Below, in pieces: positions 1-50,602 of a DNA stretch of 50,602 nucleotides. Source of the stretch: an uncultured Gammaproteobacteria bacterium (GTDB taxonomy: Bacteria; Pseudomonadota; Gammaproteobacteria; PS1; Pseudothioglobaceae); assembly GCA_902513495.1 (NCBI GenBank), contig CABXNH010000005.1, positions 1 through 50,602 of the forward strand. Direction: 5' to 3'. How positions within the stretch are numbered: the first letter of the stretch is position 1; every line of letters begins with the position of its first letter. Made by a program: the position numbers and the translations under genes. The notes beneath the pieces were generated by a model that had not been told where the DNA came from, did not search any database, and saw nothing but the letters and a program-made list of their open reading frames with translations.

Positions 1-1984
1 TCGGTGACAGTGCGCCTACCCATCCGATGTGCTTTTTCTCTTTCATTATTTTTGCGCTCTGACCCATCTGCAGTGCGGGATGCGTAGCAGCTTCGAAGGT
101 GTAGTCTTGTTTGCTAAGAGCCAACAACGCTTCGACGTCTGATTTGATGTCAAAAAAGTCAACCTCACGCTCGCTACTTGCCCACTGCGAGTTATATCGG
201 TTTCCTGAAATAATGCCAGCAATTTTTTGAACTTGGTCTTCAACTGAAATCCCAGAGAAGCAAAGCCCCAACTCGAAGAAGCGTGAGTTGAGATGGCCTC
301 TTCTGATGTTCGATTTGGCAGACTGGATAAGCCCTGCCCATAGACTTGATCGCATCACTGCCATGTCGTCTGAGATTGGATTTTGCAGCAAAATTTTCTT
401 TGCTTTGGGGTCAACTAAATCATGCATCTCGTTTGAGATAAAGCTATAGGTAATGACCTCCCGATAGCCTCGATTGACCAGAGAGCTGGATAGCGCATTG
501 GGGCCCACTTGAGCTTGAGATGCGTTTGAGATGTTGGCATCAATCGAGAGCCTTTGAACAGGAATCTTGTCGTAACCATAAAGCCTGGCGAGCTCCTCAA
601 TAATGTCTGCCGGAATTCGGATGTCGAAACGAAAGCTCGGCGGCGTAATGGTCCAAGAGCTATCTTTGTTGGTCTTAAAATCGAGCGCTAGAAACTGGAA
701 CTTGGATTCAATCCATGACGACTCAAGCTCGAAACCTAAAACCTTTGAAATCTTTTCTTGAGAGATTTCGATGGCTTCTATTTGAGGCAATGAATCTGAG
801 TGGGTACAGTCATTAATCTTGGAGGCTTTCCCGCCGCAGACCTCAAGAACTAGCTCAGTTGCCCTCTCCATTGCCTGACTCGTCATGTTAAAGTCAACGC
901 CCCTCTCAAACCTCAGGGAGGCTTCCGTATGCAGACCATAAGACCTTGCCACACCCGAAATTGCAACAGGCTCAAAAAAGGCGCTCTCTAATAAAATATC
1001 AGTTGAATCTTCCAGCGTGGATGAGTCCATACCGCCGATGACCCCTGCTATCGCAATGGCAGATTTCTCGTCAGCAATGACCAGGGTGTCCTCTGAGAGC
1101 TTGACACTTTGCCCGTTTAAAAGTTCAAGGGGTTCATTCTTTTTGGCTGATCTGACATTAATGTCGCCATTAATCTTCGATAAATCAAAGGCGTGCATCG
1201 GCTGGCCCAGCTCTAAAAGAACGTAATTTGTTATATCCACGATCGGCGAATGTAGCTGCTGGGAGGCGCGTAATAATTTTTGCACCATCCATTTTGGCGT
1301 TTCAGCAGTATTATCAACGCCGCTAATGACCCGCGTTAAGTACCTTGGGCACTCTTCCGGATTGCTGACTGTCGAGTTGAATGATTGGTTTCCTTTCTGC
1401 GCAGCCTTGTATTTAAGTGTAGGCATTGAAAGGTCATAGTTAACGCAGACCTCTCTAGCAACGCCGAGAACACTGAAGCAGTCGCCACGGTTTGGCGTAA
1501 TGTCTAGCTCTATGATCTGGTCATCAAGGTCAAGAACAGATCGAACATTCTCACCCATCTTAGAGTCTGAATCAAGTTCAATGATGCCCTCGTGACTCTC
1601 AGAAATTCCGATCTCAGACTCGGAGCAAAGCATTCCGTTAGACTCGACACCTCTCAGCTTAGCGCGTTTAATTTTAAGTTTGCTAGGGAGAACAGAGCCG
1701 ACCGTTGCAACAGCCACCTTTAAGCCTTCTCTGACGTTGGGTGCACCACAAATAATTTGAAGATTTTCGCCACTACCAATATCCACCTCACACAGACTTA
1801 ACTTGTCTGCGTTCGGGTGCTTAGAACAGCTCACAACATGTCCAACAACGAGACCATCGAATGGCGGTGCAACTGGCGCAATCTGATCAACCTCTAGACC
1901 GGCCATCGTTAATTTTTCAGACAGCTCTATATCACTCACGTCTGGACTAACCCATTCTCTTAACCATCTAGTTGATATATTCAT
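1..1984 (-). CDS. pheT: Phenylalanyl-tRNA synthetase beta subunit (C-terminus cut by window start)
   Basis: This is the beta chain of the alpha2beta2 enzyme that charges tRNA-Phe in the cytoplasm. An uninterrupted frame of 661 codons begins at the ATG at 1984 (MNISTRWLREWV) with an AGGG ribosome site, 16 bases after the pheS stop. The order fits the family: N-terminal tRNA-binding (OB) domain with HPNADKL and CGAPNVR, then B3/B4 editing region (DITPNRGDC), B5 domain, and catalytic-like core with RFERGVDF. Full-length proteins are near 790 residues, so roughly the last 130 (the FDX anticodon-binding domain) lie beyond base 1. No frameshift was seen when the frame was followed to the edge. Confidence 0.97.
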   Translation of the reverse strand, partial: MNISTRWLREWVSPDVSDIELSEKLTMAGLEVDQIAPVAPPFDGLVVGHVVSCSKHPNADKLSLCEVDIGSGENLQIICGAPNVREGLKVAVATVGSVLPSKLKIKRAKLRGVESNGMLCSESEIGISESHEGIIELDSDSKMGENVRSVLDLDDQIIELDITPNRGDCFSVLGVAREVCVNYDLSMPTLKYKAAQKGNQSFNSTVSNPEECPRYLTRVISGVDNTAETPKWMVQKLLRASQQLHSPIVDITNYVLLELGQPMHAFDLSKINGDINVRSAKKNEPLELLNGQSVKLSEDTLVIADEKSAIAIAGVIGGMDSSTLEDSTDILLESAFFEPVAISGVARSYGLHTEASLRFERGVDFNMTSQAMERATELVLEVCGGKASKINDCTHSDSLPQIEAIEISQEKISKVLGFELESSWIESKFQFLALDFKTNKDSSWTITPPSFRFDIRIPADIIEELARLYGYDKIPVQRLSIDANISNASQAQVGPNALSSSLVNRGYREVITYSFISNEMHDLVDPKAKKILLQNPISDDMAVMRSSLWAGLIQSAKSNIRRGHLNSRFFELGLCFSGISVEDQVQKIAGIISGNRYNSQWASSEREVDFFDIKSDVEALLALSKQDYTFEAATHPALQMGQSAKIMKEKKHIGWVGALSP

Positions 1985-2000
1985 GTCTGCTACCCTTGCA

Positions 2001-3062
<1,062 letters not shown>

Positions 3063-3074
3063 CGTAAGATTTTA

Positions 3075-3434
3075 CTACTGTGCTAATCCAGCTTTTGCTT
3101 GATCAGCAATTTTAGCAAAGGCATCTTTATCAAAGATGGCAATATCTGAGAGAACTTTACGATCAATCTCAACACCAGCCTTGTTTAAACCGTTGATAAA
3201 TTGTGAGTAGCTTAAGCCATTATTTCTCGCCTCAGCGTTGATACGTACAATCCATAATCTACGGAACTGACGACGACGTTGACGGCGGTCACGGTAGGCG
3301 TATTGCCCTGCCTTAATTACCGCCTGCTTAGCAACGCGATAGACTTTAGAGCGAGCGCCATAGTAACCTTTGGCTTTCTTTAAAACTTTTTTGTGTTTGG
3401 CGTGCGCCTGCACACCTCTTGAAACTCTTGCCAT
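3075..3434 (-). CDS. rplT: 50S ribosomal protein L20
   Basis: L20 binds 23S rRNA early in assembly of the large subunit. The 119-residue protein has the expected length and the very basic N-terminal helix ([16 protein letters not shown], then [18 protein letters not shown]). It starts at ATG 3434 behind an AAAGGAG site, 12 bases after rpmI, and ends 'LAQ'. In E. coli L20 represses rpmI-rplT by binding their own mRNA; no such structure was traced here. Confidence 0.98.
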
Positions 3435-3446
3435 AGTAATACTCCT

Positions 3447-3644
3447 TTAACTGTACGGTAACATTCTTTTAACCATTGGTACATCGACCTTCTCAATGGT
3501 GTCAGGTGAACGCAGCGAGCGTTTTCTTGAAGTACTCTTCTTGGTCAAAATATGCCTCAAGTGCGAGTGTTTACTTTTGTAACCGCCACTGGCGGTCTTT
3601 TTGAAACGCTTTGCAGCGCCTCTATTGGTCTTTAACTTCGGCAT
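3447..3644 (-). CDS. rpmI: 50S ribosomal protein L35
   Basis: A small basic protein of the large subunit: 65 residues starting [20 protein letters not shown], the standard L35 N-terminus. Two ATG codons are in tandem (3647 and 3644); the second is chosen because it sits six bases after the GGAG of AAGGAG and gives the canonical MPKLK. The start lies inside the 3' end of infC, which overlaps by 23 bases in another frame, so the two genes are probably translationally coupled. Confidence 0.97.
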
Positions 3645-4221
3645 CATTTACTCCTTGACCCTTTTCGGGTTCAACTTTTCGGGCTTGCGCCTTACTTTTC
3701 TTAGACTTGGGTGCTAGCATCATGCCAAGCTGGCGACCCTCCATTTTTGCCTTCTGTTCAACAGTGGCAAATTCTTCTGTTTCACTTTCAATTCTATCCA
3801 ACATCTCCATGCCTAGCTCGCGATGCTGAACTTCCCGACCACGAAACCAAATCACTACTTTGACTTTGTCGCCGTTATCAATAAACTTAACCAAGTTTCT
3901 AAACTTGATTTGGTAATCTGCTTCCTCAGTGCCAGGACGATACTTGATCATCTTGACGTGCGTTTTTTTCTGTTTCTTCTTAGCGTCGCTCTTTTGCTTC
4001 TTTAATTCGTACTGAAACTTTCCAAAGTCCATCACACGGCATACCGGCGGATCTGCATTTGGAGAAACTTCTACTAAGTCTAAACCTGCGTTTACTGCTA
4101 ATTCAAGAGCTTCATCATTACTAAGGACCCCTAATTGCTCGCCCTTGTCGTTAATTACTCTGACTTTTGGTGAGCTGATTAATTGATTAATCCTTGTTGT
4201 TACCTTATTTGGTCTTTTAAT
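3622..4221 (-). CDS. infC: Translation initiation factor IF-3, AUU start
   Basis: IF-3 keeps the 30S subunit free and checks the start codon and initiator tRNA. The frame runs upstream of the internal GTG at 4035 through [22 protein letters not shown] (linker region) to an ATT at 4221-4219, giving 199 residues ([17 protein letters not shown]...). There is no ATG, GTG or TTG at the proper N-terminus. The ATT is five bases after GGAG and two bases after the thrS stop. E. coli infC also starts with AUU and is autoregulated through it. The C-terminus is extended past the usual LAPK end by about 25 charged residues and overlaps rpmI. Confidence 0.95.
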
Positions 4222-4230
4222 AATTACTCC
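4219..4230 (-). promoter_or_regulatory. infC ribosome site and AUU start codon
   Basis: On the minus strand GGAG (4230-4227) overlaps the last thrS codons. It is followed by TAATT and the start ATT AAA AGA. A first ATT at 4224 is only two bases from GGAG, so the second is preferred. A rare AUU start at this gene is the known means by which IF-3 limits its own synthesis in E. coli; the same control is inferred here. Confidence 0.8.
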
Positions 4231-6116
4231 TGATTTATTAAATCTGTCAACGCCTCTAGAGACATCGAACCCAAGTCCTCTCCGCCCCTTTGACGAACTG
4301 ATACTTGATTGTTTTCTTGCTCTCGGTCACCCACCACTAAAATGTATGGGTAGCGTTGCATCGAGTGCTCGCGTATTTTAAAGCCTATCTTCTCATTTCG
4401 CAAGTCCGAAATGACTCTAAGTCCTTGTTTTTTTAGATTGATCTCAAGATTCTTGCAATATTCCTCTTGTTTTTGAGAAATATTAAGAATAACTGCCTGA
4501 ATTGGAGCAAGCCATGAAGGGAATGCGCCCTCGTAATGCTCAATTAAAATTCCAGTAAATCTCTCGATTGAGCCGACAATAACTCTATGAAGCATGACCG
4601 GTGTCTGCTTCGAGCCGTCCTCAGCAATGTATTGCGCCTCTAGTCGCTCTGGCATTGAGAAGTCGGCCTGTATTGTGCCGCACTGCCATTCACGATCGAG
4701 GCAATCCTTAAGGACGAACTCTACCTTGGGTCCATAGAAGGCGCCCTCACCTTCCTGTAGCTCCCAGTTGATCCCCTTTGCATCAAGAGCCTGTGCCAGT
4801 GAGGCCTCAGCCTGATCCCAGATCTCGTCTGAACCGACCCTTTTTTCAGGTCTGGTTGAGAGCTTAATGTCAATATTTTCAAAGCCGAAGTGCTTATAAA
4901 CCTTAAACGTTAAGTCGATAAATGCGGAAACTTCACTTTGAATCTGGTCTGTCGTACAAAAAATATGGGCGTCATCCTGAACAAAATTACGAACACGCAT
5001 GATTCCGTGAAGCGTACCCGAAGGCTCATTCCTGTGGCAAGAGCCAAACTCTGCAATGCGGAGCGGGAGGTCTCTGTAGGATTTAAGGCCGTGCTTGTAG
5101 ATCTGGACGTGGGCCGGGCAGTTCATCGGCTTCACGGCGTAATCTCTGTTCTCAGAGTGGGTCGTAAACATCGCGTCACCGAACTTGTCCCAGTGACCCG
5201 ACTTCTCCCAAAGCGTTCTATCAATGACCTCAGGCGTGTGCACCTCCTGATAGCCATTATCCTTAAAGACCTGGCTCATGTACTGAACGATAGTTTGGTA
5301 CAGGGTCCACCCCTTCGGGTGCCAGAACACCATTCCAGGCGCCTCTTCTTGGGTGTGGAACAGGTTTTGAACTTTACCAATCTTTCTGTGGTCTCTCTTC
5401 TCAGCCTCTTCTAAGCGGTAAAGGTGGGCCGCCAGATCCTCCTTGTTCTCCCAGGCCGTACCGTAGACCCTCTGCAGCATCTCGTTGTTAGAGTCTCCTC
5501 GCCAGTAAGCACCAGCCAGCTTCATGAGCTTGAACGCTTTCAGTTTGCTCGTTGATGGGACGTGTGGTCCTCGACAAAGGTCGACAAAGTCTCCCTGCTT
5601 ATAGAGCGAGAGAACCTCGTTGGTTGGAATCGATTCGATAATTTCAGCCTTGTAGTGCTCGCCCATCGACTTAAAGAATTTGACCGCCTCTTCTCGCGTC
5701 ATCTCCATTCTCTCAATCGGCAGGTTTTGCTTCACGATAGCGTTCATCTTTTTCTCTATCTTTGCTAAGTCTTGCTCAGAAAAACCGTCCTTGTATGCAA
5801 AGTCATAGTAGAACCCATTATCAATCACTGGGCCGATGGTGACCTGTGCTTTAGGGTAGATCTGCTGAGTCGCCTGCGCCAATAGATGCGCCGTTGAATG
5901 CCTTATCACCTCGAGCGCTTTTTCATCCTTGTTGGTGATGATGGCAACATCAGAGTCAGCCTCAATCACGTAAGAGGTGTCTACGAGCTGGCCATCAACC
6001 TCTCCTGCAATCGCCGCCTTAGCAAGACCCGAGCCAATCGATGACGCCACCTCAGCCACTGTGAGTGACTCGTCGTATGATTTAACTGTGCCGTCAGGCA
6101 GTGTTACATTAGGCAT
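4224..6116 (-). CDS. thrS: Threonyl-tRNA synthetase
   Basis: A class II enzyme that charges tRNA-Thr and edits Ser-tRNA-Thr. It has 630 residues, close to E. coli (642). Order: TGS domain (1-60), editing domain with HSTAHLLAQ (His73, His77) and DLCRGPH, then the catalytic core. The core has the zinc cysteine in [25 protein letters not shown] (motif 2), a histidine in [10 protein letters not shown], and [13 protein letters not shown] (motif 3). The C-terminal anticodon-binding domain ends at INQE. It is first in the thrS-infC-rpmI-rplT-pheST cluster and its stop overlaps the infC ribosome site. Upstream are 114 bases shared with a divergent MFS gene; the promoter should lie there. Confidence 0.98.
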
Positions 6117-6230
6117 AACGCATGATAAAACAAAAAAAATCCAATTTTACCTTGATAGACTCCTTGCCATTACCAAAATTAAGAGTTTAAATCAGTTTTG
6201 GATAGCCACTTTAAAGTATATTAGGCCGTT

Positions 6231-7403
6231 ATGAAAATCTCCAGACAGTCACCAGAATTTTTAATCCTCTTGATGACTATTGGCTCTGCTATCAGCTGGG
6301 CGGTCTGGCTCAACCTGCTGAATAACTTTGCGATCGAAGAGATTAACTTTACGGGCGCTGAAATGGGAATTCTTCAAACTATTCGTGAAATTCCTGGCTT
6401 TTTAGCGTTCACTGTGATTTTTGTTTTAGCATTCATTAGAGAACAAAAACTGGCCTATATGTCATTAGCTCTGCTTGGAACAGGTATAGCCATTACAGGG
6501 CTCGTTGAGAACAATATGAACTTCTACCTAGCAACAATCATTATGTCGATTGGGTTTCATTATTTTGAAACGATTAACGGCTCACTAACCCTGCAGTGGG
6601 TTGACAAGGACAAGACCGCAGAGTTTTTAGGTAGAGTGATTGCAACCCGATCAGCCGCATCAATCATTGCGTTTAGCTTTGTTTGGGTACTGTTTCAGCA
6701 GTTTGATCTCAGCTACATTTGGCTCTATGCTCTTGGCGGTGGTGTTGCTGTTGTCATTGTTCTGTTTTGCTGGCAAAGCTTTCCCATGTTTCCTGAGAAG
6801 GTCAGCCAAACCAAAAAAATTATACTAAGAAGGCGCTACTGGCTCTATTACGCGCTCCAGTTTATGAGCGGCGCCAGAAGACAAATATTTGTTGTTTTTG
6901 CGGGCTTCTTGATGGTTGAAAAGTTTGAGTTTACGGTTGCCGAAATCTCACTCCTTCTTCTTGCAAATGCAGTCATCAATGTTGTTTTTGCGCCAAAGAT
7001 TGGTCGGCTCATTAAACGTTTTGGAGAACGGAAATCTCTCATATTTGAATACCTCGGGCTTGCCTTTATTTTTATTGGTTACGCCTTTGTTGAGAGTGGT
7101 TACTTTGCTGTCTTTCTGTATATTGCTGACCACCTCTTCTTCTCGATTGCTATTGCCCTTAAGACCTACTTTCAAAAGATTGCTGACCCTGCTGACATCG
7201 CCTCAAGTGCGGGCGTCTCTTTCACAATCAATCATATCGCTGCGGTCTTTATTCCCGTCGTTTTTGGTTTGGTTTGGCTATACTCTCCCTCTCTCGTCTT
7301 TTTAGCGGGTGCGGGTATGGCCCTTATATCCCTTCTTCTCGCCTTCAATATGCCGTCAGAGCCCTCCCCAGGAAGTGAGGTTTTACTAGGAAAATTTTCA
7401 TAA
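6231..7403 (+). CDS. MFS-type permease, substrate unknown
   Basis: An inner-membrane transporter of the major facilitator type: 390 residues with about 12 hydrophobic segments in two halves, separated by a basic stretch near the middle (KKIILRRRYW). The loop APKIGRLIKRFGERKSL resembles the conserved loop at the start of the second half (GxxxxRxGRR type). No substrate-specific motif was recognised. The ATG at 6231 has no clear ribosome site and lies close to an AT-rich promoter-like stretch, so the leader may be very short. It is divergent from thrS and separated by 71 bases from the next gene. Function is limited to 'permease'. Confidence 0.8.
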   Translation: MKISRQSPEFLILLMTIGSAISWAVWLNLLNNFAIEEINFTGAEMGILQTIREIPGFLAFTVIFVLAFIREQKLAYMSLALLGTGIAITGLVENNMNFYLATIIMSIGFHYFETINGSLTLQWVDKDKTAEFLGRVIATRSAASIIAFSFVWVLFQQFDLSYIWLYALGGGVAVVIVLFCWQSFPMFPEKVSQTKKIILRRRYWLYYALQFMSGARRQIFVVFAGFLMVEKFEFTVAEISLLLLANAVINVVFAPKIGRLIKRFGERKSLIFEYLGLAFIFIGYAFVESGYFAVFLYIADHLFFSIAIALKTYFQKIADPADIASSAGVSFTINHIAAVFIPVVFGLVWLYSPSLVFLAGAGMALISLLLAFNMPSEPSPGSEVLLGKFS

Positions 7404-7474
7404 ATTATATATTTGCCGTTCATTCGTAGTTCAGAATGATATACTTTATGTATTGATGATTATTTTTACATGAG

Positions 7475-8941
7475 ATGAACGAACAATTTAGAGTTGCTCA
7501 TAAACTAGGTCTCATGTTTCGTCCAGAAACACCGCTGCCTGACGATGTAAAATCTTGGGCAATAAGTCAACTTCACTCTAAATCACCTGCACTTGGCTTT
7601 ATGTTGGTATCCAGAGGAACAAATACACCCATCCAGGAATGGCCTAGAGAACTTCAACCAAGCCTTAATGAAAGGGTTCAAATGTGGCGAACCTTTTGGA
7701 TTAATGAGGATCTAGCCAGAGCAAAAAAAGATGGGCAGGATTCTGCCTCAAAGCAAAACGAAAACAGAAAGAATCTTTGGGGTGAAAGAGATGAATTGAA
7801 ATTTGTTCACAGGAATATATATGGCGAAGATCAATTAAGGCTGCGCTTTATGGCTTTTTGGATAAACCATTTCACAACAGGCAATATTTTTGACAATATA
7901 AATACCATTGGTCACGCAATGGACACAGTAGTTCTAGCAAATCTAAACAGTTCATTCTCTGATATGCTCTACAAAAGCACGACTCATCCAAGCATGCTGA
8001 CCTATCTAGATAATATTTGGAGTTCGGGTGAGAACTCCGCAGAAGCAAGGGATGCAAGGAAAAATGGCTTTCAAGCAGGCCTCAATGATAATCTTGGTAG
8101 AGAGTTGTTAGAGCTGCATTCAGTTTCTCCTTCAGCGAAATATACAGAGAAAGATATTCGAAATGCTGCGAATGTTCTTGCGGGTTGGGGTATTGAGCTA
8201 AAAAGAACCGATGAGTGGATGAGATCGCAGGGTGCCGACATATCAGACTATTCAAATTTATATAAAAAAAGATGGGCTGAACCGGGTGTAAAAAATGTCA
8301 TGGGTAAAGTCATTAACCAAGGCAAAGGTGGCTTAAGAGAGCTGACAGATTTTCTCGCCTCTCATGACCACACCATTAAACACCTCTCAACGAAACTAGC
8401 TCAACACTTTGTAAGTGACAATCCTAGTAAATCTGATATTATCTATATCGAAAATGCGTGGAAAAAAAGTAACGGCAATTTAAATCAAATTCACACCGCT
8501 GTTATAGAGAGAGCTATTCTATCAAAAGAACCAAAATTCCAGTGGCCCATGACCTGGCTTTTTCAAACACTTAGACTTAGTGGTGCAACGTTTGTTCATG
8601 GTTGGGATGATTTAAACCAAGACAGAAGCATTTTTAAAAGGTTGATGAGAGTCGACAAAATATTTGTAGAGCTGGGTCAATCTTTTTGGAGTGCAAGGCA
8701 GCCAGATGGCTATTCGAGCGATAAGGCTGAGTGGATCTCAGGTGAAATGTTTGAAAGAAGAATCAGGTTTTCTGAAGCAATCTACAAAGCTGGAAGGCCG
8801 CAATACAATACTATCCAAATTATGGATAGGATTGGTGCAGGAGCGCCCACTCGCAAACTTGTTGATGGCTTCAGAAATGAAAAGGAAAAATTTATCGCTT
8901 TGATGTGCAGTCCAGAACTTATGGGGTTAGAAAATGTCTAA
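7475..8941 (+). CDS. DUF1800 family protein
   Basis: A 488-residue member of the DUF1800 family. Typical features are AFWINHFTTG, then GLNDNLGRELLELHSVS, the stretch TEKDIRNAANVLAGWG, and LSTKLAQHFVSDNPS. The family has no established biochemical function and is usually encoded next to a DUF1501 protein, as here: its last eight bases overlap the start of the next gene, so the two are co-translated. Many relatives are longer at the N-terminus and carry a signal peptide. This one begins MNEQFRVAHKLGLMF with no export signal visible, so either it stays in the cytoplasm or it travels with its partner. Confidence 0.85.
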   Translation: MNEQFRVAHKLGLMFRPETPLPDDVKSWAISQLHSKSPALGFMLVSRGTNTPIQEWPRELQPSLNERVQMWRTFWINEDLARAKKDGQDSASKQNENRKNLWGERDELKFVHRNIYGEDQLRLRFMAFWINHFTTGNIFDNINTIGHAMDTVVLANLNSSFSDMLYKSTTHPSMLTYLDNIWSSGENSAEARDARKNGFQAGLNDNLGRELLELHSVSPSAKYTEKDIRNAANVLAGWGIELKRTDEWMRSQGADISDYSNLYKKRWAEPGVKNVMGKVINQGKGGLRELTDFLASHDHTIKHLSTKLAQHFVSDNPSKSDIIYIENAWKKSNGNLNQIHTAVIERAILSKEPKFQWPMTWLFQTLRLSGATFVHGWDDLNQDRSIFKRLMRVDKIFVELGQSFWSARQPDGYSSDKAEWISGEMFERRIRFSEAIYKAGRPQYNTIQIMDRIGAGAPTRKLVDGFRNEKEKFIALMCSPELMGLENV

Positions 8942-10085
8942 ATTTAAACTGACTAGAAGAGATTTTTTAAAAGCATCAGGCGCCTCATTATTTTTAGCTG
9001 GACTCCCAATTCCAGGCTATACCCAGGACAAACCACCTGGAACTATCTCAGTAATTATCCTAGAGGGTGGAATGGATGGATTAACTGCTATTCCGCCGTT
9101 TGGAGATCCTAACTTAATGTCAATGAGGAAGGCAATCACTCCTGAGAATTTTTTGAAGCTGAATTCTTTTTTTGGCTTACATCCCTCTTTTAATTTTTTC
9201 TCAGGGCTTATGGCAAAGAATAATGCTGCTGTGGTTCATGCAACTAATTTTCCCTATGTACTAAGATCTCATTTCGAAGGTCAAAACTTAATGCAAGGGG
9301 GTGGAACAGCTCCTTTTTCGGAAACTACTGGCTGGCTTGGCAGATCACTTGACCTTGCCAAAACGCCTGGAAGAGCGCTATCACTTGACATGCCTTTGAT
9401 CCTAAGAGGTCATAATGAAGTTGATAACTTTTTCCCAGCAAGCATCAAAAGTTCAAGCAAACTGAAAGATAATTTGATTGACATGATTACCCGGTCTCAT
9501 GCAAATGAGAGTGCTGCATCATTTGGAAAATTAAAGAAAAAAGTTGGCATGGAGGTTAAGAATATGCCAAGGGATCCTGCTAGCCTTGCTGTCTATGCAG
9601 GAAAAGAAATGGCTAAAGAGAATGGCCCATTAGCGTCTGTAATTAAAGTGGATCGATTTGATACACATGCGAATCAAGGTGCTGACGAAAATGGAAATCA
9701 TGGTGCCCAATTGACTATAGTGGATGATATTTTAAAAGGCTACAAAGAGGGCCTTGGTGATGCTTGGGATAGAAGCATCATTCTGACTCTGACTGAGTTT
9801 GGTAGGACAGCTTTTGCAAACGGAACAAATGGAACGGACCACGGTTATGGCTCAGCTGGACTTTTGGCAGGCGGAATGATTAATCAAAGCAAAATCATAG
9901 CGCAATGGCCAGGTCTAGCTAAAAGGGATCTTTTCGAAGAAAGAGATTTAATGTCTACAATTGATTATCGCTCTGTCTGTGCCGCTTGTATTGAAAAAGC
10001 TCTTGGACTGAATCATGACATTATTGCTGATAAGGTTTTCTATACTCCTAAACTGCCTCGTGTCTATGATTACATTTTTTCATAA
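8934..10085 (+). CDS. DUF1501 family protein with Tat signal
   Basis: A 383-residue DUF1501 protein (sulfatase/alkaline-phosphatase-like fold). The N-terminus has a twin-arginine signal, LTRRDFLKASGASLFLAGL, so the folded protein should be exported by Tat. Family segments seen include VIILEGGMDGL (about residue 41), AVVHATNFPYVLRSHFEGQN, a metal-type RFDTHANQG, LTLTEFGRTAFANGTNGTDHGYG and IDYRSVCAA. It is translationally coupled to the upstream DUF1800 gene. The pair is widespread in marine bacteria and planctomycetes; a shared exported or surface function is assumed but not known. Confidence 0.88.
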   Translation: MSKFKLTRRDFLKASGASLFLAGLPIPGYTQDKPPGTISVIILEGGMDGLTAIPPFGDPNLMSMRKAITPENFLKLNSFFGLHPSFNFFSGLMAKNNAAVVHATNFPYVLRSHFEGQNLMQGGGTAPFSETTGWLGRSLDLAKTPGRALSLDMPLILRGHNEVDNFFPASIKSSSKLKDNLIDMITRSHANESAASFGKLKKKVGMEVKNMPRDPASLAVYAGKEMAKENGPLASVIKVDRFDTHANQGADENGNHGAQLTIVDDILKGYKEGLGDAWDRSIILTLTEFGRTAFANGTNGTDHGYGSAGLLAGGMINQSKIIAQWPGLAKRDLFEERDLMSTIDYRSVCAACIEKALGLNHDIIADKVFYTPKLPRVYDYIFS

Positions 10086-10152
10086 GCTTTAATCACACTT
10101 TGGAGTGGCATTGATTTGCTTTGAAGAAGAAAAAAATTATTAATAAATTATT

Positions 10153-10932
10153 ATGAAAAAATTATTTCTAGCACTAACTCTATTATTTATATCAAGTCTT
10201 AGCTTTGCTGGAGATTGCCCTGATGGCAGCGACCCAATCAAATCTGTTTCTGATGATGGAACATACTTTGTTTATAAATGTGGCGGAGGTACTTCAGATA
10301 ACTCTAATTCATCAAATGAAACATCTAATAACAATAGCAGCACTTCGACTACAAACAAAAAATCCAGGAATAGCAAGACATTAAATAAGAGCTCAACAAT
10401 AGTTACTTATGACGTCGAATTTAGTGAGGCAATCTTAAAGGAATTATTAAATAAAGTAGTAGCTAAAACTGAATTTGATTTCTCTAGTTACAACATAGCA
10501 AACAACTCAGGAAACATTAACTGTACATTCAAATTAAGAAGAGTTAATTACGATAAATCAGTTGAAGGCAAAATTGAAAACTGGGATATAGCCAAAGGAT
10601 CACTCTCTATTGAAGATGGTAAAGTGTCTATAAACAAACGCTCTTTCTGGAATATGGGAGGCCTCTCTTCAGATCCAAGATATTTACAAAATGAAGTTAA
10701 TATTAGAGTAACCAAGGATGGACATTTTGTTGGGAAAATGGCCTATTTCGTTTTGAATGTTGAGTCTGGTGAGGTTGCTATAAAACCTAGCTATCCAAAG
10801 CTCAAGAAAAATCCTAAGTCAAAACCGCTTGATCTTAACTCACCCAGAAAAGCTCAGTTATGGATTGACTTTGATGATCCTGATGAGCAATGGCAAGGAG
10901 GACTTTTATACTTAAGTAACTGTAAAAAATAA
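10153..10932 (+). CDS. Secreted protein of unknown function, Ser/Asn-rich linker
   Basis: Not recognised as a named family. The first 19 residues (MKKLFLALTLLFISSLSFA) are a clear Sec signal peptide. The mature protein opens with DCPDGSDPIKSVSDDGTYFVYKC, a two-cysteine motif of a type seen in other small secreted proteins of marine bacteria. An Asn/Ser/Thr-rich linker follows (about residues 48-80), then a folded-looking C-terminal domain of about 170 residues with two cysteines (NINCTF and LSNCKK). It is most likely periplasmic or surface-exposed. It stands alone, 67 bases after the DUF1501 gene and convergent with recJ. Confidence 0.7.
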   Translation: MKKLFLALTLLFISSLSFAGDCPDGSDPIKSVSDDGTYFVYKCGGGTSDNSNSSNETSNNNSSTSTTNKKSRNSKTLNKSSTIVTYDVEFSEAILKELLNKVVAKTEFDFSSYNIANNSGNINCTFKLRRVNYDKSVEGKIENWDIAKGSLSIEDGKVSINKRSFWNMGGLSSDPRYLQNEVNIRVTKDGHFVGKMAYFVLNVESGEVAIKPSYPKLKKNPKSKPLDLNSPRKAQLWIDFDDPDEQWQGGLLYLSNCKK

Positions 10933-10993
10933 TAACATTAAATCTCTTGAATACCTCAAAAAAAAGAAACAGCAAAAGACCTGTAAGTTTTAG

Positions 10994-12688
10994 TTATAAG
11001 CTTGCAATTGAATCGATCATCAACTGCAAGGATTCATTCCCTCTAAATGAATTAACATTGAGTTTATAAGCCACCCTAGCCTTCTTAGAGTTAAGCTTTT
11101 CCTGAAAAAAAGCGATCCCCTCTAAAACTGAACTAGTTCCAAGTAATTTTAAATTACACTTCAGGTGTTTTTCACCCACAATTCTCTGTTCAACTAGCTC
11201 AAAGTCGCCATAGAAAATGGGCTCTTCAAAACCCTGGCCCCAGGGTGAAGCTTGTCTCAACAGCTCTGCATTCTTAAGGGTTATTTCTGAAGAGACAAGT
11301 TGGCCATCAGTTAAGAGCTCAATGATGGGCTTTTTGCCTTTGAGGTGCTTTGTAATCGTTTCAGTAAATGCGTCTTTAAACTTCTCAAAGTTATCTAGCT
11401 TGATAGTGAGACCTGCCGCCATTGCGTGACCACCGAACTTCTCAATGAGTCCTGGATTATCACGATCAACGAGATCAAGTAAGTCCTTGATATGGACATC
11501 TGGAATGGATCGTATAGAGCCCTTTAAAACATGCTCTGCCTTAGCAAATACAGCGGATGGACACTGATAGGTTTCTTTGAGCTTACCAGCAACAATACCG
11601 ACAACCCCCTCATGCCATGACTCTTCATAAAGAACAATGGCGAACTCACTCTCATCAATGGCTTGACTTTCAACAATAGAGAGCGCCTCGTCCTGCATTC
11701 GAGTCTGCTCTTTGCGCCTTTTAATGTTAAATTCCTCGAGCGTTTGCGCGTACCTTCTTGCATCGTTCATATCTTCTGATAAGAGGCAACGAATACCCTG
11801 AGAAATATCACTGAGTCTGCCTGCCGCGTTGATTCTGGGAGCTACTGTGAACCCGAGGTCAGAGGCCTGAAGAGAATCAACCGGCCTTTTTGTTAGCTCA
11901 AGGATTGCAAGGATGCCTTTTGAGCATTTCTTTTGACGAATCCGCTTGATTCCTTCATTCACTAGAATTCGATTGTTTTGATCTAGCTTTACAACATCTG
12001 CAACCGTTCCAAGTGCAACCAAATCTAAAAGCACTCTTAGGTCAGGACTTTGAATGTTATTTTTTTCAAAAAAACCTTGTTTCGTGAGATAGGTCTTGAG
12101 GGATGAGAATAAATAAAAACAGACTCCAACCCCAGCCAAATTTTTTGATGGAAAATCACAGCCCCTTAGATTCGGATTAATAATCGCATTTGCATTGGGA
12201 AGCACATTCGGTGGAAGGTGATGATCCGTGATAATAACATCAATACCAAGAGATCTTGCTAGTTCTGCACCTTCATTACTCGATATACCATTATCAACCG
12301 TAATAATGAGATCTGGCTCTTTGTCACGCTTTGCCTCCTTCACAATCTCAGGACTGAGACCATAACCATGTTTAAAACGATTTGGAACTAAAAAATCAAC
12401 ATGCTTAGCACCCATAAGCCTGAGCGCTTTAATAGCAACTGCGCTAGCTGTCGCCCCATCCGCATCAAAGTCTCCAACAATCAGGATTTGCTTGTCCTCT
12501 AAGAGGCATTCCTCAAGAAGCTCCAGAGCGATATTGAGTTGGTCAAAGTTTGGTTTAAGAAGCCCGGGGAGCGCCATTGAGAGCTGCGACTCAGAGACGC
12601 CTCTGGCAGCATAGATTCTTTTGAGAATTAAGGGTATATCGTCAGAATACGACTCATACAGTGATTGGTCTATCTGTCTAGTCAGCAC
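10994..12688 (-). CDS. recJ: Single-stranded-DNA-specific exonuclease RecJ
   Basis: A 5'-3' exonuclease on single-stranded DNA for recombination, base-excision and mismatch repair. At 564 residues it is close to E. coli RecJ (577). The DHH phosphoesterase motifs are present: DFDADGATA (73-81), VDNG (131-134), DHH (155-157), NPN shortly after, and ALGTVADV. The DHHA1 domain has EESWHEGVVGIVAGKLKE and FGGHAMAAGLTI. The start overlaps the end of the DUF1566 gene by 11 bases, so the two are probably co-transcribed. Confidence 0.96.
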   Translation of the reverse strand: MLTRQIDQSLYESYSDDIPLILKRIYAARGVSESQLSMALPGLLKPNFDQLNIALELLEECLLEDKQILIVGDFDADGATASAVAIKALRLMGAKHVDFLVPNRFKHGYGLSPEIVKEAKRDKEPDLIITVDNGISSNEGAELARSLGIDVIITDHHLPPNVLPNANAIINPNLRGCDFPSKNLAGVGVCFYLFSSLKTYLTKQGFFEKNNIQSPDLRVLLDLVALGTVADVVKLDQNNRILVNEGIKRIRQKKCSKGILAILELTKRPVDSLQASDLGFTVAPRINAAGRLSDISQGIRCLLSEDMNDARRYAQTLEEFNIKRRKEQTRMQDEALSIVESQAIDESEFAIVLYEESWHEGVVGIVAGKLKETYQCPSAVFAKAEHVLKGSIRSIPDVHIKDLLDLVDRDNPGLIEKFGGHAMAAGLTIKLDNFEKFKDAFTETITKHLKGKKPIIELLTDGQLVSSEITLKNAELLRQASPWGQGFEEPIFYGDFELVEQRIVGEKHLKCNLKLLGTSSVLEGIAFFQEKLNSKKARVAYKLNVNSFRGNESLQLMIDSIASL

Positions 12689-13238
12689 TTCTTACCAGTC
12701 TTACAAAAGTGTCAATGGTTTTCTCACGCGCCTTTGAGCCGCCATAGAAAAAAGGCACCTCAAAAGCTAGCTTAGGGTTATTTGTCACTGAAACAGAGGT
12801 CCAGTAAGTGTTCATCTGCGTGTTAGGGAAAAAGTCAGTATTAATGAGCGTATCACTCTCACCATAATAGTCAACAATCGTATTTAACTCATCAAGCGAT
12901 GGAAGGCGCCAATCTGCATAGCCACATAGATTGGCTTTGTTTACATCAGCAGTGAAAGAGAGAGTATTGCAGTTCTTACCCCAGTAACAATTCTTACTAA
13001 AGGTTCCGTTATCTCTTCCGCTCTCGCCATCAAACCAAGTATAGGTATTAAGGCTGTATTGAACCCCCTCTTCTGCACTCTTGACTTCCCAAACAAGTGA
13101 TTGTTTATCATCCAAAACACAGGACCAACTCTCACTGTCTAAAGCTAAAATTTCACCTGAATCTGACACCTTATGCATTTCAGCAATCGCCGAAATATTC
13201 ATCAAATAGAGTAGTGTTAATATAAGAAATTTCTTCAT
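12678..13238 (-). CDS. Secreted DUF1566 (Lcl C-terminal-like) domain protein
   Basis: A 186-residue protein with a short N-terminal signal sequence (cleavage likely after MKKFLILTLLYLMNISAIAE). The rest fits the DUF1566/Lcl domain: SLVWEVK, then four cysteines around FSKNCYWGKNCN and NLCGYADWRLPSLDEL, YWTSVSV, and the C-terminal VRLVRS. The domain occurs in surface and adhesion-related proteins; no enzymatic role is known. It is upstream of recJ with an 11-base overlap, an arrangement with no obvious functional logic. Confidence 0.85.
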   Translation of the reverse strand: MKKFLILTLLYLMNISAIAEMHKVSDSGEILALDSESWSCVLDDKQSLVWEVKSAEEGVQYSLNTYTWFDGESGRDNGTFSKNCYWGKNCNTLSFTADVNKANLCGYADWRLPSLDELNTIVDYYGESDTLINTDFFPNTQMNTYWTSVSVTNNPKLAFEVPFFYGGSKAREKTIDTFVRLVRSAD

Positions 13239-13306
13239 GAAGCTTGAGTGGAATTCATATATTTAATATTCTACCAGTTATGGTGATTCTCAAGGACGCA
13301 GGAATT

Positions 13307-13780
13307 TTATTTACCAGTGGATTGTCTCTCAAATATGATGAAAACAACACCCAAAAAGATAAAGCTGTCAGCTAAATTAAAGACGGGCCAGTAGAAACTA
13401 TTGACATGAACATCAATGAAATCGACTACAAAACCATGCTGCGCTCTATCTATTAAATTGCCTACAGCGCCTGAAAGAAGCATAAACTGACCCAGTAACT
13501 TTTGACGATGAATAGAAGGCGTCCTCTGGCTCCAGAATACAATCCAGATTGAAACCAAGATAGAAACAATTAAAAGAAATGATTGTTGTATTATGCCGCC
13601 GCCTGCCAAAAAACTAAAAGCAGCGCCAGTATTTTGCAGGTAGGTCCAACTAAGGAAAGGGTTAACAATGATTGACTGGCCTAAATCAAACGAGGACATA
13701 AATATTTGCTTGGTCACTTGATCTATTAAAACCAATCCAACAAATAATAGGTAGTAGCCTTTGTGCTTCATAAATATCAT
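13307..13780 (-). CDS. lspA: Lipoprotein signal peptidase (signal peptidase II)
   Basis: An inner-membrane aspartyl protease that removes signal peptides from diacylglyceryl-modified prolipoproteins. It has 157 residues and four membrane segments. The family blocks are present: LIDQVTKQ near the start, LQNTGAAFSFL, and the catalytic aspartates in VGNLIDRAQHGFVVDFID (Asp120) and FNLADSFI (Asp138). A second in-frame ATG three codons later (13771) would give MKHKGYYLL and is equally plausible; neither has a strong ribosome site. In many relatives lspA follows ileS, but here it is a single gene divergent from fabI. Confidence 0.96.
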   Translation of the reverse strand: MIFMKHKGYYLLFVGLVLIDQVTKQIFMSSFDLGQSIIVNPFLSWTYLQNTGAAFSFLAGGGIIQQSFLLIVSILVSIWIVFWSQRTPSIHRQKLLGQFMLLSGAVGNLIDRAQHGFVVDFIDVHVNSFYWPVFNLADSFIFLGVVFIIFERQSTGK

Positions 13781-13912
13781 TAATAATAGTTCTATTTGAG
13801 AGTCTAGGATTTACTTTCAATAAGCATCAACATTTATTAAGTAAACAGCACCTATTTAGTCAATGTGTTTATAATTAAACTCTAACTGTATTATAAATAT
13901 TATGGAGGTTTC

Positions 13913-14698
13913 ATGGGTTTTTTAACAGGTAAAAAGGCACTCATTGTTGGCGTTGCTTCAAACCGCTCAATTGCTTGGGGAATTGCTGAATCAATGGCAG
14001 CAAATGGCTGCGAACTTGCCTTTACCTATCAAACTGAAAAACTAAAGGGTCGCGTTGAAAAGTGCGCTGAAATCTGCAACTCATCTATTGTTATTCCTTG
14101 CGATGTATCCAGTGATGAGCAAATCAATGAGACCTTTGATGAACTTAAAAAATCATGGGACAGCTTTGACATCTTAATTCACTCAGTCGCCTTTGCAGAA
14201 AGAGCTGAGCTCGATGGCAATTACCTTGAAGTCACAACGCGCGAAGGATTCCTTAAGGCTCATGAAATTAGCTCATACAGCTTTACAGCACTTGCAAAAT
14301 CAGCCATGCCGATGCTTAATGAGAACGGCGCTTTATTAACGCTGAGCTACTTGGGCGCTCTAAGAGCAATCCCTAATTACAACGTCATGGGTATTGCTAA
14401 AGCCTCTCTTGAAGCCAATGTAAGATACATGGCCGCTGCAATGGGAGCAGAGAAAGGTATTCGCGTTAACGCAGTGTCAGCTGGCGCAATCAAAACGCTT
14501 GCAGCAAGCGGGATAAAAGGGTTTGGAAAATTACTTGATCATGCTGCTGAAAGCTCTGCACTTAAACGCAATGTGAGTATTGAAGAAGTCGGTAATGTGG
14601 CAGCATTTTTGTGCTCAGACCTGGCCTCTGGAGTGACCGGTGAGGTCACCTATGTTGATGCAGGATACAACTTCTATGAGAAAGGCCCTGACCTTTAA
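13913..14698 (+). CDS. fabI: Enoyl-[acyl-carrier-protein] reductase (NADH)
   Basis: FabI catalyses the last reduction in each cycle of type II fatty-acid synthesis. It has 261 residues. The cofactor site is [13 protein letters not shown] (13-25), and the active-site residues Tyr146, Tyr156 and Lys163 (NYNVMGIAK) fall at the same numbers as in E. coli FabI. The C-terminal [13 protein letters not shown] is typical of the family. A good ribosome site, GGAGG, sits before the ATG. It is convergent with the PpiD gene, the arrangement I recall from Pseudomonas, supporting a conserved neighbourhood with hup. Confidence 0.97.
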
Positions 14699-14707
14699 CC
14701 TTAGATA

Positions 14708-16552
14708 TTAGAGAAGATCAGTAAAAACTTTTATTTCTGCACCTTCTCTTAACTGCTTAATTAAGGAGACGAACATTTCATTGTTCTCCTGACTCAAATA
14801 AAGCGCTGAGATACCAGTATCTGCATCCTCTTCTGGAATTCTAACTCCGCCTAAATCAATCACTAAAGACGTTGATCTGTCAGCACTTTGAGCGCTATAC
14901 GTATGTCTTCCTTCTTCAGGTTTTGATAAAGTAAATGATTTAGATGTCACGTCATACGGCAACTCACTCGCCCTTGAAATCCAACCTTCAGAAATCCACT
15001 CTAGACTGTTCTCTGAGATTAAATTACTAGCTGTTTGCTCATCACCGCTTGAGAGAGCAGAAGCAATACTTTCAGCAATGTCTTCAATCACTTCTTTTGC
15101 AGCAGCTGTCTTAAGAGCAGACTCAATTTGACCTTCAACCTCACTTAAATCTCTCTCACGCTCTGGCTGTATATCAGATAAAGCCAAAACAACAAATTTT
15201 TCAGAATTGATCTCCATAACTTCAGAATTTTCACCCTCATCTATAACTGCAGGACTAAAAGCAGAAGCAACAAATTTTTGATCATATTGACTGCTACCAT
15301 TAGCAAAATAGTCACTCGTTTGAAGCTCAAGCCCAAACTGATCTGCCACCATATCTAAAGACTCTTCATAGGACAGGTTAATGAACTCCTCAAGAGAACC
15401 AAAGAGTATTTTCTCTTTCGCATTTTTAATATAAAGTGCAGCTAATTGTTCCTCAACTTCATCAAAAGCTTGCATCGTTTCAGCTTCAATATCCGTAAGC
15501 TTTATGATATGAAAATAACCATACTCAGTTGAAACAACCTCACTGACATCACCGATACTCATAGCAAATGCAGCTTCATCAAACTCTGCGCCCATTAACT
15601 CTCTTTCAAAAAATCCAAGATCGCCACCCTCTTCACTTGAAGAGCTGTCTTCTGAGTTGGCTTTAGCGAGCTCTGTAAAGTCAGCGCCCTGTTTGATCTT
15701 TTCTAATAAGTCATCAGCTAATTCTTCACTCTCAACTAGGATATGTTGCGCTCTTCTTCTTTCAGGGTTTGTATAAAGCTCAGCGTTTTCATCATAAAGA
15801 TTTTGAAGATCATCATCACTTGGGCTTTCTGGCTCATCCATGGCATCTAATGTAAGCTCAACAAAATCCACCTTAACTTTCTGACCTTCAATGAAGATTG
15901 ACTTGTTCTCATTAAAGTAGTCTGAAATTTGATCCTTAGAAACACTGACTTGATCCACATAATTATTTGTATTAAGTGCAATATATGACACTTCTCTTTG
16001 CTGAGATGCAAGATTATTAAGCTGCTTAATTTGAGTCGATGACATGAAAGCAGAGCCGCTTAGGTTTCGTTTAATTTGATCGCGCGTCAATGCCTTTGAT
16101 TGAGCTAACTCATATCCAGCAGGCGTATAACTATTTAGCCTTAACAGCTGCGCATAACGATCTTGTGAAAATTCACCATCAACCAAGAATGCTTGATTTA
16201 ATTCAATAACCGATTTAACCTCATTATCTAGGGTGACAATATCTAATGAGTTAGCATAATTTTCAATCAACTTCTCATTAATCATTGAATCTAAAAGGCT
16301 CTGCTTAATCGCATTATCAATCTCTTGAGTATAAGCAGCGCCCAATTGTTGTTGCAGGTTACGTTGCTGTGTGTTTAATTCCTGGTAATAAACATTAATA
16401 TCAATATCCTCTCCATCAACCGTTGCAATAGAGTTATTTGCTGAACGACTGACATAATCTTGAATTCCAAACAAAGCAAATGGAACTGTTATTAAACCGA
16501 CTATGAGATACGCGACCCAACCTTTTGATTTATTTCTTATTGCACTTAACAT
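14708..16552 (-). CDS. ppiD: Periplasmic peptidyl-prolyl isomerase-like foldase, PpiD type
   Basis: A membrane-anchored periplasmic chaperone that helps newly exported proteins at the Sec translocon. The ATG at 16552 gives MLSAIRNKSKGWVAYLIVGL, a cytoplasmic start plus one anchor, matching PpiD; the frame extends 14 codons further upstream but adds nothing family-like. An N-terminal SurA/PpiD-type chaperone domain (DGEDIDINVYYQEL) is followed by a parvulin domain around residues 260-360 (AQHILVES, GGDLGFFERELM, FHIIKL). The C-terminal half is poorly conserved. In other gammaproteobacteria ppiD lies just after hupB; here about 7.7 kb separates them. Confidence 0.92.
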   Translation of the reverse strand: MLSAIRNKSKGWVAYLIVGLITVPFALFGIQDYVSRSANNSIATVDGEDIDINVYYQELNTQQRNLQQQLGAAYTQEIDNAIKQSLLDSMINEKLIENYANSLDIVTLDNEVKSVIELNQAFLVDGEFSQDRYAQLLRLNSYTPAGYELAQSKALTRDQIKRNLSGSAFMSSTQIKQLNNLASQQREVSYIALNTNNYVDQVSVSKDQISDYFNENKSIFIEGQKVKVDFVELTLDAMDEPESPSDDDLQNLYDENAELYTNPERRRAQHILVESEELADDLLEKIKQGADFTELAKANSEDSSSSEEGGDLGFFERELMGAEFDEAAFAMSIGDVSEVVSTEYGYFHIIKLTDIEAETMQAFDEVEEQLAALYIKNAKEKILFGSLEEFINLSYEESLDMVADQFGLELQTSDYFANGSSQYDQKFVASAFSPAVIDEGENSEVMEINSEKFVVLALSDIQPERERDLSEVEGQIESALKTAAAKEVIEDIAESIASALSSGDEQTASNLISENSLEWISEGWISRASELPYDVTSKSFTLSKPEEGRHTYSAQSADRSTSLVIDLGGVRIPEEDADTGISALYLSQENNEMFVSLIKQLREGAEIKVFTDLL

Positions 16553-16773
16553 ATTAATATTTATACCAATGGTGTTGATACTTTTGGGCATCAACCAATT
16601 TCAATTAACTCAAATTCAAATTTGAGATACCTATCAAGAGTTAAATATTAACGCTTGATTTATTTTTTTTCTAGCTAAAGGGATCTTATATCAATGCAGA
16701 TCTTACCATTTGCTTTGTGAAGCATTATACAAGGCTATGTACTTCATCTATAAAAGTTTTTGTACCTTAAAAC

Positions 16774-17805
16774 TTACCCATATTTTTGTGACAATTTATC
16801 TAAAAGATTGTTAATATCATTTCGATCAGTATTCCATGCAGTTACAAATCGAACAGCCTTTCCATCTAGCTCCTCTTCATTGATGTCATAACCAGAATTA
16901 TTTAAATAATCAATAACATCCCGTGAAAGGTGAACAAAAACTTCATTAGACTCAGTTGGATAGGCTAAATCAATATTTGAGAAGGCATTTAAGCCCTCAC
17001 TTAATATCTTTGCCATAGCATTTGCATGGCTAGCATTTCGAATCCACAGATCATCTGAGACATAAGCATTTAACTGAGATGAAATGAAACGCATTTTTGA
17101 GAGTAGCTGACCAGATCTCTTATGAAGGAATGGAAAATGTCCAACCATCTCAGGTTTAAAAAATATGATTGCTTCAGCAGCGAGACAGCCATTTTTGGTG
17201 CCACCTAAAGTTAGAACATCAACTCCCGATTTCCATGTCATCTCTGCAGGACTAACATCTAGAGATACGAGTGCATTAGCAAAACGCGCACCATCCATGT
17301 GAACGCTCATTTTATGATTATGGGCAATTATTGATATTTCACGTATCTCATCTAATTGATAAATAGTTCCTGTTTCACAGGATTGAGTGATACTCACAAC
17401 TGAAGGTTGAGTCACATGAACATTTCCAGAACCCCTTATACTATCAGCAAGCTCTTTAGCCTGAATTCTTCCATTACTGCTTCTCATTGGATTGAGTTTA
17501 GCGCCACCAGTAAACAGCTCTGGTGCTCCGCACTCATCTGTATTAATATGAGACAACTCATGGCAATATATTCTTCCATAAACGGGCGCTAATGCCGATA
17601 AGGCTAGTGCATTTGAAGCCGTCCCAGACACTGCTAAAAAAACCTCGACATCAGTTTCAAAAACTTCTGATAATTTTTTTTTCAATCTAGACGACCATTC
17701 ATCGTCACCATATGATTCTGAAATGCCAGAATTAGCCTCAATGACAGCATCCATCACCTCAGGGCATGCACTCGTCACATTATCTGATGCAAATAAAGCA
17801 TTCAT
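16774..17805 (-). CDS. ltaE: Low-specificity L-threonine aldolase
   Basis: A PLP enzyme that splits threonine or allo-threonine to glycine and acetaldehyde. It has 343 residues. The family blocks are: ASDNVTSACPEV at the N-terminus, CHELSHINTDECGAPE, the aspartate of VHMDGARFANAL, and the PLP lysine in LTLGGTKNGCLAAEA. The protein resembles the bacterial class that lacks the C-terminal extension. It is downstream (by 38 bases) of the DoeB-like gene on the same strand, so the two may be an operon. Both lie in the variable region between ppiD and the tRNA-Asp insertion site. Confidence 0.9.
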   Translation of the reverse strand: MNALFASDNVTSACPEVMDAVIEANSGISESYGDDEWSSRLKKKLSEVFETDVEVFLAVSGTASNALALSALAPVYGRIYCHELSHINTDECGAPELFTGGAKLNPMRSSNGRIQAKELADSIRGSGNVHVTQPSVVSITQSCETGTIYQLDEIREISIIAHNHKMSVHMDGARFANALVSLDVSPAEMTWKSGVDVLTLGGTKNGCLAAEAIIFFKPEMVGHFPFLHKRSGQLLSKMRFISSQLNAYVSDDLWIRNASHANAMAKILSEGLNAFSNIDLAYPTESNEVFVHLSRDVIDYLNNSGYDINEEELDGKAVRFVTAWNTDRNDINNLLDKLSQKYG

Positions 17806-17843
17806 TTTCTCTCCTAATATAAAGGCAATAACTCACTATAAAG

Positions 17844-18833
17844 CTACACTGGAATCGCAACAACACCCAGAAAATCACCGTTGACCACTAATCCTGGAAA
17901 GTGTCTTCCAGTATAAATACCATCAATCCCAGCGAAATATTCAACAGGAGCTTCTCCTGTTCTCTCTATGTTGTGAACTTTAGCAACTAGTTGTCCTGCC
18001 TGAACATCATCGCCAAGATCTACGCAGTGCTCTACTAGTCCTGAAGTTTCACTAAAGATGTAACATCGCTCATCAGGCATATCTAAACTTAGGGTATCCG
18101 CTACTTCAAGCTCCCCTTGAGTAATGCCTGCATGACGAAGAATATTACGGATTCCTTTCTTTGCAATTTCAACTGTATAAGCCATTGTCGATCCGCCACC
18201 GCCAAGCTCTGTACTAATAAATACCTTTCCCATATTTTCAGCAGCAGTGTCATACATATTGACAGCATCTATCTCCAGAAGCATCACCGAATGAGGTGCG
18301 TTAAAAGCCTTCATTGCGTCAATGCATTTTGACTGTTGCTCTTTATCATCTAGAATATGAGCACAACAAAATGGCAAAAAATCTAATGTCTTTCCTCCAG
18401 AATGAAAGTCAACTACAAAATCAGCAAGTGGCAAAAGAGTTCGGTTAAAGTAATCGGCAATTTTTTCAGTAAAGGTCCCCTCTGGATTCCCAGGGAAAAC
18501 TCGATTCATATTACCACCATCAATGGGCGATGTTCTTTTTCCAGCTTGAAAGGCTGGATAATTCATTCCAGGGATGATAATAACCCTACCTTTAATGTCT
18601 TCAGAATTTATTTTATTTGCTAAGTCAAATAGTGCCACAGGGCCCTCGTACTCATCGCCGTGGTTTGCGCCTGTAAAAAGAATTGTAGGGCCAGTCCCAT
18701 TTTTAGCTACAGTAACTGGAATAACTATTGAGCCCCAGGCAGATTTATCATGAGAGTGCGGCAGCTTTAGAAAGCCATGCTGAACGCCATCCTTTTCAAA
18801 ATCGACTGTCGAGCTAATTGGTGAGTCTTTCAT
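17844..18833 (-). CDS. Zn-dependent deacylase, DoeB / aspartoacylase-like
   Basis: A carboxypeptidase-like (M14) enzyme of the succinylglutamate desuccinylase/aspartoacylase family. Metal ligands are visible in GANHGDEYEGP (His and Glu) and VDFHSGG (His). GGNMNRVFPG and ISTELGGGG are also family-like, and the C-terminal half ends in the usual beta-barrel. The closest named match I can recall is DoeB, N-alpha-acetyl-L-2,4-diaminobutyrate deacetylase of ectoine breakdown, but the substrate is not proven; no other ectoine genes are in the window. The start is taken at the second Met (18833, MKDSPISSTVDFEKDG); a longer form begins at 18863. Confidence 0.8.
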   Translation of the reverse strand: MKDSPISSTVDFEKDGVQHGFLKLPHSHDKSAWGSIVIPVTVAKNGTGPTILFTGANHGDEYEGPVALFDLANKINSEDIKGRVIIIPGMNYPAFQAGKRTSPIDGGNMNRVFPGNPEGTFTEKIADYFNRTLLPLADFVVDFHSGGKTLDFLPFCCAHILDDKEQQSKCIDAMKAFNAPHSVMLLEIDAVNMYDTAAENMGKVFISTELGGGGSTMAYTVEIAKKGIRNILRHAGITQGELEVADTLSLDMPDERCYIFSETSGLVEHCVDLGDDVQAGQLVAKVHNIERTGEAPVEYFAGIDGIYTGRHFPGLVVNGDFLGVVAIPV

Positions 18834-18979
18834 GCGTTTGTGAGGTTTGAGATAATAAAGCATAATTGTACTGAAACACCTTAATATTTACAATCTTAAG
18901 AAATATGCTGAAGAAGTTCTTCGCCTAATTCAGCAAATGCAAGGATATTATTTAATTATTTCAAATATAATAAATTTAA

Positions 18980-19981
18980 ATGAGTAGGACTAGAATTTTA
19001 TCTATAGATGGAGGCGGCATTAAAGGCATTGTTCCTGCCGTAGTTTTGTTGCATCTCGAAAAACTTCTTCAAGATCTTTCTAATAATCCAAGCTCAAGGA
19101 TTCATGATTATTTTGATCTATTTTCAGGCGCTAGCACTGGCGCCATAATCATCGCTGGCCTCCTATCCCCTGATAACCACAATCGTCCAAAATACAGCTC
19201 TGAAGAAATTCTTGATCTTTATTTAAATAATGGTCAAATTATTTTCAACTCTTCTCTTTTTCAAGAGATCAAATCTGTCTCAGGAATAGTAAACGTAAAA
19301 TACGACCCTGAAGGCTTAGAATCTGTTTTTGAGAAGTACTTTGGAAAATCAGAACTGAAAGATCTCTTAAAACCTTCTCTAATTCCAGTTTATGATTTAT
19401 CAAGAGGCAAAAACTATTTTTTTCGTCAACAAAAAGCACTAACAAGTCCGAGACACAATTACTATGTGAAAGATCTATTAAGAGGAGCCACTTCAGCATT
19501 AACTTTTTTCCCTCCATCTCAAATTTCTACTGTTAACGATCAAGAGCATCGCTGTTTTATAGATGGTGGAGTCTTTGCAAATAATCCAGCACTCTCAGCT
19601 TATGCTGAATTTCGTTATCATAACTCTAAGTTGCATGCAAAAGATACGATGATGCTTTCACTTGGTACAGGAAGAAAAACGACAAATCTAGATTGCAAAG
19701 TGACAGCAAATTGGGGAGCAGCTGAATGGCTCTATCAAGGCTCATACTTGACCTCTAATGCAGTATCCTCTGCTTCTGACTATCAACTGAATGCTGTTTA
19801 TGGTAACCAATCCAATTATCTTAGACTCGATAGCACCTTTGACGACAACCAAAATAGCAGCATGGACAATACCGATAAAGATTATTTGGACTATCTCATT
19901 TCCCTGGGTGAGAGCATAGTGAGAGATAATCGATCAGAAATTAATACCTTTGCGGAAGAGTTAATCTCAAATTCAAACTAG
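18980..19981 (+). CDS. Patatin-like phospholipase
   Basis: A cytoplasmic acyl hydrolase using a Ser-Asp dyad. At 333 residues it has the glycine-rich oxyanion loop DGGGIKG (10-16), nucleophile elbow GASTG (Ser52) and DGG (Asp195). There is no signal peptide or membrane segment. Stand-alone bacterial patatins may remodel membranes, and some act as effectors in anti-phage systems such as CBASS, but no nucleotide cyclase or other partner is adjacent. It is divergent from the DoeB-like gene. Its stop codon (19979-19981) is seven bases before the left island repeat, so it abuts the insertion point. Confidence 0.88.
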   Translation: MSRTRILSIDGGGIKGIVPAVVLLHLEKLLQDLSNNPSSRIHDYFDLFSGASTGAIIIAGLLSPDNHNRPKYSSEEILDLYLNNGQIIFNSSLFQEIKSVSGIVNVKYDPEGLESVFEKYFGKSELKDLLKPSLIPVYDLSRGKNYFFRQQKALTSPRHNYYVKDLLRGATSALTFFPPSQISTVNDQEHRCFIDGGVFANNPALSAYAEFRYHNSKLHAKDTMMLSLGTGRKTTNLDCKVTANWGAAEWLYQGSYLTSNAVSSASDYQLNAVYGNQSNYLRLDSTFDDNQNSSMDNTDKDYLDYLISLGESIVRDNRSEINTFAEELISNSN

Positions 19982-19987
19982 GTAATA

Positions 19988-20002
19988 TGGCGGAGCGGAC
20001 GG
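19988..20002. repeat. Left attachment-site repeat (tRNA-Asp 3' end copy)
   Basis: TGGCGGAGCGGACGG is identical to the plus-strand sequence covering the CCA end, acceptor arm and part of the T arm of tRNA-Asp at 24013-24027. Only these 15 bases match, so it is a displaced tRNA end and not a tRNA pseudogene. It lies seven bases after the patatin stop codon. Confidence 0.75.
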
Positions 20003-20064
20003 ACGCACGACAACAAACGATTAGCCCTTATATAAAAGCATTTAAACAATTCTATAAAACTACT

Positions 20065-20083
20065 ATGTACATACTTTGTACAT
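20065..20083. repeat. Left terminal palindrome with TGTACA motifs
   Basis: ATGTACATACTTTGTACAT contains two inverted copies of ATGTACA. Its last 13 bases (ATACTTTGTACAT) are the exact reverse complement of 23863-23875 at the other end of the island. It looks like a protein-binding site pair, for a recombinase, excision factor or regulator. It lies between the left attachment repeat and the end of the first island gene. Confidence 0.5.
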
Positions 20084-20091
20084 TTATGCAC

Positions 20092-20805
20092 TTATTCATA
20101 ATTTGTGCCTTTTCTTTCACCAGTTCCTCTTTGTAAAAGCTTTCTTTTTATAATTTTGGCATTAGAACCTGGTTGCTGGCTTTCCTCATGAAGAAAACCT
20201 GTTGTTGCATTGCACTTTTGGCATTGAAATTTACTTTTAAATTTCGCTTGTTGGTAGTTGTCTTTTCGTCTTTTGTCTCTTGAGCCATCTTTATTTGAGT
20301 ATTGCCAAAACCATTCTTGTTCTGAACCTTTAATGAATTTAATTTTTGAATTATTACACCAAGCACATTTTTTATTAGAATTTTTTGGACTAGAAATAAT
20401 AAGGATAAAAATTATTAGTAGGAAAAGAGCGAAAATATAACCAAAGTTATCTTGACTATCAGATTTTTTAGTATTCGAAGCTATTTTATTACAGAAATTT
20501 CCTGATTTTTGATAACCACTCTTACAATACCAAGTGTTTCCAGACTTATAAGCATTTGTAGGAATCTTGATATTATTTGAAGGGTTAATTAATACCTTTC
20601 CGTTGCAGCTTAAGTTTCTTTTTGTAGCTTCATATATATATTGATCAGGTACATTTTTTAGATCAAACCAACTACATATATGTGCATCACTTAAATTAGA
20701 TAGGGATCTTTTTGGATCTAGATTAACTTCAGCATTAGCTTGATTTAAATAGGAATTAAGAAATAGGAATTGAAATACTATTAATGAAAATATAGTTCGC
20801 TTCAT
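20092..20805 (-). CDS. Membrane protein: secreted Cys module, one TM, cytoplasmic zinc ribbon
   Basis: No named family. Residues 1-25 form a signal peptide (ending NQANA). An outer module (about 30-110) has LSDAHIC, EATKRNLSCNG and GNTWYCKSGYQKSGNFC, short cysteine motifs that recur in secreted proteins of marine bacteria. One hydrophobic segment spans about 122-139. The inner part has CAWC (147-150) and CQKC (195-198), a split zinc ribbon, with a basic NKDGSRDKRRKDN stretch between and a basic tail. It is the last gene of the operon, four bases after the GIY-YIG gene. A role in sensing outside the membrane and passing a signal inward is a guess from layout. Confidence 0.7.
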   Translation of the reverse strand: MKRTIFSLIVFQFLFLNSYLNQANAEVNLDPKRSLSNLSDAHICSWFDLKNVPDQYIYEATKRNLSCNGKVLINPSNNIKIPTNAYKSGNTWYCKSGYQKSGNFCNKIASNTKKSDSQDNFGYIFALFLLIIFILIISSPKNSNKKCAWCNNSKIKFIKGSEQEWFWQYSNKDGSRDKRRKDNYQQAKFKSKFQCQKCNATTGFLHEESQQPGSNAKIIKRKLLQRGTGERKGTNYE

Positions 20806-20809
20806 TAAT

Positions 20810-21595
20810 TTATAGGCTGTACTTAACCGGGTTAGCGGCGCCTCTTTTCTTATGATGTGAAATTGATTTATTTATGTAATTTACCCTAACTCGATCTATT
20901 GCTCTTCTTCCATGAAATCCCCATCTATTTTTATATCCTGGGACTGAATACCATTTCTCAAGTTTGCCATTATTATTTATTTCAATAACTTCATAAACTT
21001 CAACAATTATTCCTTTATATTCAGCCAATACATATTCAACAGTATCTCTTCTTTTGCCAATAACCCAAGCCTGTTTGACTGATTCATAAATTAAATCTTT
21101 TCCAAAATACTTTGTATTTACTTTTAAAGCCTCGTCTCGAACTAATTTGTATTTCTTATTAATATTAATAATTACAACACTATGAAGTAACTCGTTTAAT
21201 GGCTGCGCATTGTACTTTCTTAAAATATCATCAGTACTCATCATGCCATTTTCAATACTATTGTGCCCAGTAACCTCATTTGTTAGATTAGCACCAGTTC
21301 TATTGGCCAAATCAATTAGAGCAGACTCTACCTCAAAGGCAACCTCATCGCTCATCCCATGACGAATTACAGTATGCTTTACTCTGTTATTTTGAGTCCT
21401 TGCTCTTATGTCTCTAATCTTCTCATATTTATTGCTTTCTTTATCCTCTAGAATCGCTCCTTCTACATGCTGAAAAACCCTATTGCCTCTTCCCTTGCCG
21501 ATATAAAAAGGCCTATCTTCTAGTGGATCAAATAATGCATAAACATAAGCCTTAAGCTTATGAATCGTTTTTTCATCAAAAGCATTACTCCTCAT
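20810..21595 (-). CDS. GIY-YIG nuclease (LEM-3-like) with C-terminal domain
   Basis: The N-terminal half (about 14-105) is a GIY-YIG endonuclease domain of the LEM-3-like type: AYVYALFD (the GIY strand), FYIGKGRGNRVFQH (YIG strand plus Arg and His), and a glutamate in FEVESALIDL that could bind the metal. The C-terminal half (about 137-245) has AWVIGKRR, EYVLAEYKGIIVEVYEV and RWGFHGRRA. This pattern follows GIY-YIG domains in related proteins and resembles a PUA/EVE-like fold that could read a modified base; that is inference. It is the middle gene of a three-gene operon, with gaps of five and four bases. 261 residues, soluble. Confidence 0.8.
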   Translation of the reverse strand: MRSNAFDEKTIHKLKAYVYALFDPLEDRPFYIGKGRGNRVFQHVEGAILEDKESNKYEKIRDIRARTQNNRVKHTVIRHGMSDEVAFEVESALIDLANRTGANLTNEVTGHNSIENGMMSTDDILRKYNAQPLNELLHSVVIININKKYKLVRDEALKVNTKYFGKDLIYESVKQAWVIGKRRDTVEYVLAEYKGIIVEVYEVIEINNNGKLEKWYSVPGYKNRWGFHGRRAIDRVRVNYINKSISHHKKRGAANPVKYSL

Positions 21596-21600
21596 AATAA

Positions 21601-22575
21601 TTATTTGGAAATTTCAGAATTATGACTTTGATTTGCCCCATCAACGAAATTTCCTATATTGCCAATTCCCCATTGATTTGAGACCGCGATAATTTCATCA
21701 GATAATTGTATGGCCTCTCCCTCTTTGAAAAAGTGCCTTCTGTGTCCTTTATCTTTAAACAGCTGATCAGCATCACTTAGTCTGACAAAAACAGCACGAT
21801 TCCGTTGATTGGGTTTGTCAGCATGCCACTCATCAGGGAATGCTTTTTTAAGATCATCAAAAGTAGTGTTTGGATTTTTTGCTACAAAGTCCTGGACCAC
21901 TGCATGAACCAGCCTACCTTTAGCAAATGCCTTACCTTTGAAAGTATATTTAGATGTATCTCGCTTTCCTTTGACTGCATCATTTGACTGCTCAAGTGCT
22001 GTGATTGCTCTAGCAAAAATGCTCTCATCAATAGGTGTATCAGAGATTCCAAGATCTACTCTACATTGAACCGAAAACCTACTTAGTAGTGAGAAAACTT
22101 CTTGCGCTTGTGATTCTGGTATTTTTACAACTTCATTTTCATCTGCTTCATAAATATCATTTATCTTTTCAAAAAATGCAGTGTATAGTTTGATTGCCTC
22201 ATCTCCGCCAACCATTTGCATTTGTATGAGCGTAAATGGTAATGCTAGCATCTCTTTAGAATCAAGCTGATTATCCTCCAACATATTTTTTGCACTTTCT
22301 AAAATATTTTTGTACAAGTGCACCTTTTCATCAAAAACTCTCTCACTTTTCTTGCTCTCTTGTTCAATTTCAGTTTGCTTATTTAAAAGGAACATTGTCA
22401 TCAAAATAGCAAAAATTGAGCCAAAAGTTGCTCCAAGAACTCTGCCTGGTATACCTCCGCCTACAAGGTCAAATAAAGGGCCGTATCCAAAAAATACAAC
22501 AATACCAACTACAGCCAATATTATTAGAATCTTCATTCCCTGCTTCCTGGTGTCGTCAATCTTGCTAACACTCAT
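21601..22575 (-). CDS. Two-TM membrane protein with recurrent C-terminal domain
   Basis: First gene of the island operon, with a clear AAGGAG ribosome site. Two hydrophobic segments (about 14-33 and 45-64) anchor it. Residues 67-200 are charged and helical, partly coiled-coil. The C-terminal domain (about 208-315) reads YTFKGKAFAKGRLVHAVVQDF, TTFDDLKKAFPDEW, RHFFKEGE and IIAVSNQWGIGNIGNFVDGA. I recognise this as a recurrent uncharacterised domain in proteins that often accompany nucleases or restriction genes, but I cannot name it. The topology puts that domain in the cytoplasm, near the nuclease encoded five bases downstream. Confidence 0.7.
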   Translation of the reverse strand: MSVSKIDDTRKQGMKILIILAVVGIVVFFGYGPLFDLVGGGIPGRVLGATFGSIFAILMTMFLLNKQTEIEQESKKSERVFDEKVHLYKNILESAKNMLEDNQLDSKEMLALPFTLIQMQMVGGDEAIKLYTAFFEKINDIYEADENEVVKIPESQAQEVFSLLSRFSVQCRVDLGISDTPIDESIFARAITALEQSNDAVKGKRDTSKYTFKGKAFAKGRLVHAVVQDFVAKNPNTTFDDLKKAFPDEWHADKPNQRNRAVFVRLSDADQLFKDKGHRRHFFKEGEAIQLSDEIIAVSNQWGIGNIGNFVDGANQSHNSEISK

Positions 22576-22679
22576 AACATTCTCCTTAATAATTAATATA
22601 AATCAAATAATACTACTTATCTGATTAAACAGGTAAAAAAAGAGGTATATTTGAGCTACTTTTCAATGAAAGGATAATT

Positions 22680-22895
22680 ATGAGCGAAAATGATAAATTA
22701 GCTGCCCTTCTCGGCTCTGCTTATTTACTTAAAAAAGCAGATGATAAAATTGATTCGTTAGAGAGAAAAATTTCAGATGTAAATAATACTGTCAAAAGTC
22801 TTTTAAAAGACAGTAATAATTTTCAAAAAAGGACTGAACGCTTGCTCGATGAAAACAAACGTTTACTTAAAGATATTAAACAAAAAATTAGATAA
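22680..22895 (+). CDS. Small coiled-coil protein, divergent from island operon
   Basis: A 71-residue protein with an AAAGGA ribosome site six bases before the ATG. The first 20 residues (ENDKLAALLGSAYLLKK) are mildly hydrophobic; the remainder is a charged helix with heptad spacing (DKIDSLERKISDVNNTVKSL and further), typical of a short coiled coil. No family recognised. It is divergent from the operon across 104 bases, which should hold both promoters. A regulator or scaffold role is possible but not supported by any motif. Confidence 0.6.
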   Translation: MSENDKLAALLGSAYLLKKADDKIDSLERKISDVNNTVKSLLKDSNNFQKRTERLLDENKRLLKDIKQKIR

Positions 22896-22914
22896 TTAAA
22901 AACCTGCTTTAATT

Positions 22915-23088
22915 CTAAATTTTTTGAATTCCTTTTTTATGGCACGTTTGACAGAGCGCATTTGGAGATCTGCTTATTTGTTTTTTGCCTGATGATCCAT
23001 TGCAGATTCCATTATTGCACCAAACTGTGCCACAATTAGTGCACTTATACTTTAGTTTTATTCCTGTTTTACAATACTGACAACCCAT
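22915..23088 (-). CDS. 57-residue Cys-rich (zinc-ribbon-like) protein
   Basis: A short gene with a strong ribosome site (AAAGGAG, six bases before ATG). It begins MGCQYCKTGIKLKYKC and has four Cys pairs in all: CQYC, CTNC, a CNNGIC run after VW, and CQTC near the end. This spacing suggests two bound zinc ions. It lies inside the island, on the same strand as the secreted-protein gene upstream and the operon downstream, and convergent with the coiled-coil gene. No named family recognised. The ribosome site and the regular cysteine spacing argue that it is real. Confidence 0.65.
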   Translation of the reverse strand: MGCQYCKTGIKLKYKCTNCGTVWCNNGICNGSSGKKQISRSPNALCQTCHKKGIQKI

Positions 23089-23126
23089 TAGTTTCTCCTT
23101 TATTTAAAAAAAAATTGCTGATTTCC

Positions 23127-23789
23127 TTATTCTAGTCTCTTATAATTTTCAATATCAAAGTCTCTTATCCCCAAAGATATTACCCCGCTCTCATCAATTT
23201 TAATAGTTTCAAGATCGTATTTTGGAGGCCATACTCCAGCTTCATTATGCTCAGTAGTTAATCTATCAATCAAGAAACTTCCATTACTATTTATGTAATA
23301 ACCATCAATTATCCTTTCGCTCCCTTTTTTATTATTTGCTTGCCACATATTCAATGGATCTCTTATCTCTGCAATTTTTTTAAAAGTTGGAAATGTTGAA
23401 TACAATAGATAAGTATGAGAATAATTAGCTGCGTAAAATGAGCTTAAGAACGTAAGAAATGGAAAGCCTTCGGGCGCATCCACAATGCTTAATTCATCTC
23501 CACCTCCAATAAAATCTTCAACAATATGATTATTGCCGTCAATGACTTGTCCAGAGAATGAGTATCCTACATTGTAATCTTCTCTAGCTTTTGAAGGCTT
23601 TCCATCTTCATAAAACTGTCCATCAATGAACTCACCGCCTTTGGTGCAAGCATGTTTGGTAATAATGACTTGGTGATTGTCTATTGGTGTAACAGATATT
23701 TGTACTGTCCATAAATCTCCACCACATCTCACCTCAGTAAAGCCTGAAAAAGATATGCATAACAGGATAAATATATATATTTTTCTCAC
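23127..23789 (-). CDS. Secreted protein of unknown function
   Basis: A 220-residue protein starting MRKIYIFILLCISFSGFTEV, a Sec signal peptide. The mature part has two cysteines (EVRCGGDLW and HACTKGG), beta-rich composition and no motif I recognise. It is the first gene inside the right end of the island, 224 bases from tRNA-Asp, with the TGTACA sites between them. It is 38 bases upstream of the Cys-rich gene. A periplasmic or secreted location is likely; function unknown. Confidence 0.6.
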   Translation of the reverse strand: MRKIYIFILLCISFSGFTEVRCGGDLWTVQISVTPIDNHQVIITKHACTKGGEFIDGQFYEDGKPSKAREDYNVGYSFSGQVIDGNNHIVEDFIGGGDELSIVDAPEGFPFLTFLSSFYAANYSHTYLLYSTFPTFKKIAEIRDPLNMWQANNKKGSERIIDGYYINSNGSFLIDRLTTEHNEAGVWPPKYDLETIKIDESGVISLGIRDFDIENYKRLE

Positions 23790-23839
23790 ACTTAGATTAT
23801 ATGTCAGTATGAGCTATGACTAACATAATATTAATAAAA

Positions 23840-23875
23840 ATGTACATAGCAAGACAGTAAATATGTACAAAGTAT
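23840..23875. repeat. Right terminal TGTACA sites
   Basis: Two TGTACA motifs, in AATGTACATAG (from 23840) and ATATGTACAAAGTAT (23861-23875). The latter is the exact inverse of 20071-20083 over 13 bases. They sit between the right attachment repeat and the first gene of the island, mirroring the left end. Confidence 0.5.
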
Positions 23876-23894
23876 GAAACTTTATACATTTATA

Positions 23895-24010
23895 ATCAAA
23901 CTTTAGGAACTAGAAGAAACTCAAAGAAATTGAATTAAACTGTTCTAGCCCTTTTATATCAAGGGCATTGAACTATATTAAACTGGATTAAACTAGGTTA
24001 GAACTAGTAG
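23895..24010. repeat. Iterated AT-rich motifs beside tRNA-Asp, with a small hairpin
   Basis: ATTAAACT occurs three times (23934, 23977, 23987). A longer imperfect block repeats: ATCAAACTTTAGGAACTAG near 23896 and ATTAAACTAGGTTAGAACTAG at 23987. A hairpin GCCCTT-ttatatc-AAGGGC lies at 23948-23966 and could end or trim the tRNA transcript, although no T run follows it on the minus strand. These may be arm-type recombination sites of the island end. Confidence 0.4.
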
Positions 24011-24012
24011 AT

Positions 24013-24027
24013 TGGCGGAGCGGACGG
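24013..24027. repeat. Right attachment-site repeat inside tRNA-Asp
   Basis: TGGCGGAGCGGACGG, the plus-strand form of the 3' end of tRNA-Asp. It is the second copy of the 15-bp repeat that bounds the island; the intact tRNA is on this side. Confidence 0.75.
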
Positions 24028-24089
24028 GGGTCGAACCCGCGACCTCCTGCGTGACAGGCAGGCGTTCTAACCAACTGAACTACCGCTCC
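24013..24089 (-). tRNA. tRNA-Asp (GUC)
   Basis: A 77-base gene with encoded CCA. The acceptor arm GGAGCGG pairs with CCGCTCC; the anticodon loop CTGTCAC gives anticodon GUC; the T arm GCGGGTTCGACCCCCG is standard. The sequence is close to E. coli tRNA-Asp. Its 3' end is the island attachment site. It lies eight bases after tRNA-Val, so the pair is likely one transcript. Confidence 0.97.
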
Positions 24090-24097
24090 AAGTTTCT

Positions 24098-24173
24098 TGG
24101 TGGGCGCTACAAGACTTGAACTTGTGACCCTCGCCTTGTAAGGGCGATGCTCTCCCAACTGAGCTAAGCGCCC
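24098..24173 (-). tRNA. tRNA-Val (UAC)
   Basis: A 76-base gene with encoded CCA. The acceptor arm GGGCGCT pairs with AGCGCCC; the D arm AGCTCAGTTGGGAGAGC is standard; the anticodon loop CTTACAA gives anticodon UAC. Its 5' end directly abuts the T run of the hup terminator, so it is expressed by readthrough from hup or from a promoter hidden within that region. Confidence 0.97.
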
Positions 24174-24210
24174 AAAAAAAAATGCCCGAATCGAATCAGG
24201 AAACGGGCAT
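24174..24210 (-). terminator. Rho-independent terminator after hup
   Basis: On the minus strand ATGCCCG (24210-24204), a 15-base loop and CGGGCAT are followed at once by eight T. It ends the hup transcript immediately before tRNA-Val, with no spacer. Confidence 0.85.
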
Positions 24211-24232
24211 ATTATACTTCGAAAAAATCTGA

Positions 24233-24505
24233 TTAGTTAACAGATTCTTTTAATAATTTTCCTGCTTTAAATGCAGGTGCATTTGATGCTGAAATTTGAA
24301 TTGCGGCACCTGTTTGCGGGTTACGGCCAGTGCGAGCTGCACGCGCTCTAACTAAAAAACTTCCGAAACCAGTAATGGCTACTGAATCACCACTTGCCAA
24401 TGCGCCAGAGATTGCACTTGTTGTTGCTTCTAAAGCACGAGCAGCATCTGCTTTAGAAAGACCTGAGTTGTCAGCAATAGCTGAAACTAAATCTGATTTA
24501 TTCAT
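24233..24505 (-). CDS. hupB: DNA-binding protein HU
   Basis: A nucleoid protein that bends DNA as a dimer. It has 90 residues: MNKSDLVSAIADNSGLSKADA at the start, the hydrophobic GFGSFLVRARAARTGRNPQTG arm with the conserved RNP tip, and FKAGKLLKESVN at the end. The fit to HU is full length. In many gammaproteobacteria it lies between lon and ppiD; here the upstream neighbour is the ccm operon and ppiD is 7.7 kb downstream, beyond two tRNAs and the insertion region. It has its own strong promoter and a strong terminator. Confidence 0.96.
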   Translation of the reverse strand: MNKSDLVSAIADNSGLSKADAARALEATTSAISGALASGDSVAITGFGSFLVRARAARTGRNPQTGAAIQISASNAPAFKAGKLLKESVN

Positions 24506-24573
24506 TTGTTACTCCTTAAATTTGAAAAGAATTTATGCAGAACCTACACAATATATTTGATAGGTTATTTTTG

Positions 24574-24601
24574 ATTATCCATTTATAAACCCTTATGTCA
24601 A
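24574..24601 (-). promoter_or_regulatory. hup promoter (sigma-70 type)
   Basis: On the minus strand TTGACA (24601-24596) is a perfect -35 element, followed by a 16-base spacer and GATAAT (24579-24574), five of six matches to the -10. It lies about 70 bases upstream of the hup ATG. It is one of the clearest promoters in the window. Confidence 0.75.
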
Positions 24602-24664
24602 GCGACATTCAGTAATAATTGAAAAAATATAATTAAGATAAAAAAGCCCTGAAAAAATATAATT

Positions 24665-25180
24665 TTATAATGTTTTTAAAAGAACTAAGAAATTTTGATT
24701 CCAGACTTCAGGGGTTATTTCTCCAATATGTTTATAGAGTACTAATCCCTCCTTATCGATTAAAAAAGTTTCTGGGGTTGCATAGACGCCAAGCTCCATT
24801 CCAATTCTTCCATCTGGATCAAAAATAATCTCATCAAAAGGGTTGCCCATAATTTCTAGATACTTCTGACCGTCATTTTTCTGATCCTTATAGTTAATAC
24901 CAATTAACTGTAAACTTTCATTGTTAGCTATGTTCATAATCATTGGATGCTCCTTCCTGCAGGTAACACACCAAGACGCCCAAACATTCACAAGAGTCAT
25001 CTGATTTTCCATTAAATCATTTAATTTAATGCTTTCATTCGTGAAGAAGTCTTTTCCCTCGAGCTCTGGAATCATTTTTCCCACTAAGGGTGATGGGAGT
25101 TTATTAGGATTTGAATTAAGACTTAAGAATAAAAAAATTCCAATAATAATAAATATAACTAAAGGTATTATTTTTCTCAT
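24665..25180 (-). CDS. ccmG: Thiol:disulfide interchange protein CcmG/DsbE
   Basis: A membrane-anchored periplasmic thioredoxin that keeps apocytochrome c cysteines reduced for heme attachment. It has 171 residues: one N-terminal anchor (about 5-21), the active site WASWCVTC (Cys71, Cys74), and the cis-proline loop GVYATPETFLID. It is last in the ccm cluster and its ATG overlaps the ccmE stop (TAATG). In standard operons ccmF lies between ccmE and ccmG; here they join directly. Confidence 0.93.
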   Translation of the reverse strand: MRKIIPLVIFIIIGIFLFLSLNSNPNKLPSPLVGKMIPELEGKDFFTNESIKLNDLMENQMTLVNVWASWCVTCRKEHPMIMNIANNESLQLIGINYKDQKNDGQKYLEIMGNPFDEIIFDPDGRIGMELGVYATPETFLIDKEGLVLYKHIGEITPEVWNQNFLVLLKTL

Positions 25181-25623
25181 TATTCTTGACTTGAGGCCTC
25201 TAAAGCAGCAGCGACCTCTGGAGGCATATAATTCTCATCGTGCTTCGCTAAAACCTCTGAAGCAATAAAAGTATTTGTACAGGTCAATCCTACACATTTA
25301 TTTAGCACTGTTCCTGAGGCTACAACGCCTTGACCTTCCCTAAAAAGGTCTGGCAATATACCCTCATAGGTCACTTTAATTGATTTAATGTTATCTGTAA
25401 CCATAAAGGTAACTAGCATACCTTCCCTGACTAAACTATCGGTCTCAACAAGACCACCCACCCTAAAACTCTTATTTGCTGGAGCCTTTCCGTCAACAAT
25501 ATCAGAAGGCGTATAAAAGTATAACAAGTTCTCACTGAAAGCCTTAATTCCTAAATAGCCTGCCAAGAAAACGCCAGACACTAAAAGCCCAACCAGTATC
25601 ATTCGGTTTTGTCGTTTAGTCAT
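25180..25623 (-). CDS. ccmE: Cytochrome c maturation heme chaperone CcmE
   Basis: CcmE carries heme through the periplasm to the cytochrome c ligation complex. It has 147 residues: an N-terminal anchor, the OB-fold (FRVGGLVETDSLVREG, VTYEGILPDLFREGQGVVA) and the heme-binding HDENY, with His128 covalently binding heme and Tyr132. The ATG overlaps the ccmD stop (ATGA) and its stop overlaps the ccmG start. Confidence 0.96.
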   Translation of the reverse strand: MTKRQNRMILVGLLVSGVFLAGYLGIKAFSENLLYFYTPSDIVDGKAPANKSFRVGGLVETDSLVREGMLVTFMVTDNIKSIKVTYEGILPDLFREGQGVVASGTVLNKCVGLTCTNTFIASEVLAKHDENYMPPEVAAALEASSQE

Positions 25624-25790
25624 TGATTAATTGAAAATTTATTCTTGAGTGACAGAACAGTCCTTGTGTGATTTCTCTTGGCATTGATAAAAAGAGCTAT
25701 AACTGTTATGGCAGAAACGCCATATGCTAGCCAAACATAAAATGCATACTTTCCATAAGGTAAAAAAGAAAAATACTCAACCATAGTCAT
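25620..25790 (-). CDS. ccmD: Heme exporter subunit CcmD
   Basis: A small membrane protein that holds CcmE to the CcmABC complex. The 56-residue frame begins MTMVEYFSFLPYGKYAFYVW and has one membrane segment (about 18-36), followed by a basic NAKRNH tail, as CcmD should. Both ends show ATGA overlaps, with the ccmC stop before and the ccmE start after. Its position between ccmC and ccmE is the usual one. Confidence 0.9.
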   Translation of the reverse strand: MTMVEYFSFLPYGKYAFYVWLAYGVSAITVIALFINAKRNHTRTVLSLKNKFSINQ

Positions 25791-26524
25791 AATTCTACTC
25801 CAACTACTTCCTCTTTGACCCAGCGTGAATTTTGCTCACGAATCAAAACCTCTGTTCTTGCTTTAATTGACACAAGCAGTACATAAAGAAAAATTGACGC
25901 TAAAAACATTATCCCAAGAGCAATTTGCATATCTGGATCTTTTAAACCACCGGTCCCAACTGAATAACCTTGGTGAAGGGTATTCCACCACTTAACTGAG
26001 TAATGAATAATTGGCAAATTAATTAAACCAACGATAGCAAGTATAGAGCTTGACTTTGCAGCAGTTCGTGGATTATCAAAGGCACTATTTAGGGACATGT
26101 AAGCTAAGTATAAAAATAATAATATAAGCTCAGAGGTTAATCTCGCATCCCATACCCACCATGCTCCCCACATTGGCTTACCCCAAATTGCCCCAGTGGC
26201 CAAAGCTATAATTGTAAAGCCTGCACCAATCGGCGCTGAAACCTTTGCCACAACTTCAGCCATTTTAATTTGCCAAATGAGTCCAATACCCCCTGCAATT
26301 GCCATAATTGCATAAATCATCATCGACAAGATAGCGCTTGGCACATGGATGAATATTATTCTATACCCATCTCCCTGCTGGTAATCAGCGGGTGATATAA
26401 CGAGAGACCAGTACAAACCAATCAACAATAGACTGATAAAAGGCCAAAAAAACCACGGTGTAAGCCTAGAACAGGTCTCAAAAAAAACTTTAGGAGAGGC
26501 CTGCCTTTGGATCCATTTCCACAT
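25787..26524 (-). CDS. ccmC: Heme exporter/assembly protein CcmC
   Basis: An inner-membrane protein that loads heme onto CcmE. It has 245 residues, about six membrane segments, the tryptophan-rich WWD signature (MWGAWWVWDARLTSEL) and two flanking histidines for heme (FIHVPSA and PIIHYSVKWWN). The stop overlaps ccmD. ccmA and ccmB, usually just before it, are absent here; the preceding gene is tsaB, 28 bases away. Confidence 0.95.
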   Translation of the reverse strand: MWKWIQRQASPKVFFETCSRLTPWFFWPFISLLLIGLYWSLVISPADYQQGDGYRIIFIHVPSAILSMMIYAIMAIAGGIGLIWQIKMAEVVAKVSAPIGAGFTIIALATGAIWGKPMWGAWWVWDARLTSELILLFLYLAYMSLNSAFDNPRTAAKSSSILAIVGLINLPIIHYSVKWWNTLHQGYSVGTGGLKDPDMQIALGIMFLASIFLYVLLVSIKARTEVLIREQNSRWVKEEVVGVEL

Positions 26525-26552
26525 AAATAAATGCAGTTACAAAAAAAGAGAT

Positions 26553-27209
26553 TTATTTTAATGATTTTTGAGCCACATTGTTTCGTAAATAGATTGGTTG
26601 AGGTAGCTCAAAATTGGCACTTTCCCCCCGACTGAATGACTCTAATGCCAAATCTATTAAACTAGATGATTCCGGAAAAATTGAGAGATCAGTTTCAGTC
26701 ACACTTGAGGCAACACTAAGCATATCAGCATAGGCATCCCAGCCTGTACCCACACCAATGAAATTGGCATCAAGAGTGTCCACATCACTAGGATTACAAA
26801 TTCGTAATTTACTGATTTCTCCTTGATTGTAGACAGCCCAATAAACCTCTCCCATTCTTGCATCAAGGGCTACAGCTATTTTTTCAGATTTAAGAACTTG
26901 CGAAGCTCTATATCCAAGCAACTCAAGTGTCGAAAACCCCATCGTTGGAATATTACAGGACATTGATAGCCCTTGAACAACACCCACACACATTCTTACA
27001 CCTGTAAATGCGCCAGGACCTTTAGTATAAATAATTGAGTCAACATCCTTTAATTGTTTTCCTGCCTCATGAAAGACCTCATCACAGAGTTTAAGAATAT
27101 GGCCAGAACTTTTTTGAACACCAGTTAATACACGACTCACTCTAGACTCAGAAGTCATTAAAGTGACCGATGCAATTTCAGTACAGGTATCTATCGCAAG
27201 CAAATTCAT
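26553..27209 (-). CDS. tsaB: tRNA threonylcarbamoyladenosine biosynthesis protein TsaB
   Basis: TsaB pairs with TsaD (and TsaE) to make t6A37 on ANN-decoding tRNAs. It has 218 residues starting MNLLAIDTCTEIASVTL, with the ASKHA-fold YTKGPGAFTGVRMCVGVVQG and ALDARMGEVYWA blocks. Start is at the ATG at 27209, which overlaps the GT51 stop as ATGA; the TTG before it is not needed. Confidence 0.95.
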   Translation of the reverse strand: MNLLAIDTCTEIASVTLMTSESRVSRVLTGVQKSSGHILKLCDEVFHEAGKQLKDVDSIIYTKGPGAFTGVRMCVGVVQGLSMSCNIPTMGFSTLELLGYRASQVLKSEKIAVALDARMGEVYWAVYNQGEISKLRICNPSDVDTLDANFIGVGTGWDAYADMLSVASSVTETDLSIFPESSSLIDLALESFSRGESANFELPQPIYLRNNVAQKSLK

Positions 27210-27874
27210 CAATATATTTTTTTGTAGTTTTCATGCATCGTCAAAATCATCTTAACGCGCCTATCAAGTCTATCAGGATAGTTGATAGGATTATAGTAAG
27301 AGGGCCCTTTAAGTAAGGCAACAAGTGTTGCCATCTCCACTAAACTCAAATCTTTAATATCTTTGTTAAAGTAGAAATAACTCCCACTGCCAAAGCCATG
27401 GTAAGCCATATCTCCTTTTTGGGCTAAATATACCGTATTCATATACCTCTCAAGAATAAATTCTTTATCGTAAGATAACTCTAGAAGTATAGACATTAAA
27501 GCCTCTTCAGATTTTCTGGAAAAGGTTTTTTCTCGAGATAAAAGAGTATTTTTAATTAACTGCTGGGTAATTGTACTTGCACCTCTAAGCGCCTTATCAT
27601 CAAATAAATACCCATAAATAACTCTTGCAATTTCTTTAAAGTCAACACCATGATGATGGAAATAGGATTGGTCTTCCACTAAAAGAAGTATATTAACAAA
27701 CTCTCGTGGATAATCATCAAAAGAGTAGTTGAGCTGAGTGACATTTTTTGAGACTTTTATCTCAGCTGAAAACTGAGACTTGACTATGTTATTTAGATAG
27801 AACAAATAAACTGTAAAGATGAATATAACTATTAAAAATAGTCTCTTTATCCAAAATCTATAAATTGATTGCAT
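27209..27874 (-). CDS. Monofunctional peptidoglycan glycosyltransferase (GT51)
   Basis: A membrane-anchored enzyme that polymerises lipid II into glycan strands. It has 221 residues: an anchor at about 9-28, then the GT51 motifs VEDQSYFHHHGVD (catalytic Glu), GASTITQQLIKN, RKSEEALMSILLE and ERYMNTVYLAQ. It lacks a transpeptidase domain, so it is MtgA-like or a reduced class A PBP. The gene overlaps cutC by 17 bases and tsaB by the ATGA. Confidence 0.88.
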   Translation of the reverse strand: MQSIYRFWIKRLFLIVIFIFTVYLFYLNNIVKSQFSAEIKVSKNVTQLNYSFDDYPREFVNILLLVEDQSYFHHHGVDFKEIARVIYGYLFDDKALRGASTITQQLIKNTLLSREKTFSRKSEEALMSILLELSYDKEFILERYMNTVYLAQKGDMAYHGFGSGSYFYFNKDIKDLSLVEMATLVALLKGPSYYNPINYPDRLDRRVKMILTMHENYKKIY

Positions 27875-28535
27875 TTTTTATATCTTTCATAGTTTGAGTA
27901 TCAGTTATTTTGTTACCTTGTCTAAGAATCGAGCAAGAAGAGTGCAACCAAGCAAAATCACAATCAGAGAGAATTTCACCTATGTTTTGAAGGTTGATGC
28001 CTGAGCCTGGCATTATCTCAATTCTCCCAGACGCTCTTTTTTTCATAACTTTCAAAACTGCCAAACCTTCAACGGCAGTCTGAAAGCCGCCAGATGACAA
28101 AATCGTATCAAAACCTAGATTAATTGCAACCTCAACTGCTTCAATAGTATTTGGGATAGTGTCTACGGCTCGATGCAAAGTTTTCTTAAAGCCATAACTA
28201 TGACTCATTAATTCATCTAAAAACACTTGATCAAGTTCACCATTCAAAAGCGTTGCGCCAAATACAACACCATCCAAATTATAAGATCGAGCTTTGTCGA
28301 TATCATCAAACATTTGATTCAGGTCCTCAGGAGAATAAACGAAACTGCCTTTTTTGGGTCGAATCATTACTCTGGAAGGTATATTGGCTTCTGAAGCAAG
28401 CTTCATCAATTCGTCCGATGGCGTCAAACCGCCACACTCTAATGAACTGCAGAGCTCAATACGGTCTGCTTTTCCTTTGATACAGGCCTCAAGACCAGAT
28501 ATGCTATCGATACAGACTTCTAGCTTGGATATCAT
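27858..28535 (-). CDS. cutC: CutC family protein
   Basis: A TIM-barrel protein of 225 residues: LEVCIDSISGLEACIKGKADRIELC, LECGGLTPSDELM, VMIRPKKGSFVYS, FKKTLHRAVD, LSSGGFQTAVEGL and EIMPGSGIN. It was once linked to copper homeostasis, but its biochemical role is unsettled. First gene of the seven-gene operon reaching ccmG, divergent from rpsF with 145 bases between. Confidence 0.93.
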   Translation of the reverse strand: MISKLEVCIDSISGLEACIKGKADRIELCSSLECGGLTPSDELMKLASEANIPSRVMIRPKKGSFVYSPEDLNQMFDDIDKARSYNLDGVVFGATLLNGELDQVFLDELMSHSYGFKKTLHRAVDTIPNTIEAVEVAINLGFDTILSSGGFQTAVEGLAVLKVMKKRASGRIEIMPGSGINLQNIGEILSDCDFAWLHSSCSILRQGNKITDTQTMKDIKNAINL

Positions 28536-28587
28536 AAATCAAAGTTTATATTAATGTTCATCATAATACGACAAGAAGAGCAAATAA

Positions 28588-28615
28588 TTGATAAGTATAG
28601 AATAACTAGTATAAA
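28588..28615 (+). promoter_or_regulatory. rpsF promoter
   Basis: TTGATA at 28588-28593, a 16-base spacer, and TATAAA at 28610-28615. Transcription would begin near 28622, only a few bases before the terminator-like hairpin at 28630. Confidence 0.65.
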
Positions 28616-28629
28616 ATACCCACTTCCTT

Positions 28630-28661
28630 GCTTGACCAGCGCCTGTTGGCAAGCTTTTTTT
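28630..28661 (+). terminator. Terminator-like hairpin in the rpsF leader
   Basis: GCTTG-A-CCA pairs with TGG-CAAGC around an eight-base loop, with one A bulged, and is followed by seven T. It is placed between the promoter and the rpsF ribosome site, where a terminator would cut off most transcripts. It may be an attenuator controlling rpsF-rpsR-rplI; the known S6:S18 leader motif was not confirmed. Confidence 0.6.
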
Positions 28662-28680
28662 AATCCATAAGGAGATGTTA

Positions 28681-29070
28681 ATGAGACATTATGAAATAAC
28701 TCTCATTGTTCACCCTGATCAAAGTTCTCAGGTTACAACAATGATTGAGAAGTACAAAGAGCTAATCACCTCAGGTAAAGGTATTGTTCACAGAGACGAG
28801 GACTGGGGTCGCAAACACCTAGCCTATCCAATCAACAAAATTTATAAAGCACATTACTTAATGATGAATGTTGAGTGTGACAAAGACACACTTGATAAAT
28901 TAAACTATAACTTTCGCTTCAACGATGCCATTCTAAGGAATCTAATCATTTCTAAGTCAGAGGCTATCACCGAACCATCAATTATGGTTGCAGAGGCTGA
29001 CAAAGACAAAGACAAAGTTAAAGATCAAGGCAAGGACAAGGCCAAAGATCAAGACTCAGAAAAGAAATAG
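28681..29070 (+). CDS. rpsF: 30S ribosomal protein S6
   Basis: S6 pairs with S18 on the platform of the small subunit. It has 129 residues from ATG 28681 ([15 protein letters not shown]), which is six bases after AAGGAG; an earlier ATG at 28675 directly touches that site and is unlikely. The core ends near residue 105, followed by a low-complexity Lys/Asp tail ([19 protein letters not shown]). E. coli S6 also has an acidic tail, but this one is balanced with lysines. Confidence 0.97.
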
Positions 29071-29079
29071 GAGACTGTA

Positions 29080-29337
29080 ATGGCTAAAAAACAAGTTAAC
29101 AAAAGACGTAAATTTCAAATCCCTGTAAACCGTTTTTGTCGTTTTACAAAAGCAGGCGTTAAAGAGATCGACTACAAGGACGTCGAAACACTACTTAAAA
29201 ACATTGATGAAAGTGGAAAAATTACACCATCAAGAATCACTGGTACTTGTGCAAAGTTTCAAAGACAATTGACGACTGCGATTAAAAGAGCTAGATTCTT
29301 GGCGCTAATCCCTTACACCGATAAACACAAAAAATAG
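29080..29337 (+). CDS. rpsR: 30S ribosomal protein S18
   Basis: A 85-residue S6 partner with the basic [37 protein letters not shown] and [19 protein letters not shown] blocks. Starts nine bases after rpsF with a GGAG ribosome site. Cysteines at the start (FCRF) and middle (GTCAKFQ) are normal for S18. Confidence 0.98.
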
Positions 29338-29345
29338 GAGACCTT

Positions 29346-29801
29346 ATGCAAGTAATTTTATTAGAAAAAAATGAAAAACTAGGTAACCTTGGTGACATAG
29401 CAAACGTTAAGTCAGGCTATGCTCGTAACTACCTAATACCTCAAGGAAAAGCAAAGCCAGCCAACAAAGCTAACATGGCTATTTTTGAAACAATCCGTGC
29501 AGAACTTGAAGCTAAGGAAGTTGCTGCGTTATCAGATGCTGAAGCAAAAGAATTAGCGATGAAGGATGTTGTTTGTACAATCTCCGCTAATGCCGGAGAA
29601 GAAGGAAAACTTTATGGCTCTGTCAGCACGACAGAAATTGCTGCTAATCTTCTTGAGCAAGGTTTTGAGATTGAAAAACGTGACATTAATATGCCTGAAG
29701 CAATCAGAAATACTGGTGAATATGAAGTTACAGTCTCTCTTTACGCTGAGGTTGTAGTGCCAGTAAAAATTATTGTTGTTGCTGCTACTGAAACAGAATA
29801 A
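29346..29801 (+). CDS. rplI: 50S ribosomal protein L9
   Basis: A 151-residue large-subunit protein. The N-terminal domain MQVILLEKNEKLGNLGDIANVK and GYARNYLIPQGKA are diagnostic, followed by the long helix and the C-terminal domain (GKLYGSVSTTEIAANL). It is last in the rpsF-rpsR-rplI operon and is closed by a strong terminator. Confidence 0.98.
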   Translation: MQVILLEKNEKLGNLGDIANVKSGYARNYLIPQGKAKPANKANMAIFETIRAELEAKEVAALSDAEAKELAMKDVVCTISANAGEEGKLYGSVSTTEIAANLLEQGFEIEKRDINMPEAIRNTGEYEVTVSLYAEVVVPVKIIVVAATETE

Positions 29802-29832
29802 GTTAATCCAATTCACTTAAGTGAGTTAAAAT

Positions 29833-29857
29833 AAAAAGCCCTCATTGAGGGCTTTTT
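29833..29857 (+). terminator. Rho-independent terminator after rplI
   Basis: AAAAAGCCCTC, a three-base loop ATT, and GAGGGCTTTTT form an 11-bp stem ending in T. It could work in both directions. It ends only 13 bases before the dnaB start. Confidence 0.9.
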
Positions 29858-29870
29858 ATTTTTCTAAAAT

Positions 29871-31319
29871 GTGGCAATGGATATTGACAACCCAAAATTA
29901 CCGCCAAACTCTATAGACTCTGAGCAGTCTGTCCTTGGAGGTCTGCTTCTTCACAATGAATCTTGGGATAATGTTGTTAGCATTCTTAGTTCTGATGACT
30001 TCTATCAAACCTCTCACCGCATCATCTATGATGCAATCGTTACGCTTCTAGAGCACGACAAGCCGGCGGACATTCTGACAGTCAAAGAACAGGTCATTAA
30101 AACTCATGACGAAGACTCAATAGGAGGCTTTGCCTACTTGGCTCAGATAGCTGAAAATACCCCTAGCGTTTCAAATATTGAGGCGTATGCTAAACATGTT
30201 CGTGAGCTCTCAATCTATAGACAGCTCATAAAGATTGGAAAGGAAATGGCTGACACTGCCTTTAATCCAAAAGATATTGAAGTTAATGAACTTCTTGATT
30301 TGTCTGAAAGAAAAATCTTTGAAATTGCAGAACAAGTCAGTCGCAATAAACAAGAAATCACCAATGTAAAAGATATCATCAAAGATGTAGTGAACCGCGT
30401 TCATGAGATGCAAGAATTAAAAGGATACAAGGGCGCTGAAACTGGATTTTCTGAATTCGACAAATTGACTTCAGGTCTTCAGGATGGAGACCTTATCATT
30501 ATTGCTGGAAGACCCAGTATGGGTAAAACGGCTCTATCAATGAATATTGTTGAGCATGTAGCGATTCATAATTCTACACCTGTAGCCGTATTCAGTTTAG
30601 AAATGCCAACCGAGCAATTAGTCATTCGAATGATATCATCATTTGGAAGAATTGACTCCAGTAAGCTCCGTGACGGTGACATGTCAGAGATTGATTGGAA
30701 TAGCTTCAATCACGCAGTCAGAGCCTTTGAAGAAAATACAATTCTAATTGATGAAACGCCTTCAATAACGCCTACTGAAATCAGGGCAAAGTGTAGAAGA
30801 CTTAAAAGAAGATACCCAGACCTAGGTCTAATCATGGTGGATTATTTACAACTCATGACAGTACATGGTAAGTCTGAGAACCGTGTTCAAGAAATTTCAG
30901 AAATTTCTCGCTCTTTAAAGGCTCTTGCAAAAGAAATTAATGTCCCAGTAATAGCTTTATCGCAGCTTAATCGTGGTGTTGAGTCTCGAGCTAAAACTGG
31001 AAAAGGAAGAATTCCTCAGATGGCTGACCTTAGAGAGTCGGGATCTATCGAGCAGGATGCTGACATTATTGGATTTATATATAGGGATGAGGTTTATCAT
31101 GATGATGCGTACACGAATCCAGAAGAAGTAGGAAAGGCAGACCTAAGAATTGCTAAGCATAGAAACGGAGCCACTGGAAATGTCAAGCTAGCCTTTGTAG
31201 GTCAATATTCAAGGTTTGAAGATTTAGCCTTTGAAGACAGATTCCAGGGCGTGAGTGATGAGCAAATGGATGCTTCATATATCAATAATATATCAAATTT
31301 TGATCAGGGTGATTTTTAG
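29871..31319 (+). CDS. dnaB: Replicative DNA helicase DnaB
   Basis: A hexameric 5'-3' helicase that unwinds the replication fork. It has 482 residues. The N-terminal domain (EQSVLGGLLLHNESWDNV) is followed by the RecA-like core: Walker A GRPSMGKTALSMNIVEH, Walker B LIMVDYLQLM, motif H4 RVQEISEISRSLKALAKE and the arginine-rich DLRESGSIEQDAD. No intein or gap is visible. The frame may begin at GTG 29871 or ATG 29877; neither has an obvious ribosome site, and the terminator lies immediately upstream, so the leader is short. Confidence 0.97.
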   Translation: MAMDIDNPKLPPNSIDSEQSVLGGLLLHNESWDNVVSILSSDDFYQTSHRIIYDAIVTLLEHDKPADILTVKEQVIKTHDEDSIGGFAYLAQIAENTPSVSNIEAYAKHVRELSIYRQLIKIGKEMADTAFNPKDIEVNELLDLSERKIFEIAEQVSRNKQEITNVKDIIKDVVNRVHEMQELKGYKGAETGFSEFDKLTSGLQDGDLIIIAGRPSMGKTALSMNIVEHVAIHNSTPVAVFSLEMPTEQLVIRMISSFGRIDSSKLRDGDMSEIDWNSFNHAVRAFEENTILIDETPSITPTEIRAKCRRLKRRYPDLGLIMVDYLQLMTVHGKSENRVQEISEISRSLKALAKEINVPVIALSQLNRGVESRAKTGKGRIPQMADLRESGSIEQDADIIGFIYRDEVYHDDAYTNPEEVGKADLRIAKHRNGATGNVKLAFVGQYSRFEDLAFEDRFQGVSDEQMDASYINNISNFDQGDF

Positions 31320-31384
31320 AGTTCCAGAAAATGCAAACAGATTTATTATGAACCTTGTTAGTCAATAATCTAAGTGTTTATATA

Positions 31385-31849
31385 ATGATGAATGACCAGA
31401 TCCAAACCAAACTCATATACAACCAACAGAGGGTAACTTACAAGAATCTATTCGAGATTTTTGAACTTAATTTTATTAAAATCTCAAGACTTATTCCACT
31501 TCTTGCTTCTATTAATCAAGATACGATTGGAGTGAAAAGCACATCAAATGACCTCTTCCTAATCTGTCATGAAAAGTCTCCCTATACTGGGACATATACA
31601 CTGACACACAAGATTAAATCTATGGACAAGGTTATCAATCGTCCTGATATTCGTTTTAAAATTTATTTTGATGCAAAGCTTTTAGAGGTTCAATCAATAT
31701 GCAAAGAAACAAGAATAAATTCTAGTCACCCCTTAATCAACAATTGTAGTGATTTGTCCTTTCAACTTGAGATAAACCTATTCATGCTAAGATGGCTTGA
31801 TTACTGTTTAAATAAGTACAACGGAGCAGAGTGGATAACAAAAAATTAA
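31385..31849 (+). CDS. DUF1249 family protein (YqiB-like)
   Basis: A 154-residue soluble protein of the DUF1249 family, of which E. coli YqiB is a member. It matches in LFEIFELNFIKISRLIPLL, a middle YTGTYTLTHKIK strand, the tail strand FDAKLLEVQSI, and the C-terminal QLEINLFMLRWLDYCL. Function is unknown. The ATG at 31385 (or 31388) is preferred over a TTG further upstream. It overlaps the start of the next gene by 19 bases. Confidence 0.8.
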   Translation: MMNDQIQTKLIYNQQRVTYKNLFEIFELNFIKISRLIPLLASINQDTIGVKSTSNDLFLICHEKSPYTGTYTLTHKIKSMDKVINRPDIRFKIYFDAKLLEVQSICKETRINSSHPLINNCSDLSFQLEINLFMLRWLDYCLNKYNGAEWITKN

Positions 31850-32733
31850 AATCTGAAGATACTAAATTAGTTATTGCAATATCATCGAGAGCGTTATTCA
31901 ATCTTGATCAATCTCACAAGATATTTAAAGAAGAGGGAATTGAGGCTTACGCCAAACATCAACAAGAAAACGAGCAAGTCATTTTAGAGCCAGGTGTTGG
32001 CTATACTCTTGTTAAAAAATTATTAAAACTTAATAGTAAAAAAACACCAATTGATGTCATCCTTCTGTCCAGAAATAGTGCAGATACAGGCCTTAGAATA
32101 TTTAACTCAATTGAACACTATGGTCTTAATATTTCAAGGGCTGCGTTTACACGTGGCGAAAGCACACACCCCTTTGTAGGAGCTTTTGAGGCTGATTTAT
32201 TTTTATCAAGTAACTACAATGATGTGCAGAAAGCACTCCAATCAGGATACGCCGCAGCCTCCATCGTAGAATCTAAATCTAATAATAGTCACCCCTCCCA
32301 GTTAAGGATCGCTTTTGATGGTGATGCAGTCATCTTCTCTGACGAAGCTGAAAAAATATTTCAGGAGAAAGGGCTAGAAGCATTCCATGAAAACGAAATT
32401 TTATCTGAAAAAATTGAGCTAAAAGCAGGTCCATTTAAGTCATTTTTAGTGTCTTTACAAAAAATTCAATCCACATTTCCTGAAGAAGATAACCCGATAA
32501 GAACAGCTCTGGTTACCGCAAGATCAGCTCCATCGCATAGAAGAGTCATTCATACTATGCGCGAGTGGGGCATTCGGATTGACGAGTCATTCTTTTTAGG
32601 TGGCCTTGAAAAGGGAGTTTTTCTTAGACAGTTTGCAGCAGACATATTTTTTGATGATCAGCAACAACATTGTGAATCTGCATCTCAATATGTCCCTACA
32701 GGACATGTACCGAGCGGTATAAAGAATAGTTAA
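31831..32733 (+). CDS. Cytosolic 5'-nucleotidase (NT5C1-like)
   Basis: A 300-residue protein of the 5'-nucleotidase (NT5C1A-like, PF06189-type) family, which releases phosphate from nucleoside monophosphates. Family blocks: VIAISSRALFNLDQSHKIF (N-terminal catalytic region), VILLSRNSADTGLRIFNSI, AAFTRGESTHPFVGAF, RIAFDGDAVIFSDEAE and RTALVTARSAPSHRRVI. Starts at a GTG with GGAG four bases before it. Overlaps the DUF1249 gene. Confidence 0.88.
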   Translation: MDNKKLKSEDTKLVIAISSRALFNLDQSHKIFKEEGIEAYAKHQQENEQVILEPGVGYTLVKKLLKLNSKKTPIDVILLSRNSADTGLRIFNSIEHYGLNISRAAFTRGESTHPFVGAFEADLFLSSNYNDVQKALQSGYAAASIVESKSNNSHPSQLRIAFDGDAVIFSDEAEKIFQEKGLEAFHENEILSEKIELKAGPFKSFLVSLQKIQSTFPEEDNPIRTALVTARSAPSHRRVIHTMREWGIRIDESFFLGGLEKGVFLRQFAADIFFDDQQQHCESASQYVPTGHVPSGIKNS

Positions 32734-32817
32734 GTTTTTTAGAACTTAGTTATTGCAAGGACTCAAGCCAAGATTTAATTGGTAAAATACTTTTAATTAC
32801 TTATTTTAAGATTACGA

Positions 32818-34083
32818 ATGTCAAAAAAAATTCAAGCTATTCGTGGTATGAATGACCTTCTTCCTGCAGATTCAAATATCTGGAGTTTTTTAGATAGCAC
32901 TATTAGTAATCTTCTTCTTTCGTATGGCTATAGATACTGCCGAACTCCAAATGTTGAGAGTACAGAAACTTTTTCAAGGGCCATTGGCGAAGTGACCGAT
33001 ATTGTTGAAAAAGAAATGTATACCTGGAAGGACAATAATGGAGACTCTCTTACCCTTAGGCCGGAAGGTACAGCAGGCGTTGTAAGAATGATGATTGAGC
33101 ACAATCTACCAAGAGAGGGAATTCAAAAAGTTTTTTATAATGGCCCTATGTTTAGGCATGAGAGACCTCAAAAGGGAAGGTACCGTCAATTCCACCAGGT
33201 TGGTGCTGAAGTTTTTGGAGCTTCTAATGCGAAAATTGATGCTGAGTTAATCTCAATGACTCACTCTCTGTGGAAAATATTAGGGATTGATGCTGAACTG
33301 GAAATCAACTCTCTCGGCTCTGCAGAAAGTCGCGCCTCTTACAGGAAAACATTGACAGGATACTTTAATGACAATAAAGATCTACTAGATGAGGACAGTC
33401 TCAGGCGCTTAAAAACAAACCCACTTAGAATTTTAGATAGCAAAAATAAAGACCTAGAAAGTTTAATTTCTGGTGCTCCAAAGATGATTGATCATCTTGA
33501 CGATGACTCAAGTCATCACTTTAAGACTTTAAAAAAATACTTAGAGAGCCTTAATATTTCATTCAAGATCAACCCAAAACTCGTTAGAGGGCTAGACTAC
33601 TATAACCAAACTGTTTTCGAATGGATTTCAAATGACCTTGGCTCTCAAGGAACTATATGTGGTGGTGGAAGGTACGACGGGCTCGTAGAAAAAATGGGTG
33701 GCAACCCTACCCCAGCAATTGGTTTTGCTATGGGATTAGAGCGAATAGCGCTTCTGATTCAAGACAAGTCTAATCAATTAATTAGTAGGAGGCCTCATTT
33801 GTATTTTTCGTCAATTGGAGAAAGCGCCCACATAGAGTCCATGAATCTATCTAAAAAAATTCTTGAAGCGCTCCCTTATATTACAATTACTAATGATGTA
33901 AGCATTGGCACCCTAAGAAGCCAGATGAAAAAAGCGAATAAATCTGAAGCTGACTATGCCATGATTCTTGGTGAGGAAGAATTATCAGAGGGTCTGATTA
34001 GTATAAAGCCCTTAAAAGGTCAAGGAGTTCAGCAATCAATTAAACTTGAGGGTATCATTCACCATCTTCAGGAGATATTATGA
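32818..34083 (+). CDS. hisS: Histidyl-tRNA synthetase
   Basis: A class II enzyme charging tRNA-His. It has 421 residues, near E. coli (424). Motifs: RGMNDLLP at the start, TLRPEGTAGVVR (motif 2 region), MFRHERPQKGRYRQFHQ, the histidine-specific LVRGLDYYNQTVFEW, GGGRYDGLVEKMGG and FAMGLERIAL (motif 3). The anticodon domain is at the C-terminus. Its stop overlaps yfgM as ATGA. Confidence 0.98.
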   Translation: MSKKIQAIRGMNDLLPADSNIWSFLDSTISNLLLSYGYRYCRTPNVESTETFSRAIGEVTDIVEKEMYTWKDNNGDSLTLRPEGTAGVVRMMIEHNLPREGIQKVFYNGPMFRHERPQKGRYRQFHQVGAEVFGASNAKIDAELISMTHSLWKILGIDAELEINSLGSAESRASYRKTLTGYFNDNKDLLDEDSLRRLKTNPLRILDSKNKDLESLISGAPKMIDHLDDDSSHHFKTLKKYLESLNISFKINPKLVRGLDYYNQTVFEWISNDLGSQGTICGGGRYDGLVEKMGGNPTPAIGFAMGLERIALLIQDKSNQLISRRPHLYFSSIGESAHIESMNLSKKILEALPYITITNDVSIGTLRSQMKKANKSEADYAMILGEEELSEGLISIKPLKGQGVQQSIKLEGIIHHLQEIL

Positions 34084-34697
34084 AAAACTTTATAGAAATT
34101 AGCGATTCAGAAGAAGAGCAGGTCGACAAGATTAAAAAATGGTGGGATGCTAATGGCAAACAGATTATTGCAGGTGCAGTTATTGGTCTTGCAGGCGTCT
34201 TTGGTTGGAACTCATATGTTGATTATCAAGATAATCAGGCTTTAAATGCAAGAACGCTATACTTGAGCTATGCGTCAGACTCAGCCAATGTTGGCGCTTA
34301 CGACAAACTGATTAAAGACCACCCTTCGAGCAGTTATGCAGACCAGGGCACCCTATTGATGGTTAAATATTTGTTTGATGCTGGTAATTATTCTCTAGCG
34401 CTAGATTCCATTAAGCCTCTGATGACAAGAGAAAATTCTGTTATTGCTTCGACAGCAATTTTACGAGCTGCATCACTTCACTTGGAACTTGGACAGCATG
34501 AAGAAGCTCTATCTGTTCTCAATATAGAGAATGTTGAGGGTTTTTCAGGGTTATTTTATAACCTCACTGGAGATGTGTATCTAGATCTTGGGAATATAGA
34601 TGAGGCCAAAAAAAATTACGCACTTGCGATTAAAAATATCACTGAAAACTCAAGCCTTACACAATTAATTCAGATCAAGCTGGACGATCTAAGTTAA
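34080..34697 (+). CDS. yfgM: Ancillary SecYEG translocon subunit YfgM-like
   Basis: A 205-residue inner-membrane protein with a short cytoplasmic start (MKNFIEISDSEEEQVDKIKKWW), one membrane segment (about 30-47) and a TPR-like periplasmic domain (ADQGTLLMVKYLFDAGNYSLALDSI and the following repeats). YfgM binds SecYEG together with PpiD in E. coli, and PpiD is also in this window. It overlaps hisS by four bases. In E. coli yfgM is followed by bamB and then der; here der follows directly. Confidence 0.9.
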   Translation: MKNFIEISDSEEEQVDKIKKWWDANGKQIIAGAVIGLAGVFGWNSYVDYQDNQALNARTLYLSYASDSANVGAYDKLIKDHPSSSYADQGTLLMVKYLFDAGNYSLALDSIKPLMTRENSVIASTAILRAASLHLELGQHEEALSVLNIENVEGFSGLFYNLTGDVYLDLGNIDEAKKNYALAIKNITENSSLTQLIQIKLDDLS

Positions 34698-34718
34698 CAA
34701 CGCTTCTGGTTACTGATT

Positions 34719-36110
34719 GTGAGCTACCCTATCATTTCTCTGGTTGGCAGGCCTAATGTAGGCAAGTCGACACTATTTAATCGCCTAAGTAATTCAAGGC
34801 AAGCCCTCGTCTCCGATTTTGAAGGACTAACTAGAGATCGTCAGTATGCAAACATAGAGCTAGAGAATGGCATTTATTGCTCTATTGTCGATACTGGTGG
34901 CCTGACTAATGAGGATTCAATCATAGATACTGGAATTCATAGTCAAGTAATCAATGCACTGAATGAGTCTGATGTCATATACTTTATTGTCAGCAACAAA
35001 GATGGGGTCACCTCATTAGATTTAGATATTTCGGCTCAATTAAGAAAGCTTAAGAAAAAAATTATCTTAGTTTGCAACAAAGCTGAAGGCCTAAATATAA
35101 CTTCAGCATCAGAATTTTATGAACTCGGATTGGGTGACCCCACACTTATTTCAGCAGAACATAATCAAGGCATTGCTGACCTTATAGATAAAACAATTCC
35201 ACTTCTACCTAAAACTGGTGAGTTCGACAAACCTGAACTAGAAGGAATTGCAGTTGCAGTCCTAGGCAGGCCTAATGTTGGAAAATCAACCCTGATAAAT
35301 CGTATTTTGGGAGAAGAAAGAGTCATGGCGGTAGATCTACCTGGAACCACCAGAGATTCAATTTTTATACCCTTTGAGAGAGAAGGTCAGCACTACACAC
35401 TAATTGATACAGCTGGTATAAGACGCAAAAGAAGTGTTAGTGAAAAAGTAGAAATTTTTAGTATTATTAAAGCTAAAGATGCCATAAATGACTCGCATGT
35501 CGTTATTTTAGTGCTTGATGCCCACGAAGGGGTCACTGAGCAAGATGCAACGCTCTTAGGACTAATAGCTGACAAAGGAAGAGCCTTACTAATAGTAATT
35601 AACAAATGGGATGGCTTAGATGAATATCAAAAAAGTGAAGTCAAAAGAAAGCTTGATATAAAACTATCTTTTGTAAATTACGCTACAGTTCATTTCATTT
35701 CTGCACTCCATGGATCAGGTGTTGGTAAATTATTCTCACCTATTAAAAAATCCTATGAGAATGCAGGCGGAAGGTTTCCAACCTCACTTCTAAATCGAAT
35801 ATTAGAACAGGCTAACAACACGCACCAACCTCCTCCAGTCGCTGGAAAAAGAATGAGACTAAAATTTGTGAATCAATCTGACGTTTTTCCTCCCACATTG
35901 ATCTTTCATGGCAACCATGTTCAAAACGTTCCAAATAGTTATGAGCGCTTTTTAAAGAATTTTTTTATTACAGCTCTTAAATTAACAAATACCCCTATTA
36001 AAATTCTATATAAAAGTGGTGAAAACCCATTTAAAGATAAAAAAAATATTCTATCTGTACGCCAAATTCAAAAGAAGAAACGACTCATGAAGTTCGTCAA
36101 AAAGAAATAA
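34719..36110 (+). CDS. der: Ribosome biogenesis GTPase Der (EngA)
   Basis: A tandem GTPase needed for 50S maturation. It has 463 residues. First G domain: GRPNVGKSTLFNRL (about 10-23), VDTGG, NKAE. Second: GRPNVGKSTLINRI (about 188-201), DLPGTTRDS, DTAG, NKWDG. A C-terminal KH-like domain follows. Starts at GTG 34719 (VSYPIISLVGRPN). No ATG upstream fits. Confidence 0.97.
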   Translation: MSYPIISLVGRPNVGKSTLFNRLSNSRQALVSDFEGLTRDRQYANIELENGIYCSIVDTGGLTNEDSIIDTGIHSQVINALNESDVIYFIVSNKDGVTSLDLDISAQLRKLKKKIILVCNKAEGLNITSASEFYELGLGDPTLISAEHNQGIADLIDKTIPLLPKTGEFDKPELEGIAVAVLGRPNVGKSTLINRILGEERVMAVDLPGTTRDSIFIPFEREGQHYTLIDTAGIRRKRSVSEKVEIFSIIKAKDAINDSHVVILVLDAHEGVTEQDATLLGLIADKGRALLIVINKWDGLDEYQKSEVKRKLDIKLSFVNYATVHFISALHGSGVGKLFSPIKKSYENAGGRFPTSLLNRILEQANNTHQPPPVAGKRMRLKFVNQSDVFPPTLIFHGNHVQNVPNSYERFLKNFFITALKLTNTPIKILYKSGENPFKDKKNILSVRQIQKKKRLMKFVKKK

Positions 36111-36139
36111 AATCTCAGTTCAAAATTAAAATTAAATCT

Positions 36140-37378
36140 TTAAAATCTTTGTACTGAAAACTCATGAATTGGAATAGGTGGTTTTTTTCCTGTGATTATT
36201 GACTCGACAATTTCTGCAGTCACTGGAGCCAATGTAAGGCCAATGTGTCCGTGACCAAAAGCATAAACGACATCATTGCCTTTTCTGGAAGCTGAAATGA
36301 CAGGCTTACTATCTGGTATTGATGGCCTAAACCCCAGCCATGTTCTGCTTGGTTTTCCTAAACTTGGAAAAAAATTTGATGCACCATTCTCAAGGTGGTT
36401 GACTCTATCCATAGAGATCTCAGGACTCACTCCACCAAGCTCTACAGTTCCAACTACCCTTAACCTTCCCGACATTGGAGACATATAAAAGCCACCATCA
36501 GCAGAACAGCATGGTCTATTGAGGAGTGGCTCATTCATATCATATTCGACATGGTATCCCCTCTCAACATCTAAAGGTATGTTGTCACCGGCTTGTTTTG
36601 CAAACTTCTTAGAAAAAGCACCAGCAGATACAACCAAATGCTTTGATAATATTGTTGATTTATCGTCTAAAGTTACTTTGATACCATTATTCGTTCTTTC
36701 TATATTTTTAGCAGTCTGCCTAATAATTGGACATCCCTTTTCAATACAGGTATTCAACAATAGTTTCATCATTTTTCCAGGATCACTCATGTACGCACAG
36801 TCTGGAAAATAAGCTGCACCGCCTTCAATTAGATTTATATTGGGCTCCAACTTGTTAAGCTCTGAAGGATTCAACATTTGCGCATTTAAGCCTAAAGTTT
36901 TTCTATGATTAATATCTTTTAAGCCAGCATCATAGATTGATTTTGACTTATAGATATAGATACTTCCATTGCTATTAAGAAGTGAACTGCCGTTTATTTG
37001 ACTTGCCAGATCTTCCCAGCGAAGCCTTGCATTCACTAATATTTTAGCAATCGATTGTGCATTTTTTTCAGCCTGCTTTGGCATCGATTGATATAAAAAT
37101 TTCATCAGCCAGGGAGCGAGCGAGCGAATTTCAGAGCGTTTAATTGCTATTGGGCTATTTTTATTAAATAAAAGTGAAGGTAATCTTTTAATAACTTCTG
37201 GTGAGCCAACCGGAAGAACTGCATATTCTGCTATTGTGCCTGCATTCCCATAAGACGTTCCAGACCCTGGCTCCTCGGAATCAATAAGAACAACCTCTCT
37301 TCCTGAGTTGAGCATTTTTAGAGCAACAGAGAGACCAATAACTCCACCGCCCAAAACAGCAATATCAGTTTTTTCCAT
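36140..37378 (-). CDS. FAD-dependent amino-acid dehydrogenase, DadA-like
   Basis: An FAD oxidoreductase of the DAO family, 412 residues, resembling D-amino-acid dehydrogenase small subunit DadA. The N-terminal Rossmann motif is AVLGGGVIGLSVALKML, followed by SYGNAGTIAEYAVLPVGSP, VVSAGAFSK and the C-terminal GHGHIGLTLAPVTAEIV. It deaminates a D-amino acid or similar substrate and passes electrons to the membrane chain. No alanine racemase is nearby. Convergent with der. Confidence 0.85.
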   Translation of the reverse strand: MEKTDIAVLGGGVIGLSVALKMLNSGREVVLIDSEEPGSGTSYGNAGTIAEYAVLPVGSPEVIKRLPSLLFNKNSPIAIKRSEIRSLAPWLMKFLYQSMPKQAEKNAQSIAKILVNARLRWEDLASQINGSSLLNSNGSIYIYKSKSIYDAGLKDINHRKTLGLNAQMLNPSELNKLEPNINLIEGGAAYFPDCAYMSDPGKMMKLLLNTCIEKGCPIIRQTAKNIERTNNGIKVTLDDKSTILSKHLVVSAGAFSKKFAKQAGDNIPLDVERGYHVEYDMNEPLLNRPCCSADGGFYMSPMSGRLRVVGTVELGGVSPEISMDRVNHLENGASNFFPSLGKPSRTWLGFRPSIPDSKPVISASRKGNDVVYAFGHGHIGLTLAPVTAEIVESIITGKKPPIPIHEFSVQRF

Positions 37379-37416
37379 CTAATAAAATTCCAATATTAAA
37401 TAAAAGACCAAAGAAT

Positions 37417-39057
<1,641 letters not shown>

Positions 39058-39082
39058 CTAACAAAGTTTGAAATAGCTATGA

Positions 39083-39098
39083 TACACAAATTTGTGTA
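39083..39098. promoter_or_regulatory. Perfect 16-bp palindrome between pyrG and the ABC exporter
   Basis: TACACAAATTTGTGTA is an exact inverted repeat in the divergent intergenic space, 32 bases from the pyrG start and 27 from the exporter start. It looks like an operator for a dimeric regulator. No known consensus was matched with confidence. Confidence 0.4.
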
Positions 39099-39124
39099 GA
39101 ATATGGGCACATCCAAACAAACAA

Positions 39125-40846
39125 ATGAAGATGGGTTATAGACAATTCTTAAAGAGGCTTTTTCCGTACCTCAAAAATCATTTAGGAAAATTAGCTTTCA
39201 CTTCAATAATGATGGTTATTGCGACTTTGTTAGAGACAGCTATACCTGAAATTACTGGCCAAATAGTTGATACATTATTTTCCACTAATCGTCCAAATAA
39301 TGCGGCTTTTTCTTATTCTGTTATCTTATTTTCAGTCATTGCACTTAGTTCAATATTTGCACTAATCTCTATCAGTGCTAGCTCTTGGATTTCTAATAAA
39401 GTAATTATGGATTTGAGGGTCAATATGTTTACCAAATTACTTCGACTTCCAAAATCTTACTTTGATAAAAATACTACGGGAGAAACACTATCAAAACTTA
39501 CTTTTGATGTTGAACAAATATCTGCTGCAGCGTCAACTATATGGCTTGAATTTATTAAATCTTCCTTCACAGTAATAATTCTGACGGGTTACTTATTTTA
39601 TAAAAGCTTTCTATTGAGTCTCAGCCTATTAGTTCTTCTTCCACTCGTGTATTTGGCTGTAAGATTTTCTACCTCTAGAATTAGAAAAGGCTCTGCTAGA
39701 GTCCAAGAGTCAATGGGGAAAATGACTCATCTTTTAGACGAAAATATTTCTGGTAATGATCTAATCAAAATATATCAAGCGCAAAACAGTGAAACTAATA
39801 AATTTTTTAGTATTATTAACACGATACGACAGCAAAGGTTCAAAGTTGATATGGCAGGTGGCCTTAACACCTCCATTGTCAATGCACTTATAGGCTTATC
39901 TTTGGCTTGTGTTGTTTATTTCTCATCGACTTATTTGGCAATGAGTGCAGGCGACTTTTTAGCTTACTTTACAGCAATGGGTATGCTTGTTAAACCAGCA
40001 AAAACACTCATTAATATTAACAAACCTCTACAACAGGCGATAGTAGCTGGAAAAAGTGTATTTAGCCTAATCGATGAAGACCCAGAAAGTAATCCAAGCA
40101 ATAAGTCAATTGATTCAATTTCTGGTGATATATGTTTTGATAATGTTAGTTTTTCTTATGACAACGAAAAGTCTTCATTAACTAACATTAATTTAACAAT
40201 CAAAAAAGGAGAAACCATTGCTTTTGTTGGCTCTACTGGTAGTGGCAAAACTACAATGGTTAATTTATTAACACGCTTTTATAATCCATCAAGCGGGAAA
40301 ATATTAATCAATGGAAAAGATATTATTTCTTTTGAGTTAGAGTCTTATAGATCTAATTTCTCATATGTGGATCAGAATGTACGTCTATTTAATGACACCG
40401 TTAGTGGGAATATTGCGTTTGGTCAAAAAGAGACAATGTCAATGGATTTAATAATTGATGCAGCTAAAGTCTCTAATTCTATTGAGTTTATTGAAAAACT
40501 AGATAAGAAATTTGACTCTGATATTGGTGAAGATGGTGTAACGCTTTCTGGTGGTCAACGTCAAAGACTGTCGATAGCAAGAGCTATTGCAAAAGATAGC
40601 CCTATACTGATTCTTGATGAAGCGACCTCTGCATTAGATTCGGCGACAGAAAAATTGGTTCAATCAGCTATTAATAAAATGCAACAAGATAGGACTACTA
40701 TTATTATTGCGCACCGATTAAGTACAATTCAAAATGCTGATCGAATTATTGTTTTAAAAGATGGAAAAATCATTGAGCAAGGAACCCATTCGGAGCTTAT
40801 AAAAACTTCAGGTGAGTATTCAAAGTTGAATCAACATCAAACGTAA
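39125..40846 (+). CDS. ABC exporter, MsbA-like lipid A flippase family
   Basis: A half-transporter of about 573 residues from ATG 39125 (MKMGYRQFLKRLFPYLKNHLGKL). Six membrane segments fill about residues 20-300; the ATP domain has Walker A GSTGSGKTTM, signature LSGGQRQRLSIARA and Walker B PILILDEATSALD, followed by AHRLSTI. Closest to MsbA (lipid A/core flippase), but lpxK is not adjacent, so another lipid or peptide substrate is possible. The start could be three codons later; an upstream TTG frame extension is not needed. Confidence 0.87.
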   Translation: MKMGYRQFLKRLFPYLKNHLGKLAFTSIMMVIATLLETAIPEITGQIVDTLFSTNRPNNAAFSYSVILFSVIALSSIFALISISASSWISNKVIMDLRVNMFTKLLRLPKSYFDKNTTGETLSKLTFDVEQISAAASTIWLEFIKSSFTVIILTGYLFYKSFLLSLSLLVLLPLVYLAVRFSTSRIRKGSARVQESMGKMTHLLDENISGNDLIKIYQAQNSETNKFFSIINTIRQQRFKVDMAGGLNTSIVNALIGLSLACVVYFSSTYLAMSAGDFLAYFTAMGMLVKPAKTLININKPLQQAIVAGKSVFSLIDEDPESNPSNKSIDSISGDICFDNVSFSYDNEKSSLTNINLTIKKGETIAFVGSTGSGKTTMVNLLTRFYNPSSGKILINGKDIISFELESYRSNFSYVDQNVRLFNDTVSGNIAFGQKETMSMDLIIDAAKVSNSIEFIEKLDKKFDSDIGEDGVTLSGGQRQRLSIARAIAKDSPILILDEATSALDSATEKLVQSAINKMQQDRTTIIIAHRLSTIQNADRIIVLKDGKIIEQGTHSELIKTSGEYSKLNQHQT

Positions 40847-40858
40847 GGCTATTTATTA

Positions 40859-41923
40859 TTACTTCAGTCGCTCAATCGCTTTAGAAGAATCAAGAGCACT
40901 TCTGACTTTTTCAGAGACTAGAGTCAATGTTTTTTCATCCTTCAAATGCCAAAGAATTAGGCTTGCTGAGTATACTAAGCCATCATAAAATATTCCTTTT
41001 TTTCCTGATAAAGCCTCAGACCCAAGATCGACAACGTATTTAGCTAGCGAACTTTTTTTCGTTTCACCTTCTAAGTTTTTTGGTATCTCTATAGCCCGAA
41101 ATTCTTGCGTAACTCCAATTTTCTTAGGATCTATATCAACTTTGTCTTTTTCAGCGCCATCATAATAAGAGTACATGAGCCCTTTTTGCCTAAGTGAGGG
41201 CACAACACCTCCCTCAACACCTCTAATTAAGAGACTACTTGAAAATCCAGAGTGCTTTGCAAGTGAGGCATAAATTGGAGGATAGGGTTTGTGAACATAA
41301 CCTAAAACTGCATGAGTATTCTTGCCTCTAATTGGACCTATCAATGACTCAACTGTATTTAGAACTGTCCTCTTGATAATTTTATTTCTAAGTGGAACAA
41401 GAGAGTGAAGTTGTTTGCAATATTGACTCTGGTCAACATAAGACCAACCAATTGATTTATTTTCAATTTGATGTTTAGCCCTACTAGTACTTAAATTAAC
41501 ATCAAAATCTAAAGCTTGGTATATAAGTCGATGTGTCAGACCAAATTTTGGTGAAACTGAATTTAAACCATGAATTACTGATGGAATTCCTAGTTCAGCA
41601 AGAAGTGGTGGTAAAAATGAAGATATTGGAACTGATCGGTTATAGCCACTATAAGGGTCACCAAGATCAACTAGATTATCAACAGAAGACTGCTGCTGAT
41701 TAGTTAATCCAACTAAGGCCATCAAAATGCCAATATTTTCGTCCATAGTTTCCCGCTTCATTCTCATTGCAATCAAGAATATTGCACTTTGAACTTCGTC
41801 AATCTCATGACTTAAGATTGCTTCCATCGCCAGCTTTGACTCCTCCAAGCTAATGCTTTTACTAAGCTCTGGACCTGTTGCAATCCTTTGAATAATTGAA
41901 TGCATTAACTCTTTAGAGTTCAT
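40859..41923 (-). CDS. Anthranilate phosphoribosyltransferase-like protein TrpD2 (YbiB-like)
   Basis: A 354-residue protein of the TrpD2 group, related to anthranilate phosphoribosyltransferase but without the usual GTGGD site. Signs: ESKLAMEAILSHEIDEVQSAIFLIAMRMK, DPYSGYNRSVPIS, HGLNSVSPKFG, GYVHKPYPPIYA and LIRGVEGGVVPSL. E. coli YbiB binds nucleic acid and is DNA-damage linked, which is known of the family only. The ATG at 41923 is chosen over a GTG at 41932. It overlaps the Rieske gene by 11 bases. Confidence 0.85.
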   Translation of the reverse strand: MNSKELMHSIIQRIATGPELSKSISLEESKLAMEAILSHEIDEVQSAIFLIAMRMKRETMDENIGILMALVGLTNQQQSSVDNLVDLGDPYSGYNRSVPISSFLPPLLAELGIPSVIHGLNSVSPKFGLTHRLIYQALDFDVNLSTSRAKHQIENKSIGWSYVDQSQYCKQLHSLVPLRNKIIKRTVLNTVESLIGPIRGKNTHAVLGYVHKPYPPIYASLAKHSGFSSSLLIRGVEGGVVPSLRQKGLMYSYYDGAEKDKVDIDPKKIGVTQEFRAIEIPKNLEGETKKSSLAKYVVDLGSEALSGKKGIFYDGLVYSASLILWHLKDEKTLTLVSEKVRSALDSSKAIERLK

Positions 41924-42227
41924 TTGCTTCACTCATTTGGACAAAAATAAGCTCATCTTTAACTTTAACTGGATAGGTTACTAACTCTGGAATCTCTTTT
42001 TCAGAACATCTGCCAGTGCTCAAGTTATACTCATAACCATGAAGCGCACACCTTACAAAACTTTTCTTTATGCATCCAAGGCTAAGATTGAATTCTTCAT
42101 GAGGACAACGATTATCAAAACAATAGATCTGACTATCAACATTAGTGATAACTAGCCTTACACCTTCGATTGAAATCTCCTTCATTAAACCTGGAAGTGG
42201 CGGAGACTCAAGGGTATTAAACCACAT
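41913..42227 (-). CDS. Rieske-type [2Fe-2S] ferredoxin
   Basis: A 104-residue soluble electron carrier with the Rieske ligands CPHEEF (Cys-x-His, about 41-43) and CALHGYEY (Cys-x2-His, about 60-63). It is of the NirD/ferredoxin-component type, without an oxygenase domain. It overlaps TrpD2 at the 3' end and lies 12 bases after the lytic transglycosylase gene. Its electron partner is unknown. Confidence 0.9.
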   Translation of the reverse strand: MWFNTLESPPLPGLMKEISIEGVRLVITNVDSQIYCFDNRCPHEEFNLSLGCIKKSFVRCALHGYEYNLSTGRCSEKEIPELVTYPVKVKDELIFVQMSEANEL

Positions 42228-42239
42228 TAAATATTAAAC

Positions 42240-42848
42240 CTAGAAGAGTGTCCAGATTCTATTACTATCGAGTTGCTGTCTGCATTGAGCAAGCTGAGAC
42301 TTGTATGTATTTGACTTATTCTCAACTTTCTTTGCAATAGAGATCAGCCAATCTTTATTTTCATAACTTTTCTTGTTGAATCCGCCATGGCCTTCATGGT
42401 AAGCCAAGTATTGACGATATGCATCCGTTTTACTTATCTTAGATCTGAGGTTGGATTGATTCGCATACCAACCAACAAAATCTATTGCATCAGCAAAATT
42501 ATCTCTCCTGGCATCTTTTTTTCCAGTTTTGAGTTGGTACCACTCCCATGTTGCTTTTTTAGCCTGAGTATATCCATAGGAATCGGTGGGTCTTGCACCC
42601 GGAATAAATCCAAAAATTTTATTACGCGGTGGCTTTGCTCTTGAAGCAAACCGAGACTCTTGATGAATAATGGCTAATTGCAAATGCATCGGCACTTTCC
42701 ATTTTTCCTCGCTTAGTTTAGCAGCGCGATACCAACTAACCTTTTCATCTAGCAAATTACACACATTTGTCACTTCCCTAGCAGGCGTTGATAAACAACC
42801 TGAAATTGTAACCGCAACAAGTAATCCTAATACTAAAAGCTTTTTCAT
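42240..42848 (-). CDS. Lipoprotein lytic transglycosylase (SLT domain)
   Basis: A 202-residue outer-membrane lipoprotein: lipobox TISGC (Cys18) after a short signal. The SLT domain has a catalytic Glu in AIIHQESRFASRAKPP, then SYGYTQAKKATW and YHEGHGGFNKKSY. It cuts peptidoglycan glycan strands. Starts at the base after the stop of the cold-shock gene (TAAATG). Confidence 0.88.
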   Translation of the reverse strand: MKKLLVLGLLVAVTISGCLSTPAREVTNVCNLLDEKVSWYRAAKLSEEKWKVPMHLQLAIIHQESRFASRAKPPRNKIFGFIPGARPTDSYGYTQAKKATWEWYQLKTGKKDARRDNFADAIDFVGWYANQSNLRSKISKTDAYRQYLAYHEGHGGFNKKSYENKDWLISIAKKVENKSNTYKSQLAQCRQQLDSNRIWTLF

Positions 42849-43154
42849 TTAACCAAAAAACACAAAGTAAGCGACAATCAATTGAAAGACCAACAAAACG
42901 CCAAACATTGCTTTTATATCATTGTCAGTCAGTGGCTCTGACTCCTCAACCACCTTTTCTAATTTAACATCAACCGCAACTAGACCTTTATCAGAATTTT
43001 CAACTTTAAATTTAACTCTTGTATCACTTCTTAAACGAGACTTATTAAAAACATTTTTTTGATGAACAAAGTACTTTTCACCATCGTCCCCTGTAATAAA
43101 TCCATATCCTTTTGTGCCAAATTGGGCCACTATGCCCGTCATTTTTTTTGCCAT
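42849..43154 (-). CDS. Cold-shock domain protein with C-terminal membrane anchor
   Basis: A 101-residue protein. Residues 1-65 are a cold-shock domain with RNP-1-like TKGYGFIT and RNP-2-like EKYFVHQKNVF. Residues 66-80 are an acidic linker (EESEPLTDND), and 82-100 are a hydrophobic segment (FGVLLVFQLIVAYFVFF). So a nucleic-acid-binding domain is tethered to the inner membrane, unlike common CspA-type proteins. Overlaps tpm by one base (ATG within the tpm stop). Confidence 0.82.
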   Translation of the reverse strand: MAKKMTGIVAQFGTKGYGFITGDDGEKYFVHQKNVFNKSRLRSDTRVKFKVENSDKGLVAVDVKLEKVVEESEPLTDNDIKAMFGVLLVFQLIVAYFVFFG

Positions 43155-43810
43155 TACACTCTCACTTTTTGCAGCAAATACACTGCTTTTTCAACAAAAT
43201 CTACACCAAGATTTTGAAACATTGGCTCATTTTCAATGTCATTAATACAATACAACTCTCGACTATGAAAAGAACCTTTAAATAATTCATCGACCTCAGA
43301 TCTGCTAACTGCAAAAGGTGGGCCAGATCTTTGATGTTGTGGATAATTCAAAGTTAACAATAAAATCCTAACATCATCAGCTATTATATCATTTAAATGT
43401 TTAACGTATTTTTGTCTTAATTCTTCATCTAGTGCGATCAATGAAGCGCGATCATAAACTGCCCTTACTTCCTGTAAATGATTACATTCTAAATCAAAAT
43501 AATTACCGCAATAAATTCTAATTCCTTTACCTTCATAAAGTATGAATCCATCCATTTTTGATATTGAATAAGACAAGTTATTTTCTAAAAAAAACTGTTC
43601 TACTGCGATACTACTCATTTCAACGCCGATCACATTTATTTGTTTTTCAAGTAAATATAACATATCCTTCGTTTTTCCGCACAAGGGAACAAAAATAGTC
43701 TCCCCGGCAGACAGATCAAGGTTTTCAAGATACCCAATAAGCTGACTATTGATTTGGTCGGCATGCCACCCTATTCTATTGTTTTTCCACCTGCTGATCC
43801 AATCAGTCAT
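43154..43810 (-). CDS. tpm: Thiopurine S-methyltransferase family protein
   Basis: A SAM-dependent methyltransferase of 218 residues: WISRWKNNRIGWHAD at the start, FVPLCGKTKDMLYLLEK (SAM site), GVEMSSIAVEQFF and the YDRASLIALDEELR region. Bacterial Tpm acts on thiopurines, selenium or tellurium compounds; the natural substrate here is unknown. First gene of the five-gene operon down to TrpD2, divergent from ung. Confidence 0.93.
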   Translation of the reverse strand: MTDWISRWKNNRIGWHADQINSQLIGYLENLDLSAGETIFVPLCGKTKDMLYLLEKQINVIGVEMSSIAVEQFFLENNLSYSISKMDGFILYEGKGIRIYCGNYFDLECNHLQEVRAVYDRASLIALDEELRQKYVKHLNDIIADDVRILLLTLNYPQHQRSGPPFAVSRSEVDELFKGSFHSRELYCINDIENEPMFQNLGVDFVEKAVYLLQKVRV

Positions 43811-43959
43811 GCTAAATCCTTGTTATAATAAAACCAATCCTTGAAACACTAAAATAAATGCATGATTTAAAAAATCATTTTAAACCATAATATAATTTTT
43901 ACTATTTAAATGCAATCCATTATCATTATTACTAAATCATTCGGGTCTATTTCCCTGTC

Positions 43960-44631
43960 ATGACTCAAAGTATTGGTGATTGGTCCAAATACTTATCTAA
44001 GGAAAAAGAAAAAGATTACTTTATCTCACTGTACTCTTTTCTAAACTCTCGAATTAATAGTGAAATTTATCCACCTAGAGACAAATGGTTTAAGGCCTTT
44101 GAATATTCAAGTTTTAACTCTACAAAAGTTATTATTCTGGGTCAAGATCCATATCATGGGGATGGTCAGGCAGAGGGGCTGAGTTTTTCTGTTCCAAAGG
44201 GCGTAACTATTCCGCCATCACTCAGAAATATTTATAAGGAGCTTGACCAGGATGATGTTGACTTTACTGAACCAGGACATGGCCACCTAAGAAATTGGGC
44301 AAAACAAGGCGTTTTACTTTTGAACAGCGTTCTAACAGTTGAAAAGAATTCTCCAGCGTCTCATGCAAATCAAGGCTGGGAAGTCTTTACCGATCAAGTT
44401 ATCCATCTACTGAATGAAAACAAAAATAATTTAGTATTTTTGCTTTGGGGCACTTATGCAAACAAAAAATCTGAATTGATAGATACCAAAAAACACTTGA
44501 TTCTCAGTGCTGCCCACCCTTCTCCATTCTCTGCCCACAAGGGTTTCTTTGGTTGCAAACATTTTTCTAAAACCAATGCCTTTCTTAAATCGACTAGTCA
44601 AGAATTGATTGATTGGAGACTGCCTATATGA
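43960..44631 (+). CDS. ung: Uracil-DNA glycosylase
   Basis: Removes uracil from DNA. It has 223 residues with the family-1 motifs: [18 protein letters not shown] (catalytic Asp63), [24 protein letters not shown] and [13 protein letters not shown] (Leu-Phe intercalation loop). Its stop overlaps the pdxB start. Confidence 0.98.
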
Positions 44632-45668
44632 AATTAATGATTGATGATGCTGTATGGGGTTTTAGTGAAATTTTTTCAGAATTTGGGGAGGTAATAACTC
44701 TACCTGGCCGGCAAATTCGTAATGAAAGCCTTCTGGATTGTGATGCATTAATAGTTAGATCAAGAACAAAAGTCGATGAAGAGCTTCTTAGGGGCTCAAA
44801 AATTAAATTTGTTGGCTCAACAGTAGCCGGTCTTGATCACATTGATCAAATCTATCTCAATGACAATAATATAGCCTTCTCATCTGCTCAAGGATGTAAT
44901 GCAAATGCTGTTGCAGAATACGTTATCAGCGCAATTACAAATTTAGCGAATGACTTTGACTTTAAATTATTAGGTAAGACGCTTGGAATCATTGGAGTAG
45001 GCAATGTTGGAAAAAGGCTTGAGTTTAAAGCTAAGCAGTTAGGAATCAAAACTCTTTTAAATGACCCACCTCGTGAAGCTAACGAAGGTAGTAACAATTT
45101 TGTTTCCCTTGAAAAAGCGCTTAGTGCTGACATTGTTACATTTCATACCCCCTTAAATTTCACAGGGGCTCATCCTACCTATAATCTTTTAAGCAGTCAT
45201 AACTTCAATCATATTATTGAGGATGCAGTAGTCGTCAATGCAGCTCGAGGAGGCATCATTAATGAAATGATCTGGCAAAGAACTCCAACAAAGGCAAACA
45301 TAATTGATTGTTGGGAAAATGAACCCAATATTAATTCCAGCCTTCAAAAAACAGCCTACTGGGCAACACCTCATATTGCTGGGCATTCAATTGATGCTAA
45401 ATTTATGGGTAGCTTTATGATCTATAAAGAGCTTTGCAAATTCTCAAAACAACCTCTTAATAATCAAATTGAAAATCTTATCAATCCTGAATTAAGAGTA
45501 ATCAAAGACGATAATCTGCATGACACTCTGAATTCAATTTACTCATTCAAGGAAGATGATAAAGCGATTAAAGATATTTCTAATTTTGAAGATTACAGAA
45601 GAAATTATCCTGAGCGTTTTGAATGGAAACACTTTAATACTAAATTTAAATTACCAAAGAGTACCTAG
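44628..45668 (+). CDS. pdxB: Erythronate-4-phosphate dehydrogenase
   Basis: Second step of the DXP-dependent pathway to vitamin B6 (PLP). It has 346 residues from ATG 44628 ([20 protein letters not shown]), which overlaps the ung stop as ATGA. NAD site [12 protein letters not shown], catalytic residues in AARGGII (Arg), WENEP (Glu) and PHIAGHS (His), and a C-terminal PdxB dimerisation region. The gene meets the PhnD-like gene tail to tail with a four-base overlap. Confidence 0.94.
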
Positions 45669-46441
45669 TCTTGTTGATTAATTATCGAGTCGTATTTGGC
45701 CAAAGGCACAAAAGAAAACCGCTTAATTTTTAAATTGTCTTTGGATCTCTGATCTAATAAATTGAGTGCAGTATTTAGTACTTCTATTAAACAACTAGAG
45801 GAGCACAGCGGATGATCTTTATGAGTGACAAAAGGAGGCGCTGGAGAAATCATTGAGCGCCCTATAATTTTTAATTGATTAGCTATCTTCGGATTTGCCC
45901 TACTCAAATAAAAGAAGCTCATTGCATCAACACAAGCAATATCAGTTTCATGATCAATAATACTTTGAATGCTATTTTTATGAGACCCAGTAATGACTAT
46001 TTTTTTGTAAAAGTTATTAAATAATCCAAGTTCTCTTCTGAACTCAATCTCGCTCCGAAATACATTGGCACCACTATGTGAATCATGACTGTTAACTGAC
46101 GCAACCAACCCCTTAGTTTCATCAACTGAATTAATCTGGCTTGATTGAGAAACCATAAAGTAACTAAAGTAGTTTGGCCCCTCAAGCCCATCAAGATCAA
46201 AATGAGGCGTAAAAAGTGGTATTAATTTTTTTTTATAATGACTGACTAATGGCAATCCACAGATATGACTAATTCGAGTCTCGTTTGAGAGAATATTTTT
46301 TTTATCAACAGTATTTAAAAAGTGGACTGGGAGCGCCAGCTCTGGGTTTAATTCTCCAGCTAAAAGAAAAAGCTCTTGCCAAGCTTTTTCAAGCTCGAAA
46401 TTGACTGAATACATCCCAATTCCTATAAATTCTCTTTTCAT
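45665..46441 (-). CDS. PhnD-like substrate-binding protein without signal peptide
   Basis: A 258-residue protein of the phosphate/phosphonate ABC binding-protein type (PhnD-like). Blocks: [94 protein letters not shown]. There is no signal peptide, and no ABC permease or ATPase gene is nearby, so it may be a cytoplasmic binding or sensor protein. Last gene of the operon, seven bases after the desaturase. Confidence 0.8.
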
Positions 46442-46448
46442 AACCTTA

Positions 46449-47339
46449 TTAAAAAGCAGGATGCTTAGGCTCTGTAACTGGCTTAACTAGATACTTTTTA
46501 AACCACTTAAAATAACCTTTTTCTAAGAAAAAACCATTGGATTGGTTATATTTACCAGAATTAGAATTGTATTCTCTTGGGATTTGGTGCCAACTCATAT
46601 CTGGATTTTTATGGTGAACAAAATGGTAGTTATTATTTAGAAACAAAATTCTCAATGGATAGCTGGTCTGCATTATTACTGAACGATGATTTGGGTTAGA
46701 GTTTGGGCGATGCTCATAAAAACTTCTCAGCATTGTCAAGGAATGTGCCAAGTATGCACAGAAAATGTAAGTAAAAAAATGAATATTAAAAAAGGACCAG
46801 ATACAATACAAAAGAATGACCACAAAGACTTCATGAGAAAACCAACCCAAAAAATTGATGGAAAAGGGCTTTTTAAAACTCATCAAAAACTCTTTTTTAA
46901 GTGCAAAGAAATACCAAAGAGGACCTAGCATTAAGCGCCCTAACAAAGTCATATTGAATGCTGCAAATTTTTGACGATAACTGCTTAATGAATGCCAATC
47001 ATCCTTACTAATAAAATAACTTTCTGGGTCAATATTTGGGATTGTTAAATTAATATCCTCGTGATGCTTGAGATGAGAGCTTTTGTATACAAAATAAGGC
47101 GACCACAGGGCTATTGATGGATACGCCAATAAATCATTAAAGCCTTGATGACTGGTTGGGTGACCATGTAGTATTTCATGTTGGACAGATCCATGGAACG
47201 TTAAGATAATAACTAGAAATAGATGGGCAAAAGGGATAATATAAAAATTACTCAATACTATCCACCAAAAAAAATAAACCAAAAAGATGGCAATCCATGT
47301 GGGCAATTCATTGGGAAAGTTTGTTTTAATATATTTCAT
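46449..47339 (-). CDS. Membrane fatty-acid desaturase family protein
   Basis: A 296-residue di-iron membrane enzyme. The histidine boxes are complete: HEILHGH (about 54-60), HLKHHE (about 89-94) and HFVHH (about 246-250). Several membrane segments surround them. It may desaturate or hydroxylate an acyl or amine chain; the substrate is unknown. Overlaps the TauE gene by one base. Confidence 0.88.
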   Translation of the reverse strand: MKYIKTNFPNELPTWIAIFLVYFFWWIVLSNFYIIPFAHLFLVIILTFHGSVQHEILHGHPTSHQGFNDLLAYPSIALWSPYFVYKSSHLKHHEDINLTIPNIDPESYFISKDDWHSLSSYRQKFAAFNMTLLGRLMLGPLWYFFALKKEFLMSFKKPFSINFLGWFSHEVFVVILLYCIWSFFNIHFFTYIFCAYLAHSLTMLRSFYEHRPNSNPNHRSVIMQTSYPLRILFLNNNYHFVHHKNPDMSWHQIPREYNSNSGKYNQSNGFFLEKGYFKWFKKYLVKPVTEPKHPAF

Positions 47340-48100
47340 TAAACCAAGGAATCCATATACTTTGCCAACATCAATAACGATGAGATAACTATTAGTACTC
47401 TAATCACTTTAGGATTGGCCTTCAGTAAGTAATGGGTCCCCAAAAATGACCCAATCAATTGCCCCGCCATCATAATCAGCCCCACAACAAAGGCGACGTG
47501 CCCAAAAGTAAAAAAAACAATAAAGCCCGCAATATTGGATGCAAAATTAAGCGGTTTAGCTAAAATAGTGGCTTGAATAATTTCTAGTTTTTTAATCATT
47601 ACTCCGGTCATTACAAAGAACGAACCAGCCCCAGGACCAAACATTCCGTCATAAAAACCTACAGCTGGAACAGCATATGACTCAAACTTTTTATTAGGTT
47701 TAGAATTACTACTGATTGATTTTGGTTTGGGTGAAATAATGAAATAAATTGCAATAAAAACAAGAACAACTGGAATTACAAAAGAAAGAAACTGCGTATC
47801 AAAAAACTGAATGATAATTCCGCCCGCTACAGATCCTATAAATGATGCGAGCATCAAGTTTTTAACTGAATTCCAATTTAATTTTTTTTTCTTAAATAAC
47901 AAATAAGTAGCTATACCAGTCCCCATACTGCCTTGAAACTTGTTAGTCCCAAGAACATAGATTGGAGGAATTCCGCTTAATAACAGTGCTGGAACAGCGA
48001 GTAATCCACCACCACCCACCAGTGTGTCAAGAAAGCCCGCAACAGCTCCAACAAAAAATAAAAACGTTAGAATTTCAATTGAGAAGTTTGAGATATCCAT
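47339..48100 (-). CDS. TauE/SafE family sulfite-type exporter
   Basis: A 253-residue membrane permease of two similar halves: FFVGAVAGFLDTLVGGGGLL at the start and YDGMFGPGAGSFFVMTGVM in the second half, with about eight segments. Family members export sulfite or other small anions. It is co-transcribed with PhyH dioxygenase upstream and desaturase downstream; that neighbourhood hints at breakdown of an organosulfur or amine compound, but no substrate is shown. Confidence 0.88.
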   Translation of the reverse strand: MDISNFSIEILTFLFFVGAVAGFLDTLVGGGGLLAVPALLLSGIPPIYVLGTNKFQGSMGTGIATYLLFKKKKLNWNSVKNLMLASFIGSVAGGIIIQFFDTQFLSFVIPVVLVFIAIYFIISPKPKSISSNSKPNKKFESYAVPAVGFYDGMFGPGAGSFFVMTGVMIKKLEIIQATILAKPLNFASNIAGFIVFFTFGHVAFVVGLIMMAGQLIGSFLGTHYLLKANPKVIRVLIVISSLLMLAKYMDSLV

Positions 48101-48105
48101 AAAGA

Positions 48106-48897
48106 TTAGCTATTCACAAGGGTTGGAAACCAATCCTCTCTGAGGTGCTCACCATCTTTCTGATTAATATCTGGAAAACTTGGTGAAGTTCTCCCTGGTC
48201 TTTGCTTATAAACAGCATCATCACCCAATAACCTAAAGGAGAGAGTTCGACTAATCTTATTAGTTAAATTTGCATTTGCCCCATGAACAGTCTTGAAATT
48301 AAATGCGATAGCGTCTCCTGGTTCAGTCCTCCATTCCTTCAATTCAAATTCATTAGTATCGGGTAGATCCATAAATACGTCACTATCTTCATAAAAATTC
48401 TCATTATTAGACCAACTCGTTGGACGCACCTCTTTATTGAGTTTATGACTTCCTGCTAATGACTTCAATGAAACACCTTTTTCTCGCGACTCTAGTGGAA
48501 GCCAAAAACTTATTGTTTGTTCACCTGAAACGCAGTAATAAGGCATATCTTGATGCCACGGTGTTGGAACGCCAGAATTTGTTTCTTTATAAAAAAAATG
48601 ATCATGAAAGAGCTGCACTGATTCAGATTTCATTAAGCTTGATGCAATTGACGCCAAAGAGGAATTAAATACAAAATCTGAATACTCAGGAATATGCCTC
48701 CAATTACAAAAATCCTCTAGGAATTGCCCTTTATGTTTTTCCTGATGGTGAATCAATGCCCTTTCACTAGGGTTCTTAATATGTCTCTCTGCACCTTTGA
48801 CAAGAGTATCAATCCACTCACTGAAAACACCCCTAAGAATAACAACTCCATCCTCATTAAAGCTTCGAATATCAGATTTATCAATTAGCGTTTTCAT
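48106..48897 (-). CDS. Phytanoyl-CoA dioxygenase (PhyH) family protein
   Basis: A 263-residue Fe(II)/2-oxoglutarate dioxygenase. Metal residues: His and Asp in WHQDMPYY, and the distal His in KTVHGANAN; the 2-oxoglutarate arginine is in SRTLSFRL. Start DIRSFNEDGVVILRGVF is typical of PhyH. First gene of the four-gene operon, five bases before TauE. Confidence 0.9.
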   Translation of the reverse strand: MKTLIDKSDIRSFNEDGVVILRGVFSEWIDTLVKGAERHIKNPSERALIHHQEKHKGQFLEDFCNWRHIPEYSDFVFNSSLASIASSLMKSESVQLFHDHFFYKETNSGVPTPWHQDMPYYCVSGEQTISFWLPLESREKGVSLKSLAGSHKLNKEVRPTSWSNNENFYEDSDVFMDLPDTNEFELKEWRTEPGDAIAFNFKTVHGANANLTNKISRTLSFRLLGDDAVYKQRPGRTSPSFPDINQKDGEHLREDWFPTLVNS

Positions 48898-49056
48898 ATT
48901 ACTCTAGTTTGTAGATTTCTTAAATACTGGTTAAATTCTAAATAGCCTATGATTATCCCTAAAGTCTAAATCTGAGAGGATAAATTTAAATCTACATTCT
49001 TTGTAGGAATAAAGACAAACAACTGTATTATTAACATAATTTTTTTGCGACTATCA

Positions 49057-49749
49057 ATGAAACTTCTTCGTGAGACATTTACTGTTAAAAAAATACCCAG
49101 AGTGTCCTGGAGTTCAGAGGATTCATACAACTTAAAGCCAAAACCAACCACCTTTATTCTTCTAGTTTTTGGGTTATTTTTGTTTGGACTAGGTGAAAGT
49201 CTTTTAATTACAAGTGGTGCTGGAGTAGGTCCCTACACAGTCTTAGCGCAAGGCGTGTCAAACCTCACTGATTGGTCACTAGGTTTTTCTACCTTTGTTA
49301 TTAGTATATTTGTCTTACTATTATGGATACCTCTTAAACAAAAACCCGGGATGGGAACAATATTAAATGCATTTATTATTGCACTGACCATTGAATTTTC
49401 AGTCTTTTATCTGCCTTATCCTCAAATATACTCTTTACAGGTTCTTCAAGTTGTAATAGGTGTTTTAATAATTGGTCTAGGAAGCGGTTTTTATTTGATT
49501 TGTAACTTGGGAGCCGGGCCGAGAGACGGCTTAATGATTGGACTTCAAAAAGTAACCAACATGAAAATATACTCAATACGAACAACAATTGAAATCAGTG
49601 TTGTTGTTATTGGGTCCATTTGTCTACTAAATAATTTAGATAAACTTTTGGGCGAGGTTGTTGGCCTTGGAACAATAATATTTGCATTAGGAATTGGACC
49701 ATCCGTCGCATTGGGAATATCTCTAGTTGGCAGGTTATCAAAAAAATAG
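49057..49749 (+). CDS. YczE/YitT family membrane protein
   Basis: A 230-residue membrane protein with about five segments. GESLLITSGAGVGPYTVLAQG, GLGSGFYLICNLGAGPRDGLM and IRTTIEISVV are the family's signature stretches. Function unknown. The N-terminal 35 residues are polar. The ATG at 49057 is preferred to an upstream TTG. Divergent from PhyH and convergent with kynU (three bases). Confidence 0.85.
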   Translation: MKLLRETFTVKKIPRVSWSSEDSYNLKPKPTTFILLVFGLFLFGLGESLLITSGAGVGPYTVLAQGVSNLTDWSLGFSTFVISIFVLLLWIPLKQKPGMGTILNAFIIALTIEFSVFYLPYPQIYSLQVLQVVIGVLIIGLGSGFYLICNLGAGPRDGLMIGLQKVTNMKIYSIRTTIEISVVVIGSICLLNNLDKLLGEVVGLGTIIFALGIGPSVALGISLVGRLSKK

Positions 49750-49752
49750 TGT

Positions 49753-50602
49753 CTAAGTTACGTAGTTTCTTTTTTTAAATCTATCTGAATCCCACTCTCT
49801 AGATTCCATGATAGTTTTCAAATTCATTATTGCTTCCCAAATATCTTCGAACCTCATATAAAGAGGTGAAATTCCAAACCTCAAGATGTTGGGCTCACGG
49901 TAATCACCGATAACACCTCTTGAAATTAATGACTGCATAATTGGATAAGCATTTTCATGCTTAAATGAAATCTGACTACCTCTAAGATTGGCCTCAGTTG
50001 GAGAAAATAATTCGAATCCAAAATCGCCACATTCTTGTTGAATCAACTCAATAAATAACTCCGACAGTTGAATGCTTTTTTCTCGAACTTGGTCCATCGA
50101 TATTCCATCAAAAACATCGAGGCCACTCTCTACTGCCTTATAAGAAAGAATTGATGGAGTTCCACATATATATTTATTGATAGTATTTGCTGGAAAGTAT
50201 TTTCTATCAAATGCAAACGGATCGCTATGCCCAAGCCAACCTGACAATGGTTGAGATACTATTTCAATTAAATCACTATTAACATACAAAAAACCCGGCG
50301 CTCCTGGGCCACCATTTAGATGTTTATAGGTGCAGCCAACTGCAAAATCTACACCAATATTATGTAAATCCATTGGAATCACGCCAACGCTATGACTTAA
50401 ATCCCAAACAACGAGCGCTCCTTTTTTATGGGCATAATCAGTAATGGTTTTCATGTCACTAATTCGTCCTGTTTTATAGTTGATGTGCGAAAGCATTACA
50501 ACTGCTACAGATGAGTCAATGTATTTTTCAATATCAATGTCATCATCCTCAATTAATAAACACTCATACTGATTATTTGACATTGCATTTACTCCCTCAA
50601 GA
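49753..50602 (-). CDS. kynU: Kynureninase, N-terminus beyond window end
   Basis: A PLP enzyme of tryptophan breakdown that splits kynurenine to anthranilate and alanine. The visible part (about 283 residues) runs in from the window end (LEGVN before the first internal Met at 50583). It has VVWDLSHSVGVIPMDLH, the PLP lysine in GCTYKHLNGGPGAPGFLYV, GWLGHSDPFAFD and GTPSILSYKAVESGL. Roughly 130 N-terminal residues lie outside. Confidence 0.93.
   Translation of the reverse strand, partial: LEGVNAMSNNQYECLLIEDDDIDIEKYIDSSVAVVMLSHINYKTGRISDMKTITDYAHKKGALVVWDLSHSVGVIPMDLHNIGVDFAVGCTYKHLNGGPGAPGFLYVNSDLIEIVSQPLSGWLGHSDPFAFDRKYFPANTINKYICGTPSILSYKAVESGLDVFDGISMDQVREKSIQLSELFIELIQQECGDFGFELFSPTEANLRGSQISFKHENAYPIMQSLISRGVIGDYREPNILRFGISPLYMRFEDIWEAIMNLKTIMESREWDSDRFKKRNYVT

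Follow-up and report, generated by a model that had tools for sequence, protein, structure and literature searches.

A CMoRE-type (PD-T4-3) nuclease gene directly behind a membrane-protein gene in a tRNA-Asp island of an uncultured gammaproteobacterium

The window analyzed here is a stretch of 50,602 nucleotides from an uncultured Gammaproteobacteria bacterium of the family Pseudothioglobaceae (GenBank assembly GCA_902513495.1, contig CABXNH010000005.1). An initial annotation had placed three genes at 20092-22575, separated by five and four bases, and had read them as an undescribed membrane-linked nuclease operon. We present here a computational analysis of these genes, termed A, B, and C. 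All three open reading frames (ORFs) were found there on the minus strand, and their coordinates in the window give a spacing of 5 nt between A and B and 4 nt between B and C. The genes and associated features are as follows.

21601..22575, minus strand: gene A, 324 aa (ORF call, hydropathy, and homologs beside or close to B in six loci, window included)
20810..21595, minus strand: gene B, 261 aa (PADLOC PD-T4-3, CMoRE structure 9u75, and five motif residues)
20092..20805, minus strand: gene C, 237 aa (ORF call, alignment of three copies, and hydropathy)
22680..22895, plus strand: divergent coiled-coil-like ORF of 71 aa (opposite A in 3/3 genus copies)
23127..23789, minus strand: 220-aa ORF in the same island (ORF call and homolog in genome G025)
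24013..24089, minus strand: tRNA-Asp(gtc), the integration site, in which 24013-24027 is the proximal repeat
19988..20002, plus strand: distal copy of the 15-bp direct repeat shared with the 3' end of tRNA-Asp, marking the island end (exact repeat)
20061..20082, minus strand: pair of TGTACAWAGTA 11-mers close to the left island end, possibly recognized by a recombinase
23841..23874, plus strand: right subterminal pair of 11-mers (TGTACATAGCA and TGTACAAAGTA), in opposite orientation to the left pair

Genes A, B, and C are also present, in the same order and on the same strand, in two other genomes of the genus, G004 and G021. The A proteins are 82% (G004) and 76% (G021) identical to the window copy, and the B proteins are 89% and 82% identical, respectively. 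The DNA between A and the divergent 71-aa ORF is likewise alignable across all three genus copies.

CMoRE is described as a tetrameric type IV restriction enzyme, able to degrade DNA that contains 5hmC or 5ghmC. The protein combines a GIYxY-YIG motif with an acidic lid and a sensing domain at its C terminus; the negatively charged loop over the active site is reported for most, not all, CMoRE proteins (PMC12923530). The initial annotation had called B a GIY-YIG nuclease with a C-terminal domain, from a set of genes fitting no known system. The domain reading is borne out by a match to Pfam LEM-3_GIY-YIG (E value, 3.7e-12) and by matches to the CMoRE crystal structures 9u75 (2.1e-27, residues 6-260) and 9u7u (1.1e-26), and the 9u75 alignment, in reaching residue 260, covers the C-terminal sensing domain. 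The claim that no known system fits is not supported, because B is PD-T4-3/CMoRE over its full length: residues 1-260 match PADLOC PD-T4-3 with an E value of 7.6e-46 (profile positions 1-253 of 256). PHROG 5356 is matched at 1.3e-49. The candidate label of undescribed nuclease was rejected on the PADLOC and 9u75 matches. Judged by sequence, B belongs to a known kind, PD-T4-3/CMoRE, and the A-B operon would be a variant of CMoRE. The same match supports the earlier suspicion of an anti-phage type of nuclease.

The GIYxY-YIG tyrosines Y17, Y19, and Y31 are all kept in B, as are R39 and E90, which from their invariance we read as the putative catalytic pair; the available passages of the CMoRE paper give no residue numbers for that assignment (PMC12923530). 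In an alignment of 86 B relatives, which does not include the fragments L156 and L177, these five positions are conserved in 85 rows; the exception is L149, a truncated copy of about 84 residues that stops short of the Glu. Y128 of B aligns with Y127 of the E. coli plasmid homolog, a 5hmC contact in the numbering of the paper, and the interface residues V92/L96 of the E. coli protein align with V89/L93. The loop over the active site of B, VEGAILEDKESN, holds 4 acidic residues with a longest run of 2 and is only partly similar to that of the E. coli homolog, which is longer and has an acidic run of 4. A plain hydropathy scan found no hydrophobic 19-mers in B.

Gene A encodes a protein with two hydrophobic 19-mers (residues 16-34 and 46-64, plain hydropathy scan) and a C-terminal domain (about residues 206-316) that is presumably cytoplasmic. 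The two halves appear to be modules. The two-transmembrane (two-TM) half carries a conserved stretch, LLNKQTEIEQ, close variants of which occur elsewhere. It is found without the other half in 8/369 class genomes and 8/398 phylum genomes, and the proteins that carry it alone are mostly short (about 195-255 aa). Full-length A is rare, with 3 among 193 relatives (all of this genus), 2 among the 369 class genomes, and 1 among the 398 phylum genomes, the window's own genome being counted each time.

The C-terminal domain of the two-TM protein had been called recurrent, and it does recur in McrB, PD-(D/E)XK-like, and KAP NTPase proteins. It corresponds to the N-terminal part of an McrB protein of genome G716 (L299, 4282-6945; E value, 1.2e-15), which matches AAA_5 at 4.9e-13 and adjoins an McrC gene (PF10117, 2.5e-95). 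Five NucS/PD-(D/E)XK-like proteins also contain the domain: L283 matches Pfam NucS_C above the cut-off, L007 and L301 match it below the cut-off, L294 has no Pfam match and matches PADLOC PDC-S11 at 1.7e-121, and L293 is assigned to the group by resemblance only. Further occurrences are a fusion to a KAP NTPase in L300 (1.5e-37), the related proteins L286 and L287 (with a weak methyl-directed-nuclease match of L286 at 8.7e-5), L285 (a protein with a TM-like segment, seen by eye), and four short proteins that we take to be ribbon-helix-helix-like, two of the three scanned giving a weak DUF7557 match below the cut-off. PADLOC PDC-S57 was matched by six of the nine proteins given; the other three were the McrC and an ATP-grasp protein, where the domain is not expected, and the A protein of L113. 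The window A gave no match to PDC-S57 at an E value of 1, and that of L113 gave none at 0.01. We found no literature on PDC-S57.

Modeled alone, the C-terminal domain of A reached a pLDDT of 83.7 and a pTM of 0.81; for the complete A protein, the AlphaFold model was of low quality, with a mean pLDDT of 53.8. A Foldseek search with the domain model matched no solved structure (best E value, 0.49), a PDB structure search with the whole-A model returned nothing at 0.001, a PDB sequence search with A gave nothing convincing, and a Pfam search with the domain gave no family. Since no solved structure matches, the suggestion that the domain reads or binds DNA is drawn from the proteins with which it is associated, McrB in particular. 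The specificity module of McrB proteins is described as an added domain (PMC7641849). The domain is thus a possible DNA reader shared by McrB, PD-(D/E)XK-like, and KAP NTPase proteins.

Gene C had been described as encoding a signal-peptide membrane protein with a zinc ribbon. One TM segment (a single hydrophobic 19-mer at residues 121-139 in the plain hydropathy scan) and the zinc ribbon, with cysteines 147, 150, 195, and 198 invariant in 3/3 sequences, hold up; the signal peptide was seen by eye only and was not flagged by the scan. The window copy has an extra N-terminal part of ~120 aa, probably exported, that is absent from the G004 and G021 copies. The only Pfam match was LITAF-like and below the cut-off (0.094), a PDB sequence search with C gave nothing convincing, and among 281 sequences searched no homolog of C was found outside the three genus genomes. 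Both C and the divergent 71-aa ORF were seen only in the three genus genomes that carry A and B (3/29), and these two genes would be local accessory parts.

The genes had further been assigned to a tRNA-linked island, and the island ends agree with this: an exact 15-bp repeat of the tRNA-Asp 3' end lies at 19988-20002 and 24013-24027 (3e-7 copies expected by chance in 14001-24012 on both strands, from base composition). The insertion is 4,025 bp long, with a G+C content of 32.6% versus 38.2% for the window. In G013 an uninterrupted junction runs from the patatin gene through taggcaaaa to tRNA-Asp, where the window has taggtaata followed by the repeat; only one junction is visible in G013 because the contig ends inside patatin. 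The patatin gene also adjoins tRNA-Asp without an island in G004 and G023, but about 170-200 bp apart. The 11-mer TGTACAWAGYA occurs exactly four times in the window, in pairs near both island ends, and exact TGTACANAGTA occurs in 6/304 fetched loci, five from the window's own contig plus L172. No recombinase match came from a search that covered the five island ORFs that do not overlap one another and reach 60 aa or more. Matches to PF00589 occur elsewhere in 29/29 genus genomes, with four in the window's own genome, one of which has an internal stop. Tycheposons and other tRNA-linked islands are similar in being cargo islands at a tRNA gene (PMC10872708). The tycheposons of Methylophilaceae are described as having a XerD recombinase, whereas no recombinase gene was found within the 4,025 bp of the present island.

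The island lies in a hotspot in which the distance between DoeB and ccmG ranges from about 0.7 to 19 kb (12/29 genomes with both on one contig). The 220-aa ORF has a homolog in the same hotspot of G025 (61% identity over residues 18-219). The initial annotation had asked whether neighboring genes are defense genes; of ten other hotspot genes chosen, 0/10 gave a PADLOC match at an E value of 0.001. The hotspot as a defense-only island was rejected on the same count.

Among the 29 genus genomes, A and B occur together in three (window, G004, and G021), and in all three C and the 71-aa ORF accompany them in an unchanged order. The window set adjoins tRNA-Asp and the patatin gene, and the G004 set occupies the opposite end of that hotspot, adjoining DoeB. 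The G021 set lies beside genes that we take to be SDR- and RmuC-like. Because the neighbors differ in the three genomes, two of the sets being at different hotspot ends, the A-B-C plus 71-aa set moves as a unit, as the earlier grouping of the genes implied. When co-occurrence elsewhere is considered, the trio was seen only in 3/29 genus genomes, and it is the A-B pair that recurs more widely.

Loci of the best 80 of at least 494 B relatives were surveyed, some of them short or at a contig edge. Five of these best 80 contain an A homolog (L108, L109, L149, L145, and L113, of which L108 and L109 are the records of G004 and G021), and in four A lies within 120 bp upstream of B. The loci with A directly upstream of B number five: the window, G004, G021, L149, and L145. 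In L149 (labeled Pseudomonadales), A is 86% identical to the window A and adjoins the cut-off B; in L145 (labeled Alphaproteobacteria), A has 34% identity and the contig begins inside A; and in L113 (labeled Verrucomicrobia), A has 43% identity and lies 1.8 kb upstream of B with three ORFs between. These taxon labels are the records' own, and a bin may hold foreign contigs. Genes for A are near tRNA genes also in L113, in L149 (between two), and in L267 of genome G363. G363 has two A homologs, and its only B match (29% identity) is about 95 kb from the nearer A on the same contig, with no A within 7 kb around. Homologs of A were found in 0/79 viral loci with B (viral scan with the B alignment) and in 0/7 fetched plasmid and phage loci. 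Scanning viral sequences with A detected no relative, and a single-sequence scan with B was likewise empty. Counting against an A-B partnership are the presence of A in only 5 of the best 80 of at least 494 B loci, two being G004 and G021, the lack of A in the viral, plasmid, and phage loci, the distance between A and B in G363, and the broken B beside A in L149.

A tree of 85 B proteins (L149, L156, and L177 left out as short; G004 and G021 entered as L108 and L109) places the five A-partnered rows in three positions, requiring 3 changes, and a value as low arose in 1/500 shuffles of the A-partner label, which is therefore clustered. A single origin of the A-B pairing is not supported, given 3 changes on this tree. 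Together, the 3 changes and the clustered label point either to an old pairing that was often lost or to a pair that formed more than once. The lid of A-partnered B was also compared with that of other B proteins (6 versus 80 rows), with p values of 0.36 for length, 0.82 for acidic count, 0.55 for net charge, and 0.84 for run, from shuffles that ignore kinship. The idea that A-partnered B lost its acidic lid and so needs A for safety failed, the lid being no weaker.

All 274 CMoRE systems reported are single-component (PMC12923530). The protein B is CMoRE-like over its full length, in its GIYxY-YIG motif, in its presumed catalytic Arg and Glu, and in its C-terminal sensing domain; in contrast to the published single-component form, the B gene here shares an operon with those of a two-TM partner and a membrane protein bearing a zinc ribbon, and A is adjacent to B in five loci and near it in a sixth. 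The titles and abstract openings retrieved from the literature held no CMoRE with a membrane partner. SNIPE (PD-lambda-1) combines TM segments, DUF4041, and GIY-YIG in one protein and contacts the tape measure protein. It is an inner membrane-anchored GIY-YIG nuclease that is reported to cut phage DNA during injection; SNIPE without its TM part is toxic, and membrane anchoring prevents self-damage (PMC13190303). The likeness would lie in how the systems work, with a GIY-YIG nuclease tied both to the membrane and to another domain. The differences are that TM segments are in A and GIY-YIG is in B, on two polypeptides, that B is on the CMoRE branch, and that neither A nor B matched DUF4041 at E values up to 1; being two proteins lacking a DUF4041 match, the A-B operon falls outside SNIPE. 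The likeness to McrBC is that the C-terminal domain of A is the N-terminal part of the G716 McrB beside McrC, and no match to an AAA GTPase or McrC was found in A, B, or C, which places the operon outside McrBC. The PADLOC candidates PDC-S57 and PDC-S11 contain the domain carried by A; the window A is below the reach of the PDC-S57 model, and the link runs through intermediates.

Our main reading, to which we give a probability of roughly 0.57, is that the operon is a membrane-partnered CMoRE (PD-T4-3) defense variant in which B would cut modified phage DNA and A would sit at the membrane. The position of the B gene directly behind a membrane-protein gene, a pairing seen in some other bacteria, suggests that B works at the membrane. 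As a modification-dependent restriction nuclease of the GIY-YIG type, B would cut phage DNA with modified bases of the hydroxymethylcytosine type, and A would be its inner-membrane partner, with a C-terminal domain common to other restriction-like proteins. Most likely A would dock B, and perhaps incoming DNA too, at the membrane. Modified phage DNA would then be met on entry and host DNA spared, as in a SNIPE-like function split over two genes and using another nuclease family. More specifically, A may bind incoming DNA through a putative reader domain shared with McrB and hold the CMoRE nuclease at the inner membrane, with modified genomes being cut during injection; we offer this version tentatively and consider it the doubtful part of the proposal.

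It is rather unlikely, in our judgment, that B is an ordinary stand-alone CMoRE and that A, C, and the 71-aa gene, as a distinct unit with a function of its own, only share its cassette and transcript. CMoRE is reported to function as one gene in E. coli (PMC12923530), and such a reading would account for the 75 loci without A among the best 80 of at least 494, the separation of A and B in G363, the three intervening ORFs in L113, and the cut-off B in L149. Against it stand the five direct A-B adjacencies with differing neighbors, given how very rare full-length A is, and the finding that A-bearing B lineages are not one clade, so that A and B may have been paired on more than one occasion. 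The order of the genes, with A encoded first and 5 nt from B, would also suit a regulator or immunity partner, with B held inactive at the membrane and freed on infection in a toxin-antitoxin-like or abortive manner, and the toxicity of SNIPE without its TM part (PMC13190303) is in keeping with this. We regard it as improbable: the acidic lid is no weaker in A-partnered B, and the toxicity reported for CMoRE is that of a lid mutant (PMC12923530), from which little follows about the wild type by itself.

A role other than phage defense, either as a barrier to plasmids or DNA uptake or as a selfish module for maintaining the tRNA element, appears very improbable. The unit does lie in a mobile-looking island in which no recombinase gene was found, among ten other hotspot genes without a defense match, but PD-T4-3 is experimentally anti-phage (PMC12923530; PMC12409345), and vertical plasmid transmission is reported to be unaffected by it (PMC12409345).

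If the membrane-partnered CMoRE reading is correct, a recurrent membrane partner would revise the view that CMoRE is strictly a one-gene restriction enzyme of type IV, and modification-dependent restriction would be tied to the site of DNA entry. The analysis points to a domain that McrB, PD-(D/E)XK-like, and KAP NTPase proteins have in common and that no Pfam family covers, and to a 4-kb island that carries such genes with no recombinase gene of its own found. Should the two-protein reading hold, SNIPE-like surveillance of entry would have arisen twice, by fusion and by operon pairing.

Beside and within the island inserted at tRNA-Asp, the window contains the following:

18980-19981, patatin-like phospholipase, CBASS-effector-like (PADLOC, NCBIfam)
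22915-23088, short ORF (57 aa) within the island on the minus strand, rich in cysteines and resembling a zinc ribbon (read by eye)

The phospholipase is similar to CBASS effectors by its PADLOC match (E 1.9e-59) and scored 156.6 bits against NCBIfam CBASS_lipase, under the model cut-off of 200. No cyclase match was found among the few ORFs scanned around it. Matches to the protein occur in 14 of the 29 genus genomes, including two fragments. The 57-aa ORF is shorter than the cut-off of the ORF list.

Further features were found in fetched loci, several of them near homologs of the two-TM protein A:

L020 (genus genome G004), 8788-9090, beta-flower-like ~100-aa ORF (Pfam PF21786/PF21785 match under cut-off)
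L021, 525-827, the same, by likeness to the L020 ORF by eye
L149 (labelled Pseudomonadales), 3385-3702, the same (PF21786/PF21785 under cut-off)
L113 (labelled Verrucomicrobia), 3480-3776, the same (PF21786/PF21785 under cut-off)
L113, 3780-4031, 83-aa protein near an A homolog
L279 (G363), 1216-1467, 83-aa protein near an A homolog
L299, 4282-6945, McrB homolog
L020, G004 hotspot, 9944-11900, ATP-grasp gene with MvdD pre-ATP-grasp domain (Pfam 1.1e-9) and partner gene

All four beta-flower-like ORFs adjoin A-containing cassettes, and none was seen in the window island. The 83-aa proteins resemble each other by eye; Pfam gave them no match above a cut-off. The N-terminal ~110 residues of the McrB homolog are the unnamed domain of the A C-terminus, for which no similar solved structure was found.

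At the tRNA-Asp/DoeB site, L096 (G028), L094 (G025), and L095 (G009) carry different cargo of ~8-19 kb. Imperfect copies of the 15-bp site lie internally in L094 (two mismatches) and L096 (one mismatch), a pattern suggestive of several stacked inserts.
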